Assembly: GCF_004120195.1 (NCBI RefSeq)
Contig: NZ_SCHN01000006.1
Coordinates: 248,001-312,000, forward strand
DNA from: Enterovibrio baiacu
Lineage (GTDB): Bacteria; Pseudomonadota; Gammaproteobacteria; Enterobacterales; Vibrionaceae
Length of the DNA: 64,000 nucleotides
Direction: 5' to 3'
The position numbers and the translations under genes were made by a program. The notes beneath the pieces were generated by a model. The model had not been told where the DNA came from. It ran no database searches and saw only the letters and a list, made by a program, of their open reading frames with translations. Positions 1 through 64,000 of the stretch are shown in pieces (position 1 is the first letter of the stretch; each line of letters starts with the position of its first letter).

Positions 1-66
1 GCACTTCTCGATTGAAAGCCACTTCACGCCAGACCAAGCCGATCCAATCCAAACGAGGGAGGCGAC

Positions 67-1023
67 ATGCTGCGTTTTTTTACCATTGATGCTGGGCTCA
101 TCACTGAAATACATGCCTATGATTACGACGACATGAATCTGCTCGTCGAAAAAGCAGCCTGGATTGACGCCCACGCTCCCAGCGAGCACGAAAGAGACGT
201 TATTAGCTCACTTCTCAGCATTGAATTGCCCGAATCTGACGATGTTGATGAAATCGAATCCTCTGCACGTTTCTTCCTCGACAAACGTGGCCTTCATGTT
301 CACTCTTTGTTCCTCGCGAAAAGCGAAGGCAAACACAACACTGTGTCGGTTGCCTGCATCTTACAAAGCAAACGACTCATCACGATCCGCGACGGGGATA
401 TTGCCGATTTTCGTTTATTGAGACTGAGGGCGCGCCGAGGTCAGATTCGTTGCAAAGATATCGAAACGCTATTGCTAACGATCTTGGAACAGAAGGTCGA
501 AAACCATGCAGATATGTTGGAAGATTTGCATCGTGAGCTAGAGAAAATCAGTCATGCCGTGTTAGAAGATGACGATTCCGATCTTGAAGAATGCATCAGC
601 CAATTGGCTCGCCAAGAGGATAGCAACGGCAAGGTTCGGTTGTGCTTGATGGATACGCAGCGCGCCATTTCATTCTTGCTGCGCCACCTTCAATCTCGCA
701 GTGAACACAGAGAAGATCTGAACGAAATCGTGCGCGACATTGACGCCCTGCTCTCTCACACCACTTTCTTGTTCGACAAAATCAACTTCTTGATGGACTC
801 CACGCAAGGCTTCATCAACATCGAACAAAACCAGATCATCAAAATCTTCTCGATCGCCGCTGTCGTCTTTCTTCCACCCACGGTTATCGCCAGTATCTAC
901 GGCATGAACTTTGAAAACATGCCGCTGCTGTCGTGGCACTATGGATACCCTTTTGCCCTGTGCTTAATGGTGGCATCAGGCATCGCACCGTTGCTGTATT
1001 TCAAGCGGAAGGGGTGGTTGTAA
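67..1023 (+). CDS. corA: CorA family magnesium/divalent cation transporter
   Basis: Inner-membrane homopentameric channel for Mg2+ uptake (also Co2+ and Ni2+ in the family). The 318-residue length matches enterobacterial CorA. The N-terminal two thirds are acidic and helical, as expected for the cytoplasmic funnel. Two membrane segments lie at about 258-278 and 292-311, and the diagnostic GMN selectivity motif is at 279-281 in the context YGMNFENMP. The C-terminus is basic (KRKGWL), as usual. A strong AGGGAGG ribosome site lies 5 bases before the ATG. The gene stands alone and is convergent with the next gene. Identification rests on the GMN motif and overall architecture and is secure; which ion it prefers cannot be read from the sequence. 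Confidence 0.95.
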   Translation: MLRFFTIDAGLITEIHAYDYDDMNLLVEKAAWIDAHAPSEHERDVISSLLSIELPESDDVDEIESSARFFLDKRGLHVHSLFLAKSEGKHNTVSVACILQSKRLITIRDGDIADFRLLRLRARRGQIRCKDIETLLLTILEQKVENHADMLEDLHRELEKISHAVLEDDDSDLEECISQLARQEDSNGKVRLCLMDTQRAISFLLRHLQSRSEHREDLNEIVRDIDALLSHTTFLFDKINFLMDSTQGFINIEQNQIIKIFSIAAVVFLPPTVIASIYGMNFENMPLLSWHYGYPFALCLMVASGIAPLLYFKRKGWL

Positions 1024-1054
1024 TCCTAATGAGATCGACGGTGGAGACAGACAG

Positions 1055-2842
1055 CTAAAACAAGCCCTCAACTTGATTAAGCAATGATCGCCCACCGTCT
1101 AACCAGTCGGATTTATTGGCGTTATGTTCAGCCAATGCTGCCGGATAACTGTCCTCAACCGAATGACCCAACGTTGGATTTAGGTACAGAGCCAGCCAGA
1201 TCAAATCCGAGTGTTCAGGCTCACCATTGTCATCAACATTTGTCGAGACTTGATACTGTGATTGCACTGACGAAACGTCTTCAACACTCGGCGTTTTTTC
1301 AACCAGGAGGCGCATTAGCTCGTCAGGTATTTCATTCGAAAATAGAACACGAAATGCTGCCTTGGCATAAGAATCAAACAACGCTTCATCATCTAAATGG
1401 GCTGAAAACTCGATTGAAATGTGCCTTTTCATTTCAGCCGATGTGCTGGAAAGAATTCGTAAAATGCGCGCCTGTTTCTCAATGTCTCGATCGGTATCGG
1501 GTAAGAAAGGAAAAGAGCTTATGCTATAGAGATCCAACCAATATAAGTGACTAAGTTGGCGTGCGGTTTGCTCGCTTATTGCGGGTTGATGCTTTTCAAT
1601 TTCACTCAGAATATCTGCAGCAGCATATCGAGATTCCGAGGCCAGATTTAATCTCGCGGCAAGCACGTTAGGGTCAGCCACTGTCATGCTATCACGCAAT
1701 GTCCGGCTCTTCTTAGCGTGGTTCTTCGCGAGATATTCATAATCAACCTGAGACACCTTTTGGTCTTCATACCAACGTTGATAGATGTTGAACGGTGGAG
1801 CAGAACAACGCATCGCCGCGCTTTTCATCATAGGTGAGTAATCACGATAAAAGCGTTCTATATTTTCATGCCAATCCGTAACTTCAAAACTATCGGCATC
1901 ATGACAAAACGCAGAAAGCTGCCTATTGGCCAATCTATCTATTTCTGCTTGCTGTTCAACCGTATAAGCTTCATCGTCCTTCACACAATCCAGCACACTC
2001 TGGCTATTTTCTGTCGATTCGATTGCCGAGGTATAAGACAGCACAGCACTCGGCGACTCTCCACTCTTGGAAGCAACGACCTGACACACAAGACTGACTA
2101 ATGCTGTCGTTTGATTTTCCGAATAGTTTTTACCGTTTTTTAATGCCACGTTTGCGCGTTCTAATTGCTCGGACTCCCAATCAGGGTTTTGCCACTGAGC
2201 GAAGTGAACAACTTCAGAAACGAATAAATGAAACGGACTATCATCAGGAAGTGTTGGCAACGCCGTATACAACGCTTCCACAATGTTTGCGTTGTCATCA
2301 CGAGAGGCTGACTGAACAAACACACGATTTATAAGTTGGCTGGAGTCAATGGATACACTGGCATTCAGCGATTCATCAAAGGTCACGTCCAATAATAAAC
2401 CACTACGTTGATCATATTCGGTGCTAAACAAAAACAGATCGTCTTTTGAAAATGTAGCCACATCAATGGTGTAAGAAGACATGGCGTTAAACAAAACGAA
2501 CGGTAGAACGATGATGCATACTGGAGAGTGCCCACAGCCAGACCCACCACCGCCTCTTTTTTGCTCAAACGACGTTATTGCCAACGCTAATCCGTGTTGT
2601 TTTGCATACGATTCGGCATCTGAAAGCTGAAGAGGAATGTTGAAATCCGTCTCGTAAACCACGGTTTTATTGTGTGAGATTACCTCGCTCACGCTTGGTT
2701 CGATAAGACTAAAATCATCGATAAATGCATTGCTGCTGGCAAAGACATTTACCGCGTAAACCAAAGAAAGTCCGAAAGAAGCAAGCGTCGAAAAACAGAG
2801 CTTCATGCCCCGAGAAAATACATTTTTGCTCACCAAGAACAA
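1055..2842 (-). CDS. Exported protein of unknown function, second gene after the oxygenase fusion
   Basis: About 595 residues and not recognised. The open frame extends back to 3085 inside the upstream gene, but that extension is unlikely. The best start is TTG at 2842: an AGGAGG site lies 7 bases before it, and the start then falls 25 bases after the upstream stop. ATG codons at 2875 and 2806 are alternatives; the one at 2806 gives the cleanest signal peptide (MKLCFSTLASF..., cleavage near VFASSNA). Soon after comes a glycine-rich GGGGSGCG stretch followed by a hydrophobic run of about 15 residues, perhaps a membrane hairpin. The rest is acidic, helical and rich in Ser and Glu, with several cysteines. 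It is probably secreted or envelope-anchored. No catalytic motif was seen. Confidence 0.6.
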   Translation of the reverse strand: MFLVSKNVFSRGMKLCFSTLASFGLSLVYAVNVFASSNAFIDDFSLIEPSVSEVISHNKTVVYETDFNIPLQLSDAESYAKQHGLALAITSFEQKRGGGGSGCGHSPVCIIVLPFVLFNAMSSYTIDVATFSKDDLFLFSTEYDQRSGLLLDVTFDESLNASVSIDSSQLINRVFVQSASRDDNANIVEALYTALPTLPDDSPFHLFVSEVVHFAQWQNPDWESEQLERANVALKNGKNYSENQTTALVSLVCQVVASKSGESPSAVLSYTSAIESTENSQSVLDCVKDDEAYTVEQQAEIDRLANRQLSAFCHDADSFEVTDWHENIERFYRDYSPMMKSAAMRCSAPPFNIYQRWYEDQKVSQVDYEYLAKNHAKKSRTLRDSMTVADPNVLAARLNLASESRYAAADILSEIEKHQPAISEQTARQLSHLYWLDLYSISSFPFLPDTDRDIEKQARILRILSSTSAEMKRHISIEFSAHLDDEALFDSYAKAAFRVLFSNEIPDELMRLLVEKTPSVEDVSSVQSQYQVSTNVDDNGEPEHSDLIWLALYLNPTLGHSVEDSYPAALAEHNANKSDWLDGGRSLLNQVEGLF

Positions 2843-2867
2843 GATCCAACCTCCTAGGAAGGAAAAC

Positions 2868-3965
2868 TCACGCATCGTTTGTTTCAATAAATTGCCTGTT
2901 CTCTTCGCGAATAGCTGCGGCGGCGTCATCATACAAGAACGGGAGAAACGCGTAGCGAGAGCCTTTGGTGACCATCTTTGCTTCGTGAAGTAGCGAGCAA
3001 GAAAACACACATGCGCCGCCTGCGGGCACAACATAGCGTTGACGGCCAAATTCAGGAAAGCTGAGCTCTCCGCCTTCGTATTCATCCGTATTGAGGTTTA
3101 TTGAAACCGCAAAGCGTCGATGTGCTGTGCCTTTAGTTGTGTTGTCACGATGGGCGCGAAAATGCCCAGAGGTTGCACTGTCATAGCAAGCAACAATGTA
3201 GCGTTCGATTCTCGTGGTATTGAATTGAAAGGCTTTTTGAATTTCAGGTAACAGGCGAAACTTCATTCGCATCATGCAGGCTTCACGCAAGGCTTGATCG
3301 TCGATCACCTCATCACTTCGGCGCTTATGTTTGTGGTTCTCAACATAAACGGTTTTGCCGCCAATTTCCTGCATATAGCCAGACTCTTGACCGCCCCTTT
3401 CGTCATAAAATTTGATCAGTTCTCGGCAAAAAGCCGGTTCAAAAACGCGAGGAACAATAAGCACAGGTGCTGGAATATCAGCGATGGCGCTAGGCTTCAG
3501 GGTCGGTAAATTCGAGACTACCGAAAGTACCTTCGCGACGTGCGTCTCACCAAACTGCGACGGAGACACAGCAATGTTGGCAACAATACGAAGGCGCTCA
3601 TCCAATACATATGTTTGTGGTAAAGGCGTACCTTGCGCATTCACCGCACCGTATTTTGCACTCACCTGCTTATTGAAATCTTGAAACAGGTGCACGCCTA
3701 AAGCGCGACCATCAAAGTGCGGTTCCGAGCCGTCGCTGGGATCAGTTGTCACACCAAAAAACGAACACGAAAACGCATCGAAAGTATCTTCAAATTGAAA
3801 GAAGGCATCCACGGTTTTTCGGCAAATATCCTGCGTCAAAGAACCGAAAAAGTGCAGCACAATGTAACGCCCTGCGACCGTATGAAATTTGAATTTAGGG
3901 CTTTGCGGGGAGCGGCACTCAAACCATGGTGCGGGCTCACCAAGCCTCGGCTTTTTAATATTCAT
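2868..3965 (-). CDS. Peroxiredoxin-like domain fused to a 2OG-Fe(II) oxygenase (prolyl 4-hydroxylase fold)
   Basis: Two-domain protein of 365 residues. Residues 5-150 resemble the AhpC/TSA redoxin fold, with one cysteine (C48) near the usual peroxidatic position but without the classical PxxxT/S-x-x-C context. Residues 165-347 form a double-stranded beta-helix oxygenase. The iron triad is His272-x-Asp274 in AHRD and His327 in LLHEA, and Arg337 (KGSRYAF) is the expected 2-oxoglutarate ligand. Such enzymes hydroxylate protein or small-molecule substrates using O2 and 2-oxoglutarate. The redoxin half may protect the iron centre or sense peroxide, which is inference. It is probably co-transcribed with the exported protein downstream, 25 bases away. 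Confidence 0.85.
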   Translation of the reverse strand: MNIKKPRLGEPAPWFECRSPQSPKFKFHTVAGRYIVLHFFGSLTQDICRKTVDAFFQFEDTFDAFSCSFFGVTTDPSDGSEPHFDGRALGVHLFQDFNKQVSAKYGAVNAQGTPLPQTYVLDERLRIVANIAVSPSQFGETHVAKVLSVVSNLPTLKPSAIADIPAPVLIVPRVFEPAFCRELIKFYDERGGQESGYMQEIGGKTVYVENHKHKRRSDEVIDDQALREACMMRMKFRLLPEIQKAFQFNTTRIERYIVACYDSATSGHFRAHRDNTTKGTAHRRFAVSINLNTDEYEGGELSFPEFGRQRYVVPAGGACVFSCSLLHEAKMVTKGSRYAFLPFLYDDAAAAIREENRQFIETNDA

Positions 3966-4144
3966 AACGCATAAACCTAGGTACGAATCAGAGCAAATGA
4001 CGCCGCGCTTCCTTGCCTTTCAGGTGTTTAAGAAGAAACCTTGGTGCAACGCGCTAGCATGTGTATCTGCGTACTTTATTCAAAGAGGAGGATAAGATCT
4101 GTCTGAGGCTTGAGAGTGGAGTGCATTGAGGAATATAGACTCGA

Positions 4145-4164
4145 AAGCCGAACAACGTTCGGCT
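4145..4164 (-). terminator. Short perfect stem-loop after the Sbal_3080-type lipoprotein gene
   Basis: An 8-base stem AGCCGAAC/GTTCGGCT with a 3-base loop lies just past the stop of the lipoprotein gene. The tail on the minus strand is only TTTCG, so it is a weak intrinsic terminator or an mRNA-stabilising hairpin. Confidence 0.5.
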
Positions 4165-4176
4165 CCTATTTAGGGC

Positions 4177-4656
4177 TTACTTTGTTGCGCTAGATTTAGA
4201 TGAGTTAGCGGCTTTGGTAGCTTCTTCAGGCGTCATCTTCCCAAACAAAGCATCCATCATGTAATTGATTCTTGTTTCAGCAACACCAAACTTACTTGGA
4301 TTTGCAGTATATGGAACTTTGAAAGTAACTTCGCCAACTCTCTGACCATCTTTGAACGCATTGATCTCTGCATTCTTCAGATATAGGGCCAAGTCCCACC
4401 CCCAATGACCTTCGTATTCCAATGTCAATTTGGAAAGATCATGCTTAGACTTGTCAGGTACAACACTGTAAGTGTAATTATGCCTGTCAAGCCAGTTTTC
4501 CATTGTATCTAAGAACCCAGGTCGGGTTTCTGCATCTTGTACTATTACGACTTCAGGCTTTTCGCTTACATCCGGAATTGCTGTACCTAAATATCTTGGC
4601 GAACCACACCCAACTAAAAACACTGACAATACAATTGAAAAAAGAACTCTTTTCAC
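4177..4656 (-). CDS. Small lipoprotein resembling the Sbal_3080 family
   Basis: 159 residues. The N-terminus MKRVLFSIVLSVFLVGCGSP is a lipoprotein signal with a VGC lipobox, so the mature protein is anchored at Cys17. The body (residues 30-150) is a compact alpha/beta domain with a WGWDLALYLKNAEI stretch, and the tail is a Ser/Lys-rich low-complexity segment. The pattern resembles lipoproteins named after Shewanella Sbal_3080; their function is not known to me. The gene and its upstream region are visibly more AT-rich than the neighbours, and it stands alone between unrelated genes, which hints at independent acquisition. Confidence 0.7.
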   Translation of the reverse strand: MKRVLFSIVLSVFLVGCGSPRYLGTAIPDVSEKPEVVIVQDAETRPGFLDTMENWLDRHNYTYSVVPDKSKHDLSKLTLEYEGHWGWDLALYLKNAEINAFKDGQRVGEVTFKVPYTANPSKFGVAETRINYMMDALFGKMTPEEATKAANSSKSSATK

Positions 4657-4826
4657 TACTAATACTTCCTATAAATATCGAATTTCAAGATTTATCGAGC
4701 AGAATTATATAGTTTTTCACTGATAAAATTCGCAACTTAAAATCGAAAATAGTTATTCTTGATCAATAAGATAGAAGCTTTTAGAGTTTGGGTTTATTTA
4801 GGATTAGGCTACTTTGTGTTAATTGA

Positions 4827-5366
4827 TCACTTCACCAACCCAAGCACTGTTTTGAATCCATCAGCTCGGCAATCTTCCACCAGCTCGTAAAGGCACATTT
4901 CGAGGCCAGTGATACCGATGCCTTCCGAGGAAAGCCTTGAGATAGCGAGGTGCGTATTTTCTGGGGCGCGGGAAGAAACACAATCTTGAACCAGTTCGAC
5001 CGTGCAGCCGAGTTGGTGAAGATGTTGAGCGGTTTGGTAAACGCAGATGTGCGCTTCAATGCCGCAAATGAGCCAAGTGGTCACATTGGCGTGTTTTATC
5101 GCTTCAAGAAAAGCAGGGGCTTTGCAGGCGTCAAAGGTGAACTTAGGAATGGCGGGGTTACCCGCTAACAGCGCTTGAAGCTCATCGACCGTCGAACCGA
5201 GTCGTTCAGGGTTTTGCTCAACCGAAACAATCGGTAGACCCAAGGCCTGAGCACCTTTCACCAGCTTCATAGTGTTAGCGATCAACGTATCACTGTCATG
5301 CACCAATTGCGCGAGTTTACCTTGCACATCCACCACAATCAGGCCTGTGTTTTCACGGTCTAGCAT
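4827..5366 (-). CDS. Isochorismatase-family cysteine hydrolase
   Basis: 179 residues starting at the ATG at 5366, preceded by GAAGGGCGG; a longer TTG-started frame overlapping the upstream gene is less likely. The catalytic triad of the family is visible: Asp in IVVDVQGK, Lys in IPKFTFDACK and Cys in GIEAHICVYQT, with the typical helical SSEGIGITGLEMCLYEL end. Members hydrolyse amides or vinyl ethers, such as nicotinamide, ureidoacrylate or isochorismate; the many YcaC-like and hydrolase-like paralogues have unknown substrates. It lies 26 bases after a GNAT acetyltransferase gene and is probably co-transcribed with it. Confidence 0.85.
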   Translation of the reverse strand: MLDRENTGLIVVDVQGKLAQLVHDSDTLIANTMKLVKGAQALGLPIVSVEQNPERLGSTVDELQALLAGNPAIPKFTFDACKAPAFLEAIKHANVTTWLICGIEAHICVYQTAQHLHQLGCTVELVQDCVSSRAPENTHLAISRLSSEGIGITGLEMCLYELVEDCRADGFKTVLGLVK

Positions 5367-5392
5367 GTTGCCGCCCTTCCTTCGTTGTTCTG

Positions 5393-5800
5393 TTACCGAC
5401 AATTAATACCCATGAGTTTTTGGCTGGTTGAAAAGCCATACTTTTCATACAGCGTGTGTGCATCATCTGTCGCGAGCATCACTAATTGCCCTTTCCAGCG
5501 CGTATCATTCACCACTGTCTCCACCAACCATTTCCCCAATCCTTGCCCACGATAATCGGGGTCAATAATGACATCTGCCACATACGCAAATGTACTGTAA
5601 TCCGTTACGACACGCGCGAAGCCCACAAGGTTCTCGCGATCAAACAAAGAGAAACATTCAGAGTGCTCGATGGACCGCTCAATGGTGTCTGTATCACGGT
5701 CATGTGCCCAGTAAGAGCCGGCGAGCAACGTCTTTAAACGCATCACATCCACATTGCTTTTTTCATTGCTGATCGAAAACCTTTCGCTATTGCTGGTCAT
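5393..5800 (-). CDS. GNAT family N-acetyltransferase
   Basis: 135 residues from the ATG at 5800, which has an AGAAGGAAAAGG ribosome site; a start 36 bases upstream would add an unlikely basic leader. The acetyl-CoA binding motif A is clear: VIIDPDYRGQGLGKWLV contains the R/Q-x-x-G-x-G/A signature. It is followed by a typical motif B with LYEKYGFS. The substrate is unknown; the form resembles small cytosolic acyltransferases of the YjhQ/ArsN type that modify amines. It is first in a likely two-gene unit with the isochorismatase-like hydrolase. Confidence 0.85.
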   Translation of the reverse strand: MTSNSERFSISNEKSNVDVMRLKTLLAGSYWAHDRDTDTIERSIEHSECFSLFDRENLVGFARVVTDYSTFAYVADVIIDPDYRGQGLGKWLVETVVNDTRWKGQLVMLATDDAHTLYEKYGFSTSQKLMGINCR

Positions 5801-6119
5801 CCTTTTCCTTCTGCTTGCAACGCCGTATATACCCAAACAACCTGAAGATGCTCGAAGCTTAAAAAAACCATACCAGAAACGCTGAATTAAGTGCGCGTTT
5901 CCACGCGGTTTGTCGCGCTCTCATGTCGAATTTGCCGAGGACTTAACGAAAAACCGAATGGGAAAAACCGCGTTCACCAACGTTCACTTTCGTTCAGCCT
6001 CTCGATAAATAACACTAAAGCTCAAACAAGCCATTACAATTCAAATATTGAGCCTCAATGTTCATTTTGGCGCATGACTTCTTCATACACTGACTCTCGT
6101 TCACTTACTGAGGAGAAGC
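5801..6119. promoter_or_regulatory. Divergent intergenic region between GNAT and PEBP genes
   Basis: About 320 bases without a gene. It must hold the promoters of both divergent units. The only distinctive element is GTATATACCCAAACAAC at 5825-5841, followed by CTGAAGATGC. It recurs inverted at 7613-7629. No operator palindrome was seen. Confidence 0.5.
5825..5841 (+). repeat. Short dispersed repeat, copy 1
   Basis: GTATATACCCAAACAAC, exactly matched in inverted orientation at 7613-7629. Both copies flank the PEBP/AraC gene pair. From memory, similar 'tatacccaa...cctgaagatgc' strings are scattered through Vibrionaceae intergenic regions; this needs a genome count. Confidence 0.6.
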
Positions 6120-6653
6120 ATGATGAAAACAAAACTCTTGGTCGCACTGCTTGCAGCAACGTCTTTTGCAAGTTCCGCCATGACACTCACCAGCCAAGAT
6201 ATTCAAGAAGGCTCGCGTATGGCGAATACGTTTGCCTATAACGGTTTTGGCTGCACAGGAGACAACCTTTCTCCACAGCTAAGCTGGAGCGATGCGCCAG
6301 AAGGCACCAAAAGCTTTGCGATCACCGCGTTTGACCCTGATGCGCCAACAGGCAGCGGTTGGTGGCACTGGGTCGCATTGGATATTCCTGCGTCCACACA
6401 CAGCGTAAAACGCGGTGCATCAGGTGACATTAAAGGCGCGAAAGAAATGGGGAACGATTACGGCGCAACAGGCTTTGGCGGCGCGTGTCCACCCAAAGGT
6501 CATGGCATGCACCGCTACCAATTCACGGTGTGGGCGTTACCTTCTGAAACCCTAGGTTTGCCAGAAAAACCATCAAACGCGCTCATCGGCTACATGCTAA
6601 ATAGTTCGGCTCTCGACAAAGCCACGCTTACCGCAACGTTTGTCACTGAGTAA
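6120..6653 (+). CDS. Exported YbhB/YbcL (PEBP, Raf-kinase-inhibitor-like) protein
   Basis: 177 residues. Two adjacent ATG codons follow an AGGAG site; the second (6123) has the better spacing of 7 bases. A signal peptide (MKTKLLVALLAATSFASSAMT) targets the periplasm. The PEBP signature is visible: the ligand-site sequence DPDAPTGSGWWHWVALDIP, the central GYGGACPP-like loop (FGGACPPKGHGMHRYQFTVWAL) and the C-terminal YMLNSSALDKATLTATF helix. Bacterial members bind small anionic ligands, but their role is poorly defined. It is followed 40 bases later by an AraC-type regulator in the same direction, so the two are likely co-transcribed. Confidence 0.9.
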   Translation: MMKTKLLVALLAATSFASSAMTLTSQDIQEGSRMANTFAYNGFGCTGDNLSPQLSWSDAPEGTKSFAITAFDPDAPTGSGWWHWVALDIPASTHSVKRGASGDIKGAKEMGNDYGATGFGGACPPKGHGMHRYQFTVWALPSETLGLPEKPSNALIGYMLNSSALDKATLTATFVTE

Positions 6654-6693
6654 ATCGACATAAGAACGAAAACAGGTAACGAGACGGAAACGT

Positions 6694-7464
6694 ATGACAA
6701 GACTCTTGGTGCAGACTGGCCAATTTCGTGGCACGCAAAGCCAGCCCCTTCGGAATGTGCTGATTCATGCACCGACCATTGTTTGGGTACATCGCGGTCA
6801 CAAACAATTGTGGTGGCACGATGCACCCCACCGTTATACACCGTCTGACTGGTTGGTTGTGCCAGCCAGTCATTACCTGACGTTTGTAAACGAGCCAGAC
6901 CAATCTCAATTCTTTTCGCGCACCATGACGTTTCATGAAGCGCCTCCCGCCGAATGGATTCAGGCCTCTGCTGATAAAGCACCTCATGCCGAACTGCGGG
7001 TACAGGTGACACCGCAACTGAATTATTGCTTTAACACCTTGTTCGACATGTCAGAAAAAGCCCTCTCACAGGACACACAACGGCAATTCCTTTTGGGTTT
7101 TTATGCTGAACTCAAACACGTTGGCGCACTGCATTTATTGTTTCCAGGGGAAGGGAAAAGCGTGCGAGAGCGCTTGGCGAGTTATCTCAGTATCAACCCT
7201 GGCGAAGCGCATCATATTGAAACCGTCGCCAATCATTTCTCCATGAGTCGCGCGACCATGGTGCGCAAACTGAATGCGGAAAATACCTCGTTCCGCCAAG
7301 TGCTCACGCATGTGAGAATGAATTACGCCTTGAGCTTGATGCAATCTTCCCGCTCGCAATTGGATGTCGCACTCACGTGCGGCTACCAATCTGAAGCGCG
7401 ATTCGCGAGCCGATTCAAACAAGAGTTCGGCCTCACACCTCGCCAGTATCTCAAAACACTCTAA
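6694..7464 (+). CDS. AraC family transcriptional regulator
   Basis: 256 residues. The N-terminal half (residues 1-130) is a cupin-like ligand-sensing domain with the HRGHKQLWWHDAPHRYTPSDWLVVPASH pattern of AraC sensors. Residues 160-254 carry the double helix-turn-helix: the first around HIETVANHFSMSRATMVRKL and the second around LDVALTCGYQSEARFASRFKQEFG, ending in the usual TPRQYL. The inducer is unknown. It directly follows the exported PEBP gene and probably regulates that unit or nearby genes. Confidence 0.92.
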   Translation: MTRLLVQTGQFRGTQSQPLRNVLIHAPTIVWVHRGHKQLWWHDAPHRYTPSDWLVVPASHYLTFVNEPDQSQFFSRTMTFHEAPPAEWIQASADKAPHAELRVQVTPQLNYCFNTLFDMSEKALSQDTQRQFLLGFYAELKHVGALHLLFPGEGKSVRERLASYLSINPGEAHHIETVANHFSMSRATMVRKLNAENTSFRQVLTHVRMNYALSLMQSSRSQLDVALTCGYQSEARFASRFKQEFGLTPRQYLKTL

Positions 7465-7804
7465 GAAGGGCTGCTGCCCTTAATCCCATGATTTATTGAT
7501 GCAAGTTGGCATTTCTGGTTTTTTCCCCTCGAATTGATAGCAACAGTTCGAGTACAACTCAGGGTCTGTACCAGAGCAACCTGAAGACGCTTGCTGAATC
7601 CTGCCTCTTTACGTTGTTTGGGTATATACTTAGCTGTATGAAACACCAGCAATATATTGGACGCCTTTCAACGCGATGGATTCGCACCACTACTCGCAAG
7701 CAAGACTGTTTTGCTGCGCAACGTCTCAAGCCTCACTTCGCTGACGTTCTTCAATGTGTATGACGTTAAATGAGATAAACAGGCACTGAGCATAAGGAAC
7801 AACC
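7465..7804. other. 340-base gap with a repeat element
   Basis: No credible gene. It begins with a small hairpin AGGGC-TGCT-GCCCT just after the AraC gene. It then holds CAACCTGAAGACGCTTGC near 7577-7595 and GTTGTTTGGGTATATAC at 7613-7629, both related to the 5825 element. The stretch 7670-7750 (ATGGATTCGCACC...) resembles degraded coding sequence but gives no readable product. Confidence 0.5.
7613..7629 (-). repeat. Short dispersed repeat, copy 2 (inverted)
   Basis: GTTGTTTGGGTATATAC is the exact reverse complement of 5825-5841. A second related piece, CAACCTGAAGACGC, lies about 30 bases upstream, so the element here seems longer or rearranged. Confidence 0.6.
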
Positions 7805-8239
7805 ATGGAATCAGCCGCACCTCAACGCATTCAATATTTTCTTCGTTCAATGAGTAACGACATTAAGGCCTACAACAAACTGCTGTCTCTGTTAAAGCAA
7901 CAACAAAGCCTTTATACCGAGCGCGACAGCAAAGCGATTGAAGCGAACATCCGCCTACAAGCGCCACTTCTTCAACAACTACGCCGCACCTCAAAAGAAC
8001 GCATGGAGTGCTTAATCTCGTTAGGTTTACCTGCCAATGAAGAAGGCGTTTCACAACTGATGCGCGAACTGCCAGAAAAGATCGCAGCACAAGCAAACCT
8101 TCAGTGGACGAGCCTTCACCAGCTCATTCTGGAGTGCCAAGCGTACAGTGCAAACGACGGACACGAGTCTGCCACCTTCCACGAACTTGCGCGCCAAATG
8201 ACACAAACAGACACACCGCAACAAGCCAGCTCCCTCTAA
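7805..8239 (+). CDS. FlgN-like flagellar export chaperone
   Basis: 144 residues, ATG with an AAGGA site 6 bases upstream. The protein is almost wholly helical with the FlgN pattern: an N-terminal helix rich in L/Q (YNKLLSLLKQQQSLY), a central segment RLQAPLLQQLRRTSKERMECLISLGLP and a C-terminal helix W..LHQLILECQAYSANDGHES. FlgN binds the hook-filament junction proteins FlgK and FlgL and docks them to the type III export gate. No flagellar gene is adjacent here, so it is an orphan; it may serve a lateral or a second flagellar system. A strong terminator follows immediately. Confidence 0.65.
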   Translation: MESAAPQRIQYFLRSMSNDIKAYNKLLSLLKQQQSLYTERDSKAIEANIRLQAPLLQQLRRTSKERMECLISLGLPANEEGVSQLMRELPEKIAAQANLQWTSLHQLILECQAYSANDGHESATFHELARQMTQTDTPQQASSL

Positions 8240-8244
8240 TTTTG

Positions 8245-8273
8245 AAAGCCCGTGGCAACCACGGGCTTTTTTA
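8245..8273 (+). terminator. Rho-independent terminator after FlgN-like gene
   Basis: Perfect 11-base stem AAAGCCCGTGG/CCACGGGCTTT with a CAA loop, followed by TTTTATT. It lies 6 bases after the stop codon. Confidence 0.92.
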
Positions 8274-8536
8274 TTGCTTCCCCCCAAAATCCTCCTCGCC
8301 CCGTAATCACTGCGTCACCAGCATCCTGAAAAAAAAACGTAAGTATCATTTCTAAAGCATCAAATGAGCAGGTTCCAATATGTAAAACAGTGCATTTGTT
8401 TTATGTTTAACAAGTCTCCCAATTAAGACGAAATACCACATCTTTAAAGGGGAAAATTCACGCGCACCTTCCGCTACAACTATAAAAATTCAAACACGGA
8501 GGGGCATTTAATGTGAATTAATGCATGGAGATTCGA

Positions 8537-10159
8537 ATGAATTACAAACTACAAGGCCTGGCACTGGCATTAGGCTTATCTGTAGCAGGGCAAGCTGCTG
8601 CGACCTGCTATGGTAATGTGTATTCTATGAATGCTGGCCGTGGTCACGTGGGGATGTTCCTTGATATCCAGGACGATAAGAAAGTCACAACGGCTTATAA
8701 TGGCGAGCGCTCTCCTCTCGTTTCTCGCGCACTGTTTAGTGCTGCGGCGATGTCATACGACGAAGCAACAAACCGCACTTATTACGTGAGTTCGCCTATT
8801 CCAACGCGCTACCACGTTACAGACTACGAAAACTCAACGACAGATGCAGAACAGAAAAGTTTAGATCTTCATGCATCCCAAGTGGAGGCCATTCAGCTTG
8901 CCTACTATGATCACGCAACTGAACAACATGTTCTAGCTGGTCAACTCGCGAAAGAACTGTTCCGAATGGCGTTCAACCCAGCGACAGGCGAACTGTATGC
9001 ATCGGATCGCCTCAAACTTTACAAATTGGATGTGAACACCTTAGCGCTCGAAGAAGTTGGCGCTTTCCCTTCGGGTGTCGTTGTAGGTGGTTTCACAAAC
9101 TGGGGTGATTTCATTTTCCATGACAATGAGCTACTGTTTGTGACCAACACACGTACCTATGTGGTTGACCCTTCGACAGCTGCACTCACCGTTAAAGCCT
9201 TTCACTACACTGATTTCGTGACAGCGGCAACGCACGATCAAAATGGTCAAATCCTTATCGCAGCGAAAAACCAAAATGTAAACGGCAATCTGAACAGCAC
9301 ATGGTTATGGCGTTATAAGCCATCAACAGGCGAAAAAGTGTCCGTAGGCTTGTACCCTGCGCGTATCAGCGCCTTAGCAACAAATACGCAAGAAGCCTAT
9401 AAGTGTTACGAAGAAACCCTATTTAACAGCGATTTAGATGCCGATGTTACCGATGTGTCCGCATCAGCAAGCACGGTTAACGAAGGACAATCCGTCACAT
9501 ACACAGTGACATTCGATAAAGCCCTACCCAAAGACACTGATGTATTGCTAGCACTGACAAATGGAACGGCAACAATCGGTTCAGACGTCAATGCCAGCGT
9601 GGCCATCAATTACGTAGGTGTTGACGGTGATACGACAGCCACACTGACCAGCGATGGAGCTAGCGTCTCAATTCCAGAAGACGCGACGGCCATCGAAGTG
9701 ACTGTCACAACATTGAAAACTGCGGATTTCGAAAACGCTGAGAACTTTGTGTTTTCGGCATGGACAGAGAACAACAAGAGTGACCAACACTCAGCGACTA
9801 CAACCATCACAGATACTACCGAAACTGACCTTGCTACCTACATCAAAAATCAAGGTGTGGCATGGCATGGCCACGGTGGCAACTGGGTAACTGGTATTTA
9901 CGCATTTGCTGTGCCACCGAACCTAACGGTTCAGTTTTATGCGAACGGTTCACCTATCGGTTCACAAAAGAGCACATATGGACAAACGTATAACACCACG
10001 GTGTATCTTTCTGGGCCAAGTGTGAATACTGTCATGCAGTTCAATACGCAATTGAGCGCGACAGTTAGAACACCTAGCGGCAGAACCTATACGCTCGGTT
10101 ATGGTCAGTATTATCAAGACAACTATAACAACCGCCGCGTGTGTGTTGCTTGTCGTTAA
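8537..10159 (+). CDS. Large exported protein with Calx-beta-like domain
   Basis: 540 residues from the ATG at 8537, which has GGAG 6 bases upstream; an in-frame ATG at 8525 is less well placed. A signal peptide ends near GQAAA/TCYG. Residues 20-300 look like a beta-propeller-type repeat region with short blades (FNPATGELYASD, GQILIAAKNQN). Residues 305-430 resemble a Calx-beta domain (ASASTVNEGQSVTYTVTFDKALPKDTDV...). The C-terminal 110 residues are Tyr/Asn-rich with a final CVACR, possibly forming a disulfide with an earlier cysteine. It is likely a surface or secreted protein. The gene stands alone between two terminators. No enzymatic motif was seen. Confidence 0.75.
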   Translation: MNYKLQGLALALGLSVAGQAAATCYGNVYSMNAGRGHVGMFLDIQDDKKVTTAYNGERSPLVSRALFSAAAMSYDEATNRTYYVSSPIPTRYHVTDYENSTTDAEQKSLDLHASQVEAIQLAYYDHATEQHVLAGQLAKELFRMAFNPATGELYASDRLKLYKLDVNTLALEEVGAFPSGVVVGGFTNWGDFIFHDNELLFVTNTRTYVVDPSTAALTVKAFHYTDFVTAATHDQNGQILIAAKNQNVNGNLNSTWLWRYKPSTGEKVSVGLYPARISALATNTQEAYKCYEETLFNSDLDADVTDVSASASTVNEGQSVTYTVTFDKALPKDTDVLLALTNGTATIGSDVNASVAINYVGVDGDTTATLTSDGASVSIPEDATAIEVTVTTLKTADFENAENFVFSAWTENNKSDQHSATTTITDTTETDLATYIKNQGVAWHGHGGNWVTGIYAFAVPPNLTVQFYANGSPIGSQKSTYGQTYNTTVYLSGPSVNTVMQFNTQLSATVRTPSGRTYTLGYGQYYQDNYNNRRVCVACR

Positions 10160-10186
10160 TAAAGAGCAACATCTTGCGATAACAGG

Positions 10187-10215
10187 AAGAGGCCACCTGG
10201 CCTCTTTTCTTTTTT
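10187..10215 (+). terminator. Rho-independent terminator after exported protein
   Basis: Stem AAGAGGCC/GGCCTCTT with loop ACCT, then TTCTTTTTTC. It lies 28 bases after the stop. Confidence 0.9.
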
Positions 10216-10281
10216 CGCCACCCTGCCACATAAAACATGCTCACTTCCCCGCAGATTTTCTCCTTTCGCGAATGAGCAGTT

Positions 10282-10297
10282 AGTGAATTAGCTCAAA
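10282..10297 (+). promoter_or_regulatory. Candidate CRP-cAMP site upstream of rbsD
   Basis: AGTGAATTAGCTCAAA fits the spacing of TGTGA-N6-TCACA with one mismatch in each half site. It lies about 70 bases before the ribose operators, as expected for a catabolite-regulated sugar operon. The match is weak. Confidence 0.4.
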
Positions 10298-10362
10298 TTC
10301 AGCGCGCAAAATCGCCCCAAATAGCCGATCAAAATCACAACCAGAAACACGAAACAAGATCC

Positions 10363-10402
10363 ATCGAAACGTTTCGATTATCGTTGGCGAAACGTTTCGA
10401 TG
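10363..10402. promoter_or_regulatory. Tandem RbsR operators
   Basis: Two LacI/GalR-type palindromes centred on the CG of AAACGTTT: ATCGAAACGTTTCGAT (16 bases, perfect) at 10363-10378 and CGAAACGTTTCG (12 bases) at 10388-10399. Their centres are 23 bases apart, about two helical turns, so two dimers could bind the same face. The local regulator RbsR at the end of the operon is the obvious ligand. The rbsD start follows about 90 bases later. Confidence 0.88.
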
Positions 10403-10490
10403 ACACCTACATGACGCTGTGCCTTGATGTCTTTAACCAAGAAAAAAGACGACACGTCATCACGAATAACCGACATAACAAGGTTAATAC

Positions 10491-10910
10491 ATGAAAAAAA
10501 GTACCCTACTGAACGCCGACATTGCCTACCTCACAGGCACTCTTGGTCATACCGATGAAGTGACCATTTGCGATGCTGGCTTACCGATCCCCGAACATGT
10601 TCAGCGCATTGATTTGGCACTTACCCATGGCGTTCCGAGCTTCCTAGACACCGTGCGTGTTTACCTGACCGACTCACAGATTGAAGGCATTATCATGGCC
10701 GAAGAGTTCGCCACCATCAGCCCTGAATGCCACCAAGCCTTGCTCGAAGCACTCAAGCAGGAAGAACAACGCTGCGGTAAAACCTTCTCCATCCAATACG
10801 TTTCCCATGAAGCATTTAAACAGCGCACCAACAACAGTCGCGCCGTGATCCGCACTGGCGAATGCACCCCTTACGCCAATGTGATTTTCCAAACGGGTGT
10901 GGTGTTTTAA
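10491..10910 (+). CDS. rbsD: D-ribose pyranase RbsD
   Basis: 139 residues, the same length as E. coli RbsD. It interconverts beta-pyranose and beta-furanose forms of ribose after uptake so that RbsK can phosphorylate the furanose. The conserved N-terminal MKKSTLLNADIAYLTGTLGHTDEVTICDAGLPIP, with the catalytic-region His20 and Asp28, and the C-terminal RTGECTPYANVIFQTGV are clear. It is the first gene of rbsDACBKR, 22 bases before rbsA, and lies behind the two RbsR-type operators. Confidence 0.97.
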   Translation: MKKSTLLNADIAYLTGTLGHTDEVTICDAGLPIPEHVQRIDLALTHGVPSFLDTVRVYLTDSQIEGIIMAEEFATISPECHQALLEALKQEEQRCGKTFSIQYVSHEAFKQRTNNSRAVIRTGECTPYANVIFQTGVVF

Positions 10911-10932
10911 TCCAACGTTCTGAGGACGAAAT

Positions 10933-12438
10933 ATGACTCAAGCAATCTTGCAGCTGAACGAGATAGAAAAAGCCTTCCCCGGCGTGAAAGCCTTGGATAA
11001 GGCGAGTTTAAATGTCTATCCCGGTCGCGTTATGGCATTGATGGGCGAGAATGGCGCAGGCAAATCCACGCTGATGAAAGCACTGACGGGCATCCATGCG
11101 TTGGATGGCGGCAGCATTCATTACCAAGGTCAGTCCGTGGCATTTAAAGGCCCACGCGATTCTCAGCTCGCGGGTATCAGCATCATCCACCAAGAGCTGA
11201 ACTTGATCCCTCAATTGACCATTGCCGAGAACATTTTTCTTGGCCGCGAATTCACCAGCAAATTTGGTCGTGTTGAATGGGACAAGATGTATGCCGAAGC
11301 GGATAAGCTCCTTGCCCGATTGAACGTGAAGCACAGCGCGAAAACCTTGCTCGGTGATTTATCGCTGGGTGAGCAGCAAATGGTAGAAATCGCCAAGGCG
11401 CTGTCGTTCGATTCCAATGTCATCATCATGGACGAACCGACCGATGCGCTAACGGACACCGAAACCGAATCGCTGTTTAGCGTGATCAATGAGCTTCGCG
11501 ACCAAGGCTGCGGGATTGTTTATATCTCCCACCGATTAAAAGAAATCTTCACCATTTGTGACGACGTCACGGTATTGCGCGACGGCCGCTTCATTGGCGA
11601 ATGCCAAGTGGCAGACATCGACGAAGATCAACTCATCGAAATGATGGTGGGCAGAAAGCTCGATGAACAGTATCCACGCATCGAAGCCACCCATGGTGAA
11701 ACCAGTTTAGAAGTCATTAATGTCTCTGGCGTTGGGATCAACGACGTGAGCTTCACGCTCAAACGCGGCGAAATTCTTGGCGTATCGGGCTTGATGGGTG
11801 CAGGCCGCACTGAGTTGATGAAAGCCATTTATGGCGCACAACCGCTGCACAGCGGCGACATCAAACTCAACGGCAAAATCATAAACCCAATCAGCCCGCG
11901 CGATGGCCTTGCCAACGGCATTGCGTACATCTCAGAAGACCGCAAAGGCGACGGTTTAATCCTCGGCCTTTCCGTCAAAGAAAACATGTCGCTGTGTACC
12001 CTCGACAAACTGAGCAACGGCGGGCAAATCCGTCACAGTGACGAAGTCATTGCCGTCGATGACTTCATCAAATTATTCAACATCAAAACCCCGACCCGTG
12101 AACAATTGATTGGCAACCTCTCCGGGGGCAACCAGCAAAAAGTCGCCATCGCCAAAGGGCTGATGACCAAACCACACGTGTTGATCCTTGATGAACCAAC
12201 ACGCGGCGTGGACGTGGGCGCGAAGAAAGAAATCTACCAACTGATTAACCGATTTAAGGCCGATGGCATGAGCATCATCCTTGTCTCTTCGGATATGCCA
12301 GAAGTGCTCGGCATGAGCGACCGCATTATGGTCATGCACCAAGGGCGCATTACTGGCGAATTCATCGCCAAAGACGCCGACCAAGAAACATTACTAGCCT
12401 GCGCTGTAGGTAAATACGTTAAGAAGGATGCAGCATGA
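10933..12438 (+). CDS. rbsA: Ribose ABC transporter, ATP-binding subunit RbsA
   Basis: 501 residues with two tandem ABC domains, the normal form for sugar importers of the RbsA/MglA class. The first domain has the full Walker [10 protein letters not shown] and signature [15 protein letters not shown]. The second has the degenerate Walker [11 protein letters not shown] typical of the family and the signature [15 protein letters not shown], then Walker [17 protein letters not shown] site precedes the start. Its last four bases overlap rbsC (ATGA), indicating translational coupling. Confidence 0.97.
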
Positions 12439-13421
12439 GTAGCAACCCAGTCGCCCAACCAAACACACAAGCCGACAGCAAAAAGCTGTTTAGCAAAGCG
12501 TGGTTGATTGAACAAAAATCTCTGATTGCCTTACTGTTTCTGATTGTTGTTGTGTCGTTTTTAAGTCCGAACTTTTTTACCGTCGACAACATTCTCAACA
12601 TCCTGCGTCAAACCTCGATTAACGCCATCATTGCCGTCGGCATGACGCTGGTCATCCTCACCGCAGGCATCGATCTGAGCGTCGGCTCTGTGCTTGCCTT
12701 GTGTGGTGCCTTTGCTGCCAGCTTGATCGCGATGGAAGTGCCTGTGCTGATTGCCGTGCCAACCGCCCTCTTTGCAGGTGCTGTATTGGGCGCGATCAGC
12801 GGCATCATCATCGCCAAAGGCAAGGTGCAAGCCTTCATCGCCACGCTGGTTACCATGACCTTGCTGCGCGGTGTGACCATGGTGTACACCGAAGGTCGCC
12901 CTATCTCAACAGGCTTTACTGACACCGCAGATGCGTTTGCATGGTTCGGTACAGGTTACGCGCTGGGCATTCCTGTTCCTGTCTGGTTGATGGTGATTGT
13001 GTTCGCGGCGGTGTGGTACTTGCTTAACCACACCCGTTTCGGCCGCTACATCTACGCGCTGGGTGGCAACGAATCTGCAACGCGTCTTTCAGGCATCGAC
13101 GTCGACAAAGTCAAAATCGGCGCGTACGCCATCTGTGGTCTGCTGGCTGCACTGGCGGGCATCATCGTGACTTCTCGTCTTTCTTCTGCACAGCCAACCG
13201 CAGGCATGGGCTACGAGCTTGATGCTATCGCCGCGGTCGTGCTGGGCGGCACCAGCTTGATGGGCGGTAAAGGCCGCATCATGGGTACCTTGATTGGTGC
13301 GCTGATCATCGGCTTCTTGAACAACGCCCTGAACCTGCTGGATGTGTCCTCTTACTACCAAATGATTGCCAAAGCCGTCGTGATTTTGCTGGCTGTCATG
13401 GTGGATAACAAAAACAAGTAA
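12435..13421 (+). CDS. rbsC: Ribose ABC transporter, permease RbsC
   Basis: 328 residues, E. coli RbsC-like, with about eight to ten hydrophobic segments. The family signature is visible in [21 protein letters not shown] and in [22 protein letters not shown], the coupling region for RbsA. The ATG overlaps the rbsA stop. It forms the membrane channel with RbsA and receives ribose from RbsB. A 110-base gap separates it from rbsB. Confidence 0.97.
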
Positions 13422-13531
13422 ACCGAAAAACCCATTTTCATTGCAAGACGAAAAACAATCCAAAAACGTGTAGAAAGCGCGCTTGCCGTCCCCGCGACAA
13501 GACGCGCAAACAAAAACTAAAGGAAAGTGAC

Positions 13532-14413
13532 ATGAAAAAACTCTCAATGCTTATCTCTGCCGCCCTACTTTCATCTACCGCTTCCATGGCAGCTCACGCG
13601 CAAGACACCATGGCGATTGTGTTATCTACCCTGAATAACCCTTTCTTCGTGACCATGAAAGACGGCGCAGAAGCCAAAGCACAAGAACTGGGTTACGACC
13701 TGATCGTGCTTGATTCTCAAAATGACCCAAGCAAAGAACTGTCAAACGTGGAAGATCTAACGGTTCGCGGCGTGAAAGCAATCCTGATTAACCCAACAGA
13801 TTCTGCCGCGGTCTCGAACGCCATTCGCATCGCCAACCGTTCTGGCATTCCCGTTCTGACGCTTGACCGCGGTGCAGCACGCGGCGAAGTGGTGAGCCAC
13901 ATTGCTTCCGATAACGTGGCAGGCGGCGAAATGGCCGGCCGTTACATCATGGAAAAAGTGGGCGCAAAAGCGAAAGTCATTCAGCTTGAAGGCATTGCAG
14001 GCACCTCTGCTGCGCGTGAGCGTGGTGAAGGCTTCATGAACACCGTCAACAACAGCAACATGGAACTGCTCGCAAGCCAACCGGCGGATTTCGACCGCAC
14101 TAAAGGTCTGAACGTAATGGAAAACATGCTGGCGGCAAACCCTGATGTGCAAGCAGTGTTCGCACAAAACGATGAGATGGCACTCGGTGCCCTTCGCGCT
14201 GTGCAAGCATCAGGCAAAGACGTGCTGATTGTGGGTTTTGATGGCACAGACGACGGCATTGCAGCGGTAAAACGCGGTAAGCTAGGCGCAACCATCGCAC
14301 AGCAACCAGACATGATTGGCGCAATCGGTGTGGAAGTGGCGGACAAAATGCTGAAGGGCGAAACCGTGCGTAAATCTATCCCTGTGCCATTGAAGGTGAT
14401 TACACAGGAATAA
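13532..14413 (+). CDS. rbsB: Periplasmic D-ribose-binding protein RbsB
   Basis: 293 residues with a signal peptide ([25 protein letters not shown]). The mature part is a type I periplasmic binding fold with ribose contacts seen as [27 protein letters not shown] and [11 protein letters not shown]. It delivers ribose to RbsAC and, in many relatives, to a chemoreceptor. AAGGAAA precedes the ATG by 5 bases. A stem-loop follows the stop and may stabilise its message relative to rbsA and rbsC. Confidence 0.97.
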
Positions 14414-14431
14414 TCGCTGACGCGATATTCG

Positions 14432-14466
14432 AACATTCCCTCCACGTCGAAAATGAAGGGAATGTT
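14432..14466 (+). terminator. Stem-loop after rbsB
   Basis: Arms AACATTCCCT and AGGGAATGTT with a 15-base loop and a short TTTGATT tail. It is likely an attenuating or 3'-end-protecting hairpin rather than a full terminator. Confidence 0.55.
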
Positions 14467-14490
14467 TGATTCTCGCTAAGAGCCAGAGCC

Positions 14491-14587
14491 CCCCCCTCTA
14501 ACTCCCCCCTTGAAAAGTGGGGAGGACAAAAAGCGAGAAACAAGAGAGAAAACAGCACTGTGCTTTTGAATTCCTCCACTTTCAAGG
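14491..14587. repeat. Dispersed palindromic repeat element, rbs copy
   Basis: Positions 14491-14526 are a 36-base C-rich sequence whose exact reverse complement occurs at 58283-58318. Its CCTTGAAAAGTGGGGAGG part pairs with CCTCCACTTTCAAGG at 14573-14587, making an imperfect inverted repeat with a loop of about 47 bases. The arrangement is like a REP/MITE-type element inserted in the operon. Confidence 0.8.
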
Positions 14588-14725
14588 CGAGGACGAAAAA
14601 GGGGTGAGCGCTTCATCCAGCAAAGCCCAATGCTCTTTTTTATCGGATTACGTCACCGCAGCAAACACATTGCTGCCGCGTGACGAAGAATAACGAATAG
14701 GCGCTTGAGCGTCGGAGAACAAACA

Positions 14726-15652
14726 ATGAATCAGTTAGTCGTATTAGGCAGTGTTAACGCTGACCATGTCCTTCAGGTGCCTTCTTTCCCGCGTCCGGGT
14801 GAAACCTTGCATGGACGTAATTACCAAGTCATCCCTGGTGGCAAAGGTGCAAACCAAGCGGTTGCAGCAGCGCGTTTAGGCGCAGACATCGGCTTTATTG
14901 CCTGCGTGGGTGACGATGCGTTTGGCATCAACATTCGTGAGAGCTTCAAACAAGACGGCATTGCCGTTGGTGGGATAAAAATCGAGGCTGGCACGCCGAC
15001 CGGTATTGCCATGATTCAAGTGGCAGATAGCGGCGAGAACAGCATTTGTATTTCCGCCGAAGCCAACGCCAAGTTAACCGCAGACGCCATCGAACCAGAT
15101 CTTGAAGCGATTCGCCAAGCAACCTACTTACTTATGCAGCTTGAAACCCCGATGGACGGCATTGAGCGCGCAGCATTGGTTGCTAAAGAGAACAACACCA
15201 AGGTGATCCTAAACCCTGCTCCTGCCCGCCCGTTATCCGATGAACTGCTGGCGCGCGTGGACATGATCACCCCAAATGAAACAGAAGCCGAAGTGCTGAC
15301 GGGCATTGCCGTAACCGACGAAGCAAGCGCCCAAAATGCCGCGGCTGTGATGCATGCAAAAGGCATTGAAACCGTGATGATCACGCTCGGCGCGAAAGGC
15401 GTGTGGGTAAGTCAGAATAACGAAGAGAAAGGGCAAATTATTCCCGGTTTCCGCGTGGAAGCGACTGACACGACGGCAGCAGGAGATACCTTTAATGGCG
15501 CACTCGTCACTGGTCTATTGGAAGCAATGCCTTTAGAATCAGCGATTAAGTTTGCCCACGCTGCTGCTGCCATTTCAGTGACACGCTTTGGTGCGCAAAC
15601 GTCTATTCCAAGCCGCACAGAGGTTGATACCTTTTTGGCTGACCAGCAGTAA
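14726..15652 (+). CDS. rbsK: Ribokinase RbsK
   Basis: 308 residues from the ATG at 14726, with GGAG 8 bases upstream; E. coli RbsK is 309. It phosphorylates ribose to ribose 5-phosphate, feeding the pentose phosphate pathway. It is a PfkB-family kinase: N-terminal GSVNADHVLQV, substrate-lid motif GGKGANQAVAAARLGA, and the C-terminal signature DTTAAGDTFNGALV, in which the Asp of GDTFNG is the catalytic base. It ends 12 bases before rbsR. Confidence 0.97.
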   Translation: MNQLVVLGSVNADHVLQVPSFPRPGETLHGRNYQVIPGGKGANQAVAAARLGADIGFIACVGDDAFGINIRESFKQDGIAVGGIKIEAGTPTGIAMIQVADSGENSICISAEANAKLTADAIEPDLEAIRQATYLLMQLETPMDGIERAALVAKENNTKVILNPAPARPLSDELLARVDMITPNETEAEVLTGIAVTDEASAQNAAAVMHAKGIETVMITLGAKGVWVSQNNEEKGQIIPGFRVEATDTTAAGDTFNGALVTGLLEAMPLESAIKFAHAAAAISVTRFGAQTSIPSRTEVDTFLADQQ

Positions 15653-15664
15653 TCGGAGCATCAC

Positions 15665-16672
15665 ATGGCGACAATGAAAGACATTGCAAAGCTTGCGGGG
15701 GTGTCTACGTCCACCGTTAGCCATGTGATCAACAAAACCCGGTTCGTTAGCGATGAAATTGCAGAACGTGTAAACGGTGCAGCCAAAGAGCTGCACTATT
15801 ACGCCCCTTCCGCCCTTGCTCGCAGTCTTAAGATCAACCGCACTAATACCATCGGCATGCTTGTTACCACCTCTACCAACCCCTTTTTTGGTGAAGTGGT
15901 CAAAGGCGTAGAGCGCAGTTGCTACCACCTTGGCTATAACCTGATTCTTTGCAACACAGAAGGCGATGCGACCCGCATGAAAACCTCGATTGAAACCCTG
16001 ATGCAAAAACGTGTCGATGGGCTGATATTGATGTGTTCAACACTCGAAGGTGAACAAGACGAAATCTACGATCGTATGGGGAATCTGCCTGTGGTGATCA
16101 TGGATTGGGGCCCAACCTCATTTGCGTGCGACAAAATCCAAGACAACTCGCTGCACGGCGGTTACCTCGCCACCAAACACCTTATTGATAACGGCCACAC
16201 CGAGATTGGCTGTATCACAGGGCCGTTGGTGAAAAGCCAAGCTCAGACACGTTTTGAAGGCTTCAAACAAGCCATGAACGAAGCCAAGTTGCCGCTCAAA
16301 CCAGAATGGATCATTGAGTCAGATTTCGAATGTGAAGGCGGCGCACACGCCTTTGCACAGATGCAGCAACAAGCGCATCAACCGAGTGCCATCTTTGTCT
16401 GTAACGACATGATGGCGATGGGTGTGCTTAACAGCGCCCACGAACAAGGCATCAAGGTGCCGGATGATTTGTCGATCATTGGCTATGATGACATCCACAT
16501 TGCCAAATTCATGACCCCGTCACTTACCACGGTTCACCAACCGAAATACCGACTCGGAAAAGCCGCGGTCGATGCCTTGATTGCGCGTATTGGTGATAAC
16601 GATGGTGAAAAGAAAGTCGTGGAATTAGAGCCTAGCGTGGTGGAACGTAAAACAGTGAAACCCAAGTCCTAA
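15665..16672 (+). CDS. rbsR: Ribose operon repressor RbsR (LacI family)
   Basis: 335 residues. The N-terminal helix-turn-helix MKDIAKLAGVSTSTVSHVIN and hinge helix (SALARSLK) are typical of LacI/GalR proteins. Residues 60-330 form the periplasmic-binding-like inducer domain. It probably represses the operon by binding the paired AAACGTTT operators before rbsD, with ribose or a phosphorylated ribose as inducer. It is the last gene of the operon and ends in a strong bidirectional terminator. Confidence 0.96.
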   Translation: MATMKDIAKLAGVSTSTVSHVINKTRFVSDEIAERVNGAAKELHYYAPSALARSLKINRTNTIGMLVTTSTNPFFGEVVKGVERSCYHLGYNLILCNTEGDATRMKTSIETLMQKRVDGLILMCSTLEGEQDEIYDRMGNLPVVIMDWGPTSFACDKIQDNSLHGGYLATKHLIDNGHTEIGCITGPLVKSQAQTRFEGFKQAMNEAKLPLKPEWIIESDFECEGGAHAFAQMQQQAHQPSAIFVCNDMMAMGVLNSAHEQGIKVPDDLSIIGYDDIHIAKFMTPSLTTVHQPKYRLGKAAVDALIARIGDNDGEKKVVELEPSVVERKTVKPKS

Positions 16673-16711
16673 TCACGCGTTCCTCGCTCGAAACGCAATA
16701 ACTACTGATAC

Positions 16712-16745
16712 AAAAACGCCCGCGATTCACATCGCGGGCGTTTTT
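16712..16745. terminator. Bidirectional terminator between rbsR and the ynjF-like gene
   Basis: Perfect 15-base stem AAAAACGCCCGCGAT/ATCGCGGGCGTTTTT with a TCAC loop. It provides T-tracts on both strands for the two convergent genes. Confidence 0.95.
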
Positions 16746-16766
16746 ACATTCAGGTCACAGCGAATG

Positions 16767-17387
16767 CTACGCGGCAGTTTTGTCCGCCAAGGTATGAAAC
16801 CCCGAGTAAATACGCGAGCCGGTGGTGAACCAACACATGGCACCGAACACACTGGCAATCAGCACGAAGTGCGTTGGGAACAGACACAACAACACGAAAC
16901 AGGCGATGGTTTCTGTGCCTTCGGTCAACCCTGTCATGTAGTAGAGCGATTTGTTTCGATACACGGGGTCTGCGATATCGCGCTTACTCGCCATAACAGC
17001 AAAAGCCAGAAAGCTACTGCCAGAGCCAATGAAGGAGAAAATCAGAAACGCCCCCGCAACGGCGTTTTGTTCGGGGTTTGCCAACACAAACCCAAACGGG
17101 ATCAGCGAATAGAACAAAAAGTCTAAGCTGATATCGAGGTAGCCACCGGCATCTGTGATGCCTTGAATACGCGCCAGTGCGCCATCCATGCCGTCACACA
17201 CACGGTTAAGCAGAATACAAACCAGCGCCAAGGTGTATTGCTCAAACGCCAAGGCAGGCAATGCAAAACACCCAAGGACGAAACCCGCCAGTGTGGTTTG
17301 ATTGGCGGTGACACCAAGTTTATCGACCAGCTTTGCGGTTTGCGTCAGCGGCCAGCGCACGACGTTAATGGCCATTGCATCAAGCAT
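16767..17387 (-). CDS. CDP-alcohol phosphatidyltransferase, YnjF-like
   Basis: 206 residues with about six membrane segments. The catalytic signature is CDGMDGALARIQGITDAGGYLDISLD-like: DG-xx-AR, then G-xxx-D-xxx-D, with the slightly short spacing seen in YnjF-type members. Family enzymes join a CDP-alcohol to a polar alcohol to make phospholipids; the acceptor is unknown here. The ATG overlaps the end of the ABC ATPase gene by 8 bases, with GGAG 7 bases upstream. The neighbourhood matches E. coli ynjBCD-ynjF, which supports the name. Confidence 0.85.
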   Translation of the reverse strand: MLDAMAINVVRWPLTQTAKLVDKLGVTANQTTLAGFVLGCFALPALAFEQYTLALVCILLNRVCDGMDGALARIQGITDAGGYLDISLDFLFYSLIPFGFVLANPEQNAVAGAFLIFSFIGSGSSFLAFAVMASKRDIADPVYRNKSLYYMTGLTEGTETIACFVLLCLFPTHFVLIASVFGAMCWFTTGSRIYSGFHTLADKTAA

Positions 17388-18024
17388 GAGCAGGCTCCCA
17401 TGGCGTCAGCAATCTGCTGCCTTCAGGAATGTCTTCCACATCGTGCGTCACCATCAGCGCAGGGATGTTGGCGTCTTTCAATTGCTCCACCACCCAATCG
17501 CGAAACTGCATTCGAAGGCCTTTATCCAACTTGCAGAACGGTTCGTCGAGCAAAGCCACTTTGGGCTTCGCCAACAGCATGCGTGTCAGGCTAATGCGCG
17601 CTCGTTGCCCTCCTGAAATTTGATCAGGGTAAGAATCCGCAAGTTTGGTCAACGAGATATTCTTCAGCGCCTGCATGGCGCGATGTTTGCGCTCCGCCCC
17701 TTTAATCGCGTCAGGCAAAGCAAACGCCAAGTTTTCCCACACGCAAAGATGAGGAAACAACAAATCTTCTTGGAAAAGAATGCCGACATCACGCTTATGT
17801 GCAGGTGTACCATCCAAATACTGCCCATCTAATGCGACGTTGCCGGAATAAGAAAACTCATCCGAGAGATGCCCTGCAATCACGTCAAGTAACGTCGATT
17901 TCCCGCAGCCACTTGGCCCCATTAGCGTCAAGATCTCCCCTTTTTCAACACGCATGTTCAGGGAAGAAAACAGCACCTCGCCCGTCGACTTACGGATGGC
18001 GAGGTTTTCGATACAAAGACTCAT
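17380..18024 (-). CDS. ABC transporter ATP-binding protein, YnjD-like
   Basis: 214 residues, a single ABC domain. Walker A GPSGCGKST is at about 36-44, the Q-loop is in ILFQEDLLFPHL, the signature is ISGGQRARISLTRM, and Walker B is VALLDEPF with a THD switch histidine. It is close in form to ThiQ and PotA-type import ATPases. Its start lies inside the 3' end of the permease gene (35-base overlap), so translation is coupled. With the permease and binding protein it forms an importer whose substrate is unknown; thiamine-like or sulfur compounds are possible. Confidence 0.9.
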   Translation of the reverse strand: MSLCIENLAIRKSTGEVLFSSLNMRVEKGEILTLMGPSGCGKSTLLDVIAGHLSDEFSYSGNVALDGQYLDGTPAHKRDVGILFQEDLLFPHLCVWENLAFALPDAIKGAERKHRAMQALKNISLTKLADSYPDQISGGQRARISLTRMLLAKPKVALLDEPFCKLDKGLRMQFRDWVVEQLKDANIPALMVTHDVEDIPEGSRLLTPWEPAHA

Positions 18025-19696
18025 TCGGAAGCAGACCTTTCATGGATAAACGGCGATAGCGGCTCTGTAAACGGCTCACTAAAATCGCAAAAGAGAAGAA
18101 AACTAACGGCAGCAAGGCTTGCCAAATCGCGTATATCGCTGTCACGCGGCGGTCATACCCGCTCGACAGCGCCACCGCTTCGGTCGTGATGGTGCTAATG
18201 CGCCCCGCCCCTAACACCAAGGTCGGCAGATATTGCGCCAAGCTCACGCTGATCCCGATTGCCCACGCAAACACAATGGCAGGCAGCAATATCGGCATTT
18301 TGATTTGAAACCAAACGTGGAGCGGTGATTTTCCCAAACTCAACGCGACGCGGGTTAAGCCTTCGTCATAGCTGCGCCACGGGCCATCTAACGACAAATA
18401 CACGTACGGGAATGCGAAGAAAACATGCGCCCAACACACCCAGAAAAAGTGTGCATCACTGCTGAGGTACAAGGTAGCAACCTGCATACCAAACAACACA
18501 GAAAGCTGCGGGATAAGCATAGGAATCGCGATGACATACCCCGGCACTTGAAGCTTGTAGCGCAAGCGATATTCATGGGCAACCAGCGCAAAGCACAAGG
18601 CCACCGATGCTGTGATTAAGGCGATGAACAGACTTTGAGAAACCGTACCAAGGATCGAATCCCACTCATATTCCCAGAATCGGAGGCTATAACGGCTCGG
18701 CAGTAAATCGGGGAATCGCCAGCGTTGGGCAATGCTCCAAATCACCATCAATGGCACCATGACCACACTGATAAACAAGATCGCGGAGAACACCGATTTA
18801 CCCGGCAGTGAGCAACCACTTCGGCCTGAGAATTGCCATTCTCTGAACCCTTTCGTGACCGCCCACTCCACCAGCCTTGCGAACGCAATCATCACGATCG
18901 CGATAACAAACAGCACAACCGCCCCTGCAGCCGCTCTTGGCAACAAGGCAAGATCTGGGTCGTTGAACCACTGCCACACCAACACGGCAAACGTGGGCGG
19001 ATTGGTTGGGCCAATGATTAGCGCCACATCGACGACCGACAAGCTGTACGCCATCACGGCCAACATCGGAAAACGCAGCTTGGCAAGCCATTGTGGAAAA
19101 ACGCATTTCCACCAGGTTTGTGCTTTGCTATACCCCAACGAAGCACTGACTTTCTCGCTCTGATCAACCTTGAGTTGGCGCAACACAGAAATGCTCATCA
19201 GCAGTAAAAAAGGCACTTCTTTCATCGCCAGCATCAGGATCAATCCCAATGCATACGGATCTTTCACCAGTAAGGCCAAATCACTCACGGTTTGGGCGTT
19301 GGCGTCATACCCTACAAGACTTAACAGCCTTGGCCCCATCCCCGTTGGCGCGAACAGAAACGCAAAACCAATGGCAAACGCCACGTGTGGCATCGCAAGC
19401 AAAGGAGATAACGAGATCTCTACACGACGCCAAAAGCGCGTACCCCAACTGGCCTGTAAAATAGCGAAGGTAATCAAACACGCCAGATAACTACTGGCAA
19501 TAGCGCAATACACTGTCATGCAGATCGACTGCCACACTCCCTCCCACTCGAAAACCATGGCAAAGCCTGCGAGCCCGAACTTGTGCATGCCCAACGGCGG
19601 CACATAGCCAAGTGACGACACCAACACGCCCAGCAAGCCGGGAAGCGTAGGCAAGAAGCAGCACACCGCAATGATCAGATAGAGCGCTTTTAACAT
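17990..19696 (-). CDS. Fused ABC transporter permease, YnjC-like
   Basis: 568 residues from the ATG at 19696, which has GGAAG 9 bases upstream; a GTG 30 bases earlier overlaps ynjB. It has about twelve hydrophobic segments in two homologous permease halves joined at about residue 290, as in ThiP and FbpB proteins. Each half carries an EAA-type loop (SASLGYSKAQTWWKCVFPQW and RVALSLGKSPLHVWFQIKMPIL) that contacts the ATPase. Together with the adjacent binding protein and ATPase it makes a complete importer. Confidence 0.9.
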   Translation of the reverse strand: MLKALYLIIAVCCFLPTLPGLLGVLVSSLGYVPPLGMHKFGLAGFAMVFEWEGVWQSICMTVYCAIASSYLACLITFAILQASWGTRFWRRVEISLSPLLAMPHVAFAIGFAFLFAPTGMGPRLLSLVGYDANAQTVSDLALLVKDPYALGLILMLAMKEVPFLLLMSISVLRQLKVDQSEKVSASLGYSKAQTWWKCVFPQWLAKLRFPMLAVMAYSLSVVDVALIIGPTNPPTFAVLVWQWFNDPDLALLPRAAAGAVVLFVIAIVMIAFARLVEWAVTKGFREWQFSGRSGCSLPGKSVFSAILFISVVMVPLMVIWSIAQRWRFPDLLPSRYSLRFWEYEWDSILGTVSQSLFIALITASVALCFALVAHEYRLRYKLQVPGYVIAIPMLIPQLSVLFGMQVATLYLSSDAHFFWVCWAHVFFAFPYVYLSLDGPWRSYDEGLTRVALSLGKSPLHVWFQIKMPILLPAIVFAWAIGISVSLAQYLPTLVLGAGRISTITTEAVALSSGYDRRVTAIYAIWQALLPLVFFSFAILVSRLQSRYRRLSMKGLLPNESLYRKPRHP

Positions 19697-19701
19697 GAGA
19701 T

Positions 19702-20856
19702 TTAGCTTCCGTAGCGTTGTAGCCACGCTTTTTCGAGCGCGCTTTGCCAGCTTGGGTGCGGCTCAGCGACCGCTGTAAACGGGGTGTTCTCTTTGGCTGA
19801 ACCGGACAAATGTGTGTCTTTTAGCACCGCCGGATCGCCCCACACATCCAGGTCACCTTTGCGTGATTGCGCGTGAGGACTCAGCAAGAAATTGATGGCG
19901 ACGAGCGCCCCTTCTTTGGCGTTCGCATTCCAAGGCACGGTCAAATAGTGAATGTTCGACAACGCCCCCATTTCCATCGCATAAGCTTCAGTGGTTTCTG
20001 CAAGGTTCCCTGCTGATTGCGCGGCATAGACCGCGTTCGGGTTGAACGTAATCGCTAAGTCAATCTGACCGTCATCCAGCAATTGCAGGGTTTCCGCCGT
20101 GCCTGCAGGGAATTGTTTACCGCCACGCCAAGCCACTTTGTGGAACTCATCCAAGTAATGCCAAAGCGGCGCGGTCACTTTGTCGAAATCAATGCGATCA
20201 ACAGGCTCAGACAGGCATGGCGAATCGTTCGTTAGCTCGATCAACAGCGCCTTCAAGAAGCTGGTGCCGTGGAATTCAGGAGGACGCGGGTAGCTCAAAC
20301 GGTTTGGATTGCGTTTGGCGTAATTCAGCATGTCACCAAAGGTGCGCGGCGGCGTGCTCAGGGTTTCTTTGTCATAAATAAACACCAGTTGGCTCAAGCC
20401 CCACGGTGCTTCCATGCCGTCTGTCGGTTCAGAGAAATCGACAGTCACAGGCAGGTTTTGATCCACCAGCGACCAATGCGGCAATTGCTGTGCAAAGCTG
20501 CCCATCAATAACTGATTTTCTTTGAGTGATTTAAAGTTCTCACCGTTGATCCATACCAAATCAACGCTACCGCCAGTGGTTTTCCCCGCGGCTTTCTCAG
20601 CAATCAATCGCGTGGTGGTTTCGGAAATGTCCGTCACCTTTACATGATGAAGATTGATGTTGTGACGACGTTGCAGTTCCTTCCCCGCCCATTGGATGTA
20701 ACGGTTAATTTCCTGATTGCCGCCCCATGCATGAAAGTACACATCTTGGCCTTGTGCCTTCACTTCGACCTGCGACCAATCGCTGAGATCTGGCGCTGAC
20801 GCAAACACCGCGAAAGACGCGATCAACAAAGCCATCGCTGAGAACAGAGTTTTCAT
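19702..20856 (-). CDS. ABC transporter substrate-binding protein, YnjB-like
   Basis: 384 residues from the ATG at 20856, giving a clean signal peptide (MKTLFSAMALLIASFAVFASA). The body is a type II periplasmic binding fold (FHAWGGNQEINRYIQWAGKEL..., GSVDLVWINGENFKSLKENQLL, QLVFIYDKE), as in YnjB and the ThiB/spermidine-binding groups. It is first in the ynjBCDF-like unit. A terminator separates it from the TVP38 gene upstream, so it probably has its own promoter. The ligand cannot be told from the sequence. Confidence 0.88.
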   Translation of the reverse strand: MKTLFSAMALLIASFAVFASAPDLSDWSQVEVKAQGQDVYFHAWGGNQEINRYIQWAGKELQRRHNINLHHVKVTDISETTTRLIAEKAAGKTTGGSVDLVWINGENFKSLKENQLLMGSFAQQLPHWSLVDQNLPVTVDFSEPTDGMEAPWGLSQLVFIYDKETLSTPPRTFGDMLNYAKRNPNRLSYPRPPEFHGTSFLKALLIELTNDSPCLSEPVDRIDFDKVTAPLWHYLDEFHKVAWRGGKQFPAGTAETLQLLDDGQIDLAITFNPNAVYAAQSAGNLAETTEAYAMEMGALSNIHYLTVPWNANAKEGALVAINFLLSPHAQSRKGDLDVWGDPAVLKDTHLSGSAKENTPFTAVAEPHPSWQSALEKAWLQRYGS

Positions 20857-20933
20857 AAAAGTCTTTTTATTCTTATCGTTATTTGATGCCGGATTAACCA
20901 CTCATCGCCGCTATTTTCAGCAGCTATAAACGC

Positions 20934-20964
20934 AAAAACGTCCCCCACCATAAGGTAAGGGACG
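20934..20964 (-). terminator. Rho-independent terminator after the TVP38-family gene
   Basis: On the minus strand CGTCCCTTACC pairs with GGTGGGGGACG (two G-T pairs) around a TTAT loop, then TTTTTG. It separates the redox unit from the ynjB-type transporter unit. Confidence 0.88.
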
Positions 20965-20996
20965 ATAAATCTAATCACTTATGACGCAAGCGCAAG

Positions 20997-21677
20997 TTAT
21001 TTCGCTAGCTCTGCCATGTTGATGCCTTTTTTCTTCGCGATGTACTTCGGAATCAGAGACATACCAAACAGAATAAGACCCGCACCGGCGAACTTAACCA
21101 GCAACATTGCAGACACACCGTTAGTGGCAATGTCACCCGCCATGTAAGCGAAGATGAAAGCACCCGGTGCCATGGTGATCAATGACACCAGAGCGTAAGT
21201 GCCAAGGTTCAAACTGGTTAGGCCGTACGCGTAGTTTTGTAGGCTGAACGGGAACACAGGCACAAGGCGAGTCAGGATCAGGAAGCTGGTACCGTTTTGC
21301 GCGACACCGTCATCAATCTTCTTGAAGATTGGGTTGTCACCAAACTTTTTCATGATGGTATTGCGTAGCAAAAAGCGCGCAACCACGAACGCAACAACCG
21401 CACCAAGGGTTGCAGAGAACAATGCCAATACGCCGCCTTTGATTGGGCCAAACACAATGCCAGCCACAATGGTGAACGCACTGCCAGGCAGCAAGAACAC
21501 ACACGCAAAAACAAACGCCGCAACAAACACTACGTAACCCATCGCGCCAAAGCTTGCGATCCACGCTTGAAGGCTCTTGATGTCGGTAATGATCTCAAGA
21601 ATACCCGTTTGTTTTGCCACAAATAGCGCCAGCGCTACTGCAAGAATCGCCACACCAATTTTTAGAAATTTCATCAA
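20997..21677 (-). CDS. TVP38/TMEM64 (VTT/DedA-like) membrane protein
   Basis: 226 residues, five or six membrane segments, starting with two adjacent ATG codons. The family core FLLPGSAFTIVAGIVFGPIKGGVLALFSATLGAVVAFVVARF and the later RLVPVFPFSLQNYAYGLT are clear; these are the re-entrant-loop signatures of VTT proteins. Relatives flip lipids or carry ions, and several sit beside mercury, selenium or sulfur redox genes. It is last in the unit rhodanese-flavoprotein-CCG protein-TVP38, and a terminator follows. Confidence 0.88.
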   Translation of the reverse strand: MMKFLKIGVAILAVALALFVAKQTGILEIITDIKSLQAWIASFGAMGYVVFVAAFVFACVFLLPGSAFTIVAGIVFGPIKGGVLALFSATLGAVVAFVVARFLLRNTIMKKFGDNPIFKKIDDGVAQNGTSFLILTRLVPVFPFSLQNYAYGLTSLNLGTYALVSLITMAPGAFIFAYMAGDIATNGVSAMLLVKFAGAGLILFGMSLIPKYIAKKKGINMAELAK

Positions 21678-21742
21678 TTACTTCTCGAAAAATGTTCAAT
21701 GTTCTTCAATACCCCTTCACCAAACGTGCGGGGTAAAGAAAG

Positions 21743-21805
21743 TCGCCGAGTGCATTAAGCAGGAGACAACTGCGCCCGTTTTCACAAGCAACGCATACTC
21801 GGCGA
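21743..21805 (-). other. Long stem-loop between the CCG-protein and TVP38 genes
   Basis: Perfect 9-base arms TCGCCGAGT at 21743-21751 and ACTCGGCGA at 21797-21805 enclose 45 bases, with GC pairs beyond a two-base bulge. On the minus strand CTTTCTTT follows. It may attenuate transcription into the TVP38 gene or stabilise the upstream message. Confidence 0.5.
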
Positions 21806-21830
21806 TTCCTTTAATTCAGGTACTGCGCGG

Positions 21831-22601
21831 TTACACCGACATGCACTTGATCAGACCCGCCTTTGATTTGTAGCGGTTGAACCAAGCTTTCGCAGGGCTT
21901 GCTAGCACGTTCACTGGCGGCGCGGTGTCTTTCATCACAACCGGGCCAAACATCAGATCAAGAATGTGCCAAGCGTTCGTGCCCACCCCCATCATGGATG
22001 CACGGCACGCGGCGCAGTAAACAACAACGTGGTCAGTTTCAAACTCATCAACACGGCGCTGAACAACACGCTCAGCCACATTCGGGTTCGCAGGCACCAC
22101 CATGCCGCCGAAACCACAGCAACGCGTGTTTTCGCGGGTGTGTTCTGGTTCAGCAGTTTTGTAACCCAGCTCATTCAAAATCCAGCGAATGCCGTCTTGA
22201 AGCTCGCTTTCGTAGCGGGTTGAACAAGAATCGTGAATGGTGAACACCACGTCACTGTCTTTTGCTTTGCCCACAAGCTCAGGTGGCAAACCGATTTTTG
22301 GCAGCAGTTTCCAAAGCGACAATGGCTTTTGCGAGCCGCCCGATTTCTTGATCATGCCGTAACAGCTTTGGCACGCCACGATCACTTCTTCGGCTTCTAG
22401 CTTGTCAAAGTCAGCTTGTAGTTGACCATAACGCTCTTTGAATTTCTCAGCTTGGCCAATCGCGGCGGTTGGCTTACCGCAACATTTTTGAACCGCACCC
22501 ATGTCTGGGAATACATTTTTCAAGTGTTTCGCGATCGCCGCGACACCTTCTGGCGAGTAGGATGGCAGGCTGCATCCTGGCATGAATACTTTATTACTCA
22601 T
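21831..22601 (-). CDS. HdrB-like CCG-domain iron-sulfur protein
   Basis: 256 residues with two complete CCG motifs: C10, C40-C41, C77-x-x-C80 and C126, C161-C162, C196-x-x-C199. In heterodisulfide reductase HdrB these ligate two noncubane [4Fe-4S] clusters that reduce disulfides. There is no signal peptide, so it is cytoplasmic. Its ATG overlaps the stop of the GltD-like flavoprotein by 4 bases, so the two are probably subunits of one complex, in which the flavoprotein passes electrons from NAD(P)H through ferredoxin clusters to this subunit. The substrate is unknown; the adjacent rhodanese suggests a persulfide, thiosulfonate or related sulfur compound. Confidence 0.88.
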   Translation of the reverse strand: MSNKVFMPGCSLPSYSPEGVAAIAKHLKNVFPDMGAVQKCCGKPTAAIGQAEKFKERYGQLQADFDKLEAEEVIVACQSCYGMIKKSGGSQKPLSLWKLLPKIGLPPELVGKAKDSDVVFTIHDSCSTRYESELQDGIRWILNELGYKTAEPEHTRENTRCCGFGGMVVPANPNVAERVVQRRVDEFETDHVVVYCAACRASMMGVGTNAWHILDLMFGPVVMKDTAPPVNVLASPAKAWFNRYKSKAGLIKCMSV

Positions 22602-24394
22602 TTTGTTGTTACCGCACGTTTAGCCATAGTGAAGAGTTTTGAGAAACCCAGTTTTTGGTGCATGTTGATCGCTTTGTGGCCTTTCATTGGTGATTCGCCA
22701 TTGTTCGCATTCACGAAATCAACGCGCGCACCTAGGAAGATTTCCTTCATTGGGTAATCTTTCGGACACACGATGGTGCACTGATCACAGGCGTTACAGG
22801 AGTAAGCCAGCAATGGGTCCATCTCTTTCTTATTGACGAAATCACCGAACAGCGTCTTCGGACAGTCGCCGAAGTCGTTCATCATGATGCACTCGCTCAT
22901 ACACAGCTTGCAGGTACACTGCAGGCAGCGCGTTGACTCTTGCTTCACTTGCTCTTGCGTGAAACCAAAATCAACCTGAGCAAAGTCGCGCTTACGCTCT
23001 TCCGCATCGCGCAGTTCGCCGTGCAGACGTGGCACGTCTACAGTGCCTTTTGGCAGAGGAATGTCTAAGCGCGATGGGTAGCTGTATTCTTCTTGGAAAT
23101 CGCGGCCTTCTTCCAAAGGTCGACCCGCGAATTGACGCTCAATGCTCATCGCCGCTTTACGGCCAAGTGCCATGGCTTCGATAACGATGTTACCGCCACA
23201 CGCATCACCCGCCACGTAAACGCCGCTCACAGAAGACGCTAGGGTGTTCTTGTCCACCACATAGCGGCCACCACGGCCCGTTTCCAATGCGCCACCAGTA
23301 ATGTCTGCAACCACCTGACCTGTCGCGAATACCACGGTATCCACTTCGATCGTGCGCGTATCATCGGCATACGTTGGAGCAAAGTTGCCCGTCTCATCAA
23401 AAATTGAAATCACGCGCTTCAGCGTAATAGAGAAGACTTTACCGTCTTTTTCTTCGATCGAGATTGGGCCCCAACCTGCGTTGAATGCCACGCCTTCTTC
23501 CAACGATTCTTCAATTTCAACATGGCTTGCTGGTAGGTTTTCCATGGCTTCAAGCGAACACTGGTGCACTTCATCTGCACCGATGCGCCATGAAGAACGT
23601 GCACAGTCCATCGCTACGTCGCCGCCGCCAATCACCATCACACGCTTACCAGCACGCGGGAACGCACGGGTTTCAGAGATTTCTTTCAGGTACTCAACCG
23701 CAGAGAACACGCCTTCCGCCTTGTGACCCGGCAGTGGAATGATTGAACCGACATGCGCACCGTGTGCAAGTACCACTGCATCGTGTGTATTACGAAGGTC
23801 TTCAAAGCTGATGTCTTTGCCGATTTCAACGCCAAACTTGGTCGTGATACCCAGCATCTCTAGGTAGCTAAATTCGAAATCAATCACGTTGCGTGGCAAG
23901 CGGTATTCTGGAATACCCACACGCATCATGCCGCCGTACACATCCAACTTTTCATAGATGGTCACGTCGTGGCCTTTACGACGAAGTTCGATCGCCGCTT
24001 GTGCACCCGCAGGGCCCGCGCCTACGATGGCAACGTGTTTGCCCGTTGGATTGAGGATCGCCAAATCCCAGTTTTCTTTGTTGTCCATCTTCTCAGCGAC
24101 GAAGCGTTTGATGCCCGCCACGCTGATCGCTTGACCATATTCCGTGTTACGACGACACGCCGCTTCACATGGGTGCGCACAAATGCGGCCCAAGGTTTGT
24201 GGCAAAAACAGTTTGCCGCGAATGGTGTCTAGCGCTTCTTGGTATTTGCCTTCACCTGCAAGGCGAACATATTGCTTCACATCAGTGTGCATTGGGCACG
24301 CGGTCTGACACGCAGGATCCGCATCACCCATACAGCCATCAACCACGTTCTGCGCAGCGTCGTATAGCTTTTGACTAAAAATTACATTGCTCAT
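22598..24394 (-). CDS. GltD-like NAD(P)H:iron-sulfur flavoprotein oxidoreductase with C-terminal ferredoxin domain
   Basis: 598 residues. Residues 15-100 are the N-terminal iron-sulfur domain of the GltD/DPYD family (C21, C29, C33, C72, C76, C80). An FAD-binding GAGPAG is at 125-130, and the NAD(P)H site follows at VIGGGDVAMD. The FAD-anchoring GVYVAGDACGG comes next. The C-terminal part adds cysteine clusters at 490-502 (CLQCTCKLCMSEC) and 533-543 (CNACDQCTIVCP), a two-cluster ferredoxin-like module. It is distinct from glutamate synthase small subunit, since no gltB is present. It is translationally coupled to the HdrB-like gene and 49 bases after the rhodanese. Confidence 0.9.
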   Translation of the reverse strand: MSNVIFSQKLYDAAQNVVDGCMGDADPACQTACPMHTDVKQYVRLAGEGKYQEALDTIRGKLFLPQTLGRICAHPCEAACRRNTEYGQAISVAGIKRFVAEKMDNKENWDLAILNPTGKHVAIVGAGPAGAQAAIELRRKGHDVTIYEKLDVYGGMMRVGIPEYRLPRNVIDFEFSYLEMLGITTKFGVEIGKDISFEDLRNTHDAVVLAHGAHVGSIIPLPGHKAEGVFSAVEYLKEISETRAFPRAGKRVMVIGGGDVAMDCARSSWRIGADEVHQCSLEAMENLPASHVEIEESLEEGVAFNAGWGPISIEEKDGKVFSITLKRVISIFDETGNFAPTYADDTRTIEVDTVVFATGQVVADITGGALETGRGGRYVVDKNTLASSVSGVYVAGDACGGNIVIEAMALGRKAAMSIERQFAGRPLEEGRDFQEEYSYPSRLDIPLPKGTVDVPRLHGELRDAEERKRDFAQVDFGFTQEQVKQESTRCLQCTCKLCMSECIMMNDFGDCPKTLFGDFVNKKEMDPLLAYSCNACDQCTIVCPKDYPMKEIFLGARVDFVNANNGESPMKGHKAINMHQKLGFSKLFTMAKRAVTTK

Positions 24395-24443
24395 TATTTT
24401 TATGATTCCAGTCTTGGTTAATTACGTACGTATGTGGCGTTGA

Positions 24444-25430
24444 TTAACTCTTGGTGCCGCTTTGCACTTTCACGTCAGCACGATTCTGCTCGTAGTGTGC
24501 AAAGCTGTATTCAATCCAAGAGCCGTCGTAGTTGTAGACGCCTTCTGCACCCAGCACTTCTTCAAGCACCATCATGGTGTGTGCAGAGCGAACGCCAGAC
24601 TGGCAATAAGCAATGACTTTCTTGCCTTTAATGATGTCGCCGTAAAGCGCAGCTAGCTCATCGGCTGATTTCAGCGTGCTGTCTTCATTGAGGGCTTTGG
24701 TCCAGTTGATGTGAACACTGCCAGGGATCGTACCTGGGCCGTATGCACCACCGACTGTGGTTGTGCCGTCGAATTCTTCTTGGCCACGGGTATCAAGGAT
24801 CACCCAATCGTTCGCTGTTTGTGCATTGAGCACCATGTCCATGGTCGCCAAACCGCTGGTTTCGGCTTCTGGGCGTGGCGCTTTATAAGAGGTTGCCGTA
24901 ACACTTGGGTTTGCGTCGCCGGTTTTCAGACCCGCACCGATCCACGCGTTCAAGCCGCCGTCAAGGTAACGAACGTTGTCATGACCCAGGTTTTGGATTT
25001 GCCAGAACAGGCGAGCAGCGTCGTGGTGAGCGTTAGCCGCATAAACCACGATGGTTGATTCTGGCGTTGCGCCAAACTTGCTCAACAGCGCTTCCATGTC
25101 TTCCACAGAATTGCGCATGCCGTCATAGCCATACACGTCTTTCGCTGCAGAATAATCGTTACGCCACATGGTGAAAGAACCAGCGATTGGCGCGTCCGGT
25201 TTCATTGGGTTAAGCGCACCGATCACCACGAGGTTCTCGTCGCTTTCCATCATTTGTTTCAGTTCTTGCGCTGATACAAACGCCTCTGGGTTGGCATATT
25301 CCGCAAACTTTTCTTGCAGAACATGATTGCTCACGTGCACCGCTTCCGCACCGAACATAGAGGTATACGCCACGTATCCCCCCGCCATCAGCGCCGCGAA
25401 AACACCCACTGCTACCGTCGATTTTTTCAT
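24444..25430 (-). CDS. Membrane-anchored or exported rhodanese (YnjE-like)
   Basis: 328 residues. The N-terminus MKKSTVAVGVFAALMAGGYVAYTSMFGA is an uncleaved anchor or signal sequence. Two rhodanese domains follow. The first lacks the catalytic cysteine (YAANAHH in the active loop). The second has the active loop CQSGVRS with its persulfide-forming Cys, a typical sulfurtransferase layout. E. coli ynjE lies in the same ynj locus as ynjBCDF, matching the wider context. It is first in the unit that continues with the flavoprotein, the CCG protein and TVP38, and is divergent from the TtrS-like sensor. It likely carries sulfane sulfur in the periplasm. Confidence 0.9.
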   Translation of the reverse strand: MKKSTVAVGVFAALMAGGYVAYTSMFGAEAVHVSNHVLQEKFAEYANPEAFVSAQELKQMMESDENLVVIGALNPMKPDAPIAGSFTMWRNDYSAAKDVYGYDGMRNSVEDMEALLSKFGATPESTIVVYAANAHHDAARLFWQIQNLGHDNVRYLDGGLNAWIGAGLKTGDANPSVTATSYKAPRPEAETSGLATMDMVLNAQTANDWVILDTRGQEEFDGTTTVGGAYGPGTIPGSVHINWTKALNEDSTLKSADELAALYGDIIKGKKVIAYCQSGVRSAHTMMVLEEVLGAEGVYNYDGSWIEYSFAHYEQNRADVKVQSGTKS

Positions 25431-25781
25431 CGAGATTATCCCAAGATTATGTATAAATTAATTCGCTCATCAGTGAGCAGAATGAAATCGTTTGTCGGGC
25501 ATGACGCAGTCGGACGGGCTTTGTTTTTTATTGTTTGTGCCGATCGGGTGAACACATCATGTTGCTACATTCTGTCGATGTGTCTGGGCGCGCGTCGCGC
25601 GAATCATGAACACATCACTGCCTTTTTTGGGCTTGTGGCACGCAGTGTGGGGAATTTTTTGTCAGCGGGGTATTGTGGTAAACCACAATATTGTCAGTAG
25701 TTTGATCTAAAACAACAACAAAAGTATGGATATCTAGGGTAAGATGCGCGGCGAAAAGCTTCCCATCACAGTGACCTCTCA
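25431..25781. promoter_or_regulatory. Divergent control region of the redox unit and the TtrS/R-like system
   Basis: 351 bases with no gene. It holds the promoters of the rhodanese unit (minus) and the sensor (plus). The main feature is the 20-base palindrome at 25670-25689. The rest is moderately AT-rich. A response-regulator site controlling both directions is plausible. Confidence 0.7.
25670..25689. promoter_or_regulatory. 20-base palindrome, candidate response-regulator operator
   Basis: TATTGTGGT-AA-ACCACAATA, a perfect inverted repeat with a 2-base centre. It lies about 90 bases before the sensor gene and 240 bases before the rhodanese gene. It is a good candidate for the binding site of the neighbouring FixJ-type regulator. 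Confidence 0.65.
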
Positions 25782-27593
25782 TTGAACAACTATCTATTAC
25801 GTAGCTCGCCGTTTTTCTGCATTAAAGCGCTCGCGATGATGCTCGTCAGTGTGTGCTGTCTTTGCAGTTGTAAAGCGCAGGCTCGCATCGTTCAGCATTA
25901 CGATGTGGGTGTGCTAGCGCTGCGTGGTGACGCGCATGCCATCTCTTCTTGGCGGCCTACCCTTGACTGGCTTGAAAAAGAAATTCCGGGGGTGACGTTT
26001 GAGCTACACCCGTATGATTTCGATGAGCTCGATGAAGCATTTAAACATAATCAACTCGATTTCTTGCTGACCAGCCCCGGCCAAGCCACCAGGATTGCGC
26101 GCCAACATCAACTCAATTGGTTAGCGACTCAGGAAACGGCGTACAGCAAGAAAACCAGTCGGTCCATCGCGTCAGTGGTCGTCGTGAGAGAAAACTCCCA
26201 CTTCACATCGCTAAAAGACATTAAACAAGCGCGTGTGGCAGCGGTATCTGAAAAAGCGTTTGGTGGTTTCATCGCGCTTCGCTACGAGCTAGAAAAGCTC
26301 GACTATTTCAACGCCTCTTTCTACAAGAAAATCAAATTCACAGGGCCACCAACGGACCAACTGATTTACGACGTGCTCGACAACAATATTGATGTTGCTG
26401 TTGTCCCCGCGTGTACCTTAGAAAACATGGCCAAAGAAGGATTGGTGGACACCTCCAGCGTGCGCGTGTTGGATGTGCAGTATCCTGATGGCTCCGTGTG
26501 CGGCGTCAGCACCCCGCTCTATCCAAATTGGACCTTCACCAAAACCGATCGCGCCACCAATGAAATCGGCAAGAAAGTGGCCCAAGCCCTGCTTACGATG
26601 CCCGAAAATGCCCCTGCAGCAATAGCGGCAAACAACATTGGCTGGACGCTGCCAGAGAGCCCGGTGGATGTAGATAACGTCTTCAAGCACCTCGACATGC
26701 ACCCCTTGCAGCAAACATGGCAAGAGAGCTTTTACAAATGGCTCGACCGCAACGAATTCCTTGCCTTCTCGACCGTGCTGATTTTGATTTTGCTGAACGT
26801 TTATCACCTATGGGTCGAATACCATTTCAAACGCAGTAAGCAAGAACTCGAACGCACTCTTTTCGCGTTGAAAGAAAAAAATGCCGTTCTCGAACACGTA
26901 CAACGCACCATGATCGTCGGCGAGCTTGGTAGCAGTATTGCGCATGAAATCAACCAGCCACTCAGTTCAATCAAAAGCTACTCCGAAGGTGTTCAACGCC
27001 GCCTTGCACAAGGGATGGACCCGAAAGATCTCACGCCAATATTGGGCAAGATTCAGCAACAAGTTGGCGCGGCGAGCGACATCATTCAGCGTCTTCGAGG
27101 CTTGATAAAACGCACGCCCACCGAGCGGGTTGTGTGTCGTCCCGTCGATTTCATCAGCGATTCGATTCAGCTTGTGGAATACGATTTCCAAGCGCTAAAC
27201 ATTGGCCTGCAATTGAGCGTAGATGGCGAACCCTTCAAGGGGGAATTTGACGTCATCGGCATGCAGCAAGTCATGTTGAACCTGCTGAAAAATGCCAAGG
27301 AAGCGTGTATTGCGTCGATGGATGTGGAAGTCATCCCAATGGTGCAAGTGGAATTGCTGTACGGCACCAATGAAATTGTCATCAAAGTGGAAGACAACGG
27401 CATCGGCCTAGCAGCCAGCGAAGAAGAAGTGCAGCAGGCCTTCTACACCACTAAAAACGACGGCTTAGGCCTTGGTTTGCCGATTTGTCGCGACGTCATC
27501 GAGGCGCATCACGGTCAATTTATGATCCAACCAAACCGCCCGCGCGGCTGTCAGGTCACCATGGTCATTCCGGTCACAAGGAGTCAGGAATAA
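25782..27593 (+). CDS. TtrS-like sensor histidine kinase with periplasmic binding domain
   Basis: 603 residues from a TTG start, with a signal-like N-terminus; an ATG at 25836 is an alternative, and neither has a good ribosome site. Residues 35-300 form a periplasmic PhnD-type binding domain (DVGVLALRGDAHAISSWRPTLDWLE, DFLLTSPGQA). One membrane segment is at about 324-345. The kinase core has phospho-acceptor His388 in SSIAHEINQPL, the N box LLKNAKEA, and the G boxes VEDNGIG and GLGLGLPI. This layout matches TtrS (tetrathionate) and ThsS (thiosulfate) sensors. The downstream partner gene follows directly. It probably senses a sulfur compound and controls the divergent redox unit. Confidence 0.85.
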   Translation: MNNYLLRSSPFFCIKALAMMLVSVCCLCSCKAQARIVQHYDVGVLALRGDAHAISSWRPTLDWLEKEIPGVTFELHPYDFDELDEAFKHNQLDFLLTSPGQATRIARQHQLNWLATQETAYSKKTSRSIASVVVVRENSHFTSLKDIKQARVAAVSEKAFGGFIALRYELEKLDYFNASFYKKIKFTGPPTDQLIYDVLDNNIDVAVVPACTLENMAKEGLVDTSSVRVLDVQYPDGSVCGVSTPLYPNWTFTKTDRATNEIGKKVAQALLTMPENAPAAIAANNIGWTLPESPVDVDNVFKHLDMHPLQQTWQESFYKWLDRNEFLAFSTVLILILLNVYHLWVEYHFKRSKQELERTLFALKEKNAVLEHVQRTMIVGELGSSIAHEINQPLSSIKSYSEGVQRRLAQGMDPKDLTPILGKIQQQVGAASDIIQRLRGLIKRTPTERVVCRPVDFISDSIQLVEYDFQALNIGLQLSVDGEPFKGEFDVIGMQQVMLNLLKNAKEACIASMDVEVIPMVQVELLYGTNEIVIKVEDNGIGLAASEEEVQQAFYTTKNDGLGLGLPICRDVIEAHHGQFMIQPNRPRGCQVTMVIPVTRSQE

Positions 27594-28205
27594 ATGCACA
27601 CACAATTCGGCCCAGTTTATGTCGTTGATGACGAAGAACCCGTTCGCGACTCCCTTGTTTTCATGCTGGAAAGCTTCGATTTGCAACTGCAGGAATTTGA
27701 TTCGGGCAAAGCCTTTTTAGAGGGCGTTGATATTTCGCAACCCGGTTGCGTGATTTTAGATAGCCGCATGCCAGAAATGCGCGGGCAAGATGTGCACGCG
27801 TTTTTGATTGAAGCACGCAGCCCATTGGCAGTGATTTTCCTAACAGGGCATGGCGATGTGCCCATGGCGGTCGATGCGCTTAAAGATGGCGCGGTCGATT
27901 TCTTCCAAAAACCTGTCGATGGAGAGCCTTTGGTTCAAGCCATCGAGAAAGCCCTCGCCTACTCGTTTAAGCGGGCAGAAGATGTGTCCATTGAAAACCG
28001 ATACGACAACCTAACAGAGCGCGAAAAAGACGTGTTGAAGTTGGTGTTGAAAGGCCAAACCAACCAGCAAATGTCGACAGCACTGTGTGTCTCGCTCCGC
28101 ACGATTGAAGTACATCGCGGCAACATGATGAAGAAGTTTGAAGCCACCAATGTCGCAGATTTAGTGCTGCGACTCAGCACCTTGGTACAACAAAACAAGC
28201 TCTGA
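27594..28205 (+). CDS. TtrR-like LuxR/FixJ-family response regulator
   Basis: 203 residues. The receiver domain (1-120) has acidic residues at 12-13, the phospho-acceptor Asp56 in CVILDSRMP, the Thr in FLTGHGD and the Lys in FFQKPVDG. The C-terminal LuxR-type helix-turn-helix is LTEREKDVLKLVLKGQTNQQMSTALCVSLRTIEVHRGNMMKKF. Its ATG follows the sensor stop without a gap, with AGGA upstream, so the pair is co-translated. It is likely to activate the divergent rhodanese/flavoprotein unit by binding the palindrome in the shared promoter region. Confidence 0.9.
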   Translation: MHTQFGPVYVVDDEEPVRDSLVFMLESFDLQLQEFDSGKAFLEGVDISQPGCVILDSRMPEMRGQDVHAFLIEARSPLAVIFLTGHGDVPMAVDALKDGAVDFFQKPVDGEPLVQAIEKALAYSFKRAEDVSIENRYDNLTEREKDVLKLVLKGQTNQQMSTALCVSLRTIEVHRGNMMKKFEATNVADLVLRLSTLVQQNKL

Positions 28206-28251
28206 TCCCGGCGTTTGCTCTCGATGATTTTGTGTTTAAGGCGTATCGCAA

Positions 28252-29466
28252 TCACCCTTCCGATTTATCAAACAACCCATCCCCAGAGGTGAGCAGCATA
28301 TTCAGTAGATCATCATGACTGAGCGGCTCACCCGATAACACACTTGCAAGTACCACACTGCCAAACAGTTGTGGCGATAAGAGCACATCTGCTTTCACTT
28401 GCTTCACTTTGTTGAGGTTTTTCGCATCATTTACCGCAATCACGGTTTTGATGTCTACGGACAATTCTTTCACTGACAGCACAATAAAGGCATTCGTTGC
28501 ATCATCAGCCGTTAGCGCGAGCACGGCTTTGCATTGTTCTGCGCCGGCTTCTTTCAGCAAGGTGTCGTCTGTTGTGTCACCAGAGAGAATATCCAGCTTG
28601 CTACCAATGCGCTGTTCAATCGCCGGAAATTTCTCTTCATCCTCAGAGGTCAGCACCGTCACATCGAACCCACGCTTCTTCAACTGAGCAATGGTGCTGG
28701 TTGCCAGTACTGATGTGCCGCAAACAATAAAATGGTTCTTTCGATTCATGGGTTTTTGAACTCCTTTCACAAGCTTATTCAAACCACCACGGATCACAGG
28801 CCCAAACACCGTGGTCACAGAAGTGGCAAACACGGTAATACCCGCAATGATGACGGAAATGGTAAACAGACGAGCGGGCTCACTGTGAGGAACAATGTCG
28901 CCATAACCCACGGTGGTCATGGTGACCATGGCGAAGTAAAACGCCGTCATCAAATCATGGATGACAGGTTGAAAACCTGCACCGAAATACAGCGCCCCAT
29001 AAGTGGCATAAAACAACAACACAGCAAAACTGATAAAAGACGCAATTCCCCCTGCAGTAGCACTGGAGTGATTAAAATCCTTCCCCATCACCACCAAGAG
29101 CAAAATGGCGCCACCGCTCCAGTACAAATGCCGAGTCAATTGCGGAAAAAAATGCCACGTAAAGGTAAATACGATGGCCAACAAAATAATGCTAACAGCC
29201 CAAGCAATGCGGGCTCGGTAAAGCAAACCGATCGCATTGAACATGAGGAATATACCGAGTAGCAGCCACGGGCCATTCGCGGCATCGGCCCAATTGATAT
29301 TGGTGAAACTCTTGATGTTGAACAGTTCAACAAGGTTAATCGGCTGCCCCCATACGGAGCGCAGAATAAGTAGGCCATTAAAGAAAACAGCCGCAGCAAC
29401 CAGAAAGTGGCGGAGGTATCGCCAGCTTGACAAAAGGCGATTCAAAATTTGATGGCGTAATGTCAA
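28252..29466 (-). CDS. Kch-like potassium channel with RCK domain
   Basis: 404 residues. About six hydrophobic segments precede the pore, whose selectivity filter TVGYGD is at 185-190. From about 245 a Rossmann-type RCK/TrkA-N domain follows (NHFIVCGTSVLATSTIAQLKKRGFDVTVLTSED). Length and order match E. coli Kch (417 residues). The only upstream start is TTG at 29466, without a visible ribosome site; the true start may be slightly different. It is convergent with the response regulator gene, 46 bases apart. It is probably involved in membrane-potential or osmotic control. Confidence 0.9.
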   Translation of the reverse strand: MTLRHQILNRLLSSWRYLRHFLVAAAVFFNGLLILRSVWGQPINLVELFNIKSFTNINWADAANGPWLLLGIFLMFNAIGLLYRARIAWAVSIILLAIVFTFTWHFFPQLTRHLYWSGGAILLLVVMGKDFNHSSATAGGIASFISFAVLLFYATYGALYFGAGFQPVIHDLMTAFYFAMVTMTTVGYGDIVPHSEPARLFTISVIIAGITVFATSVTTVFGPVIRGGLNKLVKGVQKPMNRKNHFIVCGTSVLATSTIAQLKKRGFDVTVLTSEDEEKFPAIEQRIGSKLDILSGDTTDDTLLKEAGAEQCKAVLALTADDATNAFIVLSVKELSVDIKTVIAVNDAKNLNKVKQVKADVLLSPQLFGSVVLASVLSGEPLSHDDLLNMLLTSGDGLFDKSEG

Positions 29467-29964
29467 AGAAGGCGACTCATGAGAAAGGAATCTAGCGAGT
29501 ATAGCTAAGTCGTCATGCGCTTATTGCTCACAAAGCAAGACAGTAAAAGAAAGAGTTATCAGAATTTTTATGCAAAAATCACGAAAGAATACTGAATTTC
29601 GAGTAAGCAAAGCGTCTAAATTACGGTCACTAAAAAGGCCATATCAAATATATTTTCGCGGTTTCACCCCTCTCGCCATGACGAAAAAACAAACTCATGA
29701 CTTTTTTACACCCACATTTTCAGACAGTTAAGTATATGAACATTGTTTAATTCATTATTTGCTAATAAACAAATCAATACTTTTACCAGTCTAGATCATT
29801 AAAACATTTCGAGTAAAAGCACTAAATGCGTATGTATTCACTCACGCATGAATACATACATAGAAAATACCCCTTATAGTAACCACATCGCTATGAACAT
29901 TGTCCCTTAAGGGTCCTTACTAAGACCGATACTCAATATCTGAGATCATTACCAATTCAATGGA
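29467..29964. promoter_or_regulatory. AT-rich divergent region upstream of the RTX gene
   Basis: About 500 bases with no readable gene, strongly AT-rich. It holds the 30-base inverted repeat at 29830-29859 and otherwise only A/T tracts. Its size suggests elaborate control of the RTX protein. No core promoter could be called with confidence. Confidence 0.6.
29830..29859. promoter_or_regulatory. Perfect 11-base inverted repeat, candidate operator for the RTX gene
   Basis: GTATGTATTCA-CTCACGCA-TGAATACATAC, arms identical in complement with an 8-base spacer. It lies about 110 bases before the RTX start, in AT-rich DNA. It suits a dimeric activator or repressor. Confidence 0.6.
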
Positions 29965-29970
29965 TTGAAT

Positions 29971-32610
29971 ATGCCAATTATTAATGGAACATCAAACGTA
30001 GACCATCTCACTGGGTCAAACTCCAATGACACCCTTTATGGATTTGAGGGTGACGATACACTCTCAGGTAGCGATGGCGATGATGTCATTTATGGTGGAC
30101 AGACAGGCGTCAGAACTGAAACGATTCTTGCTGAACGAAATGAAAACAACAACTTTGATATCAGCAACCAAGATACCGTCGAAATCGATCTTAAGATGCT
30201 CAGTGAAGGTGCAGGGTTTTACAATAGCCTTGGCTACTACATCTTAGACGACAATGGACAGTTTATGAGTGCAGTTATTATTGATGATTCGTACAAGCAC
30301 CTTGCTAATCAACCTGCCTCAGAAAACGTAAATCAATGGAATGTTGAGATAGATACGCTCGGTGGTTCGCAATTAGGCTTTTTTATTGTTTTCGGCGGCT
30401 ACACATCCGGTTTCGTCGAAGGCGAGGTTGATATTACCCTTCGTGAAAACAACACAGCTCTCGTACAACAACCCCACCGCGTCGAAAAAGGCTGGGTACC
30501 CAATGACAGACCGTCCTTTTCAGACCCCTCGCTAAATGGCTGGGATTTCGAGGCTGAGCGAATTATTGACGGCGTCTCTCATTGGGAAGATTCAACCGCA
30601 GCATCTTCGCCTATCAGTCACGATTGGAACGACCTTATTATTGAAACCTCTGTTTCCTTTGAACAAGAAATTCCGATGACCGATAGCGATACCATCAATG
30701 GTGGGAATGGTAATGACACCATTTTTGGTGGCGACGACGCCGATATCATTAAAGGTGGTAGTGGCAACGATGAACTCCATGGTGATGCTGGCGCCGATAA
30801 TGTAAAAGGCGGCGATGGTGACGACGTATTGTCAGGCGAAGAAGGAAACGACAAGCTTTATGGACAAGCTGGGAATGACACCATAAATGGTGATGCTGGC
30901 GACGATGAACTGCATGGCTGGACAGGTACTGATACCTTGCAAGGTGGCGATGGCAATGATCTCTTGCTTGGTCAACAGGATGATGATTACCTCAATGGTG
31001 GCAATGGCAATGATCGCCTCTACGGAGGAACCGGCGTCGACGAGCTCGTTGGTGGTCACGGTGACGATCACCTCGACGGTGGTGAAGACGACGATAAGCT
31101 CTATGGTCAGTGGGGCAACGATACCTTGCTTGGTGTAGACGGTAATGATGAACTCCACGGCTGGTCGGGTAACGATACATTATACGGTGGCGAAGGCGAT
31201 GACCTTCTCCTTGGCCAACAAGACAACGATGAACTGTTCGGGGAAAATGGCAATGACCGTCTCTACGGTGGGTCTGGCAGTGATGAGCTAACGGGTGGTC
31301 ACGGTAACGATCACCTCGACGGTGGTGAAGACGACGATAAGCTCTATGGTCAGTGGGGCGACGATACCTTGCTTGGTGTGGACGGTAATGATGAACTCCA
31401 TGGCTGGTCGGGTAACGATACGCTATACGGCGGTGAGGGCGATGATCTACTCCTCGGTCAGCAAGACAACGATAAACTGTTCGGAGAAAATGGTAATGAC
31501 CGTCTCTACGGTGGGTCTGGCAGTGATGAACTAATGGGTGGTCACGGCAATGACCACCTCGACGGCGGAGAGGAAGACGACAAGCTCTATGGCCAAGCGG
31601 GTGATGACAACTTACTGGGAGTAGATGGCGATGACGAACTACGTGGCGGTGCAGGCAACGACACCTTGCTTGGTGGCAACGGAGCAGACCTTCTTTTTGG
31701 CGACAATGGCGATGACACCCTTGAAGGTGAACAAGGCAATGACCGACTCTTCGGCGGTGGCGGTAACGACACACTGCATGGCGGTCAAGGCAATGATGAC
31801 ATTCGTGGTGGAGAGGGTGATGACGCACTGTATGGAGAAGACGGTAACGACATTCTCCACGGTAAAGCAGGTAATGACCTCTTAGATGGCGCTGCAGGCA
31901 ACGATTTACTGTACGGAAGTTTTGGCAATAACACCTTATTGGGCGGCTCAGGTAGCGATATTTTGAGCTCGGGCCACGGCGACCAAAACCTTTTAGATGG
32001 TCAAACAGGCGCAGACATATACATTGGCGGCAATGGCACTGAAACACTGATCTTTGATCAAGATGATTTCATTGGCGCAACGCGCGAACTCGCAAATGGC
32101 CGTGTCATCAATGCCAATGTTTACAATGGCGCCTCAGGCTTTGACGTACTCGAAATATCAGGTGATGTAGAAGCTGACTTTATGGGCGATGCCTATCAAG
32201 ACATTTCTGGCGTGACGGGCAATGTCATTTCAGGTGTAGAAGCAATACTCGGCGATGAAGGCGACCAATCAGCGACCATTAACGAGAACGCTATTTATGC
32301 CCAGTCGGATGACATGAATCTTGGCAACTGGGATGGCTTTATTGCCTACTTCGGCGACGGTGACGACACATTGAATTTCAATGGTGACGATTGGACCTTT
32401 GATGCAGATGGTGAGATTAATGCGAACATCTCTCCTGAAATGATTCAACAACTTGCACTTACTGGCGAACAAGTTGACTCACTTCAAGCCTATGTATTCA
32501 CACATGATTACAACAGTAATGCGCACATCACTGTCTGGACAGATGCCGAGCATGTCACCGAGCACGGCATCGATGTCAACACACAGAAAGATTCATTCTT
32601 CGTGAACTAA
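29971..32610 (+). CDS. RTX-type calcium-binding repeat protein
   Basis: 879 residues from the ATG at 29971 with GGA upstream (TTG at 29965 is an alternative). No N-terminal signal peptide, as expected for type I secretion. A few GGxGxD nonapeptides occur at the N-terminus. Residues 55-220 form a non-repeat, jelly-roll-like segment. Residues 235-680 hold about 45 nonapeptides (GGxGND-x-L-x), each pair of which binds Ca2+ outside the cell. The C-terminal 200 residues are an acidic module ending in DSFFVN, probably with the secretion signal. No catalytic motif was found. No type I exporter is nearby, so the exporter must be elsewhere. It is likely an adhesin, biofilm matrix or S-layer-type protein. 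Confidence 0.88.
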   Translation: MPIINGTSNVDHLTGSNSNDTLYGFEGDDTLSGSDGDDVIYGGQTGVRTETILAERNENNNFDISNQDTVEIDLKMLSEGAGFYNSLGYYILDDNGQFMSAVIIDDSYKHLANQPASENVNQWNVEIDTLGGSQLGFFIVFGGYTSGFVEGEVDITLRENNTALVQQPHRVEKGWVPNDRPSFSDPSLNGWDFEAERIIDGVSHWEDSTAASSPISHDWNDLIIETSVSFEQEIPMTDSDTINGGNGNDTIFGGDDADIIKGGSGNDELHGDAGADNVKGGDGDDVLSGEEGNDKLYGQAGNDTINGDAGDDELHGWTGTDTLQGGDGNDLLLGQQDDDYLNGGNGNDRLYGGTGVDELVGGHGDDHLDGGEDDDKLYGQWGNDTLLGVDGNDELHGWSGNDTLYGGEGDDLLLGQQDNDELFGENGNDRLYGGSGSDELTGGHGNDHLDGGEDDDKLYGQWGDDTLLGVDGNDELHGWSGNDTLYGGEGDDLLLGQQDNDKLFGENGNDRLYGGSGSDELMGGHGNDHLDGGEEDDKLYGQAGDDNLLGVDGDDELRGGAGNDTLLGGNGADLLFGDNGDDTLEGEQGNDRLFGGGGNDTLHGGQGNDDIRGGEGDDALYGEDGNDILHGKAGNDLLDGAAGNDLLYGSFGNNTLLGGSGSDILSSGHGDQNLLDGQTGADIYIGGNGTETLIFDQDDFIGATRELANGRVINANVYNGASGFDVLEISGDVEADFMGDAYQDISGVTGNVISGVEAILGDEGDQSATINENAIYAQSDDMNLGNWDGFIAYFGDGDDTLNFNGDDWTFDADGEINANISPEMIQQLALTGEQVDSLQAYVFTHDYNSNAHITVWTDAEHVTEHGIDVNTQKDSFFVN
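30838..31809 (+). repeat. Tandem 243-bp repeats in the RTX gene
   Basis: A unit of 243 bases (81 residues, nine nonapeptides) recurs at 30838, 31081, 31324 and 31567. The units at 31081 and 31324 are nearly identical at the DNA level, including silent sites; the outer ones have diverged. This indicates recent internal duplication. Confidence 0.85.
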
Positions 32611-32648
32611 TATTCGTCAGTAAACACTTTGTAAAAACGCTCAAAGAG

Positions 32649-32681
32649 AAAAAGCAACAGGCTTGCACCTGTTGCTTTTTT
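32649..32681. terminator. Bidirectional terminator between the RTX and M24 genes
   Basis: Stem AAAAAGCAACAGG/CCTGTTGCTTTTT with a CTTGCA loop, followed by more T on the plus strand. A-tracts give a T-tract on the other strand, serving both convergent genes. Confidence 0.92.
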
Positions 32682-32776
32682 CTTTTCAGACCCCTGGTAA
32701 CGTGTTTTGACATGCTCGGCCCACACTGAACGTTTCGCGCGGCGAGCAAAAATCCCGTCGTTATCTGCGTAATGCT

Positions 32777-33955
32777 TCAAATAATCGGCATACTTTGCCA
32801 AGTTCTGTCATGCAAAAGCTCACAGCCCGTTTCGGTGATCACAATGTTGTCTTCATGCACCATCATTTTGTTGGGCGCAAACGCCATTCCTGGCTCCAGC
32901 GTCAGCACCATACCGGGTTTCAGTTCTACATTGCCATTCGGCACATGCGACGGCCACTCGGTGAGCTGCATACCCAGCCCATGCCCCATTCGGCCAACGT
33001 TGTTGCTCAGTGCGCCTCCCCTTTCGAGCTCTGTCCACATGGCTTGCCACACATCCCCCGTGGTGCGTCCCGGCGCTGCAATGTTTAGCCCTGCTTCTGT
33101 GGCGGCATAGACGGTGTCATATGCGCGGAGGGTCTCAGGATTTATCTCTCCAAAGCCAAAGTTCCGGTCAAAGTCGCAGAAATAGCCGTCAAAGTTAGCG
33201 CCCGTGTCGATGATCAATACATCACCGTCATTCAGTTCACGATCCGTCGGGCCCATGATGATGTTGTCATACCCATTCTGCCCCGACGCAGAGATCAAAT
33301 ACGGGCAACTGTCAGCCCCCAAACGCAGCATTTCTAGGTGCATGGCTTTACAGGCTTCACGTTCTGTCATGCCAACAGCAAGATGCCCACGAAGGAACTC
33401 AAAACCCGACGCAGCCACAACACTCGCAAAACGAATTTTCTCGATTTCAGCCAAAGACTTAACGCTGCGAATGTCTCGTATATAGGTGGACACATCGACA
33501 AGTTCATGGTGCATCAAAATCTGCTGCAACGCAGCGAAGTTCTGCGCAGGCATACGGAGATGGGTTTCAGGCCCTAACATGGCGCCCACGCGACGAAAGC
33601 GACTACTGACCTCGCCCAAGGTTGTCGCCAACAAAGAGACACCGTCATCTTCCGGCTTTGGCGAAGGCCAACTTCTCACATCATCAATCCACGTTTGATC
33701 GAAGCCCGACACGCCGATCTCTGGCACAACCGCAATCGGCTTCCCTTCTGCGGGCACCACCAAAAACCAGGGTCGCGTTGGGCTCTCCCAAAACTGGGAT
33801 TTGAAGCCACTAAAATAGCGAAACTCGGGTTCTGTGGTAAAGAACACGGCGTCGACTTGCTGTTCACGCATGTGTTTCTGCAATTGCAGTGTTCTATGTT
33901 CAAATTCAACCAATGCGAAGCCGCGCAGCGGCGCCACTAACGGCGTTGTTGGCAT
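32777..33955 (-). CDS. M24 family metallohydrolase (creatinase / Xaa-Pro peptidase / ectoine-hydrolase fold)
   Basis: 392 residues from the ATG at 33955, with AAGGA 7 bases upstream; an ATG at 33982 lacks a site. Residues 1-160 are the creatinase-type N-terminal domain, and 165-392 the pita-bread catalytic domain. Metal ligands are seen as Asp residues in IIDTGANFDGYFCDFDRNF, His in GRMGHGLGM, Glu in LTLEPGMAF and Glu in VHEDNIVIT. Family members cleave Xaa-Pro bonds, creatine or the ectoine ring (DoeA/EutD). The sequence is not an obvious DoeA match from memory, but it is last in a unit with a TeaA-like TRAP transporter and an M20 hydrolase, which makes a small amide-like nutrient likely. 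Confidence 0.8.
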   Translation of the reverse strand: MPTTPLVAPLRGFALVEFEHRTLQLQKHMREQQVDAVFFTTEPEFRYFSGFKSQFWESPTRPWFLVVPAEGKPIAVVPEIGVSGFDQTWIDDVRSWPSPKPEDDGVSLLATTLGEVSSRFRRVGAMLGPETHLRMPAQNFAALQQILMHHELVDVSTYIRDIRSVKSLAEIEKIRFASVVAASGFEFLRGHLAVGMTEREACKAMHLEMLRLGADSCPYLISASGQNGYDNIIMGPTDRELNDGDVLIIDTGANFDGYFCDFDRNFGFGEINPETLRAYDTVYAATEAGLNIAAPGRTTGDVWQAMWTELERGGALSNNVGRMGHGLGMQLTEWPSHVPNGNVELKPGMVLTLEPGMAFAPNKMMVHEDNIVITETGCELLHDRTWQSMPII

Positions 33956-33992
33956 GTCCCTATCCTTCTGTTGATACGTCATTAAGTTTGGT

Positions 33993-35336
33993 CTAACTGA
34001 ACAATATGTCTCTTGGCAACAACGCGATACTCGGGAAGAAAATCAACAATGCTGACATGAGTAAAAGAATGAAAAAGAACGGCAATGTCCCGCGAATCAC
34101 CTCCAAATATGGACGCTCAAAGATTGCGATTGCCGTGAAAATGTCACAACCAAACGGTGGCGTCGCCGAACCGATCGCCATTTGCAGAGTGATCAACACT
34201 CCTACAAGGATAGGATCCAGCCCCGCCGCATTGACGATCGGCATAAAGATAGGCGTCAGGATCAACAGCACGACCAGCGAATCGACAAACATACAGCCGA
34301 CGAAAAACGCCAATGCGATAACAAATAAAATGTACTCAGGCGACGCACTGCTTAAATCCAGCGGCGCGAGCAATTCTTGAGGGATTTGTTCGAACGAGAT
34401 GTACCAAGAAAACGCCTGTCCTACACCCACCAACACAAATACCACCGCAGTGATCAAACCTGTGCTCAGTGCCGCGTCGCAGATGTCTTTCACACCCAAG
34501 GTTCGATAGAAAACACATTCGACGATAATGGCGTAAAGCACCGCAAAAGATGCCGCTTCGGTGGGCGTCACGATACCCGAATAAATGCCACCGATGATGA
34601 GCGCCGGAAAGCCCAAAGGTAAAATGGCTTTTTTGATGGCAGCTATCTTTTCAGCCGTATTGGTTTCTTCCACCAAGCTGATGGAATCTGCATGCTTGGC
34701 GCTGTAGAGATAGCTATAAATCGCGAAGAAGCCCGTTAACACGATGCCCGGGCCTATGCCTGCAATGAACAGCTCACCCACACTGGCATTGGCTAACGTG
34801 CCATACAAAATCAAGCCAATGCTTGGCGGAATAAGAAACGCAATGTCACTGGCATTGATAATTAGCGCCATCACAAAGCTGTCTTTATACCCCGCTTGCA
34901 GCAGCTTAGGGCGCATGATCTGCCCCACAGACACCACGGTTGCTTGCGTGGAGCCAGAAACCGAACCAAACAAGGTGCAACTGATACACGTCGTGATCGG
35001 TAAACCGCCGCGCAGGTGCCCGACAAACGCTTGGATCAAACCTAATAGATTATGGGCGGTATGACCGCGTGTCATGATGTCTGCGGCCAAAATAAACATG
35101 GGCACCGCAATCAATGCATTAGGTGAAATGCCCGTGACCATTTGCTGAATCAGCACTTCAGGGTCAACTTGTGAGAAATGAATCAAGCCAATCAATGCAC
35201 CAACCGCAAGGGGCACAACCATGGGAAAGCTCAGAAAGAGCAGGACAATCATCACTGAAACCAGGGTAAACGTGATCACGTAAATATCGAGCTCACCCGA
35301 AATAATGTCACCAAAAAACTGCATTACATCGCTCAT
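33993..35336 (-). CDS. TRAP transporter large permease (DctM/TeaC family)
   Basis: 447 residues with about twelve membrane segments, the ion-coupled transport subunit. The family pattern MFILAADIMTRG, FGSVSGSTQATVVSVGQIMRPKLLQAGY and the GVGQAFSWYISFEQIP region are clear. Its ATG shares one base with the stop of the small subunit (TAATG). With the DctQ-like subunit it imports substrate delivered by the periplasmic DctP protein using the sodium gradient. It lies directly before the M24 hydrolase. Confidence 0.93.
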   Translation of the reverse strand: MSDVMQFFGDIISGELDIYVITFTLVSVMIVLLFLSFPMVVPLAVGALIGLIHFSQVDPEVLIQQMVTGISPNALIAVPMFILAADIMTRGHTAHNLLGLIQAFVGHLRGGLPITTCISCTLFGSVSGSTQATVVSVGQIMRPKLLQAGYKDSFVMALIINASDIAFLIPPSIGLILYGTLANASVGELFIAGIGPGIVLTGFFAIYSYLYSAKHADSISLVEETNTAEKIAAIKKAILPLGFPALIIGGIYSGIVTPTEAASFAVLYAIIVECVFYRTLGVKDICDAALSTGLITAVVFVLVGVGQAFSWYISFEQIPQELLAPLDLSSASPEYILFVIALAFFVGCMFVDSLVVLLILTPIFMPIVNAAGLDPILVGVLITLQMAIGSATPPFGCDIFTAIAIFERPYLEVIRGTLPFFFILLLMSALLIFFPSIALLPRDILFS

Positions 35337-35875
35337 TACAATGCGCTCCCTTTGTCAGTTTTATCTTCCGTGACATCAAACGACACATAGATTTCCTTGT
35401 GGAGCAGGTTCATCACAAAACTCATTGCGTACTGAAATCCCGCCATAGCAAAGCCAACAGGAATAATCGCGTAGACGTAATAAACGGGCATCTGTAAAGC
35501 CGGACTTAGGCGATTGATGTTCTTGAGCTCTAACACATAGAACACCGACAAATAGGCGAGATAAAACAACAGCAGTGAGGTAGTAAGTGCAATCACCGTG
35601 GTCAGGACTTTCTTGACGCGCAGACTTAACGAATCGTAAACCGCGGTCATACGAATATTTCGTCCTTTTCGCACCGCATACGCAAACCCAACAAAGGTGA
35701 CGCCAACGATGAGGAACTGATTTAGCTCTTCAGAGAAGAAGATGCTTTTGTTAAACGCATAGCGACCAATGGCATTCGCCGTCGAATTTACCATCATCAC
35801 GAGAATGCCTGCCATGATCAGAAAGCGTTCTAGCTTCTCCGTCATGATGCTGATCTTCTTCAACAAGTTTTTCAT
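35336..35875 (-). CDS. TRAP transporter small permease (DctQ/TeaB family)
   Basis: 179 residues from the ATG at 35875, with AGGA 6 bases upstream; a start 45 bases earlier adds an unlikely leader. Four membrane segments, with the usual NAIGRYAFNKSIFFSEELNQFLIVGVTFVGFAYAVRKGRNIRM core of DctQ proteins. It pairs with the large permease, to which it is translationally coupled. A 158-base gap separates it from the binding-protein gene, a common place for an mRNA processing site. Confidence 0.9.
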   Translation of the reverse strand: MKNLLKKISIMTEKLERFLIMAGILVMMVNSTANAIGRYAFNKSIFFSEELNQFLIVGVTFVGFAYAVRKGRNIRMTAVYDSLSLRVKKVLTTVIALTTSLLLFYLAYLSVFYVLELKNINRLSPALQMPVYYVYAIIPVGFAMAGFQYAMSFVMNLLHKEIYVSFDVTEDKTDKGSAL

Positions 35876-36033
35876 AACACGTCCTACACGCGTATCGGCG
35901 ATACTTCCAGCCATTATCAAAAAGCTGTGTTTGGCCGATTGCCGACCGCGTTTGATGTTATTGACTTAACAGGTAAATGCGCGAACCTCCACACTGGAAT
36001 GTCCGACGCATTAACGAAGACAAAGGCCTGCGG

Positions 36034-37077
36034 TTATTGCCCGCCTGACGCCGCGTCAACTTCACTCAGTAGACTTTGAAGGATGTTTTGAGCGCCTTCA
36101 CGTGCTGCCGCTTTTTGATCATCCGGATACGCGTTCGCGACCACATCGTAGTAGGTGCCGTGGAGGTTTTCGCTCAACGCTTTGAAGCGATTGCGCTCTT
36201 CTTCCGTTAACACCACCACTTGCATTTCAGGGCGCTCTTTCAGGATCTTCTCCATGTTTTCGCTGTTAATGCGGATTTGGTAGTCGTACGCCGCTTTGTC
36301 TGCTGCCTTGATCGCTTTTCGGATCATGGCTTGTTTCTCTTCAGACAAACCGCTGAACCACTTGCTGTTCGTTGATACGGTGCTCACATAAGGTTGCTGA
36401 CCAGGGAACATCAAAAAGTCCTGCACCTCATGCCACTTGGCGTTGTAGATGAAGTAAATCGGGTTCACCATGCCATCAATGGTTTTTAGCTGCAGCGAGC
36501 CGTAAACCTCACCCCATGACAAAGGTGTTGGTGTGGCGCCAAACGTTTTGTAGGTTTCGACAGGGATGGTTGACGTGAACGTTCGGATCTTCTGGTCAGC
36601 AAAATCTTCTGGCGAACGCACCGCTTTATTTGCGCCCCATACCATTTCACCTTCAGACATCATGGAAAGCAGTTTCAGGTTCACACTCTCAAATTTCGGT
36701 GCGAGTTTGTTGTAAATTGTCGGGCTGGTTGTCAGTACCTTGTGCGTCACTTCTTCATCCGTACCCAACACGTAAGGCAAGCTTACCGCTTGCACTTCTG
36801 GCACGTATGAACCCAAGTGTCCCGAGCCGACGGACACAAACTGAATGGTGCCTTTCGCTGCAAGCTCAACGATGTCATTTTCAGTGCCCAGTTGACCGTA
36901 GTAATAAATACGAACACGAATATCGCCGTCCGATTCCTTCTTGATCACCTCTGCAAACTTCTGTGCATAAATGTCCTGCACATCGGTTTTGTCTTCCTCT
37001 GAGGCAAACTTCCATGTTTCAGCGTGGGCACCGAATATCATGCCTAAACTCAGTAGTGCTATGCCAAATCGCTTCAT
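36034..37077 (-). CDS. TRAP transporter solute-binding protein resembling TeaA/UehA
   Basis: 347 residues with a signal peptide (MKRFGIALLSLGMIFGAHA/ET). It is DctP-type and strikingly similar, by remembered sequence, to the ectoine-binding TeaA of Halomonas: WKFASEEDKTDVQDIYAQKF, EGEMVWGANKAVRSPEDFADQKIRT, ETYKTFGATPTPLSWGEVYG and the NPIYFI motif all have counterparts. In TeaA such positions include the Arg that binds the carboxylate of ectoine. Uptake of ectoine, hydroxyectoine or a related zwitterion is therefore likely, though not proven. It is followed by the two permease genes. Confidence 0.85.
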   Translation of the reverse strand: MKRFGIALLSLGMIFGAHAETWKFASEEDKTDVQDIYAQKFAEVIKKESDGDIRVRIYYYGQLGTENDIVELAAKGTIQFVSVGSGHLGSYVPEVQAVSLPYVLGTDEEVTHKVLTTSPTIYNKLAPKFESVNLKLLSMMSEGEMVWGANKAVRSPEDFADQKIRTFTSTIPVETYKTFGATPTPLSWGEVYGSLQLKTIDGMVNPIYFIYNAKWHEVQDFLMFPGQQPYVSTVSTNSKWFSGLSEEKQAMIRKAIKAADKAAYDYQIRINSENMEKILKERPEMQVVVLTEEERNRFKALSENLHGTYYDVVANAYPDDQKAAAREGAQNILQSLLSEVDAASGGQ

Positions 37078-37142
37078 CCTTTACTTCCTTCTTTTCGCTA
37101 TCCAAGCGTCACCTTCACCGAATTTTCGCCGCACTGATGCAC

Positions 37143-37164
37143 CCAAGTGGAAGCGTCCACTTGG
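37143..37164. promoter_or_regulatory. Inverted repeat upstream of the TRAP binding-protein gene
   Basis: CCAAGTGGA-AGCG-TCCACTTGG, a perfect 9-base palindrome with a 4-base centre, 66 bases before the DctP-type start and downstream of the M20 gene. There is no T-tract, so an operator, or a hairpin that protects the transporter message, fits better than a terminator. Confidence 0.55.
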
Positions 37165-37238
37165 AGACATGTCACTTGAAGACATCGTGATGTAGGTGGT
37201 TAGCTAATGGCTGCGTTTTATCGCAGCATGGGACTGAT

Positions 37239-38498
37239 TCAATCGACCATGGCAGTACTCAAACGATCGTTGACCAGTTGGATCCAATAACGCGCACCTA
37301 GGGGAAGGATACGGTCGTTGAAATCATACTCAGGGTTATGCAGTGCACAGCCACCAACAGAGTCCACGCCATTGCCCAACAACACATAGCAGCCAGGTTT
37401 AACGCGTAACATGCTAGAAAAATCCTCTGAGATGGTCAGGGGCTCACACTCCGCATTCACCTTGTCAGTGCCTAAGACTTTGCGCGCCGCGTCGACGGCG
37501 TATGCAGTCTGCGCTTTGGCATTCACTGTGGGGTAAAACGTATTGGTAAACGTGAACGAATGGCTCGCCCCTGCCGCCTGACAAATGCCCGCCACGATCC
37601 GCGCCATGCTTTCTTCAATGCGGGCCAAGGTTGCTTCTGTGAAGCATCGGCAATCGCCCTTGATGGTCACTTGGGTGGGAATGACATTGACGGTGCCATC
37701 CGTAATAAATTCGGTCGCCGACACCACAGCGGTGTCGCTAATGGCACTGAGGTTTCGAGACACAATGGTTTGCAGGCCGAGGATAACTTGCGCACCGACA
37801 ACCATTGGGTCGATGCCTTGATGCGGCAGTGCAGCGTGGCCGCCAATACCTTTAATGGTGATTTCAAAACCGCTTTCACTTGCCATGAGTGACCCCGGGC
37901 GCACCATGAGTTCACCTTCCGCAAGACCGGGGAAGTTATGAATACCGTAGACTTCATCAATCGAAAAACGCTCAAAAAGGCCATCATCAATCATGGCTTG
38001 CGCACCACAACCGTGCTCTTCGTCCGGTTGAAAAATGAAATACACCGTGCCATTGAAATGTGGATGTTGTGCCAGATAACACGCTGCGCCAAGTAACATC
38101 GCAGAATGCCCGTCATGCCCACAGGCATGCATTTTTCCATCATGTTTTGAGCAGTGTGCGAAGGTGTTTTGCTCATGAATGTGCAGTGCATCCATGTCTG
38201 CACGCAAACCGATGCTCGCAGCTTTTTCACCGCTGTCACTACTGTCACCGCTGCGAAGGATACCCACCAGCCCAGTTTTGCCGATATTTCGCTCAACCTG
38301 AATGCCAAAGCTTTCGAGTTTTTCAGCAATGAAATCCGCCGTAAGGTTCACATCAAACCCACACTCAGGAAATTGATGAAGGTGCTGACGCCATGTGGTC
38401 ATGTCCGCAATCAACTGCCGCGACAAAGGCGACGCTGTACTCAAAGAAGGTGATTCAGAAGAAGACGATGACATGGTGTGCGCTCCGTTAGCCGTCAT
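37239..38498 (-). CDS. M20 family amidohydrolase (HipO / DoeB-like deacetylase)
   Basis: 419 residues from the first ATG (AAGGA about 10 bases upstream); an ATG at 38474 with GGAG 8 bases upstream is equally good. The binuclear-metal pattern is clear: HACGHDGHSAMLLGAA, the catalytic Glu pair in QPDEEHGCGA, the His in YGIHNFPG, and the dimerisation lid GHAALPHQGIDPM. Such enzymes cleave N-acyl amino acids such as hippurate; DoeB/EutE remove acetyl from N-acetyl-diaminobutyrate in ectoine breakdown. It lies 40 bases after the EutA-like gene. Confidence 0.85.
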   Translation of the reverse strand: MTANGAHTMSSSSSESPSLSTASPLSRQLIADMTTWRQHLHQFPECGFDVNLTADFIAEKLESFGIQVERNIGKTGLVGILRSGDSSDSGEKAASIGLRADMDALHIHEQNTFAHCSKHDGKMHACGHDGHSAMLLGAACYLAQHPHFNGTVYFIFQPDEEHGCGAQAMIDDGLFERFSIDEVYGIHNFPGLAEGELMVRPGSLMASESGFEITIKGIGGHAALPHQGIDPMVVGAQVILGLQTIVSRNLSAISDTAVVSATEFITDGTVNVIPTQVTIKGDCRCFTEATLARIEESMARIVAGICQAAGASHSFTFTNTFYPTVNAKAQTAYAVDAARKVLGTDKVNAECEPLTISEDFSSMLRVKPGCYVLLGNGVDSVGGCALHNPEYDFNDRILPLGARYWIQLVNDRLSTAMVD

Positions 38499-38538
38499 TA
38501 AAAAAACATCCTTATTTCAGACAATAGAAACAGATGCG

Positions 38539-39300
38539 CTATTGCGCGAGATGCTGTTCAAGCAACACGCCAAAACCTTCAATCGGCTTTGGGTATTTCA
38601 GTAAACGCAATGAATCCCATACCAACGCTTGATTACTGCTCACCACGGGCTTTTCGAGTGCCGCTTCAACACGCGCTAACACCGAAGTAGCACGTAAAGC
38701 GGTGCATGAGATAAAGAGTAAATCCGCCTCGGGGTCGCAGCGTGAAATGGCCGCCTGCGCAATGTCTTCCGGCGAGATGTAGGTCATGGCAGTGTCATCT
38801 TCAAAGCCAAATCCGGCAATATTGAGCACCTCATACCCCTGCGCTGAAAATAGAGCAGCCATCTCGCGGTTAACGGCGTCAGTGTAGGGCGTCAATATGG
38901 ATAACTTTTTCGCCCCCAAGACATCAAATGCATTCAATGCGGCAGTCACAGGGTTAGTAACCGCAACGTCAGGGCGCGTTTGATGCACAAGCGCCGTGAC
39001 ACGTTCATTGCCAATGGCAACCGTGCCTGACGTGCAGGCATAGATGATGACGTCCAAATCAGTATTAGGAAGAATCGCGTCTGCCGCCGCACTAATGCCT
39101 GGCGCCATCGTGCGAAGGTTTTCAACCGTGAGCGGGTTAACGTTTCTCACTCGGCTAGTGAAAGCACGAACGTCACGGGGGTACATCGCATTGAGATCAT
39201 GCTCAATATTAAAATCTGTCGCGAGCGCGATGATGCCGATTCTCCCTAAAGGAGCAAGGTGATCCAGTGCATACTCAGGTACTAAAGTTTCAACCTTCAT
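38539..39300 (-). CDS. EutA-like aspartate/glutamate racemase-fold protein
   Basis: 253 residues from the ATG at 39300 with GAAG 8 bases upstream; a GTG nine bases earlier is less likely. The fold is that of maleate isomerase and arylmalonate decarboxylase, with both cysteines in the expected places: IIYACTSGTVAIG and LLFISCTALRATSV. EutA, of unknown exact role, is part of ectoine utilisation clusters. Here it is first in the minus-strand unit running through M20, the TRAP genes and M24, and is divergent from the Lrp/AsnC regulator. A role in isomerising or decarboxylating an intermediate is inference. Confidence 0.75.
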   Translation of the reverse strand: MKVETLVPEYALDHLAPLGRIGIIALATDFNIEHDLNAMYPRDVRAFTSRVRNVNPLTVENLRTMAPGISAAADAILPNTDLDVIIYACTSGTVAIGNERVTALVHQTRPDVAVTNPVTAALNAFDVLGAKKLSILTPYTDAVNREMAALFSAQGYEVLNIAGFGFEDDTAMTYISPEDIAQAAISRCDPEADLLFISCTALRATSVLARVEAALEKPVVSSNQALVWDSLRLLKYPKPIEGFGVLLEQHLAQ

Positions 39301-39309
39301 CTCGTCCAC

Positions 39310-39562
39310 TTCTTTTCATCTGCACGCCAGTGCTTTGGTTACATTTTCTTCACAAGTGCAATAATCTCCCGAAGAGTTTGAAGAATTTCCTAATAAAGAT
39401 GTCATTGAATGAAGAAAATCCGCATTTTTTATGCGCTATAGTGGTTTTTTAGTACCAATAAGAAATAAAGGCGTTAATAAGGGGTTAGCAACCACTTTTC
39501 GTCTCAAAAACGGGCATAAAACGCTTCCATAATTAACACCTACTTTCAAAGGACGAACGGGT
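39310..39562. promoter_or_regulatory. Divergent promoter region of catabolic unit and Lrp-type regulator
   Basis: 253 bases with promoters for both sides. It contains AT-rich stretches (TTTTTTATGCGCTATAGTGG near 39424) suited to Lrp binding. No clear palindrome. Confidence 0.5.
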
Positions 39563-40054
39563 ATGGCGCACTCTTCCACCACTGCGATAGACAGCTTTGA
39601 TCGAAAGATACTTAACATTGTTCAAGTGTCGAATCGCGCAACATCTGACTACATAGCCGACCAAGTGGGACTTTCACCCGCCGCAGTACAACGCCGCTTA
39701 AAGCGCCTACGAGAGCAAAAGATCATTCAAGCGGATGTGTCGGTGGTTGACCCTAAAGCCTTGGGTTATGCCATGACCTTTGTTGTGCAAGTCACGCTGG
39801 AAAGAGAGCGTGTAGATTTGATGCACAATTTTAAAAAGGAAATGAAAGCCAATCGTTCCGTGCAGCAATGCTATTACGTGACGGGAAGTTCGGATTTTAT
39901 TCTGATTGTGACCGCGGCAGACATGGCAGGATACGACACCTTCACCAGAGAAGCCTTCTTCGATAACGCGAACATAAAAAGCTTTCAAACCAATGTGGTG
40001 ATGGACCCTGTCAAAGTCGGCCTGTCCGTGCCGATTGATGAACAAGCAGATTGA
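39563..40054 (+). CDS. Lrp/AsnC family regulator (DoeX-like position)
   Basis: 163 residues. The N-terminal winged helix-turn-helix is DRKILNIVQVSNRATSDYIADQVGLSPAAVQRRLKRLREQKII. The C-terminal RAM effector-binding domain includes VTGSSDFILIVTAADMAGYDTFTREAFF. In ectoine catabolic clusters the equivalent gene (DoeX/AsnC) senses a diaminobutyrate-type intermediate. Here it stands between the EutA-led unit (divergent) and the ammonia-lyase gene (convergent), so it can control both. Confidence 0.92.
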   Translation: MAHSSTTAIDSFDRKILNIVQVSNRATSDYIADQVGLSPAAVQRRLKRLREQKIIQADVSVVDPKALGYAMTFVVQVTLERERVDLMHNFKKEMKANRSVQQCYYVTGSSDFILIVTAADMAGYDTFTREAFFDNANIKSFQTNVVMDPVKVGLSVPIDEQAD

Positions 40055-40075
40055 ATATCCACCTAACGTGATAGC

Positions 40076-40104
40076 AAAAAAAAGCGGCGCAAAATACGCC
40101 GCTT
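40076..40104 (-). terminator. Terminator of the ammonia-lyase gene
   Basis: Stem AAGCGGCG/CGCCGCTT with a 7-base loop and eight T on the minus strand. On the plus strand the tail is poor, so it mainly serves the minus-strand gene. Confidence 0.85.
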
Positions 40105-40145
40105 ATTGTGTGACAACAGCCTCTCACACTGCTGATGGCCAATAC

Positions 40146-41336
40146 TTAGCCAACAAGCTCCCGGTAAAGCTCAGGGTCCGTTGCCCCTTCGGTGCCAAGT
40201 ACCAGCACACGGCTGGTGTTGTCCAAACCCAACTGGGTTGCCAATTCAGGCTTTCGGTTCGCAATGATCGCGGCGGCGTATCCCGGCACCGCAGATTCAC
40301 CCGCCTCAATGGCTGCCTCGGTTTCTCTGCCCTTTGCCAGCAATCTCATTGCTTGCGGAATAGCTTCTTCGCTGATGGTCATAAAATCATCTGCGCCATT
40401 GGCGAGAATGGTCCACGCTAAGCTGGACACTTCACCACAGGCAAGCCCCGCCATTAAAGTCTCTAAATCACCCAATACTGGGACAGGTTTCCCTGCTAGG
40501 GCACTCTGTTGGAGGCAGTTCGCTTCTTCCGGTTCCACAATAATGAATCGAGGACGCGCTTCACCCCAAAGGTCCCAGAAATAGCCACACACCGCAGAGG
40601 CCAACCCCCCCACTCCACCTTGGACAAACACATGGGTTGGGATCTCGCCGTCCAATTGCTCGACGATTTCCGACAACATGACGGTGTAACCTAACGCCAC
40701 GTCTTTCGGGATCTCCATATACCCTTCGTAGGATGTGTCTGACACGATAATACGCCCATGCTTTTTCGCTTCTGCATCAGCGGTGCGCACCGATTCATCG
40801 TAGTTACCTGTAATGCGAATCACCTTAGCACCAAAGGCTTCCATCGCCTGTTTGCGCCCTTCGGACACATCACGATGAATATAGATAATGCACTGACAAC
40901 CAAACATTTGAGCGCCCCAAGACACCGAGCGGCCATGGTTACCATCCGTCGCACAACTCACGACAACATCAGCCGCCTCTTTCTGCCACTTTCCCGCTAA
41001 CAAATCATCCATGGTGGGCATTTCGCCATGACGCGCTTTCAGCACAAGTTGAAGCTGTTTCGCGACCGCATACGCACCACCTAGCGCTTTAAAGCTTTTT
41101 AACCCAAAACGCTGCGATTCGTCTTTGTACCAAAGCTTACCCAACTTCGCCGTCTTGGCGGTGGCGCTCAACTCATACAGCGGCGTAGGTGCATACCCCG
41201 GCCAGCGCGTAATATCGCGAATTGCGGCTTGCGCACCTTCAACATTTAGCACTGAACGTTGCTCAGCACTGTAAGCATGCTTGGCAGACGCAAGAGGATT
41301 TGAGAAAAGGGTGAGAGTCCCTGATAGTGTCAGCAT
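40146..41336 (-). CDS. Diaminopropionate ammonia-lyase-family PLP enzyme
   Basis: 396 residues from the ATG at 41336; the open frame goes 147 bases further but adds no family sequence. It is a fold-type II PLP enzyme. The lysine context KDESQRFGLKSFKALGGAYAV is that of YgeX. TDGNHGRSVSWGAQ forms the phosphate/asparagine loop, and QGGVGGLASAV is the glycine loop. YgeX splits 2,3-diaminopropionate to pyruvate and ammonia. In this cluster, with TeaA-like uptake, M20 and EutA-like genes, it may act on a diamino acid derived from the imported compound, a role EutB fills in ectoine clusters. Confidence 0.85.
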   Translation of the reverse strand: MLTLSGTLTLFSNPLASAKHAYSAEQRSVLNVEGAQAAIRDITRWPGYAPTPLYELSATAKTAKLGKLWYKDESQRFGLKSFKALGGAYAVAKQLQLVLKARHGEMPTMDDLLAGKWQKEAADVVVSCATDGNHGRSVSWGAQMFGCQCIIYIHRDVSEGRKQAMEAFGAKVIRITGNYDESVRTADAEAKKHGRIIVSDTSYEGYMEIPKDVALGYTVMLSEIVEQLDGEIPTHVFVQGGVGGLASAVCGYFWDLWGEARPRFIIVEPEEANCLQQSALAGKPVPVLGDLETLMAGLACGEVSSLAWTILANGADDFMTISEEAIPQAMRLLAKGRETEAAIEAGESAVPGYAAAIIANRKPELATQLGLDNTSRVLVLGTEGATDPELYRELVG

Positions 41337-41589
41337 GTGTAATAAAATCCTTTTCCGATCGGTAATGCGCAAGCTTGCTTGCCGCATCAGGCTGCAAGAC
41401 ATTACGTTTGGTATTGGAAAGTGTACTGAGAGATCGCGCTTAGATTCTCTATTCTTGCGCAAGGTCATGCGGGTTATGCGCAATTTCCCTCAAGTACACG
41501 CGGAATTTACGCACTCAACGCAGAGGGTTACCATCCCGACGGATTTTCGCCCCCTAGGCGGCACACACAAACGATCGCCATCAAGAAGC

Positions 41590-41627
41590 AAAACGCCCAT
41601 CTGCGCGTCAAAACACAAATGGGCGTT
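41590..41627 (-). terminator. Terminator after ppsR
   Basis: Stem AACGCCCAT/ATGGGCGTT with an 18-base loop and TTTTGC tail on the minus strand, 19 bases after the ppsR stop. Confidence 0.7.
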
Positions 41628-41645
41628 GCTGAAAACGCGTAATAC

Positions 41646-42479
41646 TCAAAACAAACGGCGTTTCAGCCCTGTTTTTTCCAGTACACGCGTCGTGATTTCT
41701 TCCACCGACAGCGCGGTGGTGTTGATGTAGGAGATGGCTTCTCTGCGGAACAACGATTCAATCGTGTTCACTTCCTGTTCGCACTGTTCTGTGCTGGCGT
41801 ATTCACTGCCAGAAAGACGGTTTTCTCGGATTTGGGTGAGGCGCTCAGGATCAATCGTCAGGCCAAACAGCTTGTGACGATGAAACTCAAACTCAGGCAA
41901 CAAGCGAAGCATCTTCATGTCTTCTGCAATAAACGGATAGTTCACCACGCGCAAACCAAACTGCATCGCCATGTACAAACTGGTGGGTGTTTTCCCGCTG
42001 CGCGACACGCCCAGCAAAATGATATCTGCGTGTTCTAAGCCTTTTAGCGAGACACCATCATCATGCGCCAAGGTGTATTCAATGGCCGAAATTCGGTCAA
42101 AATAGGTATCGGAATCTTTGCCGACACTGCGGGAGCGCTGCAGTTTGGGCTTGGGCTCAATCTGCGTATCTTCCGCGACCCGTTGCACCACACTTTCCAA
42201 CACATCATAGAAAAACGCGGGCGCTTTCAACAAGCGTTCGCGAATGCCTGGCACCACCATCGAAAAGAAAACCAAGGGTTTCACGCCATCGCGTTCATAC
42301 GCGTGCTGAATGTGTTTTATCAGCTCGCAGACTTTGTCTTCCGTCTCGACAAACGGAAAGGTTTTCTCGTTCACGTCGAACGCAAATTGTCCCAGTACGA
42401 CATGCCCTAACGTTTCGCATGTGATGGCTGTCCCATCCGAAACATAGAAGACGTCTCGTCTTTGAATATCTTTATGCAT
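41646..42479 (-). CDS. ppsR: PEP synthase regulatory protein PpsR (kinase/pyrophosphorylase)
   Basis: 277 residues, the same length as E. coli PpsR. This DUF299 enzyme switches PEP synthase on and off: an ADP-dependent phosphorylation of an active-site Thr inactivates it and a Pi-dependent reaction reverses this. The N-terminal [25 protein letters not shown] and the P-loop [15 protein letters not shown] are diagnostic. It is divergent from ppsA, its target, over a 175-base promoter region. Secure. Confidence 0.97.
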
Positions 42480-42654
42480 AGATGGTTAATCTTCTCGCAA
42501 TTTTTTCATAGGATAGAAACACAACGATAACAATAACGACACTTAGCAAGCTAGTCGTGTCTCCACAGCTTTTAAAACTCATCATGGTTTTATTCGCGCA
42601 GAGACCTAGGTTGCTACCAAAATCCCAATTGCTGCACTATTTCTGGAGAAAGAA

Positions 42655-45024
42655 ATGCAAAAGAACACCCTGTGGTTCGATTCCCTATCAATGGATGATG
42701 TCGACAAAGTCGGCGGCAAGAATGCGTCCCTCGGCGAAATGGTCTCAAACCTCGCCAACGCGGGCGTATCCGTGCCAAATGGGTATGCAACCACCTCGTA
42801 TGCGTTTAACCAATTCCTTGATTTTGAAGGGCTGGACGAGCGTATTCATCAGGTGCTTGATGACCTCGACATTGAAGATGTTGATGCACTACGCCAAGCC
42901 GGTTCTACGATCCGCCAATGGGTTTTAGATGCCCCCTTCCCTGCTGATCTTGAGCAGGATATTCGCGATAACTATGACACGCTGGTTGATGGAAATTCTG
43001 AGCTTTCCGTCGCTGTACGCTCCTCTGCAACCGCGGAAGATTTGCCAGACGCTTCCTTCGCTGGGCAACAAGAGACCTTCCTCAATGTGAAAGGCATTGA
43101 TGCGGTACTTGAAGCCACCAAACATGTTTTTGCGTCACTCTTTAACGACCGCGCGATTTCTTACCGCGTCCACCAAGGGTTTGACCACCGTGGGATCTCG
43201 CTCTCTGCGGGTATTCAGCGCATGGTACGTTCTGACAAAGCGTCATCAGGCGTCATGTTCACGCTAGATACCGAATCAGGCTTCGACCAAGTGGTGTTCA
43301 TTACCTCTTCTTGGGGTCTGGGTGAAATGGTCGTGCAAGGCGCGGTTAACCCTGATGAGTTTTACGTGCACAAACCGCTGCTTGAAGCTGGCACGCCAGC
43401 GGTGGTGAAACGCACCTTTGGCTCGAAACTCATCAAGATGATTTATGCCGACAGCCAAGTGATTGGCAAACAGGTCGACATTGTTGATACCTCTCCAGAA
43501 GAACAGAACCAATTCTCGCTCACTGACGATGAAATCGCGGAACTTGCAAAGCAAGCCATGATCATCGAAAAGCACTACCAACGTGCGATGGACATTGAGT
43601 GGGCGAAAGACGGCATCGACGGCAAGCTTTACATCGTGCAAGCGCGCCCAGAAACCGTATGCTCACAGAAGAACGCTAACGTCATCGAACGTTACGAGCT
43701 GAATGACAAAGCCGGCGTGCTGGTTGAAGGCCGCGCCATTGGACAACGCATCGGCAGCGGTGGTGTACGCGTTGTTGCCTCGCTGGATGAAATGTCGTTA
43801 GTGCAAGACGGCGACGTGCTTGTGACTGACATGACAGACCCCGACTGGGAACCTGTCATGAAAAAAGCAGCGGCGATCGTCACCAATCGCGGCGGCCGCA
43901 CATGTCACGCCGCCATCATTGCCCGTGAGCTGGGCATTCCTGCCATCGTGGGATGTGGCGATGCCACCAGTAAACTGAGCGACGGCGCGGAAGTCACCAT
44001 TTCCTGTGCGGAAGGCGAAACCGGTTATGTCTACGACGGCAAACTCGATTTCGTGGTGCGCCAATCTGCGGTTGATGAACTGCCATTATTGCCGACCAAA
44101 GTAATGATGAACGTCGGCAACCCTGACCGCGCCTTCGACTTCGCGCAAATTCCAAACGAAGGCGTTGGCCTTGCGCGCTTAGAGTTCATCATCAACAAGA
44201 TGATCGGCATTCACCCGAAAGCCCTGTTGAACTTTGACGCGCAAAGTGACGAGCTGAAAGCACAAATCAATGAACGCATTCGCGGCTACAAAGACCCAGT
44301 CGATTTCTACGTGAGCAAACTGACGGAAGGGATCGCCACCATCGGAGCAGCGTTCTGGCCGAAGCGCGTTATCGTGCGTATGTCCGATTTCAAATCGAAC
44401 GAATACAGCAACCTGATTGGTGGTAGCGAATTCGAACCGCATGAAGAAAACCCAATGCTGGGCTTCCGTGGTGCGTCGCGTTACATCTCTCCGGTATTCG
44501 AAGATTGCTTTGCGTTGGAAACACAAGCCATTAAGCGCGTGCGCAATGAGATGGGGCTCAAGAACGTTGAAATCATGATCCCATTCGTTCGCACCACAGG
44601 CGAAGCCGCTGAAGTGAATGACTTGCTGGCGAAGTTCGATCTGCGCCGTGGCGAACAAGGCCTGAAAGTCATCATGATGTGTGAATTGCCATCAAACGCC
44701 GTGCTTGCGGATGATTTCTTGAAGTACTTCGATGGCTTCTCGATTGGCTCAAACGACATGACACAGCTAACACTGGGCTTGGACCGCGATTCTGGCGATG
44801 TCGCCCACTTGTTTGATGAGCGGAACCCAGCAGTGAAAGCCATGCTGAAAATGGCGATTGATGCGGCAACACGCGCAGGCAAATACGTCGGAATTTGTGG
44901 TCAAGGCCCGTCAGATCATGACGACTTGGCAGAGTGGTTGATGGCGCAAGGCATTAGTTCTGTATCGCTAAACCCAGATACTGTGGTTGATACCTGGACC
45001 AAGCTAGGGAACGTCGCGAAGTAA
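42655..45024 (+). CDS. ppsA: Phosphoenolpyruvate synthase PpsA
   Basis: 789 residues (E. coli 792). It converts pyruvate, ATP and water to PEP, AMP and phosphate for gluconeogenesis. The N-terminal ATP-binding domain starts [20 protein letters not shown], with [20 protein letters not shown]. The swivelling phosphohistidine domain has [23 protein letters not shown], with the catalytic His and the regulatory Thr just before it. The C-terminal barrel has [16 protein letters not shown] and the CGQGPSDH cysteine. GGAGA precedes the ATG by 5 bases. A terminator follows the stop. Confidence 0.98.
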
Positions 45025-45033
45025 ATGAATGTT

Positions 45034-45066
45034 AAAGCCTGTTCAGTAGAGCAGGCTTTTTTATTA
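45034..45066 (+). terminator. Terminator of ppsA
   Basis: Stem AAAGCCTG/CAGGCTTT with a 10-base loop, then a run of T (TTTTTTATTATT), 10 bases after the stop. Confidence 0.92.
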
Positions 45067-45398
45067 TTTTAAAATAACCCATTCCACTCATTTCATAAGA
45101 ACATTCTAAATTACAAGAACACAAATCCGCGTAACTGTATCAATATTAAGACCAAAAAATGCAAATATTACACCCAGCCCAACCCCTTGTTTTAATTAAA
45201 TAATCCCACCATCAAAAAACACATAGAACAAAAAATATATTATTCAAACTCGACCATTGAAAATAACAACATTGATCTAACAAATAGATTTAACTCCGAT
45301 TATTGATATGTTTATTATTTATAAAAAATAAGTAGCAATTATGATACATAGATAGCGCTTAATTATTATTTCTGCGCTTCAATAATTAGGACCACCAT
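45067..45398. promoter_or_regulatory. Strongly AT-rich promoter region before the CxxCH protein
   Basis: 332 bases with no gene. It is one of the most AT-rich parts of the window (many A/T runs such as AAAAAATATATTATTC). H-NS-type silencing would be expected. No palindromic operator stands out. Confidence 0.6.
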
Positions 45399-45923
45399 AT
45401 GAAACGTTATTATTCATTTTATCTCATATCATCTCTAACTTTCGTTAGTACGCAAAGTGCGTCCGAATCCATTGCTAGTTACCCTGAAGGCTGGGAAAAC
45501 TGGCCCGTAGTCAAAGAAACAGTCAGCTTACCTTCAAATACCATTCTGCCCTCCGACACAACATTGTTTATCCAAGAGACGGTAGATGCCTACTCTTGGA
45601 TAAACAACGGCGAAGGCTCTCCACTTACCATTCGCGTCAACCCAGATAAACTCGAACAGTACAAAACCCACGGCCCATATACGGATGGCCCCACTGCCGT
45701 CGGTGTGTCTGAAGTACAAGGGATCATATGGGTGACAGAACATTTTGGTGGCTTACCGATTTATGGAAGCTATAACCGAGAAGGACAAGATATCAGCGGC
45801 ATGCACCCCACACTTGAAGCAGAGTTTTGCCAACGTTGCCATGACACCTACAAGGATGTCTGCATTAACGGCACCTGTGCAGAGCCCGTTCTCTCTATTT
45901 ATCAGCCCGACAGTAACAACTAA
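45399..45923 (+). CDS. Exported small protein with a c-type heme CxxCH motif
   Basis: 174 residues with a signal peptide (MKRYYSFYLISSLTFVSTQSAS) and hence periplasmic. A single heme-attachment motif CQRCH is at 144-148, followed by two more cysteines in DVCINGTC that could form a disulfide. The N-terminal YPEGWENWPVVK recalls the YPxGYxxW start of cytochrome P460-like proteins, but the resemblance is weak. It lies 15 bases before a membrane diguanylate cyclase, so the two are almost certainly co-transcribed. A redox or gas sensor controlling the cyclase is the simplest idea. Confidence 0.75.
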   Translation: MKRYYSFYLISSLTFVSTQSASESIASYPEGWENWPVVKETVSLPSNTILPSDTTLFIQETVDAYSWINNGEGSPLTIRVNPDKLEQYKTHGPYTDGPTAVGVSEVQGIIWVTEHFGGLPIYGSYNREGQDISGMHPTLEAEFCQRCHDTYKDVCINGTCAEPVLSIYQPDSNN

Positions 45924-45938
45924 GAATTAGTACCGACC

Positions 45939-47423
45939 ATGTTACAAAGACTCTCGATAAAACAAACGCTATTCCTCTCTCACTTACTGTTAGTGCTCAT
46001 CCTTATACTGGGTATGAGTTACTCTCGATACCAAACCGAATGGACGACGAGAGTTAACTTTGCAGCAGGCACCGCAGAAGGCGCGTTGGTTCCTATGCTC
46101 CATGATATTTCCCTTGCCGTCGCGGGTCGCAGTTATTCCAAGCTCCTGATGCCACAAAAGAAAGCGCAATTTCACAATATTGAGAAGCTTCTTTACTTAG
46201 ATATTCAAGGCACATCCGACTATTCCAATAAAAGCTACGGTTTGCGATATCATCGATCGCTCAATAAAGTGTGGCGCTCTAACGTTACCCAACAGGAAAT
46301 CGACGCAGCTAAAGCCAAGACACAAGAGTTAGTGCATGCGAAAAACCACCCGAGTAACCAACAAAAAACCAGAATGCAAAAACTTGAGTTTCTCATCAAC
46401 AAATCAACAAGAGACATCAATATCCTTCAAGACAGTGTTCATTTAGAAGAGAGCGCTTTCATTCCGTGGCAGTTTCCCGCCATCCCGCCTGGTAAAGATT
46501 ATGTCTTGTCATACTCAGAAAAAGTTTTTTACTTCAAGTTGCCTCTTCTGAACAGAAATGGGGGACATGTTCTCGCCATCTTTGATGCATCACATCTCTT
46601 CTCACTGAAAAAGCAAATTTATGATGCGCTTATCGCTGAAGCATTTGTTTCTTTAATCATCTCGATCATTCTGGTTTATTGGGTCTCGCACACACTCGTC
46701 GAGCCTCTTCGCCATCTCGCCAAACAAATGGGTAAAGATGTAGAAGCAATAGATATGAGTCAGTTAAAAGAACTGAAACGTAACGATGAGATTGGCGTAT
46801 TAGCGCGTGGCATTAATACACTTACCCTTCAAACACAGTCTCAAATGAAACTCCTCCGCCATGAGTCTGCCACGGATGCATTAACCGGACTGCCTGGAAG
46901 AAACAGTTACGCGCAGCAAGCCGAACGCTTTTTTAATCAGGCGCGAGCTGAAAACCAATTGCTTGGCATCATTGTTTGTGACATCGACAATTTCAAACTC
47001 TATAACGATACCTTCGGCCACGGACGTGGGGACGACGTCATTAAATCGATCGCAGATGCCATGCATGATGCAATGAGAAGTGATGATTTGTGTTTCCGTA
47101 TTGGCGGAGAAGAATTCGTTGCACTCCTGCCATTAAGTGACGCCAAGTTCCTCAATATCATTGCTGAACGAATTCGCAGCAGCGTAGAAAAACTGTCCAT
47201 TCCTCATGTCACAGAAAGCGGCATCGTCACACTGTCCGTGGGCGCACTGCTCGTCACACCATCTGCAAAAAAATGGACTTACTCTAACGCGTTCGATGAA
47301 GCCGATGCGCTTCTTTACAAAGCAAAAGACAAAGGAAGGAACCGCATCGCCATCGGCACACTGACGCCTCACAAACCCTCTTCAACAGCAGAGGAAAAAG
47401 ATAAGCTTTCTGAAACAACTTGA
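45939..47423 (+). CDS. Membrane-bound diguanylate cyclase with periplasmic sensor and HAMP-like linker
   Basis: 494 residues. Membrane segment 1 is at about 10-28 and segment 2 at about 228-248, enclosing a periplasmic domain of about 200 residues with a central helical, Lys/Gln-rich part. A HAMP-type linker (EPLRHLAKQMGKDVEAIDMSQLKELKRNDEIGVLARGIN) leads to a GGDEF domain at 310-475. The active site reads GGEEF at 389-393, and an RxxD product-inhibition site (RSDD) lies five residues before it, so it is probably active. It makes cyclic di-GMP. The upstream CxxCH protein is its likely periplasmic partner. Confidence 0.92.
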   Translation: MLQRLSIKQTLFLSHLLLVLILILGMSYSRYQTEWTTRVNFAAGTAEGALVPMLHDISLAVAGRSYSKLLMPQKKAQFHNIEKLLYLDIQGTSDYSNKSYGLRYHRSLNKVWRSNVTQQEIDAAKAKTQELVHAKNHPSNQQKTRMQKLEFLINKSTRDINILQDSVHLEESAFIPWQFPAIPPGKDYVLSYSEKVFYFKLPLLNRNGGHVLAIFDASHLFSLKKQIYDALIAEAFVSLIISIILVYWVSHTLVEPLRHLAKQMGKDVEAIDMSQLKELKRNDEIGVLARGINTLTLQTQSQMKLLRHESATDALTGLPGRNSYAQQAERFFNQARAENQLLGIIVCDIDNFKLYNDTFGHGRGDDVIKSIADAMHDAMRSDDLCFRIGGEEFVALLPLSDAKFLNIIAERIRSSVEKLSIPHVTESGIVTLSVGALLVTPSAKKWTYSNAFDEADALLYKAKDKGRNRIAIGTLTPHKPSSTAEEKDKLSETT

Positions 47424-47484
47424 ATGAACCTTAGCTGGCTTTCTCAAACTGATCTTCTCGAGCAAAGACAAGCCTCGCGCAGAC

Positions 47485-47538
47485 AAAAAAGCCCGCCGCG
47501 GGTTAACGATTTTCCGTTAACAACGCGACGGGCTTTTT
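47485..47538. terminator. Bidirectional terminator between the cyclase and PACE genes
   Basis: Long hairpin: AAAAAGCCCG pairs with CGGGCTTTTT, and inner GTTAACG pairs with CGTTAAC, with CGCG in between. T-tracts occur on both strands. Confidence 0.92.
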
Positions 47539-47560
47539 CTTATTTCAACATCCGTTAACG

Positions 47561-47986
47561 TTACACGCTCACCTGACGTTGCTGGAGAATAAACACACGA
47601 GCATGGTCATAAGTCAGGTTGAACAAAAAAGCGTAAATCGTAATGAAGACAGTCACGCCAATGTCCATGATGAACGCTTCCCACAAGTTCACGTTCAGCA
47701 AGTACGCCATTACAGGGATAGTGAAAAACAACAACCCGCCTTCAAACAACAATACATGGGACACCCGCGTACCCAATGAGCGTTCGGTTTTCTCGCCTTT
47801 CACAAAGTGATCAAACGTCAAGTTGAAGAAGTAATTCCAAATCATGGCGATGGTCGCCACAACTATCATGGTTCCTGATAGTGCTTTCAGATCGTGATCC
47901 GTAAAGACAGACAAGCCAATCACTGAGAAAGTGATGGCGAGTGCTTCGAATAAAACAGAATGAAAAATGCGTTCTAAGGTGGTCAT
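47561..47986 (-). CDS. PACE family efflux transporter (AceI-like)
   Basis: 141 residues with four membrane segments arranged as two repeats, the form of PACE transporters (bacterial transmembrane pair domain). The N-terminal FHSVLFEALAITFSVIG carries the conserved membrane-buried Glu of AceI, and the second repeat starts RVSHVLLFEGGLLFFTIPVMAYLLN with its own Glu. They export chlorhexidine, acriflavine and short diamines by proton exchange. It is divergent from a LysR regulator, the same arrangement as AceI/AceR. Confidence 0.93.
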   Translation of the reverse strand: MTTLERIFHSVLFEALAITFSVIGLSVFTDHDLKALSGTMIVVATIAMIWNYFFNLTFDHFVKGEKTERSLGTRVSHVLLFEGGLLFFTIPVMAYLLNVNLWEAFIMDIGVTVFITIYAFLFNLTYDHARVFILQQRQVSV

Positions 47987-48142
47987 AGGTCACTCAAAAA
48001 GAAAGATAGCCAACATTGCGAGGTGGCGATTATGGCAGGCTAAAACCATAAACAAAGTTAACAGCCATCACGATCAGTGATAGCCTGATTGCATAACGTC
48101 AATCCTTAACTAAAGTGCGTAACCTTCTTCCGTGGTGTCATC

Positions 48143-49042
48143 ATGTACAGCTTCGAACAATTAAAGATATTCGTGACAGTCTGCGAAAGCGGCTCCTTCT
48201 CTGCCGCCGCACGCAAATTGAAACGCGCCCAATCCGGTGTAAGCCAAGCCATCGCAAACCTTGAAATCGCCATTGATCAGGAGCTGTTCAACCGCGAGAA
48301 AAATACCCCCGTGCTGACGGATAATGGCAAGGCACTGCTGCCCATCGCCCAATCCATTCTTCATCAACAAACCTACTTCGATCAGAAAGTCGAATCCTTA
48401 ACCCAAGAACACGAGCATGAGGTGGTGATTGCGGTGGATGAAAGCCTGATCGATGGGAACCTCATCGCCATTCTTGCACCGCTGTCTGACGCGTTTCCTA
48501 TCACACATTTCGACATCATCACCGCCTCCACGTTTGATGTGGAAAACTTGGTGCGAGACGGCAAAGCGCATGTGGGGATCATCTACGCGGATGGTGAGTT
48601 GAAAGTGGACATGGACTTCTTTTTGCTCGGACAGGCGCGGTTTTTGACCATTGCAGCATCTCATCATGAACTGGCGACACTGCCTGTTGTTCATGACGCA
48701 GACTTAAAGCGGTATCGCCAATGCGTGCACCGCAGCGCAGAACACAAGGAGCTTTGGTTTAGCTACGGCATCAGTTCGAAAATGTGGTACGCCAATACCC
48801 ATCAAACCTTGGTTGATCTCGTCAGTAAAGGCGTGGGATGGGCAAACGTACCTGAGCTTTCAGCCAAACCCTTAATACAAAAAGGCGATGTGATCGCCCT
48901 GCCCGTTTCCCATGAATACAACGGTTGGATGACGTCTGTGGGTTGCTTGGTTTCCCGCCGTCATGCCGTTGGTCCTGTACTGGAGAATGTCATTCAATCC
49001 CTTCAACGCACCCATTTTGTCAACGACCACTGGGAAGCCTAA
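48143..49042 (+). CDS. LysR family transcriptional regulator
   Basis: 299 residues. N-terminal winged helix-turn-helix FEQLKIFVTVCESGSFSAAARKLKRAQSGVSQAIANLE, then a periplasmic-binding-type effector domain (VVIAVDESLIDGNLIAILAPLSDAFP). It is divergent from the PACE transporter over 156 bases and is the probable AceR-like activator of that gene. The inducer would be a substrate of the pump, such as a diamine or a biocide. Confidence 0.92.
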   Translation: MYSFEQLKIFVTVCESGSFSAAARKLKRAQSGVSQAIANLEIAIDQELFNREKNTPVLTDNGKALLPIAQSILHQQTYFDQKVESLTQEHEHEVVIAVDESLIDGNLIAILAPLSDAFPITHFDIITASTFDVENLVRDGKAHVGIIYADGELKVDMDFFLLGQARFLTIAASHHELATLPVVHDADLKRYRQCVHRSAEHKELWFSYGISSKMWYANTHQTLVDLVSKGVGWANVPELSAKPLIQKGDVIALPVSHEYNGWMTSVGCLVSRRHAVGPVLENVIQSLQRTHFVNDHWEA

Positions 49043-49308
49043 ATCAAGCGGCTCATGCTCATAGGCAGAGGTGTTTTGCACAACGCGTTGGTTAATCGAC
49101 AACCTAAACACAAATTTTTCGGCTGGGCTTAAGGTGTTGGCGACTCGTTCGTCCGCCAATTCTCCCCGCCAATCGCGATTATATTCAAAACCCGAATTCT
49201 GATTCTTTTTCCCGCTTGTTTTTCAGCCTCTCCTAAATGATTAAGCTCTGTTTCCATGATATGCGGTGCCGATGTGTAGCCGTGAAACATGGAATGGAGT
49301 CTTCAATC

Positions 49309-50091
49309 ATGACACTTAAAGCCTCAGTGAATTACCACGTACAAAGCCATGAAGCACAGGCCTTCCAGTTTGATGTTGATGGCATTTCCGGCAACTTGAT
49401 TGTCCCAGAGTTGGTTTCCACGCAAGTGAATGTCAGGGACAACCGCGACAGCGGCAGCAACATCAATTTTGCCAACGATGGCATCACGTTTGTTACCCAG
49501 CCTTCTACTGTGACTGAGTTTGATGAAGGCCGTGCATGGCAACCCGCTTACGACCAAGAAATCCAAGCACTGCTTGCGCAAGAGATTAATGCGCTCGAGG
49601 TGATCGTATTTGACCACACCGTCAGAATTGATGACCCACATTCGGCGCGTCAACCCGCCAGAAACGTTCACAACGATTACAGCCCAGACGGCGCAAACCA
49701 ACGCTTGGTCAACTTAGTGGGCGAAGAACGCGCGAAAACCTTCCAAGAAGGCGCGTTTGCGTTCGTCAATGTATGGCGTCCAATCAGTCCGGTCATTACA
49801 ACCTCGCCGCTCGGCTTTATTCATCCGACATCGATGGATAACGAGGATTGGATGACGATCGATCTGGTCTACCCCGACCGTCGAGGTGAAATTCTCGGTG
49901 TTGCTGCAAACCCCAAGCATGAGTGGTTCTATCAATCCAACATGCGTTCGGATGAAGTGGTGATCTTCAACGTTTACGACAATCAAGGCCGCTCTTATTT
50001 GGCGCATAGCGCGCTGGATATTGTGGGTCAATCTGATGCAACCGCACCACGGATGAGCATAGAAACACGCACCCTCGTGAGATTTGCATAA
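49309..50091 (+). CDS. CmcJ/NvfI-family oxidoreductase
   Basis: 260 residues from the ATG at 49309, with GGAG 9 bases upstream; earlier ATG codons give no family sequence. It resembles CmcJ of cephamycin synthesis and NvfI of fungal pathways. A non-heme-iron-like pattern is visible: VHNDYSPDGANQRL holds an H-x-D, SDEVVIFNVYDNQGRSYLAHSALDI supplies a second His, and ETRTLVRF ends with an Arg. These features fit a cupin-like 2-oxoglutarate-type fold. The substrate is unknown. A crotonase lies 95 bases downstream in the same direction. Confidence 0.75.
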   Translation: MTLKASVNYHVQSHEAQAFQFDVDGISGNLIVPELVSTQVNVRDNRDSGSNINFANDGITFVTQPSTVTEFDEGRAWQPAYDQEIQALLAQEINALEVIVFDHTVRIDDPHSARQPARNVHNDYSPDGANQRLVNLVGEERAKTFQEGAFAFVNVWRPISPVITTSPLGFIHPTSMDNEDWMTIDLVYPDRRGEILGVAANPKHEWFYQSNMRSDEVVIFNVYDNQGRSYLAHSALDIVGQSDATAPRMSIETRTLVRFA

Positions 50092-50185
50092 GCTTCGCTG
50101 AAAAGAATACCCGGAGCGCTCAACACCTCTGGGGCATGAGAAAAGAAGAGAAAACAAAAATATAACGCCAATAAAAAAGGATGAG

Positions 50186-51034
50186 ATGATGAAATATGCA
50201 GGCTTTACTACCTTCACGACCGAACAGAACAACGGCATTCTGACCGTTACTTTTGACTTCGGTACCGTGAACGTTCAAGGTCAAGAAATGCTGGCTGATC
50301 TGAACAGCCTCGCGATGCGCCTAGAGCGTGACCGAAACACCAAAGTGGTTGTGTTTCAGTCAGCGAACCCTGAAATTTGGGTATGTCACTACGACACAGA
50401 ACTGCTTAAAGACATGTCTGATGAAGCCGTTTCTCGCGAAGAAGCTCAGCTTCTAGACCTGCAATCCGTTTGTGAGCGCATCAGCAAGGTTCCACAAGCC
50501 ACCATCGCGAAGCTAGAAGGTTTTGCGCGAGGGGGCGGCCATGAATTGGCACTCGCTCTGGACATGCGTTTCGCGGCTCGCGGCAAATACAAGTTCATGC
50601 AAATGGAAGTGGCGATGGGTATTCTGCCTTGTGGTGGCGGTGCGTCACGCATGGCACGCCAAACAGGACTTGGCCGTGCATTGGAAATCATCCTAAGCGC
50701 ACGTGACTTTGATGCCGATGAAGCCGAAAGAATGGGCACCATCAACCGCGCACTCGACCCAGAAGAGATCGGTGAATACGTTGATAACCTAGCGAACCGT
50801 ATCGCGCAATTCCCAGCAGAATCGATCAATGCCTGTAAACAAGCGGTTTATGAGTCTATTGATAAGCCAATCGATGAAGCCCTTAAAGCAGAAGCTTACT
50901 GGCTGTACCAAGCCACCAGCAAAACACCTGCGCTAAAACGCTTCACCCTTGCCGATGACCAAGGCCTTCAGCATGACATTGAAAACCAGCGTAACTGGGA
51001 CGCTTTAGTCATGAACGTGCAAGACATCAAATAA
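50186..51034 (+). CDS. Enoyl-CoA hydratase/isomerase family protein (crotonase fold)
   Basis: 282 residues, beginning with two adjacent ATG codons after AAGGA. Crotonase oxyanion-hole elements are visible: QSANPEIWVCHYDTELL and EGFARGGGHELALALDMRFAARG, then GILPCGGGASRMARQTGLGRALEIILSARDFDADEAERMGTINRAL. The usual catalytic Glu pair is not obvious: GGGHELA is at the first site and the second is replaced by CGGGAS, so it may be an isomerase, a hydrolase or a ring-cleaving variant. It follows the CmcJ-type gene and is closed by a hairpin. Confidence 0.85.
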   Translation: MMKYAGFTTFTTEQNNGILTVTFDFGTVNVQGQEMLADLNSLAMRLERDRNTKVVVFQSANPEIWVCHYDTELLKDMSDEAVSREEAQLLDLQSVCERISKVPQATIAKLEGFARGGGHELALALDMRFAARGKYKFMQMEVAMGILPCGGGASRMARQTGLGRALEIILSARDFDADEAERMGTINRALDPEEIGEYVDNLANRIAQFPAESINACKQAVYESIDKPIDEALKAEAYWLYQATSKTPALKRFTLADDQGLQHDIENQRNWDALVMNVQDIK

Positions 51035-51059
51035 GTCGCACGGACACTGCCTTTTCGAT

Positions 51060-51091
51060 CATGGAGCCTATTCCACGTAGGCTCCATGTTT
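51060..51091 (+). terminator. Hairpin after the crotonase gene
   Basis: Perfect 11-base stem CATGGAGCCTA/TAGGCTCCATG with a 7-base loop. The tail TTTC is weak, so termination is likely but not certain. Confidence 0.7.
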
Positions 51092-51129
51092 CACGACTTG
51101 TTCAAGCATTGATGCCAATTCCGCGGGCA

Positions 51130-51486
51130 CTAAAACTCGTCGAGCGTGTCACGCGCTTCATTATCGTGGATGTTGAATTTGATACTGCCTAGGTCATCCA
51201 TGGTGAATGACACTGTGGTGCTTTCTTCGCCATCAAGATCCATATCAGCGCAGCCATTGAATATTGACCATTTGTAGCGGTACTTGAGTTGATATTCATT
51301 GCCAACCAAATGCGTGACGTCATCAATATCGATACCCGTATTGTTTTTAGCGAGAAAACTAATATGGGACAAATTAGGCACCAATGACGCGCCATACTCC
51401 GGTTCATTCTCAATCAAGAACTGCTTAAGCTCACCGCATAAAGCGCTACCATGCGCTATCGCGCCAGCGTTAGGTCTAAAAATCAT
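51130..51486 (-). CDS. Small acidic protein of unknown function
   Basis: 118 residues, acidic, not recognised. It has no signal peptide or membrane segment. The C-terminal half alternates short beta-strands (VTHLVGNEYQLKYRYKWSIF, TTVSFTMDDLGSIKFNI), suggesting a small beta-sandwich. It lies 42 bases after a membrane-protein gene on the same strand and 643 bases past the 297-residue gene upstream; the three may form one unit. Confidence 0.5.
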   Translation of the reverse strand: MIFRPNAGAIAHGSALCGELKQFLIENEPEYGASLVPNLSHISFLAKNNTGIDIDDVTHLVGNEYQLKYRYKWSIFNGCADMDLDGEESTTVSFTMDDLGSIKFNIHDNEARDTLDEF

Positions 51487-51527
51487 CGTTTACTCTCATG
51501 ATGTACTTCGCTTGATAACGCGAGCCG

Positions 51528-51875
51528 TTATTCTTTCTTGATCAGCGTATTCAAAAGCCCTTTTACATTTTCCATGTCGTCGACCAGCAAACTGCGGCCA
51601 ACATGGATCAGTGTTGATCCAATGTTTACCCAGAGTTTCAGAAGCATGAAGCCAAAGAACAGCGCGACGATACGCATCATGTCATGGGAGATGGTCACAT
51701 CGTTACCTTCAAGTGTGGCAACGTAAGATGTTTCCTCAGCACCCGCAATGTACGCATAAATGGGGCTGTTCGGAAAATCCCTCAGATAATCAGGAAGGCT
51801 GAAAAGCAACTGCATCAAGGTGATCACGCCCAATGCGATTAATACGATACCGATATATTTCCCTACTTTACTCAC
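51528..51875 (-). CDS. Small membrane protein of unknown function
   Basis: 115 residues from the GTG at 51875, which has AAAGGA 6 bases upstream; a TTG 15 bases before it lacks a site. Two membrane segments: about 5-25 (GKYIGIVLIALGVITLMQLLF) and about 70-90 (RIVALFFGFMLLKLWVNIGSTLI). The loop of about 40 residues between them is likely periplasmic. No family recognised. It probably travels with the adjacent small acidic protein gene. Confidence 0.5.
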   Translation of the reverse strand: MSKVGKYIGIVLIALGVITLMQLLFSLPDYLRDFPNSPIYAYIAGAEETSYVATLEGNDVTISHDMMRIVALFFGFMLLKLWVNIGSTLIHVGRSLLVDDMENVKGLLNTLIKKE

Positions 51876-51948
51876 TCTATGTCCTTTCAAATAACGTCAA
51901 TCAATGGGTAATTACTTCAATACAAGACTCGCGATTTTCTATGTCTTA

Positions 51949-52842
51949 TTACGCGAGATCGGCTGATGCTTTCGAATGGCGGCCATCATGAATGTCGATC
52001 ACTTTCTGTATGTCGGTACTGACGCGCTCCTCGCCAAACGAGGCAAGGTATTTTGTTGCCGTATACGCAGAAGAGGCCGATTCATATTCTTTTAGCCAGC
52101 GTTCAAACTCGCGCTGCTCACTGTCAGTTGAACGCGGGTAACGGCTGCTAGGCCGTGCCAAACCGACTCGCCAAGGTTTCGGTGTCAGCCTTGCCCTGAA
52201 GCAATCTTGTTGCTTACACAAAGTGGTGTATAACGGGTCAACATTCAGCGTTTGGAACATTGCCTCAACCACGGCATCACCAGGGGAATAGTGTTGGTTG
52301 GTCAGCATAAATCGAATACCGGAGTGCGTTTCATAGACACGAAAAGACAGAGACGGATGCTGACGTTGATAGCTTTCTATTTGTCCGACAACGAAAGACT
52401 TATCTTTTAAAGGTCGTCCAAAGCGATGCATGATGCGCTCAAAGAAGCCGGCGGGGTGAATATCAATGTCGCCAAACACGACACTGTCAGTGTTCAACAC
52501 CCTCGCACCATAGCCATTGCGACTTAACACCGCCAGCGGTTCCCCATCAGCTGCGTCTACTTCATCAAGAATTTCCTCTTTAACAAAGTCGATCCAATAC
52601 TCGTACTCGTCTTCTTTCGAAAAGTCTCCCTTGAGGAATGCCTGCATCGATGCCAGACGTTTCTCAGCATGGAGCCCCGCGTCATTTTCACTGCTATTTG
52701 AAGCGCCCCAGATGGAGATCTTCTCACGCCCAAAAATGTCAGCATCAACGGTCACATCGTGCTTCTTCCAGTATTTCGCAAACTTCAACCTAACCTCCTT
52801 TTCGCTCACATGATGAAAAACGGTGAGCTGATACCCAAGCAA
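51949..52842 (-). CDS. Conserved-looking protein of unknown function with a D-x-D motif
   Basis: 297 residues, soluble and basic-acidic mixed. Not recognised. An acidic D-x-D (SVVFGDIDIHP) at about 123-130 and a later THSGIRFMLTN and CFRARLTPKPWRVG are the best-conserved-looking parts. Their order recalls archaeo-eukaryotic primase-type nucleotidyltransferases, in which hDhD, a His and a basic patch form the active site; this is only a suggestion. Downstream genes on the same strand are small and unknown. Confidence 0.55.
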   Translation of the reverse strand: MLGYQLTVFHHVSEKEVRLKFAKYWKKHDVTVDADIFGREKISIWGASNSSENDAGLHAEKRLASMQAFLKGDFSKEDEYEYWIDFVKEEILDEVDAADGEPLAVLSRNGYGARVLNTDSVVFGDIDIHPAGFFERIMHRFGRPLKDKSFVVGQIESYQRQHPSLSFRVYETHSGIRFMLTNQHYSPGDAVVEAMFQTLNVDPLYTTLCKQQDCFRARLTPKPWRVGLARPSSRYPRSTDSEQREFERWLKEYESASSAYTATKYLASFGEERVSTDIQKVIDIHDGRHSKASADLA

Positions 52843-53150
52843 CCTTCTTAATACGTCACGTTATCCTATCGTTGCTCTATTGCGACCAGAAGACGAACCT
52901 GCCATTTCATGCAATCAACTGCGACGGTGAAGACAAAATCACGCAATGCACCCTCTGTTTCTCTTTTCTGCCAAAGAAACAGACCGACGTATTTTGATAC
53001 CGATGAAAAAGAAATACTGCCTTTTCAATGCGATTCATAGTGATTGACCCCGTTTGGCGCGCTTGCCCCGCCACGTGACAACCCCTCACCCTTTGTGTAT
53101 GTTCAATCATTGGTCGAGAATCAAACAACATGGAATGAGATCACTTGAAT
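52843..53150. other. 308-base gap before the PLD lipoprotein
   Basis: Divergent intergenic region with promoters for both sides. A short open frame at 52907-53131 on the minus strand has no ribosome site and no protein-like composition. I see no operator, repeat or RNA gene. Confidence 0.5.
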
Positions 53151-54689
53151 ATGCCCGCGATGCACGCGATGAAAACCCTCTTACTTTCATCAGCACTCTT
53201 ACTTATGGGGTGCGATACACCTCGCGATAGCGTCCCAGTCTCCCAGTTCGACCACTGCGCCAATCACCCCTCGAAAGCACGTAAGCCGTTATCCACCTAC
53301 CTCGCGCCTTATGAAGACATGCTTGCGACAAAAACAGGGGTCTATGTGCTCGAACAGGGCGCAGAAGCCATGATGTCACGCGCTTGGCTCACTGAAAGTG
53401 CCGAAACCTCCTTAGACATTCAGTACTTCATCTTCTCGGTGGACAATATCGGGCTGATTGCCAGCGATATGCTGGTGCAAGCTGCAGAGCGGGGCGTAAA
53501 AGTGCGCGTGCTGGTTGACGACCTGATGATAGAAGCGCGTGGCGACGAGTTGTTAATGCTGGCGGGTCACGAAAACATCGAGATCAAAATCTACAACCCG
53601 AACGTCAACATCGGTAAAAACCTCACGCAAAAGATCAAAGTGCTACTGACCGATTTTCACGGTTTAAACCAACGCATGCACAACAAGATTTTTGTGGTAG
53701 ATAACCAAGTCGCCATAACGGGCGGGCGGAATATTGCCGATGAATATTTCGGGTTTGACCACACCTATAACTTTAGAGACCGAGACGTTTTCTTGGCAGG
53801 GAAAGAAGTCGCGACACTCACCACCTCGTTTGGAGAATATTGGCAACACCCATTAAGCGTCAGCATTGAAAAACTGTTCCCAGAAGACGAAGTCCCACTC
53901 AACCCAGATTTTTCACGCCTGCATGCTTATGCCTGCAACACAGATAACTTCCACCCTGAAATACGCGCGCAGATAGACCAAGTCCCTGAAACGTTTCGTG
54001 AGCTAGAAACACAAGGGAAATTCAGGTTCATTGACGATGTCGAGTATGTCTACGACGAACCCGGTAAGAATGATAAAAGTGCGTTTCTCGGTGGCGGCAG
54101 CGTCACCAAAACCAAACTCGTTGAACTGGCGGATACTGCCAAAAAGCAGATTCTTATCCAAACCCCGTACCTAGTGACCACCACTCAGGACAGGCAATTT
54201 CTAAAACAACTGGTCGATCGCGGCATTTCGATAAAAATCCTCACCAACAGCCTCGCCTCGAATGACAATTTAGAGGCATTTAGCGGCTACCAAAGAGACA
54301 GAAGCGACTTGCTCGCAACAGGCGTTGAAATCTACGAATTTAAGCCTGATGCCAAAGTAAGGCAGAGAGTCATGACAGAGCACATGTTTAAGCGCCTGCC
54401 CTCTCAGCCTATTTTCGGCCTGCATGCGAAAACGATGACCATCGATGACCATACAACGGTGATTGGCACTTACAACCTCGACCCAAGAAGCGCCAACCTG
54501 AACACCGAAAGCATTACCATCATCAAATCTGCAGAGATAACAAAGGACGTGAGCCACGCGATGAACGTCGAGCTAGCGCCCGAGAATGCCTGGCGGATCA
54601 CGGAAGATTTCAATCCTGACAGCACGGTGTCGACGTCAAAGCAGTTAAAAGTGAAGCTACGCAGGGTTGTGCCCAAAGATATCCTTTGA
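53151..54689 (+). CDS. Phospholipase D-family lipoprotein (ClsC-like)
   Basis: About 512 residues from the ATG at 53151; a TTG at 53145 or ATG at 53169 are alternatives, and none has a strong ribosome site. The N-terminus has a lipobox (LLLMGC), so the enzyme is anchored to a membrane. Two HKD motifs are complete: HNKIFVVDNQVAITGGRN and HAKTMTIDDHTTVIGTYN. Such proteins act as cardiolipin synthases or phospholipases, and ClsC-like forms use phosphatidylethanolamine as phosphatidyl donor. The next gene is a lysophospholipid transporter/acyltransferase fusion, so both work on membrane lipids. Confidence 0.88.
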   Translation: MPAMHAMKTLLLSSALLLMGCDTPRDSVPVSQFDHCANHPSKARKPLSTYLAPYEDMLATKTGVYVLEQGAEAMMSRAWLTESAETSLDIQYFIFSVDNIGLIASDMLVQAAERGVKVRVLVDDLMIEARGDELLMLAGHENIEIKIYNPNVNIGKNLTQKIKVLLTDFHGLNQRMHNKIFVVDNQVAITGGRNIADEYFGFDHTYNFRDRDVFLAGKEVATLTTSFGEYWQHPLSVSIEKLFPEDEVPLNPDFSRLHAYACNTDNFHPEIRAQIDQVPETFRELETQGKFRFIDDVEYVYDEPGKNDKSAFLGGGSVTKTKLVELADTAKKQILIQTPYLVTTTQDRQFLKQLVDRGISIKILTNSLASNDNLEAFSGYQRDRSDLLATGVEIYEFKPDAKVRQRVMTEHMFKRLPSQPIFGLHAKTMTIDDHTTVIGTYNLDPRSANLNTESITIIKSAEITKDVSHAMNVELAPENAWRITEDFNPDSTVSTSKQLKVKLRRVVPKDIL

Positions 54690-54720
54690 GACTGCCCCTG
54701 CAGTGCCAGGTGTATTAACA

Positions 54721-54756
54721 GCAGAACTTTTCGGCACAGATGACGAAAAGTTCTGC
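54721..54756. terminator. 13-base perfect hairpin after the PLD gene
   Basis: GCAGAACTTTTCG/CGAAAAGTTCTGC around a 10-base loop, 31 bases after the stop. There is no T-tract on either side. It may protect the 3' end or act as a factor-dependent terminator. Confidence 0.6.
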
Positions 54757-54866
54757 CCATTGTTACCCTCGGTTCCCTATATTGTCACTCTTTCAATGCG
54801 GCTGGTTTATCACTGAGCATCACGTAAGGTGCAGTTATCTCAGTGATTTGCATCTACGGAGCCAGC

Positions 54867-56723
54867 ATGCTTTTCTCAACACGCTTTTTTCCCTACTTCA
54901 TCACGCAGTGCCTTGGTGCATTGAACGACAACCTCTACAAAAACGTGCTGTTGTTGATGGTGACGTACAGCCAAATCGACGCGCTACCCCTGCCCGTTGA
55001 TCTCTTCATCAACCTCGCTGCTGGCCTTTTTATTCTTCCTTTCTTTTTGTTCTCAGCACACGCAGGTGCCGTGGCTGACAGCATGGATAAAGCCACGCTC
55101 ATTCGTCGTTTGAAAGTGGTCGAACTGCTGATCATGCTGTGTGCAGCCATGGCAATCATGACCCAGAGTGTCATGCTCATGCTCGCGCTTCTGTTCATGA
55201 CAGGCACACAATCCGCTTACTTTGGCCCTGTAAAATACGCACTGTTGCCTCAAGCGTTAAATCAGGACGAGCTGGTAAAAGGCAATGCATGGGTCGAGAT
55301 GGGCACGTTCCTTTCCATTCTTATCGGCACGCTGAGTGCAGGCCTGTTGCTCGCGGTTCCTGGCGGTACTTACCTCGCTTCGTGTCTTGTCGTTGGACTA
55401 TCAGTGCTGGGCTTTTTGAGTAGCTTACGCATTCCGTCTATGCCGAGCCAGCAGCCTAAAAAGGTGCGTTTTGAACCCATTTCAGGGCTAAAGAAAACCC
55501 TCAAGATTGCGAACAAACAACGCGGGATCTGGATGGCCATTCTCGCCATCAGTTGGTTCTGGTTTATGGGCGCAACTTACTTAACGCAATTCCCCAACTT
55601 TGCACGCGAACACCTGTATGCCGACAGCACGGTCGTGTCCTTGTTGCTCGCGCTGTTCTCCATTGGCGTCGCGACAGGTTCATGGCTGTGTGAAAAGCTC
55701 TCGTTCAACCATGTCGAGTTAGGCATTCTTCCTTTTGGTATTTTGGGATTAACCCTGTTCACGGGCGATTTGTTGTGGGCCGTGCCGAGCATCGATTCTT
55801 TCCCTACGCAGTTTTACAACGTACAAGCCTTCTTAGCGCAATCCATGCATTACCGAGTGATGATTGACTTGTTCTTTGTCGGCGTGAGTGGCGGTGTGTT
55901 CATTGTGCCTTTGTATGCGTTCATTCAATCACGCTCTGCCGATGGGGAATGCGCGCAATCTATCGCAGCGAACAACATCATGAATGCGTTGTTCATGGTG
56001 GTCTCGGCGGCCGTGTCGATTTTGGTGCTGAGTGTGCTGGATTTTTCCATTGTCGAGTTGTTTGCCTTAATGGCATTGGGGAACTTCGTGGTTGCCGTGT
56101 ATGTATATCGCCAAGTGCCTGAGTTAACGCAGCGCTTTATTAGCTATGTACTCAGCCATTGCCTATACCGTGTTTCTGTAAAAGGCCGCCAACACATTCC
56201 CACCAAAGGCGCAGCCCTGATCGTTGCCAACCATGTCAGCTATGTGGATGCGTTGATTTTAATGGGTGCGTCTACCCGCCCTGTGCGATTCGTGATGGAC
56301 AAGTCCATCAGTGAACTGCCGCTACTCAAATACGTGTTTCGTCATGCCGGGGTCATTCCTATCTGCGCAAAACATAAGTGCGCAAACACCTATGAAGCCG
56401 CCTTCGATCAAATAGATGCTGCGTTAAACAATGGCGAATTGGTCTGCATTTTCCCAGAAGGTCGATTGACGTCAGACGGTGAATTGGGCGAGTTCAAAGC
56501 AGGCGTTGAGAAGATTCTGGCGCGCACTCCCACCTTGGTGGTTCCCGTCGCACTCAAAGGGTTGTGGGGGTCATTCTTCAGTCACAAAGGCGGCCACGCC
56601 CTCACCACCCGCCCTGCGCGCTTTTGGTCAAAACTCGAGGTGAACATCGGTGAAACAATGCATTCAGACACGGTAGACCGCCATGTGGCGAAAGCGCAGG
56701 TGCGAGAATTATTGCTGAATTAA
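54867..56723 (+). CDS. Fusion of LplT-like MFS flippase and PlsC acyltransferase
   Basis: 618 residues from the ATG at 54867, with CGGAG 5 bases upstream. Residues 1-405 have about twelve membrane segments, starting FFPYFITQCLGALNDNLYKN, as in the lysophospholipid transporter LplT. Residues 415-618 are a PlsC-type acyltransferase: the HX4D motif (NHVSYVDALIL), the FPEGRLTSDGELGEFKAG motif and the VPVALKGLWGSFF stretch. In many bacteria a third acyl-ACP synthetase domain (Aas) follows, but it is absent here. It probably flips lyso-phospholipids inward and re-acylates them, so it fits beside the PLD-like lipoprotein. Confidence 0.92.
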   Translation: MLFSTRFFPYFITQCLGALNDNLYKNVLLLMVTYSQIDALPLPVDLFINLAAGLFILPFFLFSAHAGAVADSMDKATLIRRLKVVELLIMLCAAMAIMTQSVMLMLALLFMTGTQSAYFGPVKYALLPQALNQDELVKGNAWVEMGTFLSILIGTLSAGLLLAVPGGTYLASCLVVGLSVLGFLSSLRIPSMPSQQPKKVRFEPISGLKKTLKIANKQRGIWMAILAISWFWFMGATYLTQFPNFAREHLYADSTVVSLLLALFSIGVATGSWLCEKLSFNHVELGILPFGILGLTLFTGDLLWAVPSIDSFPTQFYNVQAFLAQSMHYRVMIDLFFVGVSGGVFIVPLYAFIQSRSADGECAQSIAANNIMNALFMVVSAAVSILVLSVLDFSIVELFALMALGNFVVAVYVYRQVPELTQRFISYVLSHCLYRVSVKGRQHIPTKGAALIVANHVSYVDALILMGASTRPVRFVMDKSISELPLLKYVFRHAGVIPICAKHKCANTYEAAFDQIDAALNNGELVCIFPEGRLTSDGELGEFKAGVEKILARTPTLVVPVALKGLWGSFFSHKGGHALTTRPARFWSKLEVNIGETMHSDTVDRHVAKAQVRELLLN

Positions 56724-56737
56724 TGGGTGCTAGATAC

Positions 56738-56790
56738 GACAAAGGCCGTCAGCTCTTTTTTATAAGCGTTGGCGGCCTTTTGGGTTTTGG
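56738..56790 (+). terminator. Terminator-like hairpin, copy A
   Basis: AAAGGCCG pairs with CGGCCTTT, with inner partial pairing of TCAGC and GCGTTGG and a T-rich loop, then TTGGGTTTT. It is nearly identical to 58147-58197. It ends the MFS-PlsC gene. Confidence 0.75.
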
Positions 56791-57004
56791 GGGAGAGAAA
56801 GTGGTTCTTTAGAGAGTTTCTGTCCTTGAACTCCCGTCACCTAAAGCGCATGAGTAATCGACACTAGGTCTAATTAATTTTACAAATGCCGCTAAAAAAT
56901 TCGAATTATAGTGGGGCTCTGACTCAGAAGAGCACTTGAACAATAGAGTTTGTCATTTTCTCGGAAGAACTCAACTTACTCTCTCACGTTACAAGGACCG
57001 TAAA

Positions 57005-58126
57005 GTGAAAAATAGCCCTCTTCTCGCTTCTTTATTGATCACCTTTTTCCTATCTGGCTGCGGCGGTAGCTCAGAGAGCTCGCCCAACGATACAGAAACT
57101 CCTGTTGATATCGGTGATACGAACGATTCTGGTAGTACGGGAGAATCAGGCAGCACTGATGAAGCAAGCAGTACTGATAAAACTGGCGGCACTGATGAAG
57201 CTGACAGCGCTGATGAAACTGGCAGCACCAATGAAACTGACAGCACTGATGAAACTGACAGCACTGATGAAGCTGACAGCACTGATGAAACTGACAGCAC
57301 CGATAAAACTGGCGGCGCTGACGAAACTGGCAGCACTGACGAAACTGGCAGCACCGATGAAACTGACAGCACCGATGAAACTGGCAGCACTGATGAAGCT
57401 GACAGCACCGATGAAACTGGCAGCACCAATGAAACTGACAGCACTGATGAAGCTGACAGCACTGATGAAACTGGCAGCACTGACGAAACTGGCAGCACCA
57501 ATGAAACTGACAGTACTGATGAAACTGACAGCACTGATGAAACTGACAGCACTGATGAAACTGACAGCACTGATGAAACTGACAGCACTGATGAAACTGA
57601 CAGCACCGATGAAACTGACAGCACCGATGAAACTGACAGCACCGATGAAACTGACAGAACCGATGTAAGCTTGGAAACTATCCCCTGCTATGACGGTACA
57701 CGACTCCCGACAAATCTGATAGGAACTTGGTCTAAATCCGATTACCGTTACTCTGGGCGGGGAAAGATAGTTTTAAAAATCACCGAAAACTGCGAACACA
57801 TTTTCTATAGGGAAGGCGGTTACGAATACTTTTTCAAGCCAATACTCGGTTACTGGGATAGATTCTATACAGTGCGCGAATCATTTACCCCTCACCAGTC
57901 GATCTCCGGTATAACTAATAGTGAGTTCTATATTGATGCTTGGGCGGGGCAAATTCTTCGCAGCGAAAGTTATAGAGGTGGTGAATTTAGCGAGCCTAGG
58001 GTAACCGAAGACTGGGCATATTATGGTTTCTACTGCAAATATGAATTAGCTGAAGAAGAATACGGAGAAACATTGACGATACGGTGTGATGACGGCTCCG
58101 TGAAGACTTACGGAAGATCTGGTTAG
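57005..58126 (+). CDS. Lipoprotein with an Asp/Glu/Thr/Ser-rich 6-residue repeat stalk
   Basis: 373 residues from the GTG at 57005, which has AAGGA 7 bases upstream; a TTG-started frame 69 bases earlier would spoil the signal. The N-terminus MKNSPLLASLLITFFLSGCGG is a lipoprotein signal with lipobox LSGC. Residues 45-218 are about 28 copies of TDETDS or TDETGS, highly acidic and flexible. The C-terminal 150 residues are a globular module with four cysteines (IPCYDG, ENCEH, FYCKYE, IRCDDG), probably two disulfides. It is likely an outer-membrane surface protein on an extended stalk. It lies between two matching terminators. Confidence 0.85.
   Translation: MKNSPLLASLLITFFLSGCGGSSESSPNDTETPVDIGDTNDSGSTGESGSTDEASSTDKTGGTDEADSADETGSTNETDSTDETDSTDEADSTDETDSTDKTGGADETGSTDETGSTDETDSTDETGSTDEADSTDETGSTNETDSTDEADSTDETGSTDETGSTNETDSTDETDSTDETDSTDETDSTDETDSTDETDSTDETDSTDETDSTDETDRTDVSLETIPCYDGTRLPTNLIGTWSKSDYRYSGRGKIVLKITENCEHIFYREGGYEYFFKPILGYWDRFYTVRESFTPHQSISGITNSEFYIDAWAGQILRSESYRGGEFSEPRVTEDWAYYGFYCKYELAEEEYGETLTIRCDDGSVKTYGRSG
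57148..57662 (+). repeat. 18-bp tandem repeat array
   Basis: About 28 units of the type ACTGATGAAACTGACAGC, with variants GGC for GAC, GCT for ACT and ACC for ACT. The last eleven units are nearly uniform while the first half is mixed. The unit is divisible by three, so unit gain or loss keeps the frame. Confidence 0.95.
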
Positions 58127-58146
58127 CCGTATTTAGGTACAGATGA

Positions 58147-58197
58147 GACAAAGGCCGTCAGCTCTTTTGTATAAGCGTTGGCGGCCTTTGGGTTTGG
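58147..58197 (+). terminator. Terminator-like hairpin, copy B
   Basis: Matches 56738-56790 apart from one T-to-G change and two single-base length differences in T runs. Same AAAGGCCG/CGGCCTTT stem. It ends the repeat-lipoprotein gene. Confidence 0.75.
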
Positions 58198-58282
58198 TGT
58201 TTGTATGGAGCTATTATGGTTCTCGAACAGAATCAACCCCGAATTTCTTAGAACAACGGGTATGAGCCGCTTTTGATTTTGA

Positions 58283-58318
58283 TCCTCCCCACTTTTCAAG
58301 GGGGGAGTTAGAGGGGGG
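58283..58318 (-). repeat. Dispersed 36-base repeat, copy 2
   Basis: Exact reverse complement of 14491-14526 in the rbs operon. Unlike that copy, no inverted arm is seen beside it. It lies about 130 bases downstream of the helicase stop. Confidence 0.9.
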
Positions 58319-58444
58319 TTATTGCTACGAAGAGCTGGATTTTCGAGTTAGCGTTGGATTGTTTTTGTACAGAAGTTCGTTAGAGTTTCTTCTTAATTTA
58401 GCAATATACGGATTAAATCAGGTTTGGGAAAACCTATACCTAGG

Positions 58445-60640
58445 TCAAATATCAAAAAAACTAAGCCACTCTTTAGCCCCGCTTATATCAAACGCCTTTG
58501 TACCATACCCAATAGAGAGAATATCCTCAGGCAAAAACTCGTCAAACTTATCGATTTGCTTTTCCAATACAGACTGTGCTAACTCTTTTTCACTAGGCAG
58601 TTTTCTTGAAGCTAGAGAACATAACGTCAGTTTAACATCCTCAACGGATGTTTTTTCTACTTCAATAACACCGGCATATGCGCTAGCTTCGTATCCATTT
58701 ATGATGAGGAGAACCACAATAGTATTGACCACTTTATCACCCAACCACGTAAACAAATATGTATTTTTGCCAGCTTTCAGTAGCGGTTCTCTTGCTAAAT
58801 CTGATAGTTGAAAAAAGGTGATACTTTCCTTGAATTGCTCCCTTGCGATCGCATCCGCAAAGTCTACTTTTTTATCACCTACTGATATTCTGTAATCACC
58901 ATCTTTGAGTATGCGAAACATTTCTTGGCGAACGACGTCATGAACTGTCATTCCACTACCGCCAAATTTTGGTGGTTTACCACCTTTAGCGTGTTCAACG
59001 TAAATGTTTTTTTTGTCACTATCGATATCATTTACTTTCCATCGCTTCCCACCAAACACAATGTTCTGCCCAACCAACACAAGTGAGTCGATAGGAAGTG
59101 TCCCCAGCGTTTTTGTTCCACTAATAACCCTGTACTCATCTGGCGTTTTGAATACAGCATAAAATGAATAGTGACTTGTAATACGCTCACCTAATAGGCC
59201 CAAAACTAATTCACCATTTCCTAACTGAGTAATTAGATCGGTATTTCCCATATGGACTAGAAGACCTTTGAAGTTGTCTACGCTAACTTTCTGAAATGGC
59301 CCTTCTTTGCAGAGCAAGTTAAACAATTGATCAGCTCGAATACCCCCCCATTGAGCTATAACAGCGAGTATTTGATGTAGAAGTGTAGAAAAATGGTAAA
59401 GAGATGTATCTGCAGGCTCATACCATTTACTGCCAATGAGTAACCTGATCATTGCTAGGGATTGTATTAACTCCAAGCGGAGTATATCGACAACATTTGA
59501 ATCTTTTGTGAGTTCATCCTCTGCAATTAACACTCGCAGTACAGAAGGGCCACCACGCCTTCCTGAGCGTCCCATCCTCTGTCGCAGACTCGAAATTGAG
59601 TGGGGGGCCGTAACCTGAACGACGGAATTCACTTTACCAATATCGATACCCAACTCAAGAGTCATGGTACACACCGCTGTCGTAGGGTACTGCTCTTGTA
59701 GAAGACGTTTCTCTAGATCTTCTCTCAATTCCTTGGCAAGAGAGCCATGATGAGGAAAGAACTCATTCGGCACACATTGCTGATTACAGAAATCGCTAAG
59801 CGTTGCAGCAATGCTTTCCGTCCTATTCCGGCTATTTGCAAAAACTAAATGGTTATCTCCTCGACAAAATTTAAACAGGTCTTGGCAGATTTTGGATTCA
59901 GCATCAATTGTCGCTTCCCTATCTACCTGAGTGGGGTTTACATACCCTTTGACTTGCACCTTAAGTACAGATGTCGAATTCGAGTCCCTTATTATTTTAC
60001 ATGGCAAAGATTGGTTGGGACGAAGTGACAACGGGACTTTGTCTAACTCACCGAGAGTTGCACTCAAAGCAACCCTTGGAATCGGCTTCTTCAACCTCCC
60101 AAGAAGATGTTCCAATCGATGAAGCAAAGAAAGTAAATGATGTCCGCGCTCTGTGCCAATAAATGCATGAAACTCATCAATAACGATATATTTCAAATCA
60201 GAAAATGCAGACTTCATCCAGCCCGAATCTCGGATAAGCAACGATTCGAGCGATTCTGGAGTGATTAGTACAATTCCCGTTGGTGTAGTTTTTAACTTAT
60301 TCTTTCGGCCTTTAGCACTGTCCCCGTGCCACGGAGTGACAGGCATATCCATTAGATCTGAGAGGCTTTCTAAACGTCTATCTTGATCATTTATTAAAGC
60401 TTTGAGTGGGCTAATATAAAGGATACCAACCCCTTCATCTTGATTAGCAATAGCACTGATAGCAGGAAGAAAAAACGCTTCAGTTTTTCCCGCAGCTGTC
60501 GATGCACTGATAACAAGGTCAGTTTTCGCAGACAGAATAGGCTCAATAGCTAAGCATTGGATTTCTCGTAGGTTTGACCAACCTTGTTTAAATATCCAAC
60601 GCTGAACTCGAACATCAAGCTTTTCATGTTCATTAATCAT
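58445..60640 (-). CDS. sngC: DEAD/DEAH-box helicase, SngC-like (Shango system)
   Basis: 731 residues, Lhr-like superfamily 2 helicase. Motif I STAAGKT is at 47-53, motif II DEFH at 155-158, motif III SAT at 193-195 and motif VI QRMGRSGRRGG at 354-364. From about 370 a winged-helix and a C-terminal domain follow, with no separate nuclease motif. Its start overlaps the ATPase gene by 4 bases (ATGA). Together with the TerB protein and the ATPase it has the order and domains of the Shango anti-phage system (SngA-SngB-SngC). The 'sng' name is by analogy of architecture, not alignment. Confidence 0.82.
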   Translation of the reverse strand: MINEHEKLDVRVQRWIFKQGWSNLREIQCLAIEPILSAKTDLVISASTAAGKTEAFFLPAISAIANQDEGVGILYISPLKALINDQDRRLESLSDLMDMPVTPWHGDSAKGRKNKLKTTPTGIVLITPESLESLLIRDSGWMKSAFSDLKYIVIDEFHAFIGTERGHHLLSLLHRLEHLLGRLKKPIPRVALSATLGELDKVPLSLRPNQSLPCKIIRDSNSTSVLKVQVKGYVNPTQVDREATIDAESKICQDLFKFCRGDNHLVFANSRNRTESIAATLSDFCNQQCVPNEFFPHHGSLAKELREDLEKRLLQEQYPTTAVCTMTLELGIDIGKVNSVVQVTAPHSISSLRQRMGRSGRRGGPSVLRVLIAEDELTKDSNVVDILRLELIQSLAMIRLLIGSKWYEPADTSLYHFSTLLHQILAVIAQWGGIRADQLFNLLCKEGPFQKVSVDNFKGLLVHMGNTDLITQLGNGELVLGLLGERITSHYSFYAVFKTPDEYRVISGTKTLGTLPIDSLVLVGQNIVFGGKRWKVNDIDSDKKNIYVEHAKGGKPPKFGGSGMTVHDVVRQEMFRILKDGDYRISVGDKKVDFADAIAREQFKESITFFQLSDLAREPLLKAGKNTYLFTWLGDKVVNTIVVLLIINGYEASAYAGVIEVEKTSVEDVKLTLCSLASRKLPSEKELAQSVLEKQIDKFDEFLPEDILSIGYGTKAFDISGAKEWLSFFDI

Positions 60641-61947
60641 AATTTGAAGTCGGCGAGGTCGCCCTCGTTTTCATCTAACTCAAGCTCAACGTCAGAGGGT
60701 TTCTCTTCTTCAATTCCAACCGATGAAACTAGGTTGTTCCAGCTTATTGTTGGATTTTGATCGATTACCGCAAGCATATCCAAAAAAGCTTTTATAGTGT
60801 TGCGTGGAGTTCGAAAGTAAGCGTCTCCAATAGTCTGACTGCAATGTTTTAGAAATGCCATTAAGGATTCGTCAGGAACAAGATATTTGCTTTCATCACC
60901 TTCGGCATAAACGTGACGCAAATTTTTAAGGAGTATATAAAGCTCTTCCGGGGTCAAGCTTGCAAGGTGCAGTGCTGGAGATGAGTAATCGATAAGGCCT
61001 GCTCGCTTCGCAAAGCTATTACCCGCAAGTCTGGACTGAAGGGCTTCATAACTATAAAGACCTTTCCTAGGATCAAGCAGAAATTCAGGCGTTCCACCAA
61101 GTAAAAAGCCTAAATACTCGGTAGTGCCTTGTAGACAGTCGTTGAGAATTCGTAATATCTGTTCATAGTTAGAAGTCCTGGCTGCTGTGTTATTCAACTT
61201 ATACAGATTTACCATTTCATCAAGGTTAACGAGCAACCCCTGATATCCCGCTTGGCGAACGAATAGACTCATTATTTTGAGTGCATCATAAAAAGACGTA
61301 TCTGAAATTATTGTTCTAACGCCTAAATCTTTGCGAGCGTCCGTTTTAGTTGAGTATTCAGCGCGAAGCCATTTTATAGCATTAGCTTTTTGTGTGTCAT
61401 TGTCTTGTTCATGTCCAATCCAATAAGCCTCGATGACTTTGGCGAAGTCATATCCACCAACAAGATCAGAAATTGAAGATAGTTTTTCATGAATAACTGT
61501 ATTGATGATTTTTCCAGTAGTATCGGCTTCCTTTCTCACTTCGGTGATAAACTTTTCAACCACACTGGTTAGCGCATTTCCATCTGGTTTATTGCGCGTG
61601 GACATATTGCGCATTAACTCTGAGTATAGATTTCTGGCTTGCCCAGCAGATGCATGCATTCGCCTATCTGGAGACAAATCAGCATTAACAGTTACCAACT
61701 TTCTTTCTAAAGCAATAGCTCGAACAACACTCATAAAAAATGTTTTGCCTGAGCCATATTCGCCAATAATAAGCCTAAAGGCTGAGCCTCCATCGGAGAT
61801 CCGTTCAATATCTTGAAGAAGTGCTTTTAGTTCGTTAACGCGACCAACTTGAATATGCTGAATCCCAACTTTTGGAGTTACACCTGATTTCAGCGATTGG
61901 ATAATTGCATCTCTTTCTTTTGCACGTATTTTTTTTGCAACCATCAT
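60637..61947 (-). CDS. sngB: BrxC/BrxD-like P-loop ATPase, SngB-like (Shango system)
   Basis: 436 residues. It has the DUF2791-type AAA-like ATPase seen in BREX systems. Walker A is GEYGSGKT at 62-69, and Walker B is LLVNLDE at 238-244. The C-terminal acidic tail (EEEKPSDVELELDENEGDLADFKL) is unusual. Two adjacent ATG codons follow directly on the TerB gene stop, with AAGG upstream; it overlaps the helicase gene by 4 bases. It is likely to couple sensing by the TerB protein to the helicase. Confidence 0.82.
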   Translation of the reverse strand: MMVAKKIRAKERDAIIQSLKSGVTPKVGIQHIQVGRVNELKALLQDIERISDGGSAFRLIIGEYGSGKTFFMSVVRAIALERKLVTVNADLSPDRRMHASAGQARNLYSELMRNMSTRNKPDGNALTSVVEKFITEVRKEADTTGKIINTVIHEKLSSISDLVGGYDFAKVIEAYWIGHEQDNDTQKANAIKWLRAEYSTKTDARKDLGVRTIISDTSFYDALKIMSLFVRQAGYQGLLVNLDEMVNLYKLNNTAARTSNYEQILRILNDCLQGTTEYLGFLLGGTPEFLLDPRKGLYSYEALQSRLAGNSFAKRAGLIDYSSPALHLASLTPEELYILLKNLRHVYAEGDESKYLVPDESLMAFLKHCSQTIGDAYFRTPRNTIKAFLDMLAVIDQNPTISWNNLVSSVGIEEEKPSDVELELDENEGDLADFKL

Positions 61948-64000
61948 TTAACCTTCTAATTCTTTTACAATTTCCAGATCGACGTATATATCACCATCAT
62001 CATCCAAGACAGGAGCATCTACTTTTTCATAAGCCCAATCATTGATAGTTTCTATAGCGCCATCAACCATCAAGTTCAGTTTGCTACAAAGTTTATTAAC
62101 TTCATTTCGAGGCCATATTTCTTTGCTAAGCAGAATATCGAACAGGTTTTTATGCGCAGTATCCAGTCCATCATGATCTGTAGAGAGCGAACTCATCGTC
62201 TCTATTTCTGGTTCAATATCAACCGTAAATATGCTTTCTAAGATACTCTTAGCATCGCTGGTATCACTCTCATGCATCGCCAGAATCCCCTCATCCAACT
62301 GGAACTTATCTCTGATTTCATCGGTAGTTGTTGGAAAGCCAGAATCAGTTAATCTCGTGGATGCTAGGTTGTGAATATCGCTCGTAACAAGTGATTTATC
62401 TAACCCCAGGTATGTATAGAGTTTCTCCATTTGTTTTATTTCAGATGAATCGACCTTACCGTCAGCAAGAGCAATTGAAATCATAAATTTCTTTAAGGAT
62501 TCAATTTGTGGTGAATTGAACTGTTCTATTCTTGCTTTTAATCCCGCAGTGTTCGCTGGACTATTAAGTCGCCACGTTAGGTAAGCATTCAATGAACTTT
62601 TCTCGGATGGAGACAGTCGGTCATCATGTTCAATTAGTTTTTGCAGCGTCAGTTTTTCATCTTGGTCAACGATACCGTCAATAGTAGCCACCATTGCGCC
62701 AAGCCTCATCCACAGACTTACCTGATTGAAAGCAGAACTAGGTTCAAAAAATTCGCCATGGCCTGGTGAGAACAATACAATGTTTCCATCAGCTTTGAAC
62801 TTGGTTTGATGAAAACGCATATCCGGGGCGATACCTATATCAGCTTTAGCAGCAAGTTTGATAAGGAGCTCATTTTCTTTCTTGTTCATAGCTTTGGGAA
62901 ACGGTATTCCAGTGTGAGACCAGAACTCTTCAACAGTTGTTATCCCGTTATTGTTCTGAACCACTTGAACAGCCCATGACTTAAAAGATTCAATGACTGA
63001 TGAGTTGGATTCATTTGCTAGTTCTTTTGGTAGTAACATCAGTGCAGCTATATCATTTTTCGAGGTGTCAGCCTTGCCTAGGTAGCGACTATAGCTACTT
63101 AACTCTTCCGTACACTGCTCTGCAATAGGAATAAGCTTGTTTATAGGACCTTTGAGAATACTAGGATCAGGCAACCCATCGAGATTTAAGTCAATACCAT
63201 TAATGCCGTTGCTTGCCGCGTGATATGAGAGTCGAAGCTTCGTTTTGTTTGGCTTGACTGATATACCATCACAAAACTTTTGAGAGAACCTTATTTCGAA
63301 AAGTTTTCGAAACTCTTCTTCACATCTACGAGCAGGAGTTTTTAGTGAATATTCAAATGTATTTTTTAACCAGTCTAAAGCTAACTCAGCTCCGACGGGT
63401 TGCCCATTAACTATGGTTTTGGCTAATTTCAGCTTGAATGACAATGCATTGTTTGTATCTGGTATTTTTGCAATCCGCTGCTCGAGTAGAGTCGGTCTGA
63501 GTAAAGCCATCAACTCAAGAAAATTGGCTGAATATCCTCTAAAAGAGCGGCTTGCATTGAACACTGTATGGAGTCGTAATACTTCTTCAAATATTGTGGT
63601 AAATTCTTGATCTGATACTTGTGAGTTAGCTTGATTTTGAATGATTCTTCTTTCAAAACCATAGAAGTAAATGAATACGTACCCGATTGGTGTGTTTGGA
63701 TCAGAGCGGTCAGACGCTAACCAGTCTAAATAGGCTCCTCTGCACTCTTTTGATAAAGAGGAATAACTTGGCCAGTATCCTAATGTTTCGTCGGTATGAA
63801 ATTCCGATCCTATGTTCATTGAAGATTTCGATGCGGGGCGTTCCTCATCTACAAGAGATGGTTCTAACCCATATCCATCAAGTGAGTTCATCACTCCACC
63901 AAAGTAAAAAAGACCTTTGTTGAACTTTCTTCCGATAATGGTTAGCTGTTCACTTTCCCCGATCCATCGGCCCTTTTGTTTATTAGACGATTTTTCAGCT
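61948..64000 (-). CDS. sngA: TerB-domain protein, SngA-like (Shango system), start cut off by the right edge
   Basis: The frame stays open from the stop at 61948 to the edge, so at least 684 residues are present and the true start lies beyond the window. A GTG/ATG at 63894/63891 is internal: upstream codons read RWIGESEQLTIIGRKFNKGL, then FYFGGVMNSLDGYGLEPSLVD, a TerB-N domain. A central TerB domain is seen at GAMVATIDGIVDQDEKLTLQKL and KFMISIALADGKVDSSEIKQMEKLY, with Asp/Glu metal-site pairs, and a TerB-C-like end follows. The downstream ATPase starts at the next base. Such proteins are thought to sense or act at the membrane; in Shango the TerB protein is required for defence. Confidence 0.85.
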   Translation of the reverse strand, partial: AEKSSNKQKGRWIGESEQLTIIGRKFNKGLFYFGGVMNSLDGYGLEPSLVDEERPASKSSMNIGSEFHTDETLGYWPSYSSLSKECRGAYLDWLASDRSDPNTPIGYVFIYFYGFERRIIQNQANSQVSDQEFTTIFEEVLRLHTVFNASRSFRGYSANFLELMALLRPTLLEQRIAKIPDTNNALSFKLKLAKTIVNGQPVGAELALDWLKNTFEYSLKTPARRCEEEFRKLFEIRFSQKFCDGISVKPNKTKLRLSYHAASNGINGIDLNLDGLPDPSILKGPINKLIPIAEQCTEELSSYSRYLGKADTSKNDIAALMLLPKELANESNSSVIESFKSWAVQVVQNNNGITTVEEFWSHTGIPFPKAMNKKENELLIKLAAKADIGIAPDMRFHQTKFKADGNIVLFSPGHGEFFEPSSAFNQVSLWMRLGAMVATIDGIVDQDEKLTLQKLIEHDDRLSPSEKSSLNAYLTWRLNSPANTAGLKARIEQFNSPQIESLKKFMISIALADGKVDSSEIKQMEKLYTYLGLDKSLVTSDIHNLASTRLTDSGFPTTTDEIRDKFQLDEGILAMHESDTSDAKSILESIFTVDIEPEIETMSSLSTDHDGLDTAHKNLFDILLSKEIWPRNEVNKLCSKLNLMVDGAIETINDWAYEKVDAPVLDDDGDIYVDLEIVKELEG

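Follow-up and report, generated by a model that had tools for sequence, protein, structure and literature searches.

A TtrS-lineage sensor and a ttr-like divergent promoter at a rhodanese, flavoprotein and HdrB-like operon of Vibrionaceae

Gene content of the locus

The window, a 64,000-nucleotide stretch of DNA, comes from a member of Enterovibrio/Grimontia (Vibrionaceae). A TtrS/R-like pair (25782-28205) was found to be divergent from an eight-gene unit that reaches position 16767 and encodes, in order, a rhodanese, an NAD(P)H flavoprotein with an HdrC-like tail, an HdrB-like CCG protein, a TVP38 protein, and homologues of ynjB, ynjC, ynjD, and ynjF (Table 1). All six features placed here by an earlier sequence-only reading were recovered at their positions. 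The four genes that it assigned to the divergent unit stand, but the unit extends further and also encodes an ABC importer (ynjB, ynjC, and ynjD) followed by a CDP-alcohol transferase (ynjF); each of these four genes overlaps the next, end to end, and all lie on the minus strand. An Rfam search of the window returned no match. A hairpin in the leader of the rhodanese gene scored barely above simple shuffles.

Table 1. Genes and promoter elements of the locus, in window coordinates
Feature	Position	Strand	Remarks
TtrS-lineage sensor kinase	25782..27593	+	PhnD-type periplasmic sensor domain, HisKA, HATPase
TtrR-like response regulator	27594..28205	+	REC and GerE/LuxR helix-turn-helix
FNR-like site TTGATCTAAAACAA	25702..25715	+	upstream of sensor gene; 27 bp from box (GTGG start to site start)
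ttrR box TTGTGG-N4-CCACAA	25673..25688		single exact occurrence genome-wide (5.37 Mb)
-10-like element, rhodanese operon	25644..25649	-	CACACT in the window
Two-domain rhodanese, N-terminal export/anchor segment	24444..25430	-	active loop CQSGVRSAH
NAD(P)H iron-sulfur flavoprotein (GltD/Nfn type)	22598..24394	-	Fer4_20, FAD/NAD(P) domain, C-terminal Fer4_17 (HdrC-like dicluster tail)
HdrB-like CCG protein	21831..22601	-	two complete cysteine sets
TVP38/VTT-domain membrane protein	20997..21677	-	39% identical to E. coli YdjX
YnjB-like solute-binding protein of ABC importer	19702..20901	-	NF008633 516 bits (cut-off 203); 46% to YnjB
YnjC-like double permease	17990..19726	-	PF00528 23.4 bits (below the 26.4 cut-off); 37% to YnjC over 198 aa
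YnjD-like ATPase	17380..18024	-	45% to YnjD
YnjF-like CDP-alcohol phosphatidyltransferase	16767..17387	-	catalytic motif; 61% to YnjF

The HdrB/HdrC-like flavoprotein system with two full cysteine sets, which had been read from the sequence, was borne out by the domains and by the conserved cysteines. In the 16 sequences chosen from three phyla, 25 cysteines of the flavoprotein and CCG protein were conserved throughout, and both C-CC-CxxC sets of the CCG protein (C10, C40/C41, and C77/C80; C126, C161/C162, and C196/C199) were present in 16/16. The L025 flavoprotein, which has a stop at codon 594, was excluded from alignment A1. The two complete CCG sets and the dicluster tail recall HdrB and HdrC of heterodisulfide reductase; however, electron entry in the window would be through a GltD/Nfn-type NAD(P)H flavoprotein rather than HdrA, and the CCG model is closer to LutA. 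A fold search with this model (mean pLDDT 83.6, weak near the second CC, where residues 165-171 fall below 50) gave LutA as the top match (1.2e-8) and HdrB next (1.2e-6, TM 0.60), and no PDB chain was matched by sequence at 0.01. The flavoprotein and the CCG protein, which are separate genes in the window, each match part of NF045663 (pyridine nucleotide-disulfide oxidoreductase/dicluster-binding protein) with scores of 242 and 209, below the cut-off of 530, whereas a fused Bacillota relative (L192) passes with 566 bits.

The rhodanese contains two rhodanese stretches, and its N-terminal hydrophobic segment was judged by eye. It is 29% identical to E. coli YnjE, which is reported to work poorly as a transferase on thiosulfate and on mercaptopyruvate (PMC10215317). 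For the YnjB-like protein, the nearest solved chains, polyamine and aminoethylphosphonate binders, were weak matches (E 0.0039 to 0.0066), and assignment of a substrate from family names was dropped; its structural model was poor (mean pLDDT 48.2).

Lineage of the sensor and layout of the divergent promoter

The sensor carries a PF12974 PhnD-type domain (1.6e-35). Its best NCBIfam match was TtrS (NF040750, 370.9 bits against a 750-bit cut-off), and the regulator matched TtrR (NF040749, 213.8 bits against a cut-off of 290), both below equivalog level. In a kinase tree that excludes L134, for which no kinase ORF was called, the eight window-type rows formed one clade (100/100), and this sat within a larger one of 23 rows (100/99), the other 15 of which are ttr-linked kinases at 39-45% identity to the window type. 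The phs-linked kinases fell in a separate clade. The sensor had been likened to both TtrS and ThsS; the tree upheld the former and ruled out ThsS membership, so that, by its placement, the sensor is of the TtrS (tetrathionate) lineage rather than the ThsS one. Sensor domains were compared for 16 ttr-linked, 8 window-type, and 7 phs-linked kinases (31 out of 65), which revealed that the window-type clade is altered at constant or near-constant TtrS positions (among them N98S, G130A, Y163F, and F189P, with R56 lost), and the ligand may therefore differ from that of TtrS. Searches of the sensor against the PDB gave nothing beyond weak ArrX matches.

The window pair shares its sensor/regulator architecture and a GTGG-N4-CCAC box with TtrS-TtrR of the ttrRS-ttrBCA-tsdBA cluster of Vibrio parahaemolyticus, as described in part of PMC11293645, where the ttrR box is also defined. 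Here, however, the sensor lies in its own subclade and the output is the eight-gene operon; ttrBCA is absent beside the sensor at the window locus. ThsS-ThsR of Shewanella halifaxensis likewise combines a PhnD-type kinase, a FixJ-like regulator, and a GTGG..CCAC operator (sections of PMC5408782), but the phs-linked kinases form their own clade and the window genome lacks a PhsA. The earlier statement that neither ttrABC nor phsABC is present was found to hold genome-wide for the catalytic subunits TtrA and PhsA, which were the ones searched: TtrA had no match at 1e-30, and the best PhsA match reached 31% identity and 196 bits against a 694-bit cut-off. TtrA was also not found in 22 of the 25 core-carrying genomes (core defined below).

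The ttrR box was present in 22/22 regions between sensor kinase and rhodanese and in 34/36 ttr-linked loci, and no exact copy was found in four members of the genus that lack the operon (G295, G299, G303, and G306). At the 18 ttr loci nearest to the window (L096-L113), the pattern TTGAT-N4-A-N-CAA occurred at the identical 27-bp offset in 16; the FNR-like pattern was missing in the other two and in 13 of the 16 remaining box-bearing ttr loci. The window site is imperfect, with AACAA in place of ATCAA, whereas three ttr-linked loci (L136-L138) read TTGAT-N4-ATCAA; an FNR-like match was obtained by regular expression in 15/22 kinase-rhodanese loci. On the output side, a -10-like.A.AAT was found at one offset in 21/22 rhodanese-side promoters, the window being the exception. 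The ttrB-side promoters carry it at the same offset in 28/34 and one base further in 6/34, and the near ttr loci at the exact offset in 15 and one base further in 3. The divergent promoter resembles the ttr promoter in its ttrR box, the spacing of the FNR-like site, and the distance of the output-side -10-like element. On these comparisons, regulation of the operon by a ttr-type switch is well supported.

Distribution of the operon and its relatives

The order of kinase and regulator divergent from rhodanese, flavoprotein, CCG protein, and TVP38 was conserved in 22/22 Vibrionaceae genomes in which the flavoprotein was detected (the window, 12, and 9 more; in one set of 24 loci, 12 were contigs of genomes already in hand, and were counted once). 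This conservation is more than would be expected by chance; the flavoprotein itself is rare (3 of the 295 genomes of the order sample, all three in the window's own family). The sequence-only reading, which had staked itself on sensor and unit co-occurring in other genomes, is upheld in this respect; the gene order that it proposed to follow into Shewanella was seen in Vibrionaceae but not in any other family of the 295-genome sample, and hence not in a Shewanella-like one. No flavoprotein was found in 7/18 genomes of the window's genus, and a flavoprotein search of viral contigs gave no relative.

Outside this order, the core (rhodanese, flavoprotein with CCG protein, and TVP38, usually with the importer and CDP-alcohol transferase) was also found in Fusobacteriota and Bacillota, without TtrSR. 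Ilyobacter and Cetobacterium, as well as Bacillota, carry it together with importer and transferase. YeeE/YedE halves and TusA accompany it in seven of the 14 Bacillota loci (profiles were run on examples); the window operon has no YeeE/TusA gene. Parts may be lacking: a Vibrio metoecus locus (L053) showed no YnjB, YnjD, or YnjF, and locus L060 showed no YnjB. The core is thus an operon shared across phyla. That it runs without TtrSR in other phyla makes the sensor look like a Vibrionaceae graft, and the ttr switch (TtrS-TtrR with its two-way promoter) seems to have left ttrBCA in this family and come to control an operon that is older and uncharacterised. The sulfur theme of the earlier reading gains support from the TtrS lineage and from the YeeE/YedE and TusA genes of the seven Bacillota loci.

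A rival route would have the operon take up and reduce a selenium compound, either selenite or an organic one, in order to use or detoxify it. NCBIfam calls the fused form 'diclust_near_Sec', the top profile for the YedE-like halves of another locus (L193) is selenium YedE/FdhT (at 112 and 106 bits, short of the cut-off of 350), the Cetobacterium locus adjoins a C-GCAxxG-C-C (seleno)protein, and yedEF, which co-varies with the E. coli relatives, is selenium-linked (portions of PMC5322559 and PMC7888660). SelD was present in 15/15 Bacillota positives, but equally in 14/18 Bacillota negatives tested, and it was absent from the window genome and from 23 of 25 core-positive genomes in all (25 genomes including the window, 2 with SelD; 14 further Bacillota positives all had it). 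Selenium assimilation is weakened by this survey, which leaves SelD-free detoxification; with a sensor of tetrathionate lineage in addition, selenium is an unlikely substrate.

VTT proteins have been linked to lipid movement, and importer, YnjF, and TVP38 could together serve a lipid-headgroup route, in which an organic alcohol or thiol compound is imported, reduced in the cytoplasm, the redox part opening a disulfide, and joined to lipid. YnjF is the gene best conserved relative to E. coli, it lies beside the importer in both Fusobacteriota loci examined, and the transferase occurs in 9/14 Bacillota loci, with the catalytic motif intact in 5/5 sequences checked. However, a Pseudovibrio locus keeps the four redox/TVP38 genes, with neither Ynj importer nor YnjF found there, and the YeeE/TusA association suggests inorganic sulfur; such a route is decidedly doubtful.

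In E. coli, ydjXYZ-ynjABCD, ynjE, and ynjF include relatives of the window TVP38, importer, rhodanese, and YnjF. The E. coli stretch has YdjY, YdjZ, and YnjA instead of any flavoprotein/CCG match, and no TtrSR; YdjY and YnjA were matched by no window operon gene at 1e-3. These relatives are reported as FNR-activated (part of PMC3688515) and as co-varying with yedEF and yjiLM (part of PMC7888660); a described substrate for ydjXYZ-ynjABCDEF was not found. Anaerobic sulfur supply for cofactors (molybdopterin or Fe-S clusters), as proposed for YnjE, would accord with the annotation of E. coli ynjE as molybdopterin synthase sulfurtransferase, with the grouping of ynjABCDEFI with suf genes in genetic interactions (passages of PMC3930520), and with a molybdenum/selenium link suggested by the iModulon authors (PMC7888660, in part). 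Yet it would need neither a dedicated TtrSR switch nor an NAD(P)H-HdrB reductase, the rhodanese apparently lies outside the cytoplasm, and the 7/18 genus genomes without a detected flavoprotein presumably still make Moco. Cofactor supply is thus rather unlikely.

A proposed sulfur route

Taken as a whole, the data are best explained by a captured ttr switch that drives, under anaerobic conditions, the import of a sulfur compound and its reduction in the cytoplasm with NAD(P)H, an explanation to which we assign a probability of about one half. The signal would be anoxia, through the FNR-like site, together with a periplasmic polythionate- or thiosulfate-like compound. The TtrR-like regulator would bind the single box and activate its own transcription along with that of all eight operon genes. 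The membrane-anchored rhodanese may accept or hand on sulfane sulfur outside the cytoplasm, and TVP38 and/or the YnjBCD importer would carry the sulfur compound, or its carrier, inward. Electrons from the NAD(P)H flavoprotein would pass through its HdrC-like tail to a contacting HdrB-like CCG protein, which may cleave a cytoplasmic S-S bond, whether of a polythionate, a persulfide, or a mixed disulfide; the substrate would be of the sulfane-sulfur or polythionate type. Neither TVP38 nor YnjF finds an obvious function here. Comparison establishes the gene content and order, the lineage of the sensor, the likeness of the promoters, and the conserved cysteines, while the ligand, the substrate, the direction, the contacts between partners, and what TVP38 and YnjF do are inferred. 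Among the matches listed in the open-licence literature, no description of the operon, or of TtrSR together with it, was found.

Reduction is favoured over the opposite direction, in which an sHdr-like system would oxidise sulfane sulfur in the cytoplasm and feed NAD(P)H. Hdr-like parts occur in sulfur oxidation as well. YeeE-like transporters and TusA also serve it, according to sections of PMC11582611. The FNR-like site, the anaerobic-respiration sensor, and the presence of the core in Fusobacteriota and clostridial Bacillota argue against oxidation. The members of these two groups are mostly fermenters. Oxidation is accordingly very improbable.

A narrower form of the reductive scheme, which we put forward tentatively, is a molybdenum-free route of tetrathionate (polythionate) reduction, with uptake by TVP38/YnjBCD and NAD(P)H-driven, HdrB-like S-S splitting in the cytoplasm. 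The ttr switch would have been re-used because the operon does the job of TtrBCA elsewhere and in another way. If this were true, what remains in E. coli as the orphan genes ydjXYZ-ynjABCDEF would be a pared-down version of the operon.

A sensor of known ligand class and an apparently whole promoter now mark an operon without an assigned function. Such a sensor suggests a first inducer to try and gives the gene set a testable role, which would extend to the cross-phylum set and to the E. coli ydjXYZ-ynjABCDEF orphans. The capture of promoter and sensor together may represent one step in a change of output of a respiratory regulon.

Gene content and distribution of the operon

The sensor, regulator, rhodanese, flavoprotein, CCG and TVP38 genes named in the sequence-only reading were all recovered by gene calls and by domain and family profiles. 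The divergent unit, described there as four genes, is longer, with four further genes after TVP38 that are homologous to E. coli ynj genes and whose ends overlap (16767-20901).

Features of the window, with strand and best comparison
Feature	Position	Strand	Comparison or content
TtrS-like sensor	25782-27593	+	
TtrR-like regulator	27594-28205	+	
ttrR box	25673-25688		TTGTGGTAAACCACAA
Possible leader stem	25464-25479	-	TGCTCACTGATGAGCG (rhodanese strand)
Rhodanese	24444-25430	-	29% to E. coli K-12 YnjE
Flavoprotein	22598-24394	-	
CCG protein	21831-22601	-	
TVP38	20997-21677	-	39% to E. coli K-12 YdjX
YnjB-type binding protein	19702-20901	- (as TVP38)	NF008633 516 bits, cut-off 203; 46% to E. coli K-12 YnjB
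Double permease	17990-19726	- (as TVP38)	37% to E. coli K-12 YnjC (198 aa)
ATPase	17380-18024	- (as TVP38)	45% to E. coli K-12 YnjD
CDP-alcohol phosphatidyltransferase	16767-17387	- (as TVP38)	61% to E. coli K-12 YnjF
Repeat protein, 881 aa	29965-32610	+	many glycine/aspartate-rich repeats, RTX look by eye
Three PADLOC Sng matches	58445-63894	-	SngC 873 bits, SngB 610 bits, SngA 296 bits

Sng denotes the Shango anti-phage system. YdjY and YnjA of E. coli K-12 had no match among the window genes, and the window flavoprotein and CCG protein had none in the E. coli ydjXYZ-ynjABCDEF set (both at 1e-3). Excerpts of two studies report that FNR activates the related E. coli operon and ynjE (PMC3688515), and that yedEF and yjiLM co-vary with them (PMC7888660).

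The flavoprotein was found in 11/18 genus genomes (1e-80), in 3/295 genomes of the order sample (1e-110), and, across the phylum sample, in 1/398, this one being the genome of the window (1e-95); the CCG protein was likewise found in 1/398 (1e-30). A single scan of named genome contigs yielded 24 core loci, from Vibrio (harveyi, owensii, jasicida, rotiferianus, metoecus, mexicanus, aestivus, and two without species name), Enterovibrio/Grimontia, two Aliivibrio, Pseudovibrio exalbescens, an Endozoicomonas and Clostridium tarantellae. One Aliivibrio locus, L047, comes from an isolate of the symbiont A. fischeri. Twelve of the 24 coincide with contigs from the genome samples; counted once, and with the window included, they give 25 distinct core-carrying genomes in all, 22 of them Vibrionaceae. 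The proposed pairing of sensor and unit was borne out, the sensor-regulator pair being divergent from the rhodanese-flavoprotein-CCG-TVP38 core in 22/22 Vibrionaceae genomes, a set (the window plus 12 plus 9) drawn from flavoprotein carriers. All four ynj genes follow the core in 19 of these; of the remaining loci, L053 has the permease alone, L060 has no YnjB, and L054 is cut off. Split gene matches occur at L035, L036, L052 and L054. The Pseudovibrio locus holds the four core genes with neither the sensor-regulator pair nor the Ynj importer at the locus, and the 4.8-kb Endozoicomonas contig carries the four core genes.

TtrA, queried with the protein of the ttr-linked locus L096, had no match in the window's genome (1e-30), where the best PhsA match reached 31% identity and 196 bits. 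The earlier statement that ttrABC and phsABC are missing holds genome-wide for TtrA and PhsA, the two subunits searched for at that scale. TtrA matches were found in 3/25 core-positive genomes (1e-30), one in broken pieces. In Enterovibrio sp. JCM 19048 (L174-L176), TtrA is found only as fragments with stops, although the genome does carry the rewired sensor and operon; the breakage may reflect sequence quality, as other genes of the assembly are split too.

Sensor lineage and the two-way promoter

Sensor relatives were found at 59 places in 49/295 genomes of the order sample (1e-45). The 56 places newly taken in were labelled ttr, phs or other by neighbouring genes; the ttr labels derive from clustering plus gene order, and PhsA was confirmed by profile at one phs-labelled locus (NF012032, 1313.9 bits). 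When 65 kinases were placed in a tree, the eight window-type sensors (those divergent from the core) formed one group (100/100), nested with 15 ttr-linked kinases in a firm 23-row group (100/99), within which the fork joining them to the nearest ttr rows is weak (89/63). The nine phs-linked kinases make up a separate group together with three unassigned ones. Of TtrS and ThsS, both named in the sequence-only reading, the sensor groups with the former and not with the latter. The TtrS residues R48, W63, V155 and F160 are common to window-type sensor domains, whereas phs-linked sensors differ there. Constant or near-constant TtrS positions are nevertheless altered in the window type (N98S, V103T, G130A, L133V, Y163F, F189P, S251T, A263G), and R56 is mostly A. 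At 1e-3, the window's own genome yielded no further kinase with a match to the sensor domain.

Between the sensor and rhodanese genes lies a ttrR box, an element required for TtrR binding in V. parahaemolyticus according to an excerpt of PMC11293645, and close in sequence to the ThsR operator as excerpted from PMC5408782. The box is present in 22/22 sensor-rhodanese intergenic regions and in 34/36 ttr-linked loci. In its exact 16-base palindromic form the box has a single copy in the window's own genome and none in the operon-less genus members G303, G306, G295 and G299; three others (G301, G310, G311) have one box copy apiece, elsewhere and with other spacers. Since a shorter 12-base form occurs three times within the window, uniqueness is confined to the long form.

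An FNR-like site, TTGATCTAAAACAA, lies 27 bp past the box. The pattern TTGAT-N4-A-N-CAA is fitted by 15/22 sensor-rhodanese regions, and TTGATCT is conserved in 17/17 aligned promoter rows. The site recurs at the identical 27-bp offset in 16/18 of the nearest ttr loci (L096-L113); among the other 16 box-bearing ttr loci it was found only at L136-L138, at 27 or 29 bp, as TTGAT-N4-ATCAA, which is the FNR consensus. On the rhodanese side,.A.AAT stands at one box offset in 21/22 promoters (the window's own is CACACT); on the ttrB side, it is at that offset in 28/34 and one base further in 6/34. This comparison covered window-type and ttr-linked loci, the phs-linked loci being laid out otherwise. 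Because the box, the FNR-like site and the.A.AAT spacing are shared, the sensor, regulator and two-way promoter look, from sequence comparison, like one inherited cassette whose output has changed. Control of the operon by a TtrR-type switch under low oxygen has good support, with a probability of about 0.85.

The box lies ~240 bp from the rhodanese start, leaving a long leader. A short stem lies 33 nt upstream of the start codon, and the best stem falls 29-36 nt upstream in 17/22 loci, with varying sequences and a mean score of 8.25, versus 6.23 (sd 2.25) in simple shuffles. A leader hairpin before the rhodanese gene is a possible feature.

Other phyla, and sulfur versus selenium

Across 16/16 chosen flavoprotein and CCG sequences from three phyla, 25 cysteines are invariant, which makes both CCG sets complete. 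Among the sequences checked, the CQS(G/A)VR loop of the rhodanese was present in 12/12 and the CDP-alcohol motif in 5/5. The predicted CCG model (pLDDT 83.6) matched the LutA fold first and HdrB second; the closest matches are thiosulfate sulfurtransferases for the rhodanese (3aax, 7.7e-36) and GltD/Nfn-type subunits for the flavoprotein.

On Ilyobacter and Cetobacterium (Fusobacteriota) plasmids, flavoprotein and CCG are fused into one protein, neighboured by TVP38, rhodanese(s), a binding protein, two permeases, an ATPase and a CDP-alcohol transferase; no TtrSR was found in these stretches. In Bacillota, the phylum of C. tarantellae, 15/299 genomes matched the fused protein (1e-110), seven with flavoprotein and CCG as separate genes. 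Fourteen neighbourhoods, several ending early at contig or fetched-stretch edges, hold TVP38 (14), rhodanese (13), binding protein (11) and CDP-alcohol transferase (9). Seven fused-form loci each have two YeeE/YedE transporter halves and a TusA match, with profile checks of the halves in L193 and of TusA in L192 and L194. YeeE is described, in an excerpt of PMC11582611, as a thiosulfate importer dependent on the TusA-like YeeD. Two CGGC-domain proteins (PF08821) are encoded within one Bacillota version of the operon (L198:8331-9076).

Selenium was weighed against sulfur by a profile search for SelD (TIGR00476), which was found neither in the window's genome nor in 23/25 core-positive genomes of the first group; C. 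tarantellae and the Endozoicomonas have it. It is present in 15/15 Bacillota positives (C. tarantellae counted), and also in 14/18 Bacillota negatives tested, from 284 negatives. With SelD missing from 23/25 and common in negatives, supplying selenium to it is not the operon's shared job; selenium detoxification is a possible role. The best reading, at roughly even odds, is that the operon takes up a sulfane-sulfur or polythionate-type compound and reduces its S-S bond with NAD(P)H.

Twelve rows of the tree are kinases with neither ttr nor phs genes nearby, including PhnD-type kinases at L140-L147, L127, L129 and L131 and the plasmid-borne L094 (E. coli pTLYA-3). The latter has a PhnD-type kinase and regulator flanked by IS1 copies; ~4 kb away are genes for a TorD-like chaperone and for a reductase subunit of the DMSO/selenate type. 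Plasmid records matching the sensor number 99, 61 from Escherichia. As excerpted, a 2017 count gave 154 distinct PhnD-type kinases, 131 adjoining a regulator, of which 13 lie beside thiosulfate genes and 18 beside tetrathionate genes (PMC5408782). With so few assigned in this way, unassigned outputs of PhnD-type kinases, the window's operon among them, are common and worth testing.
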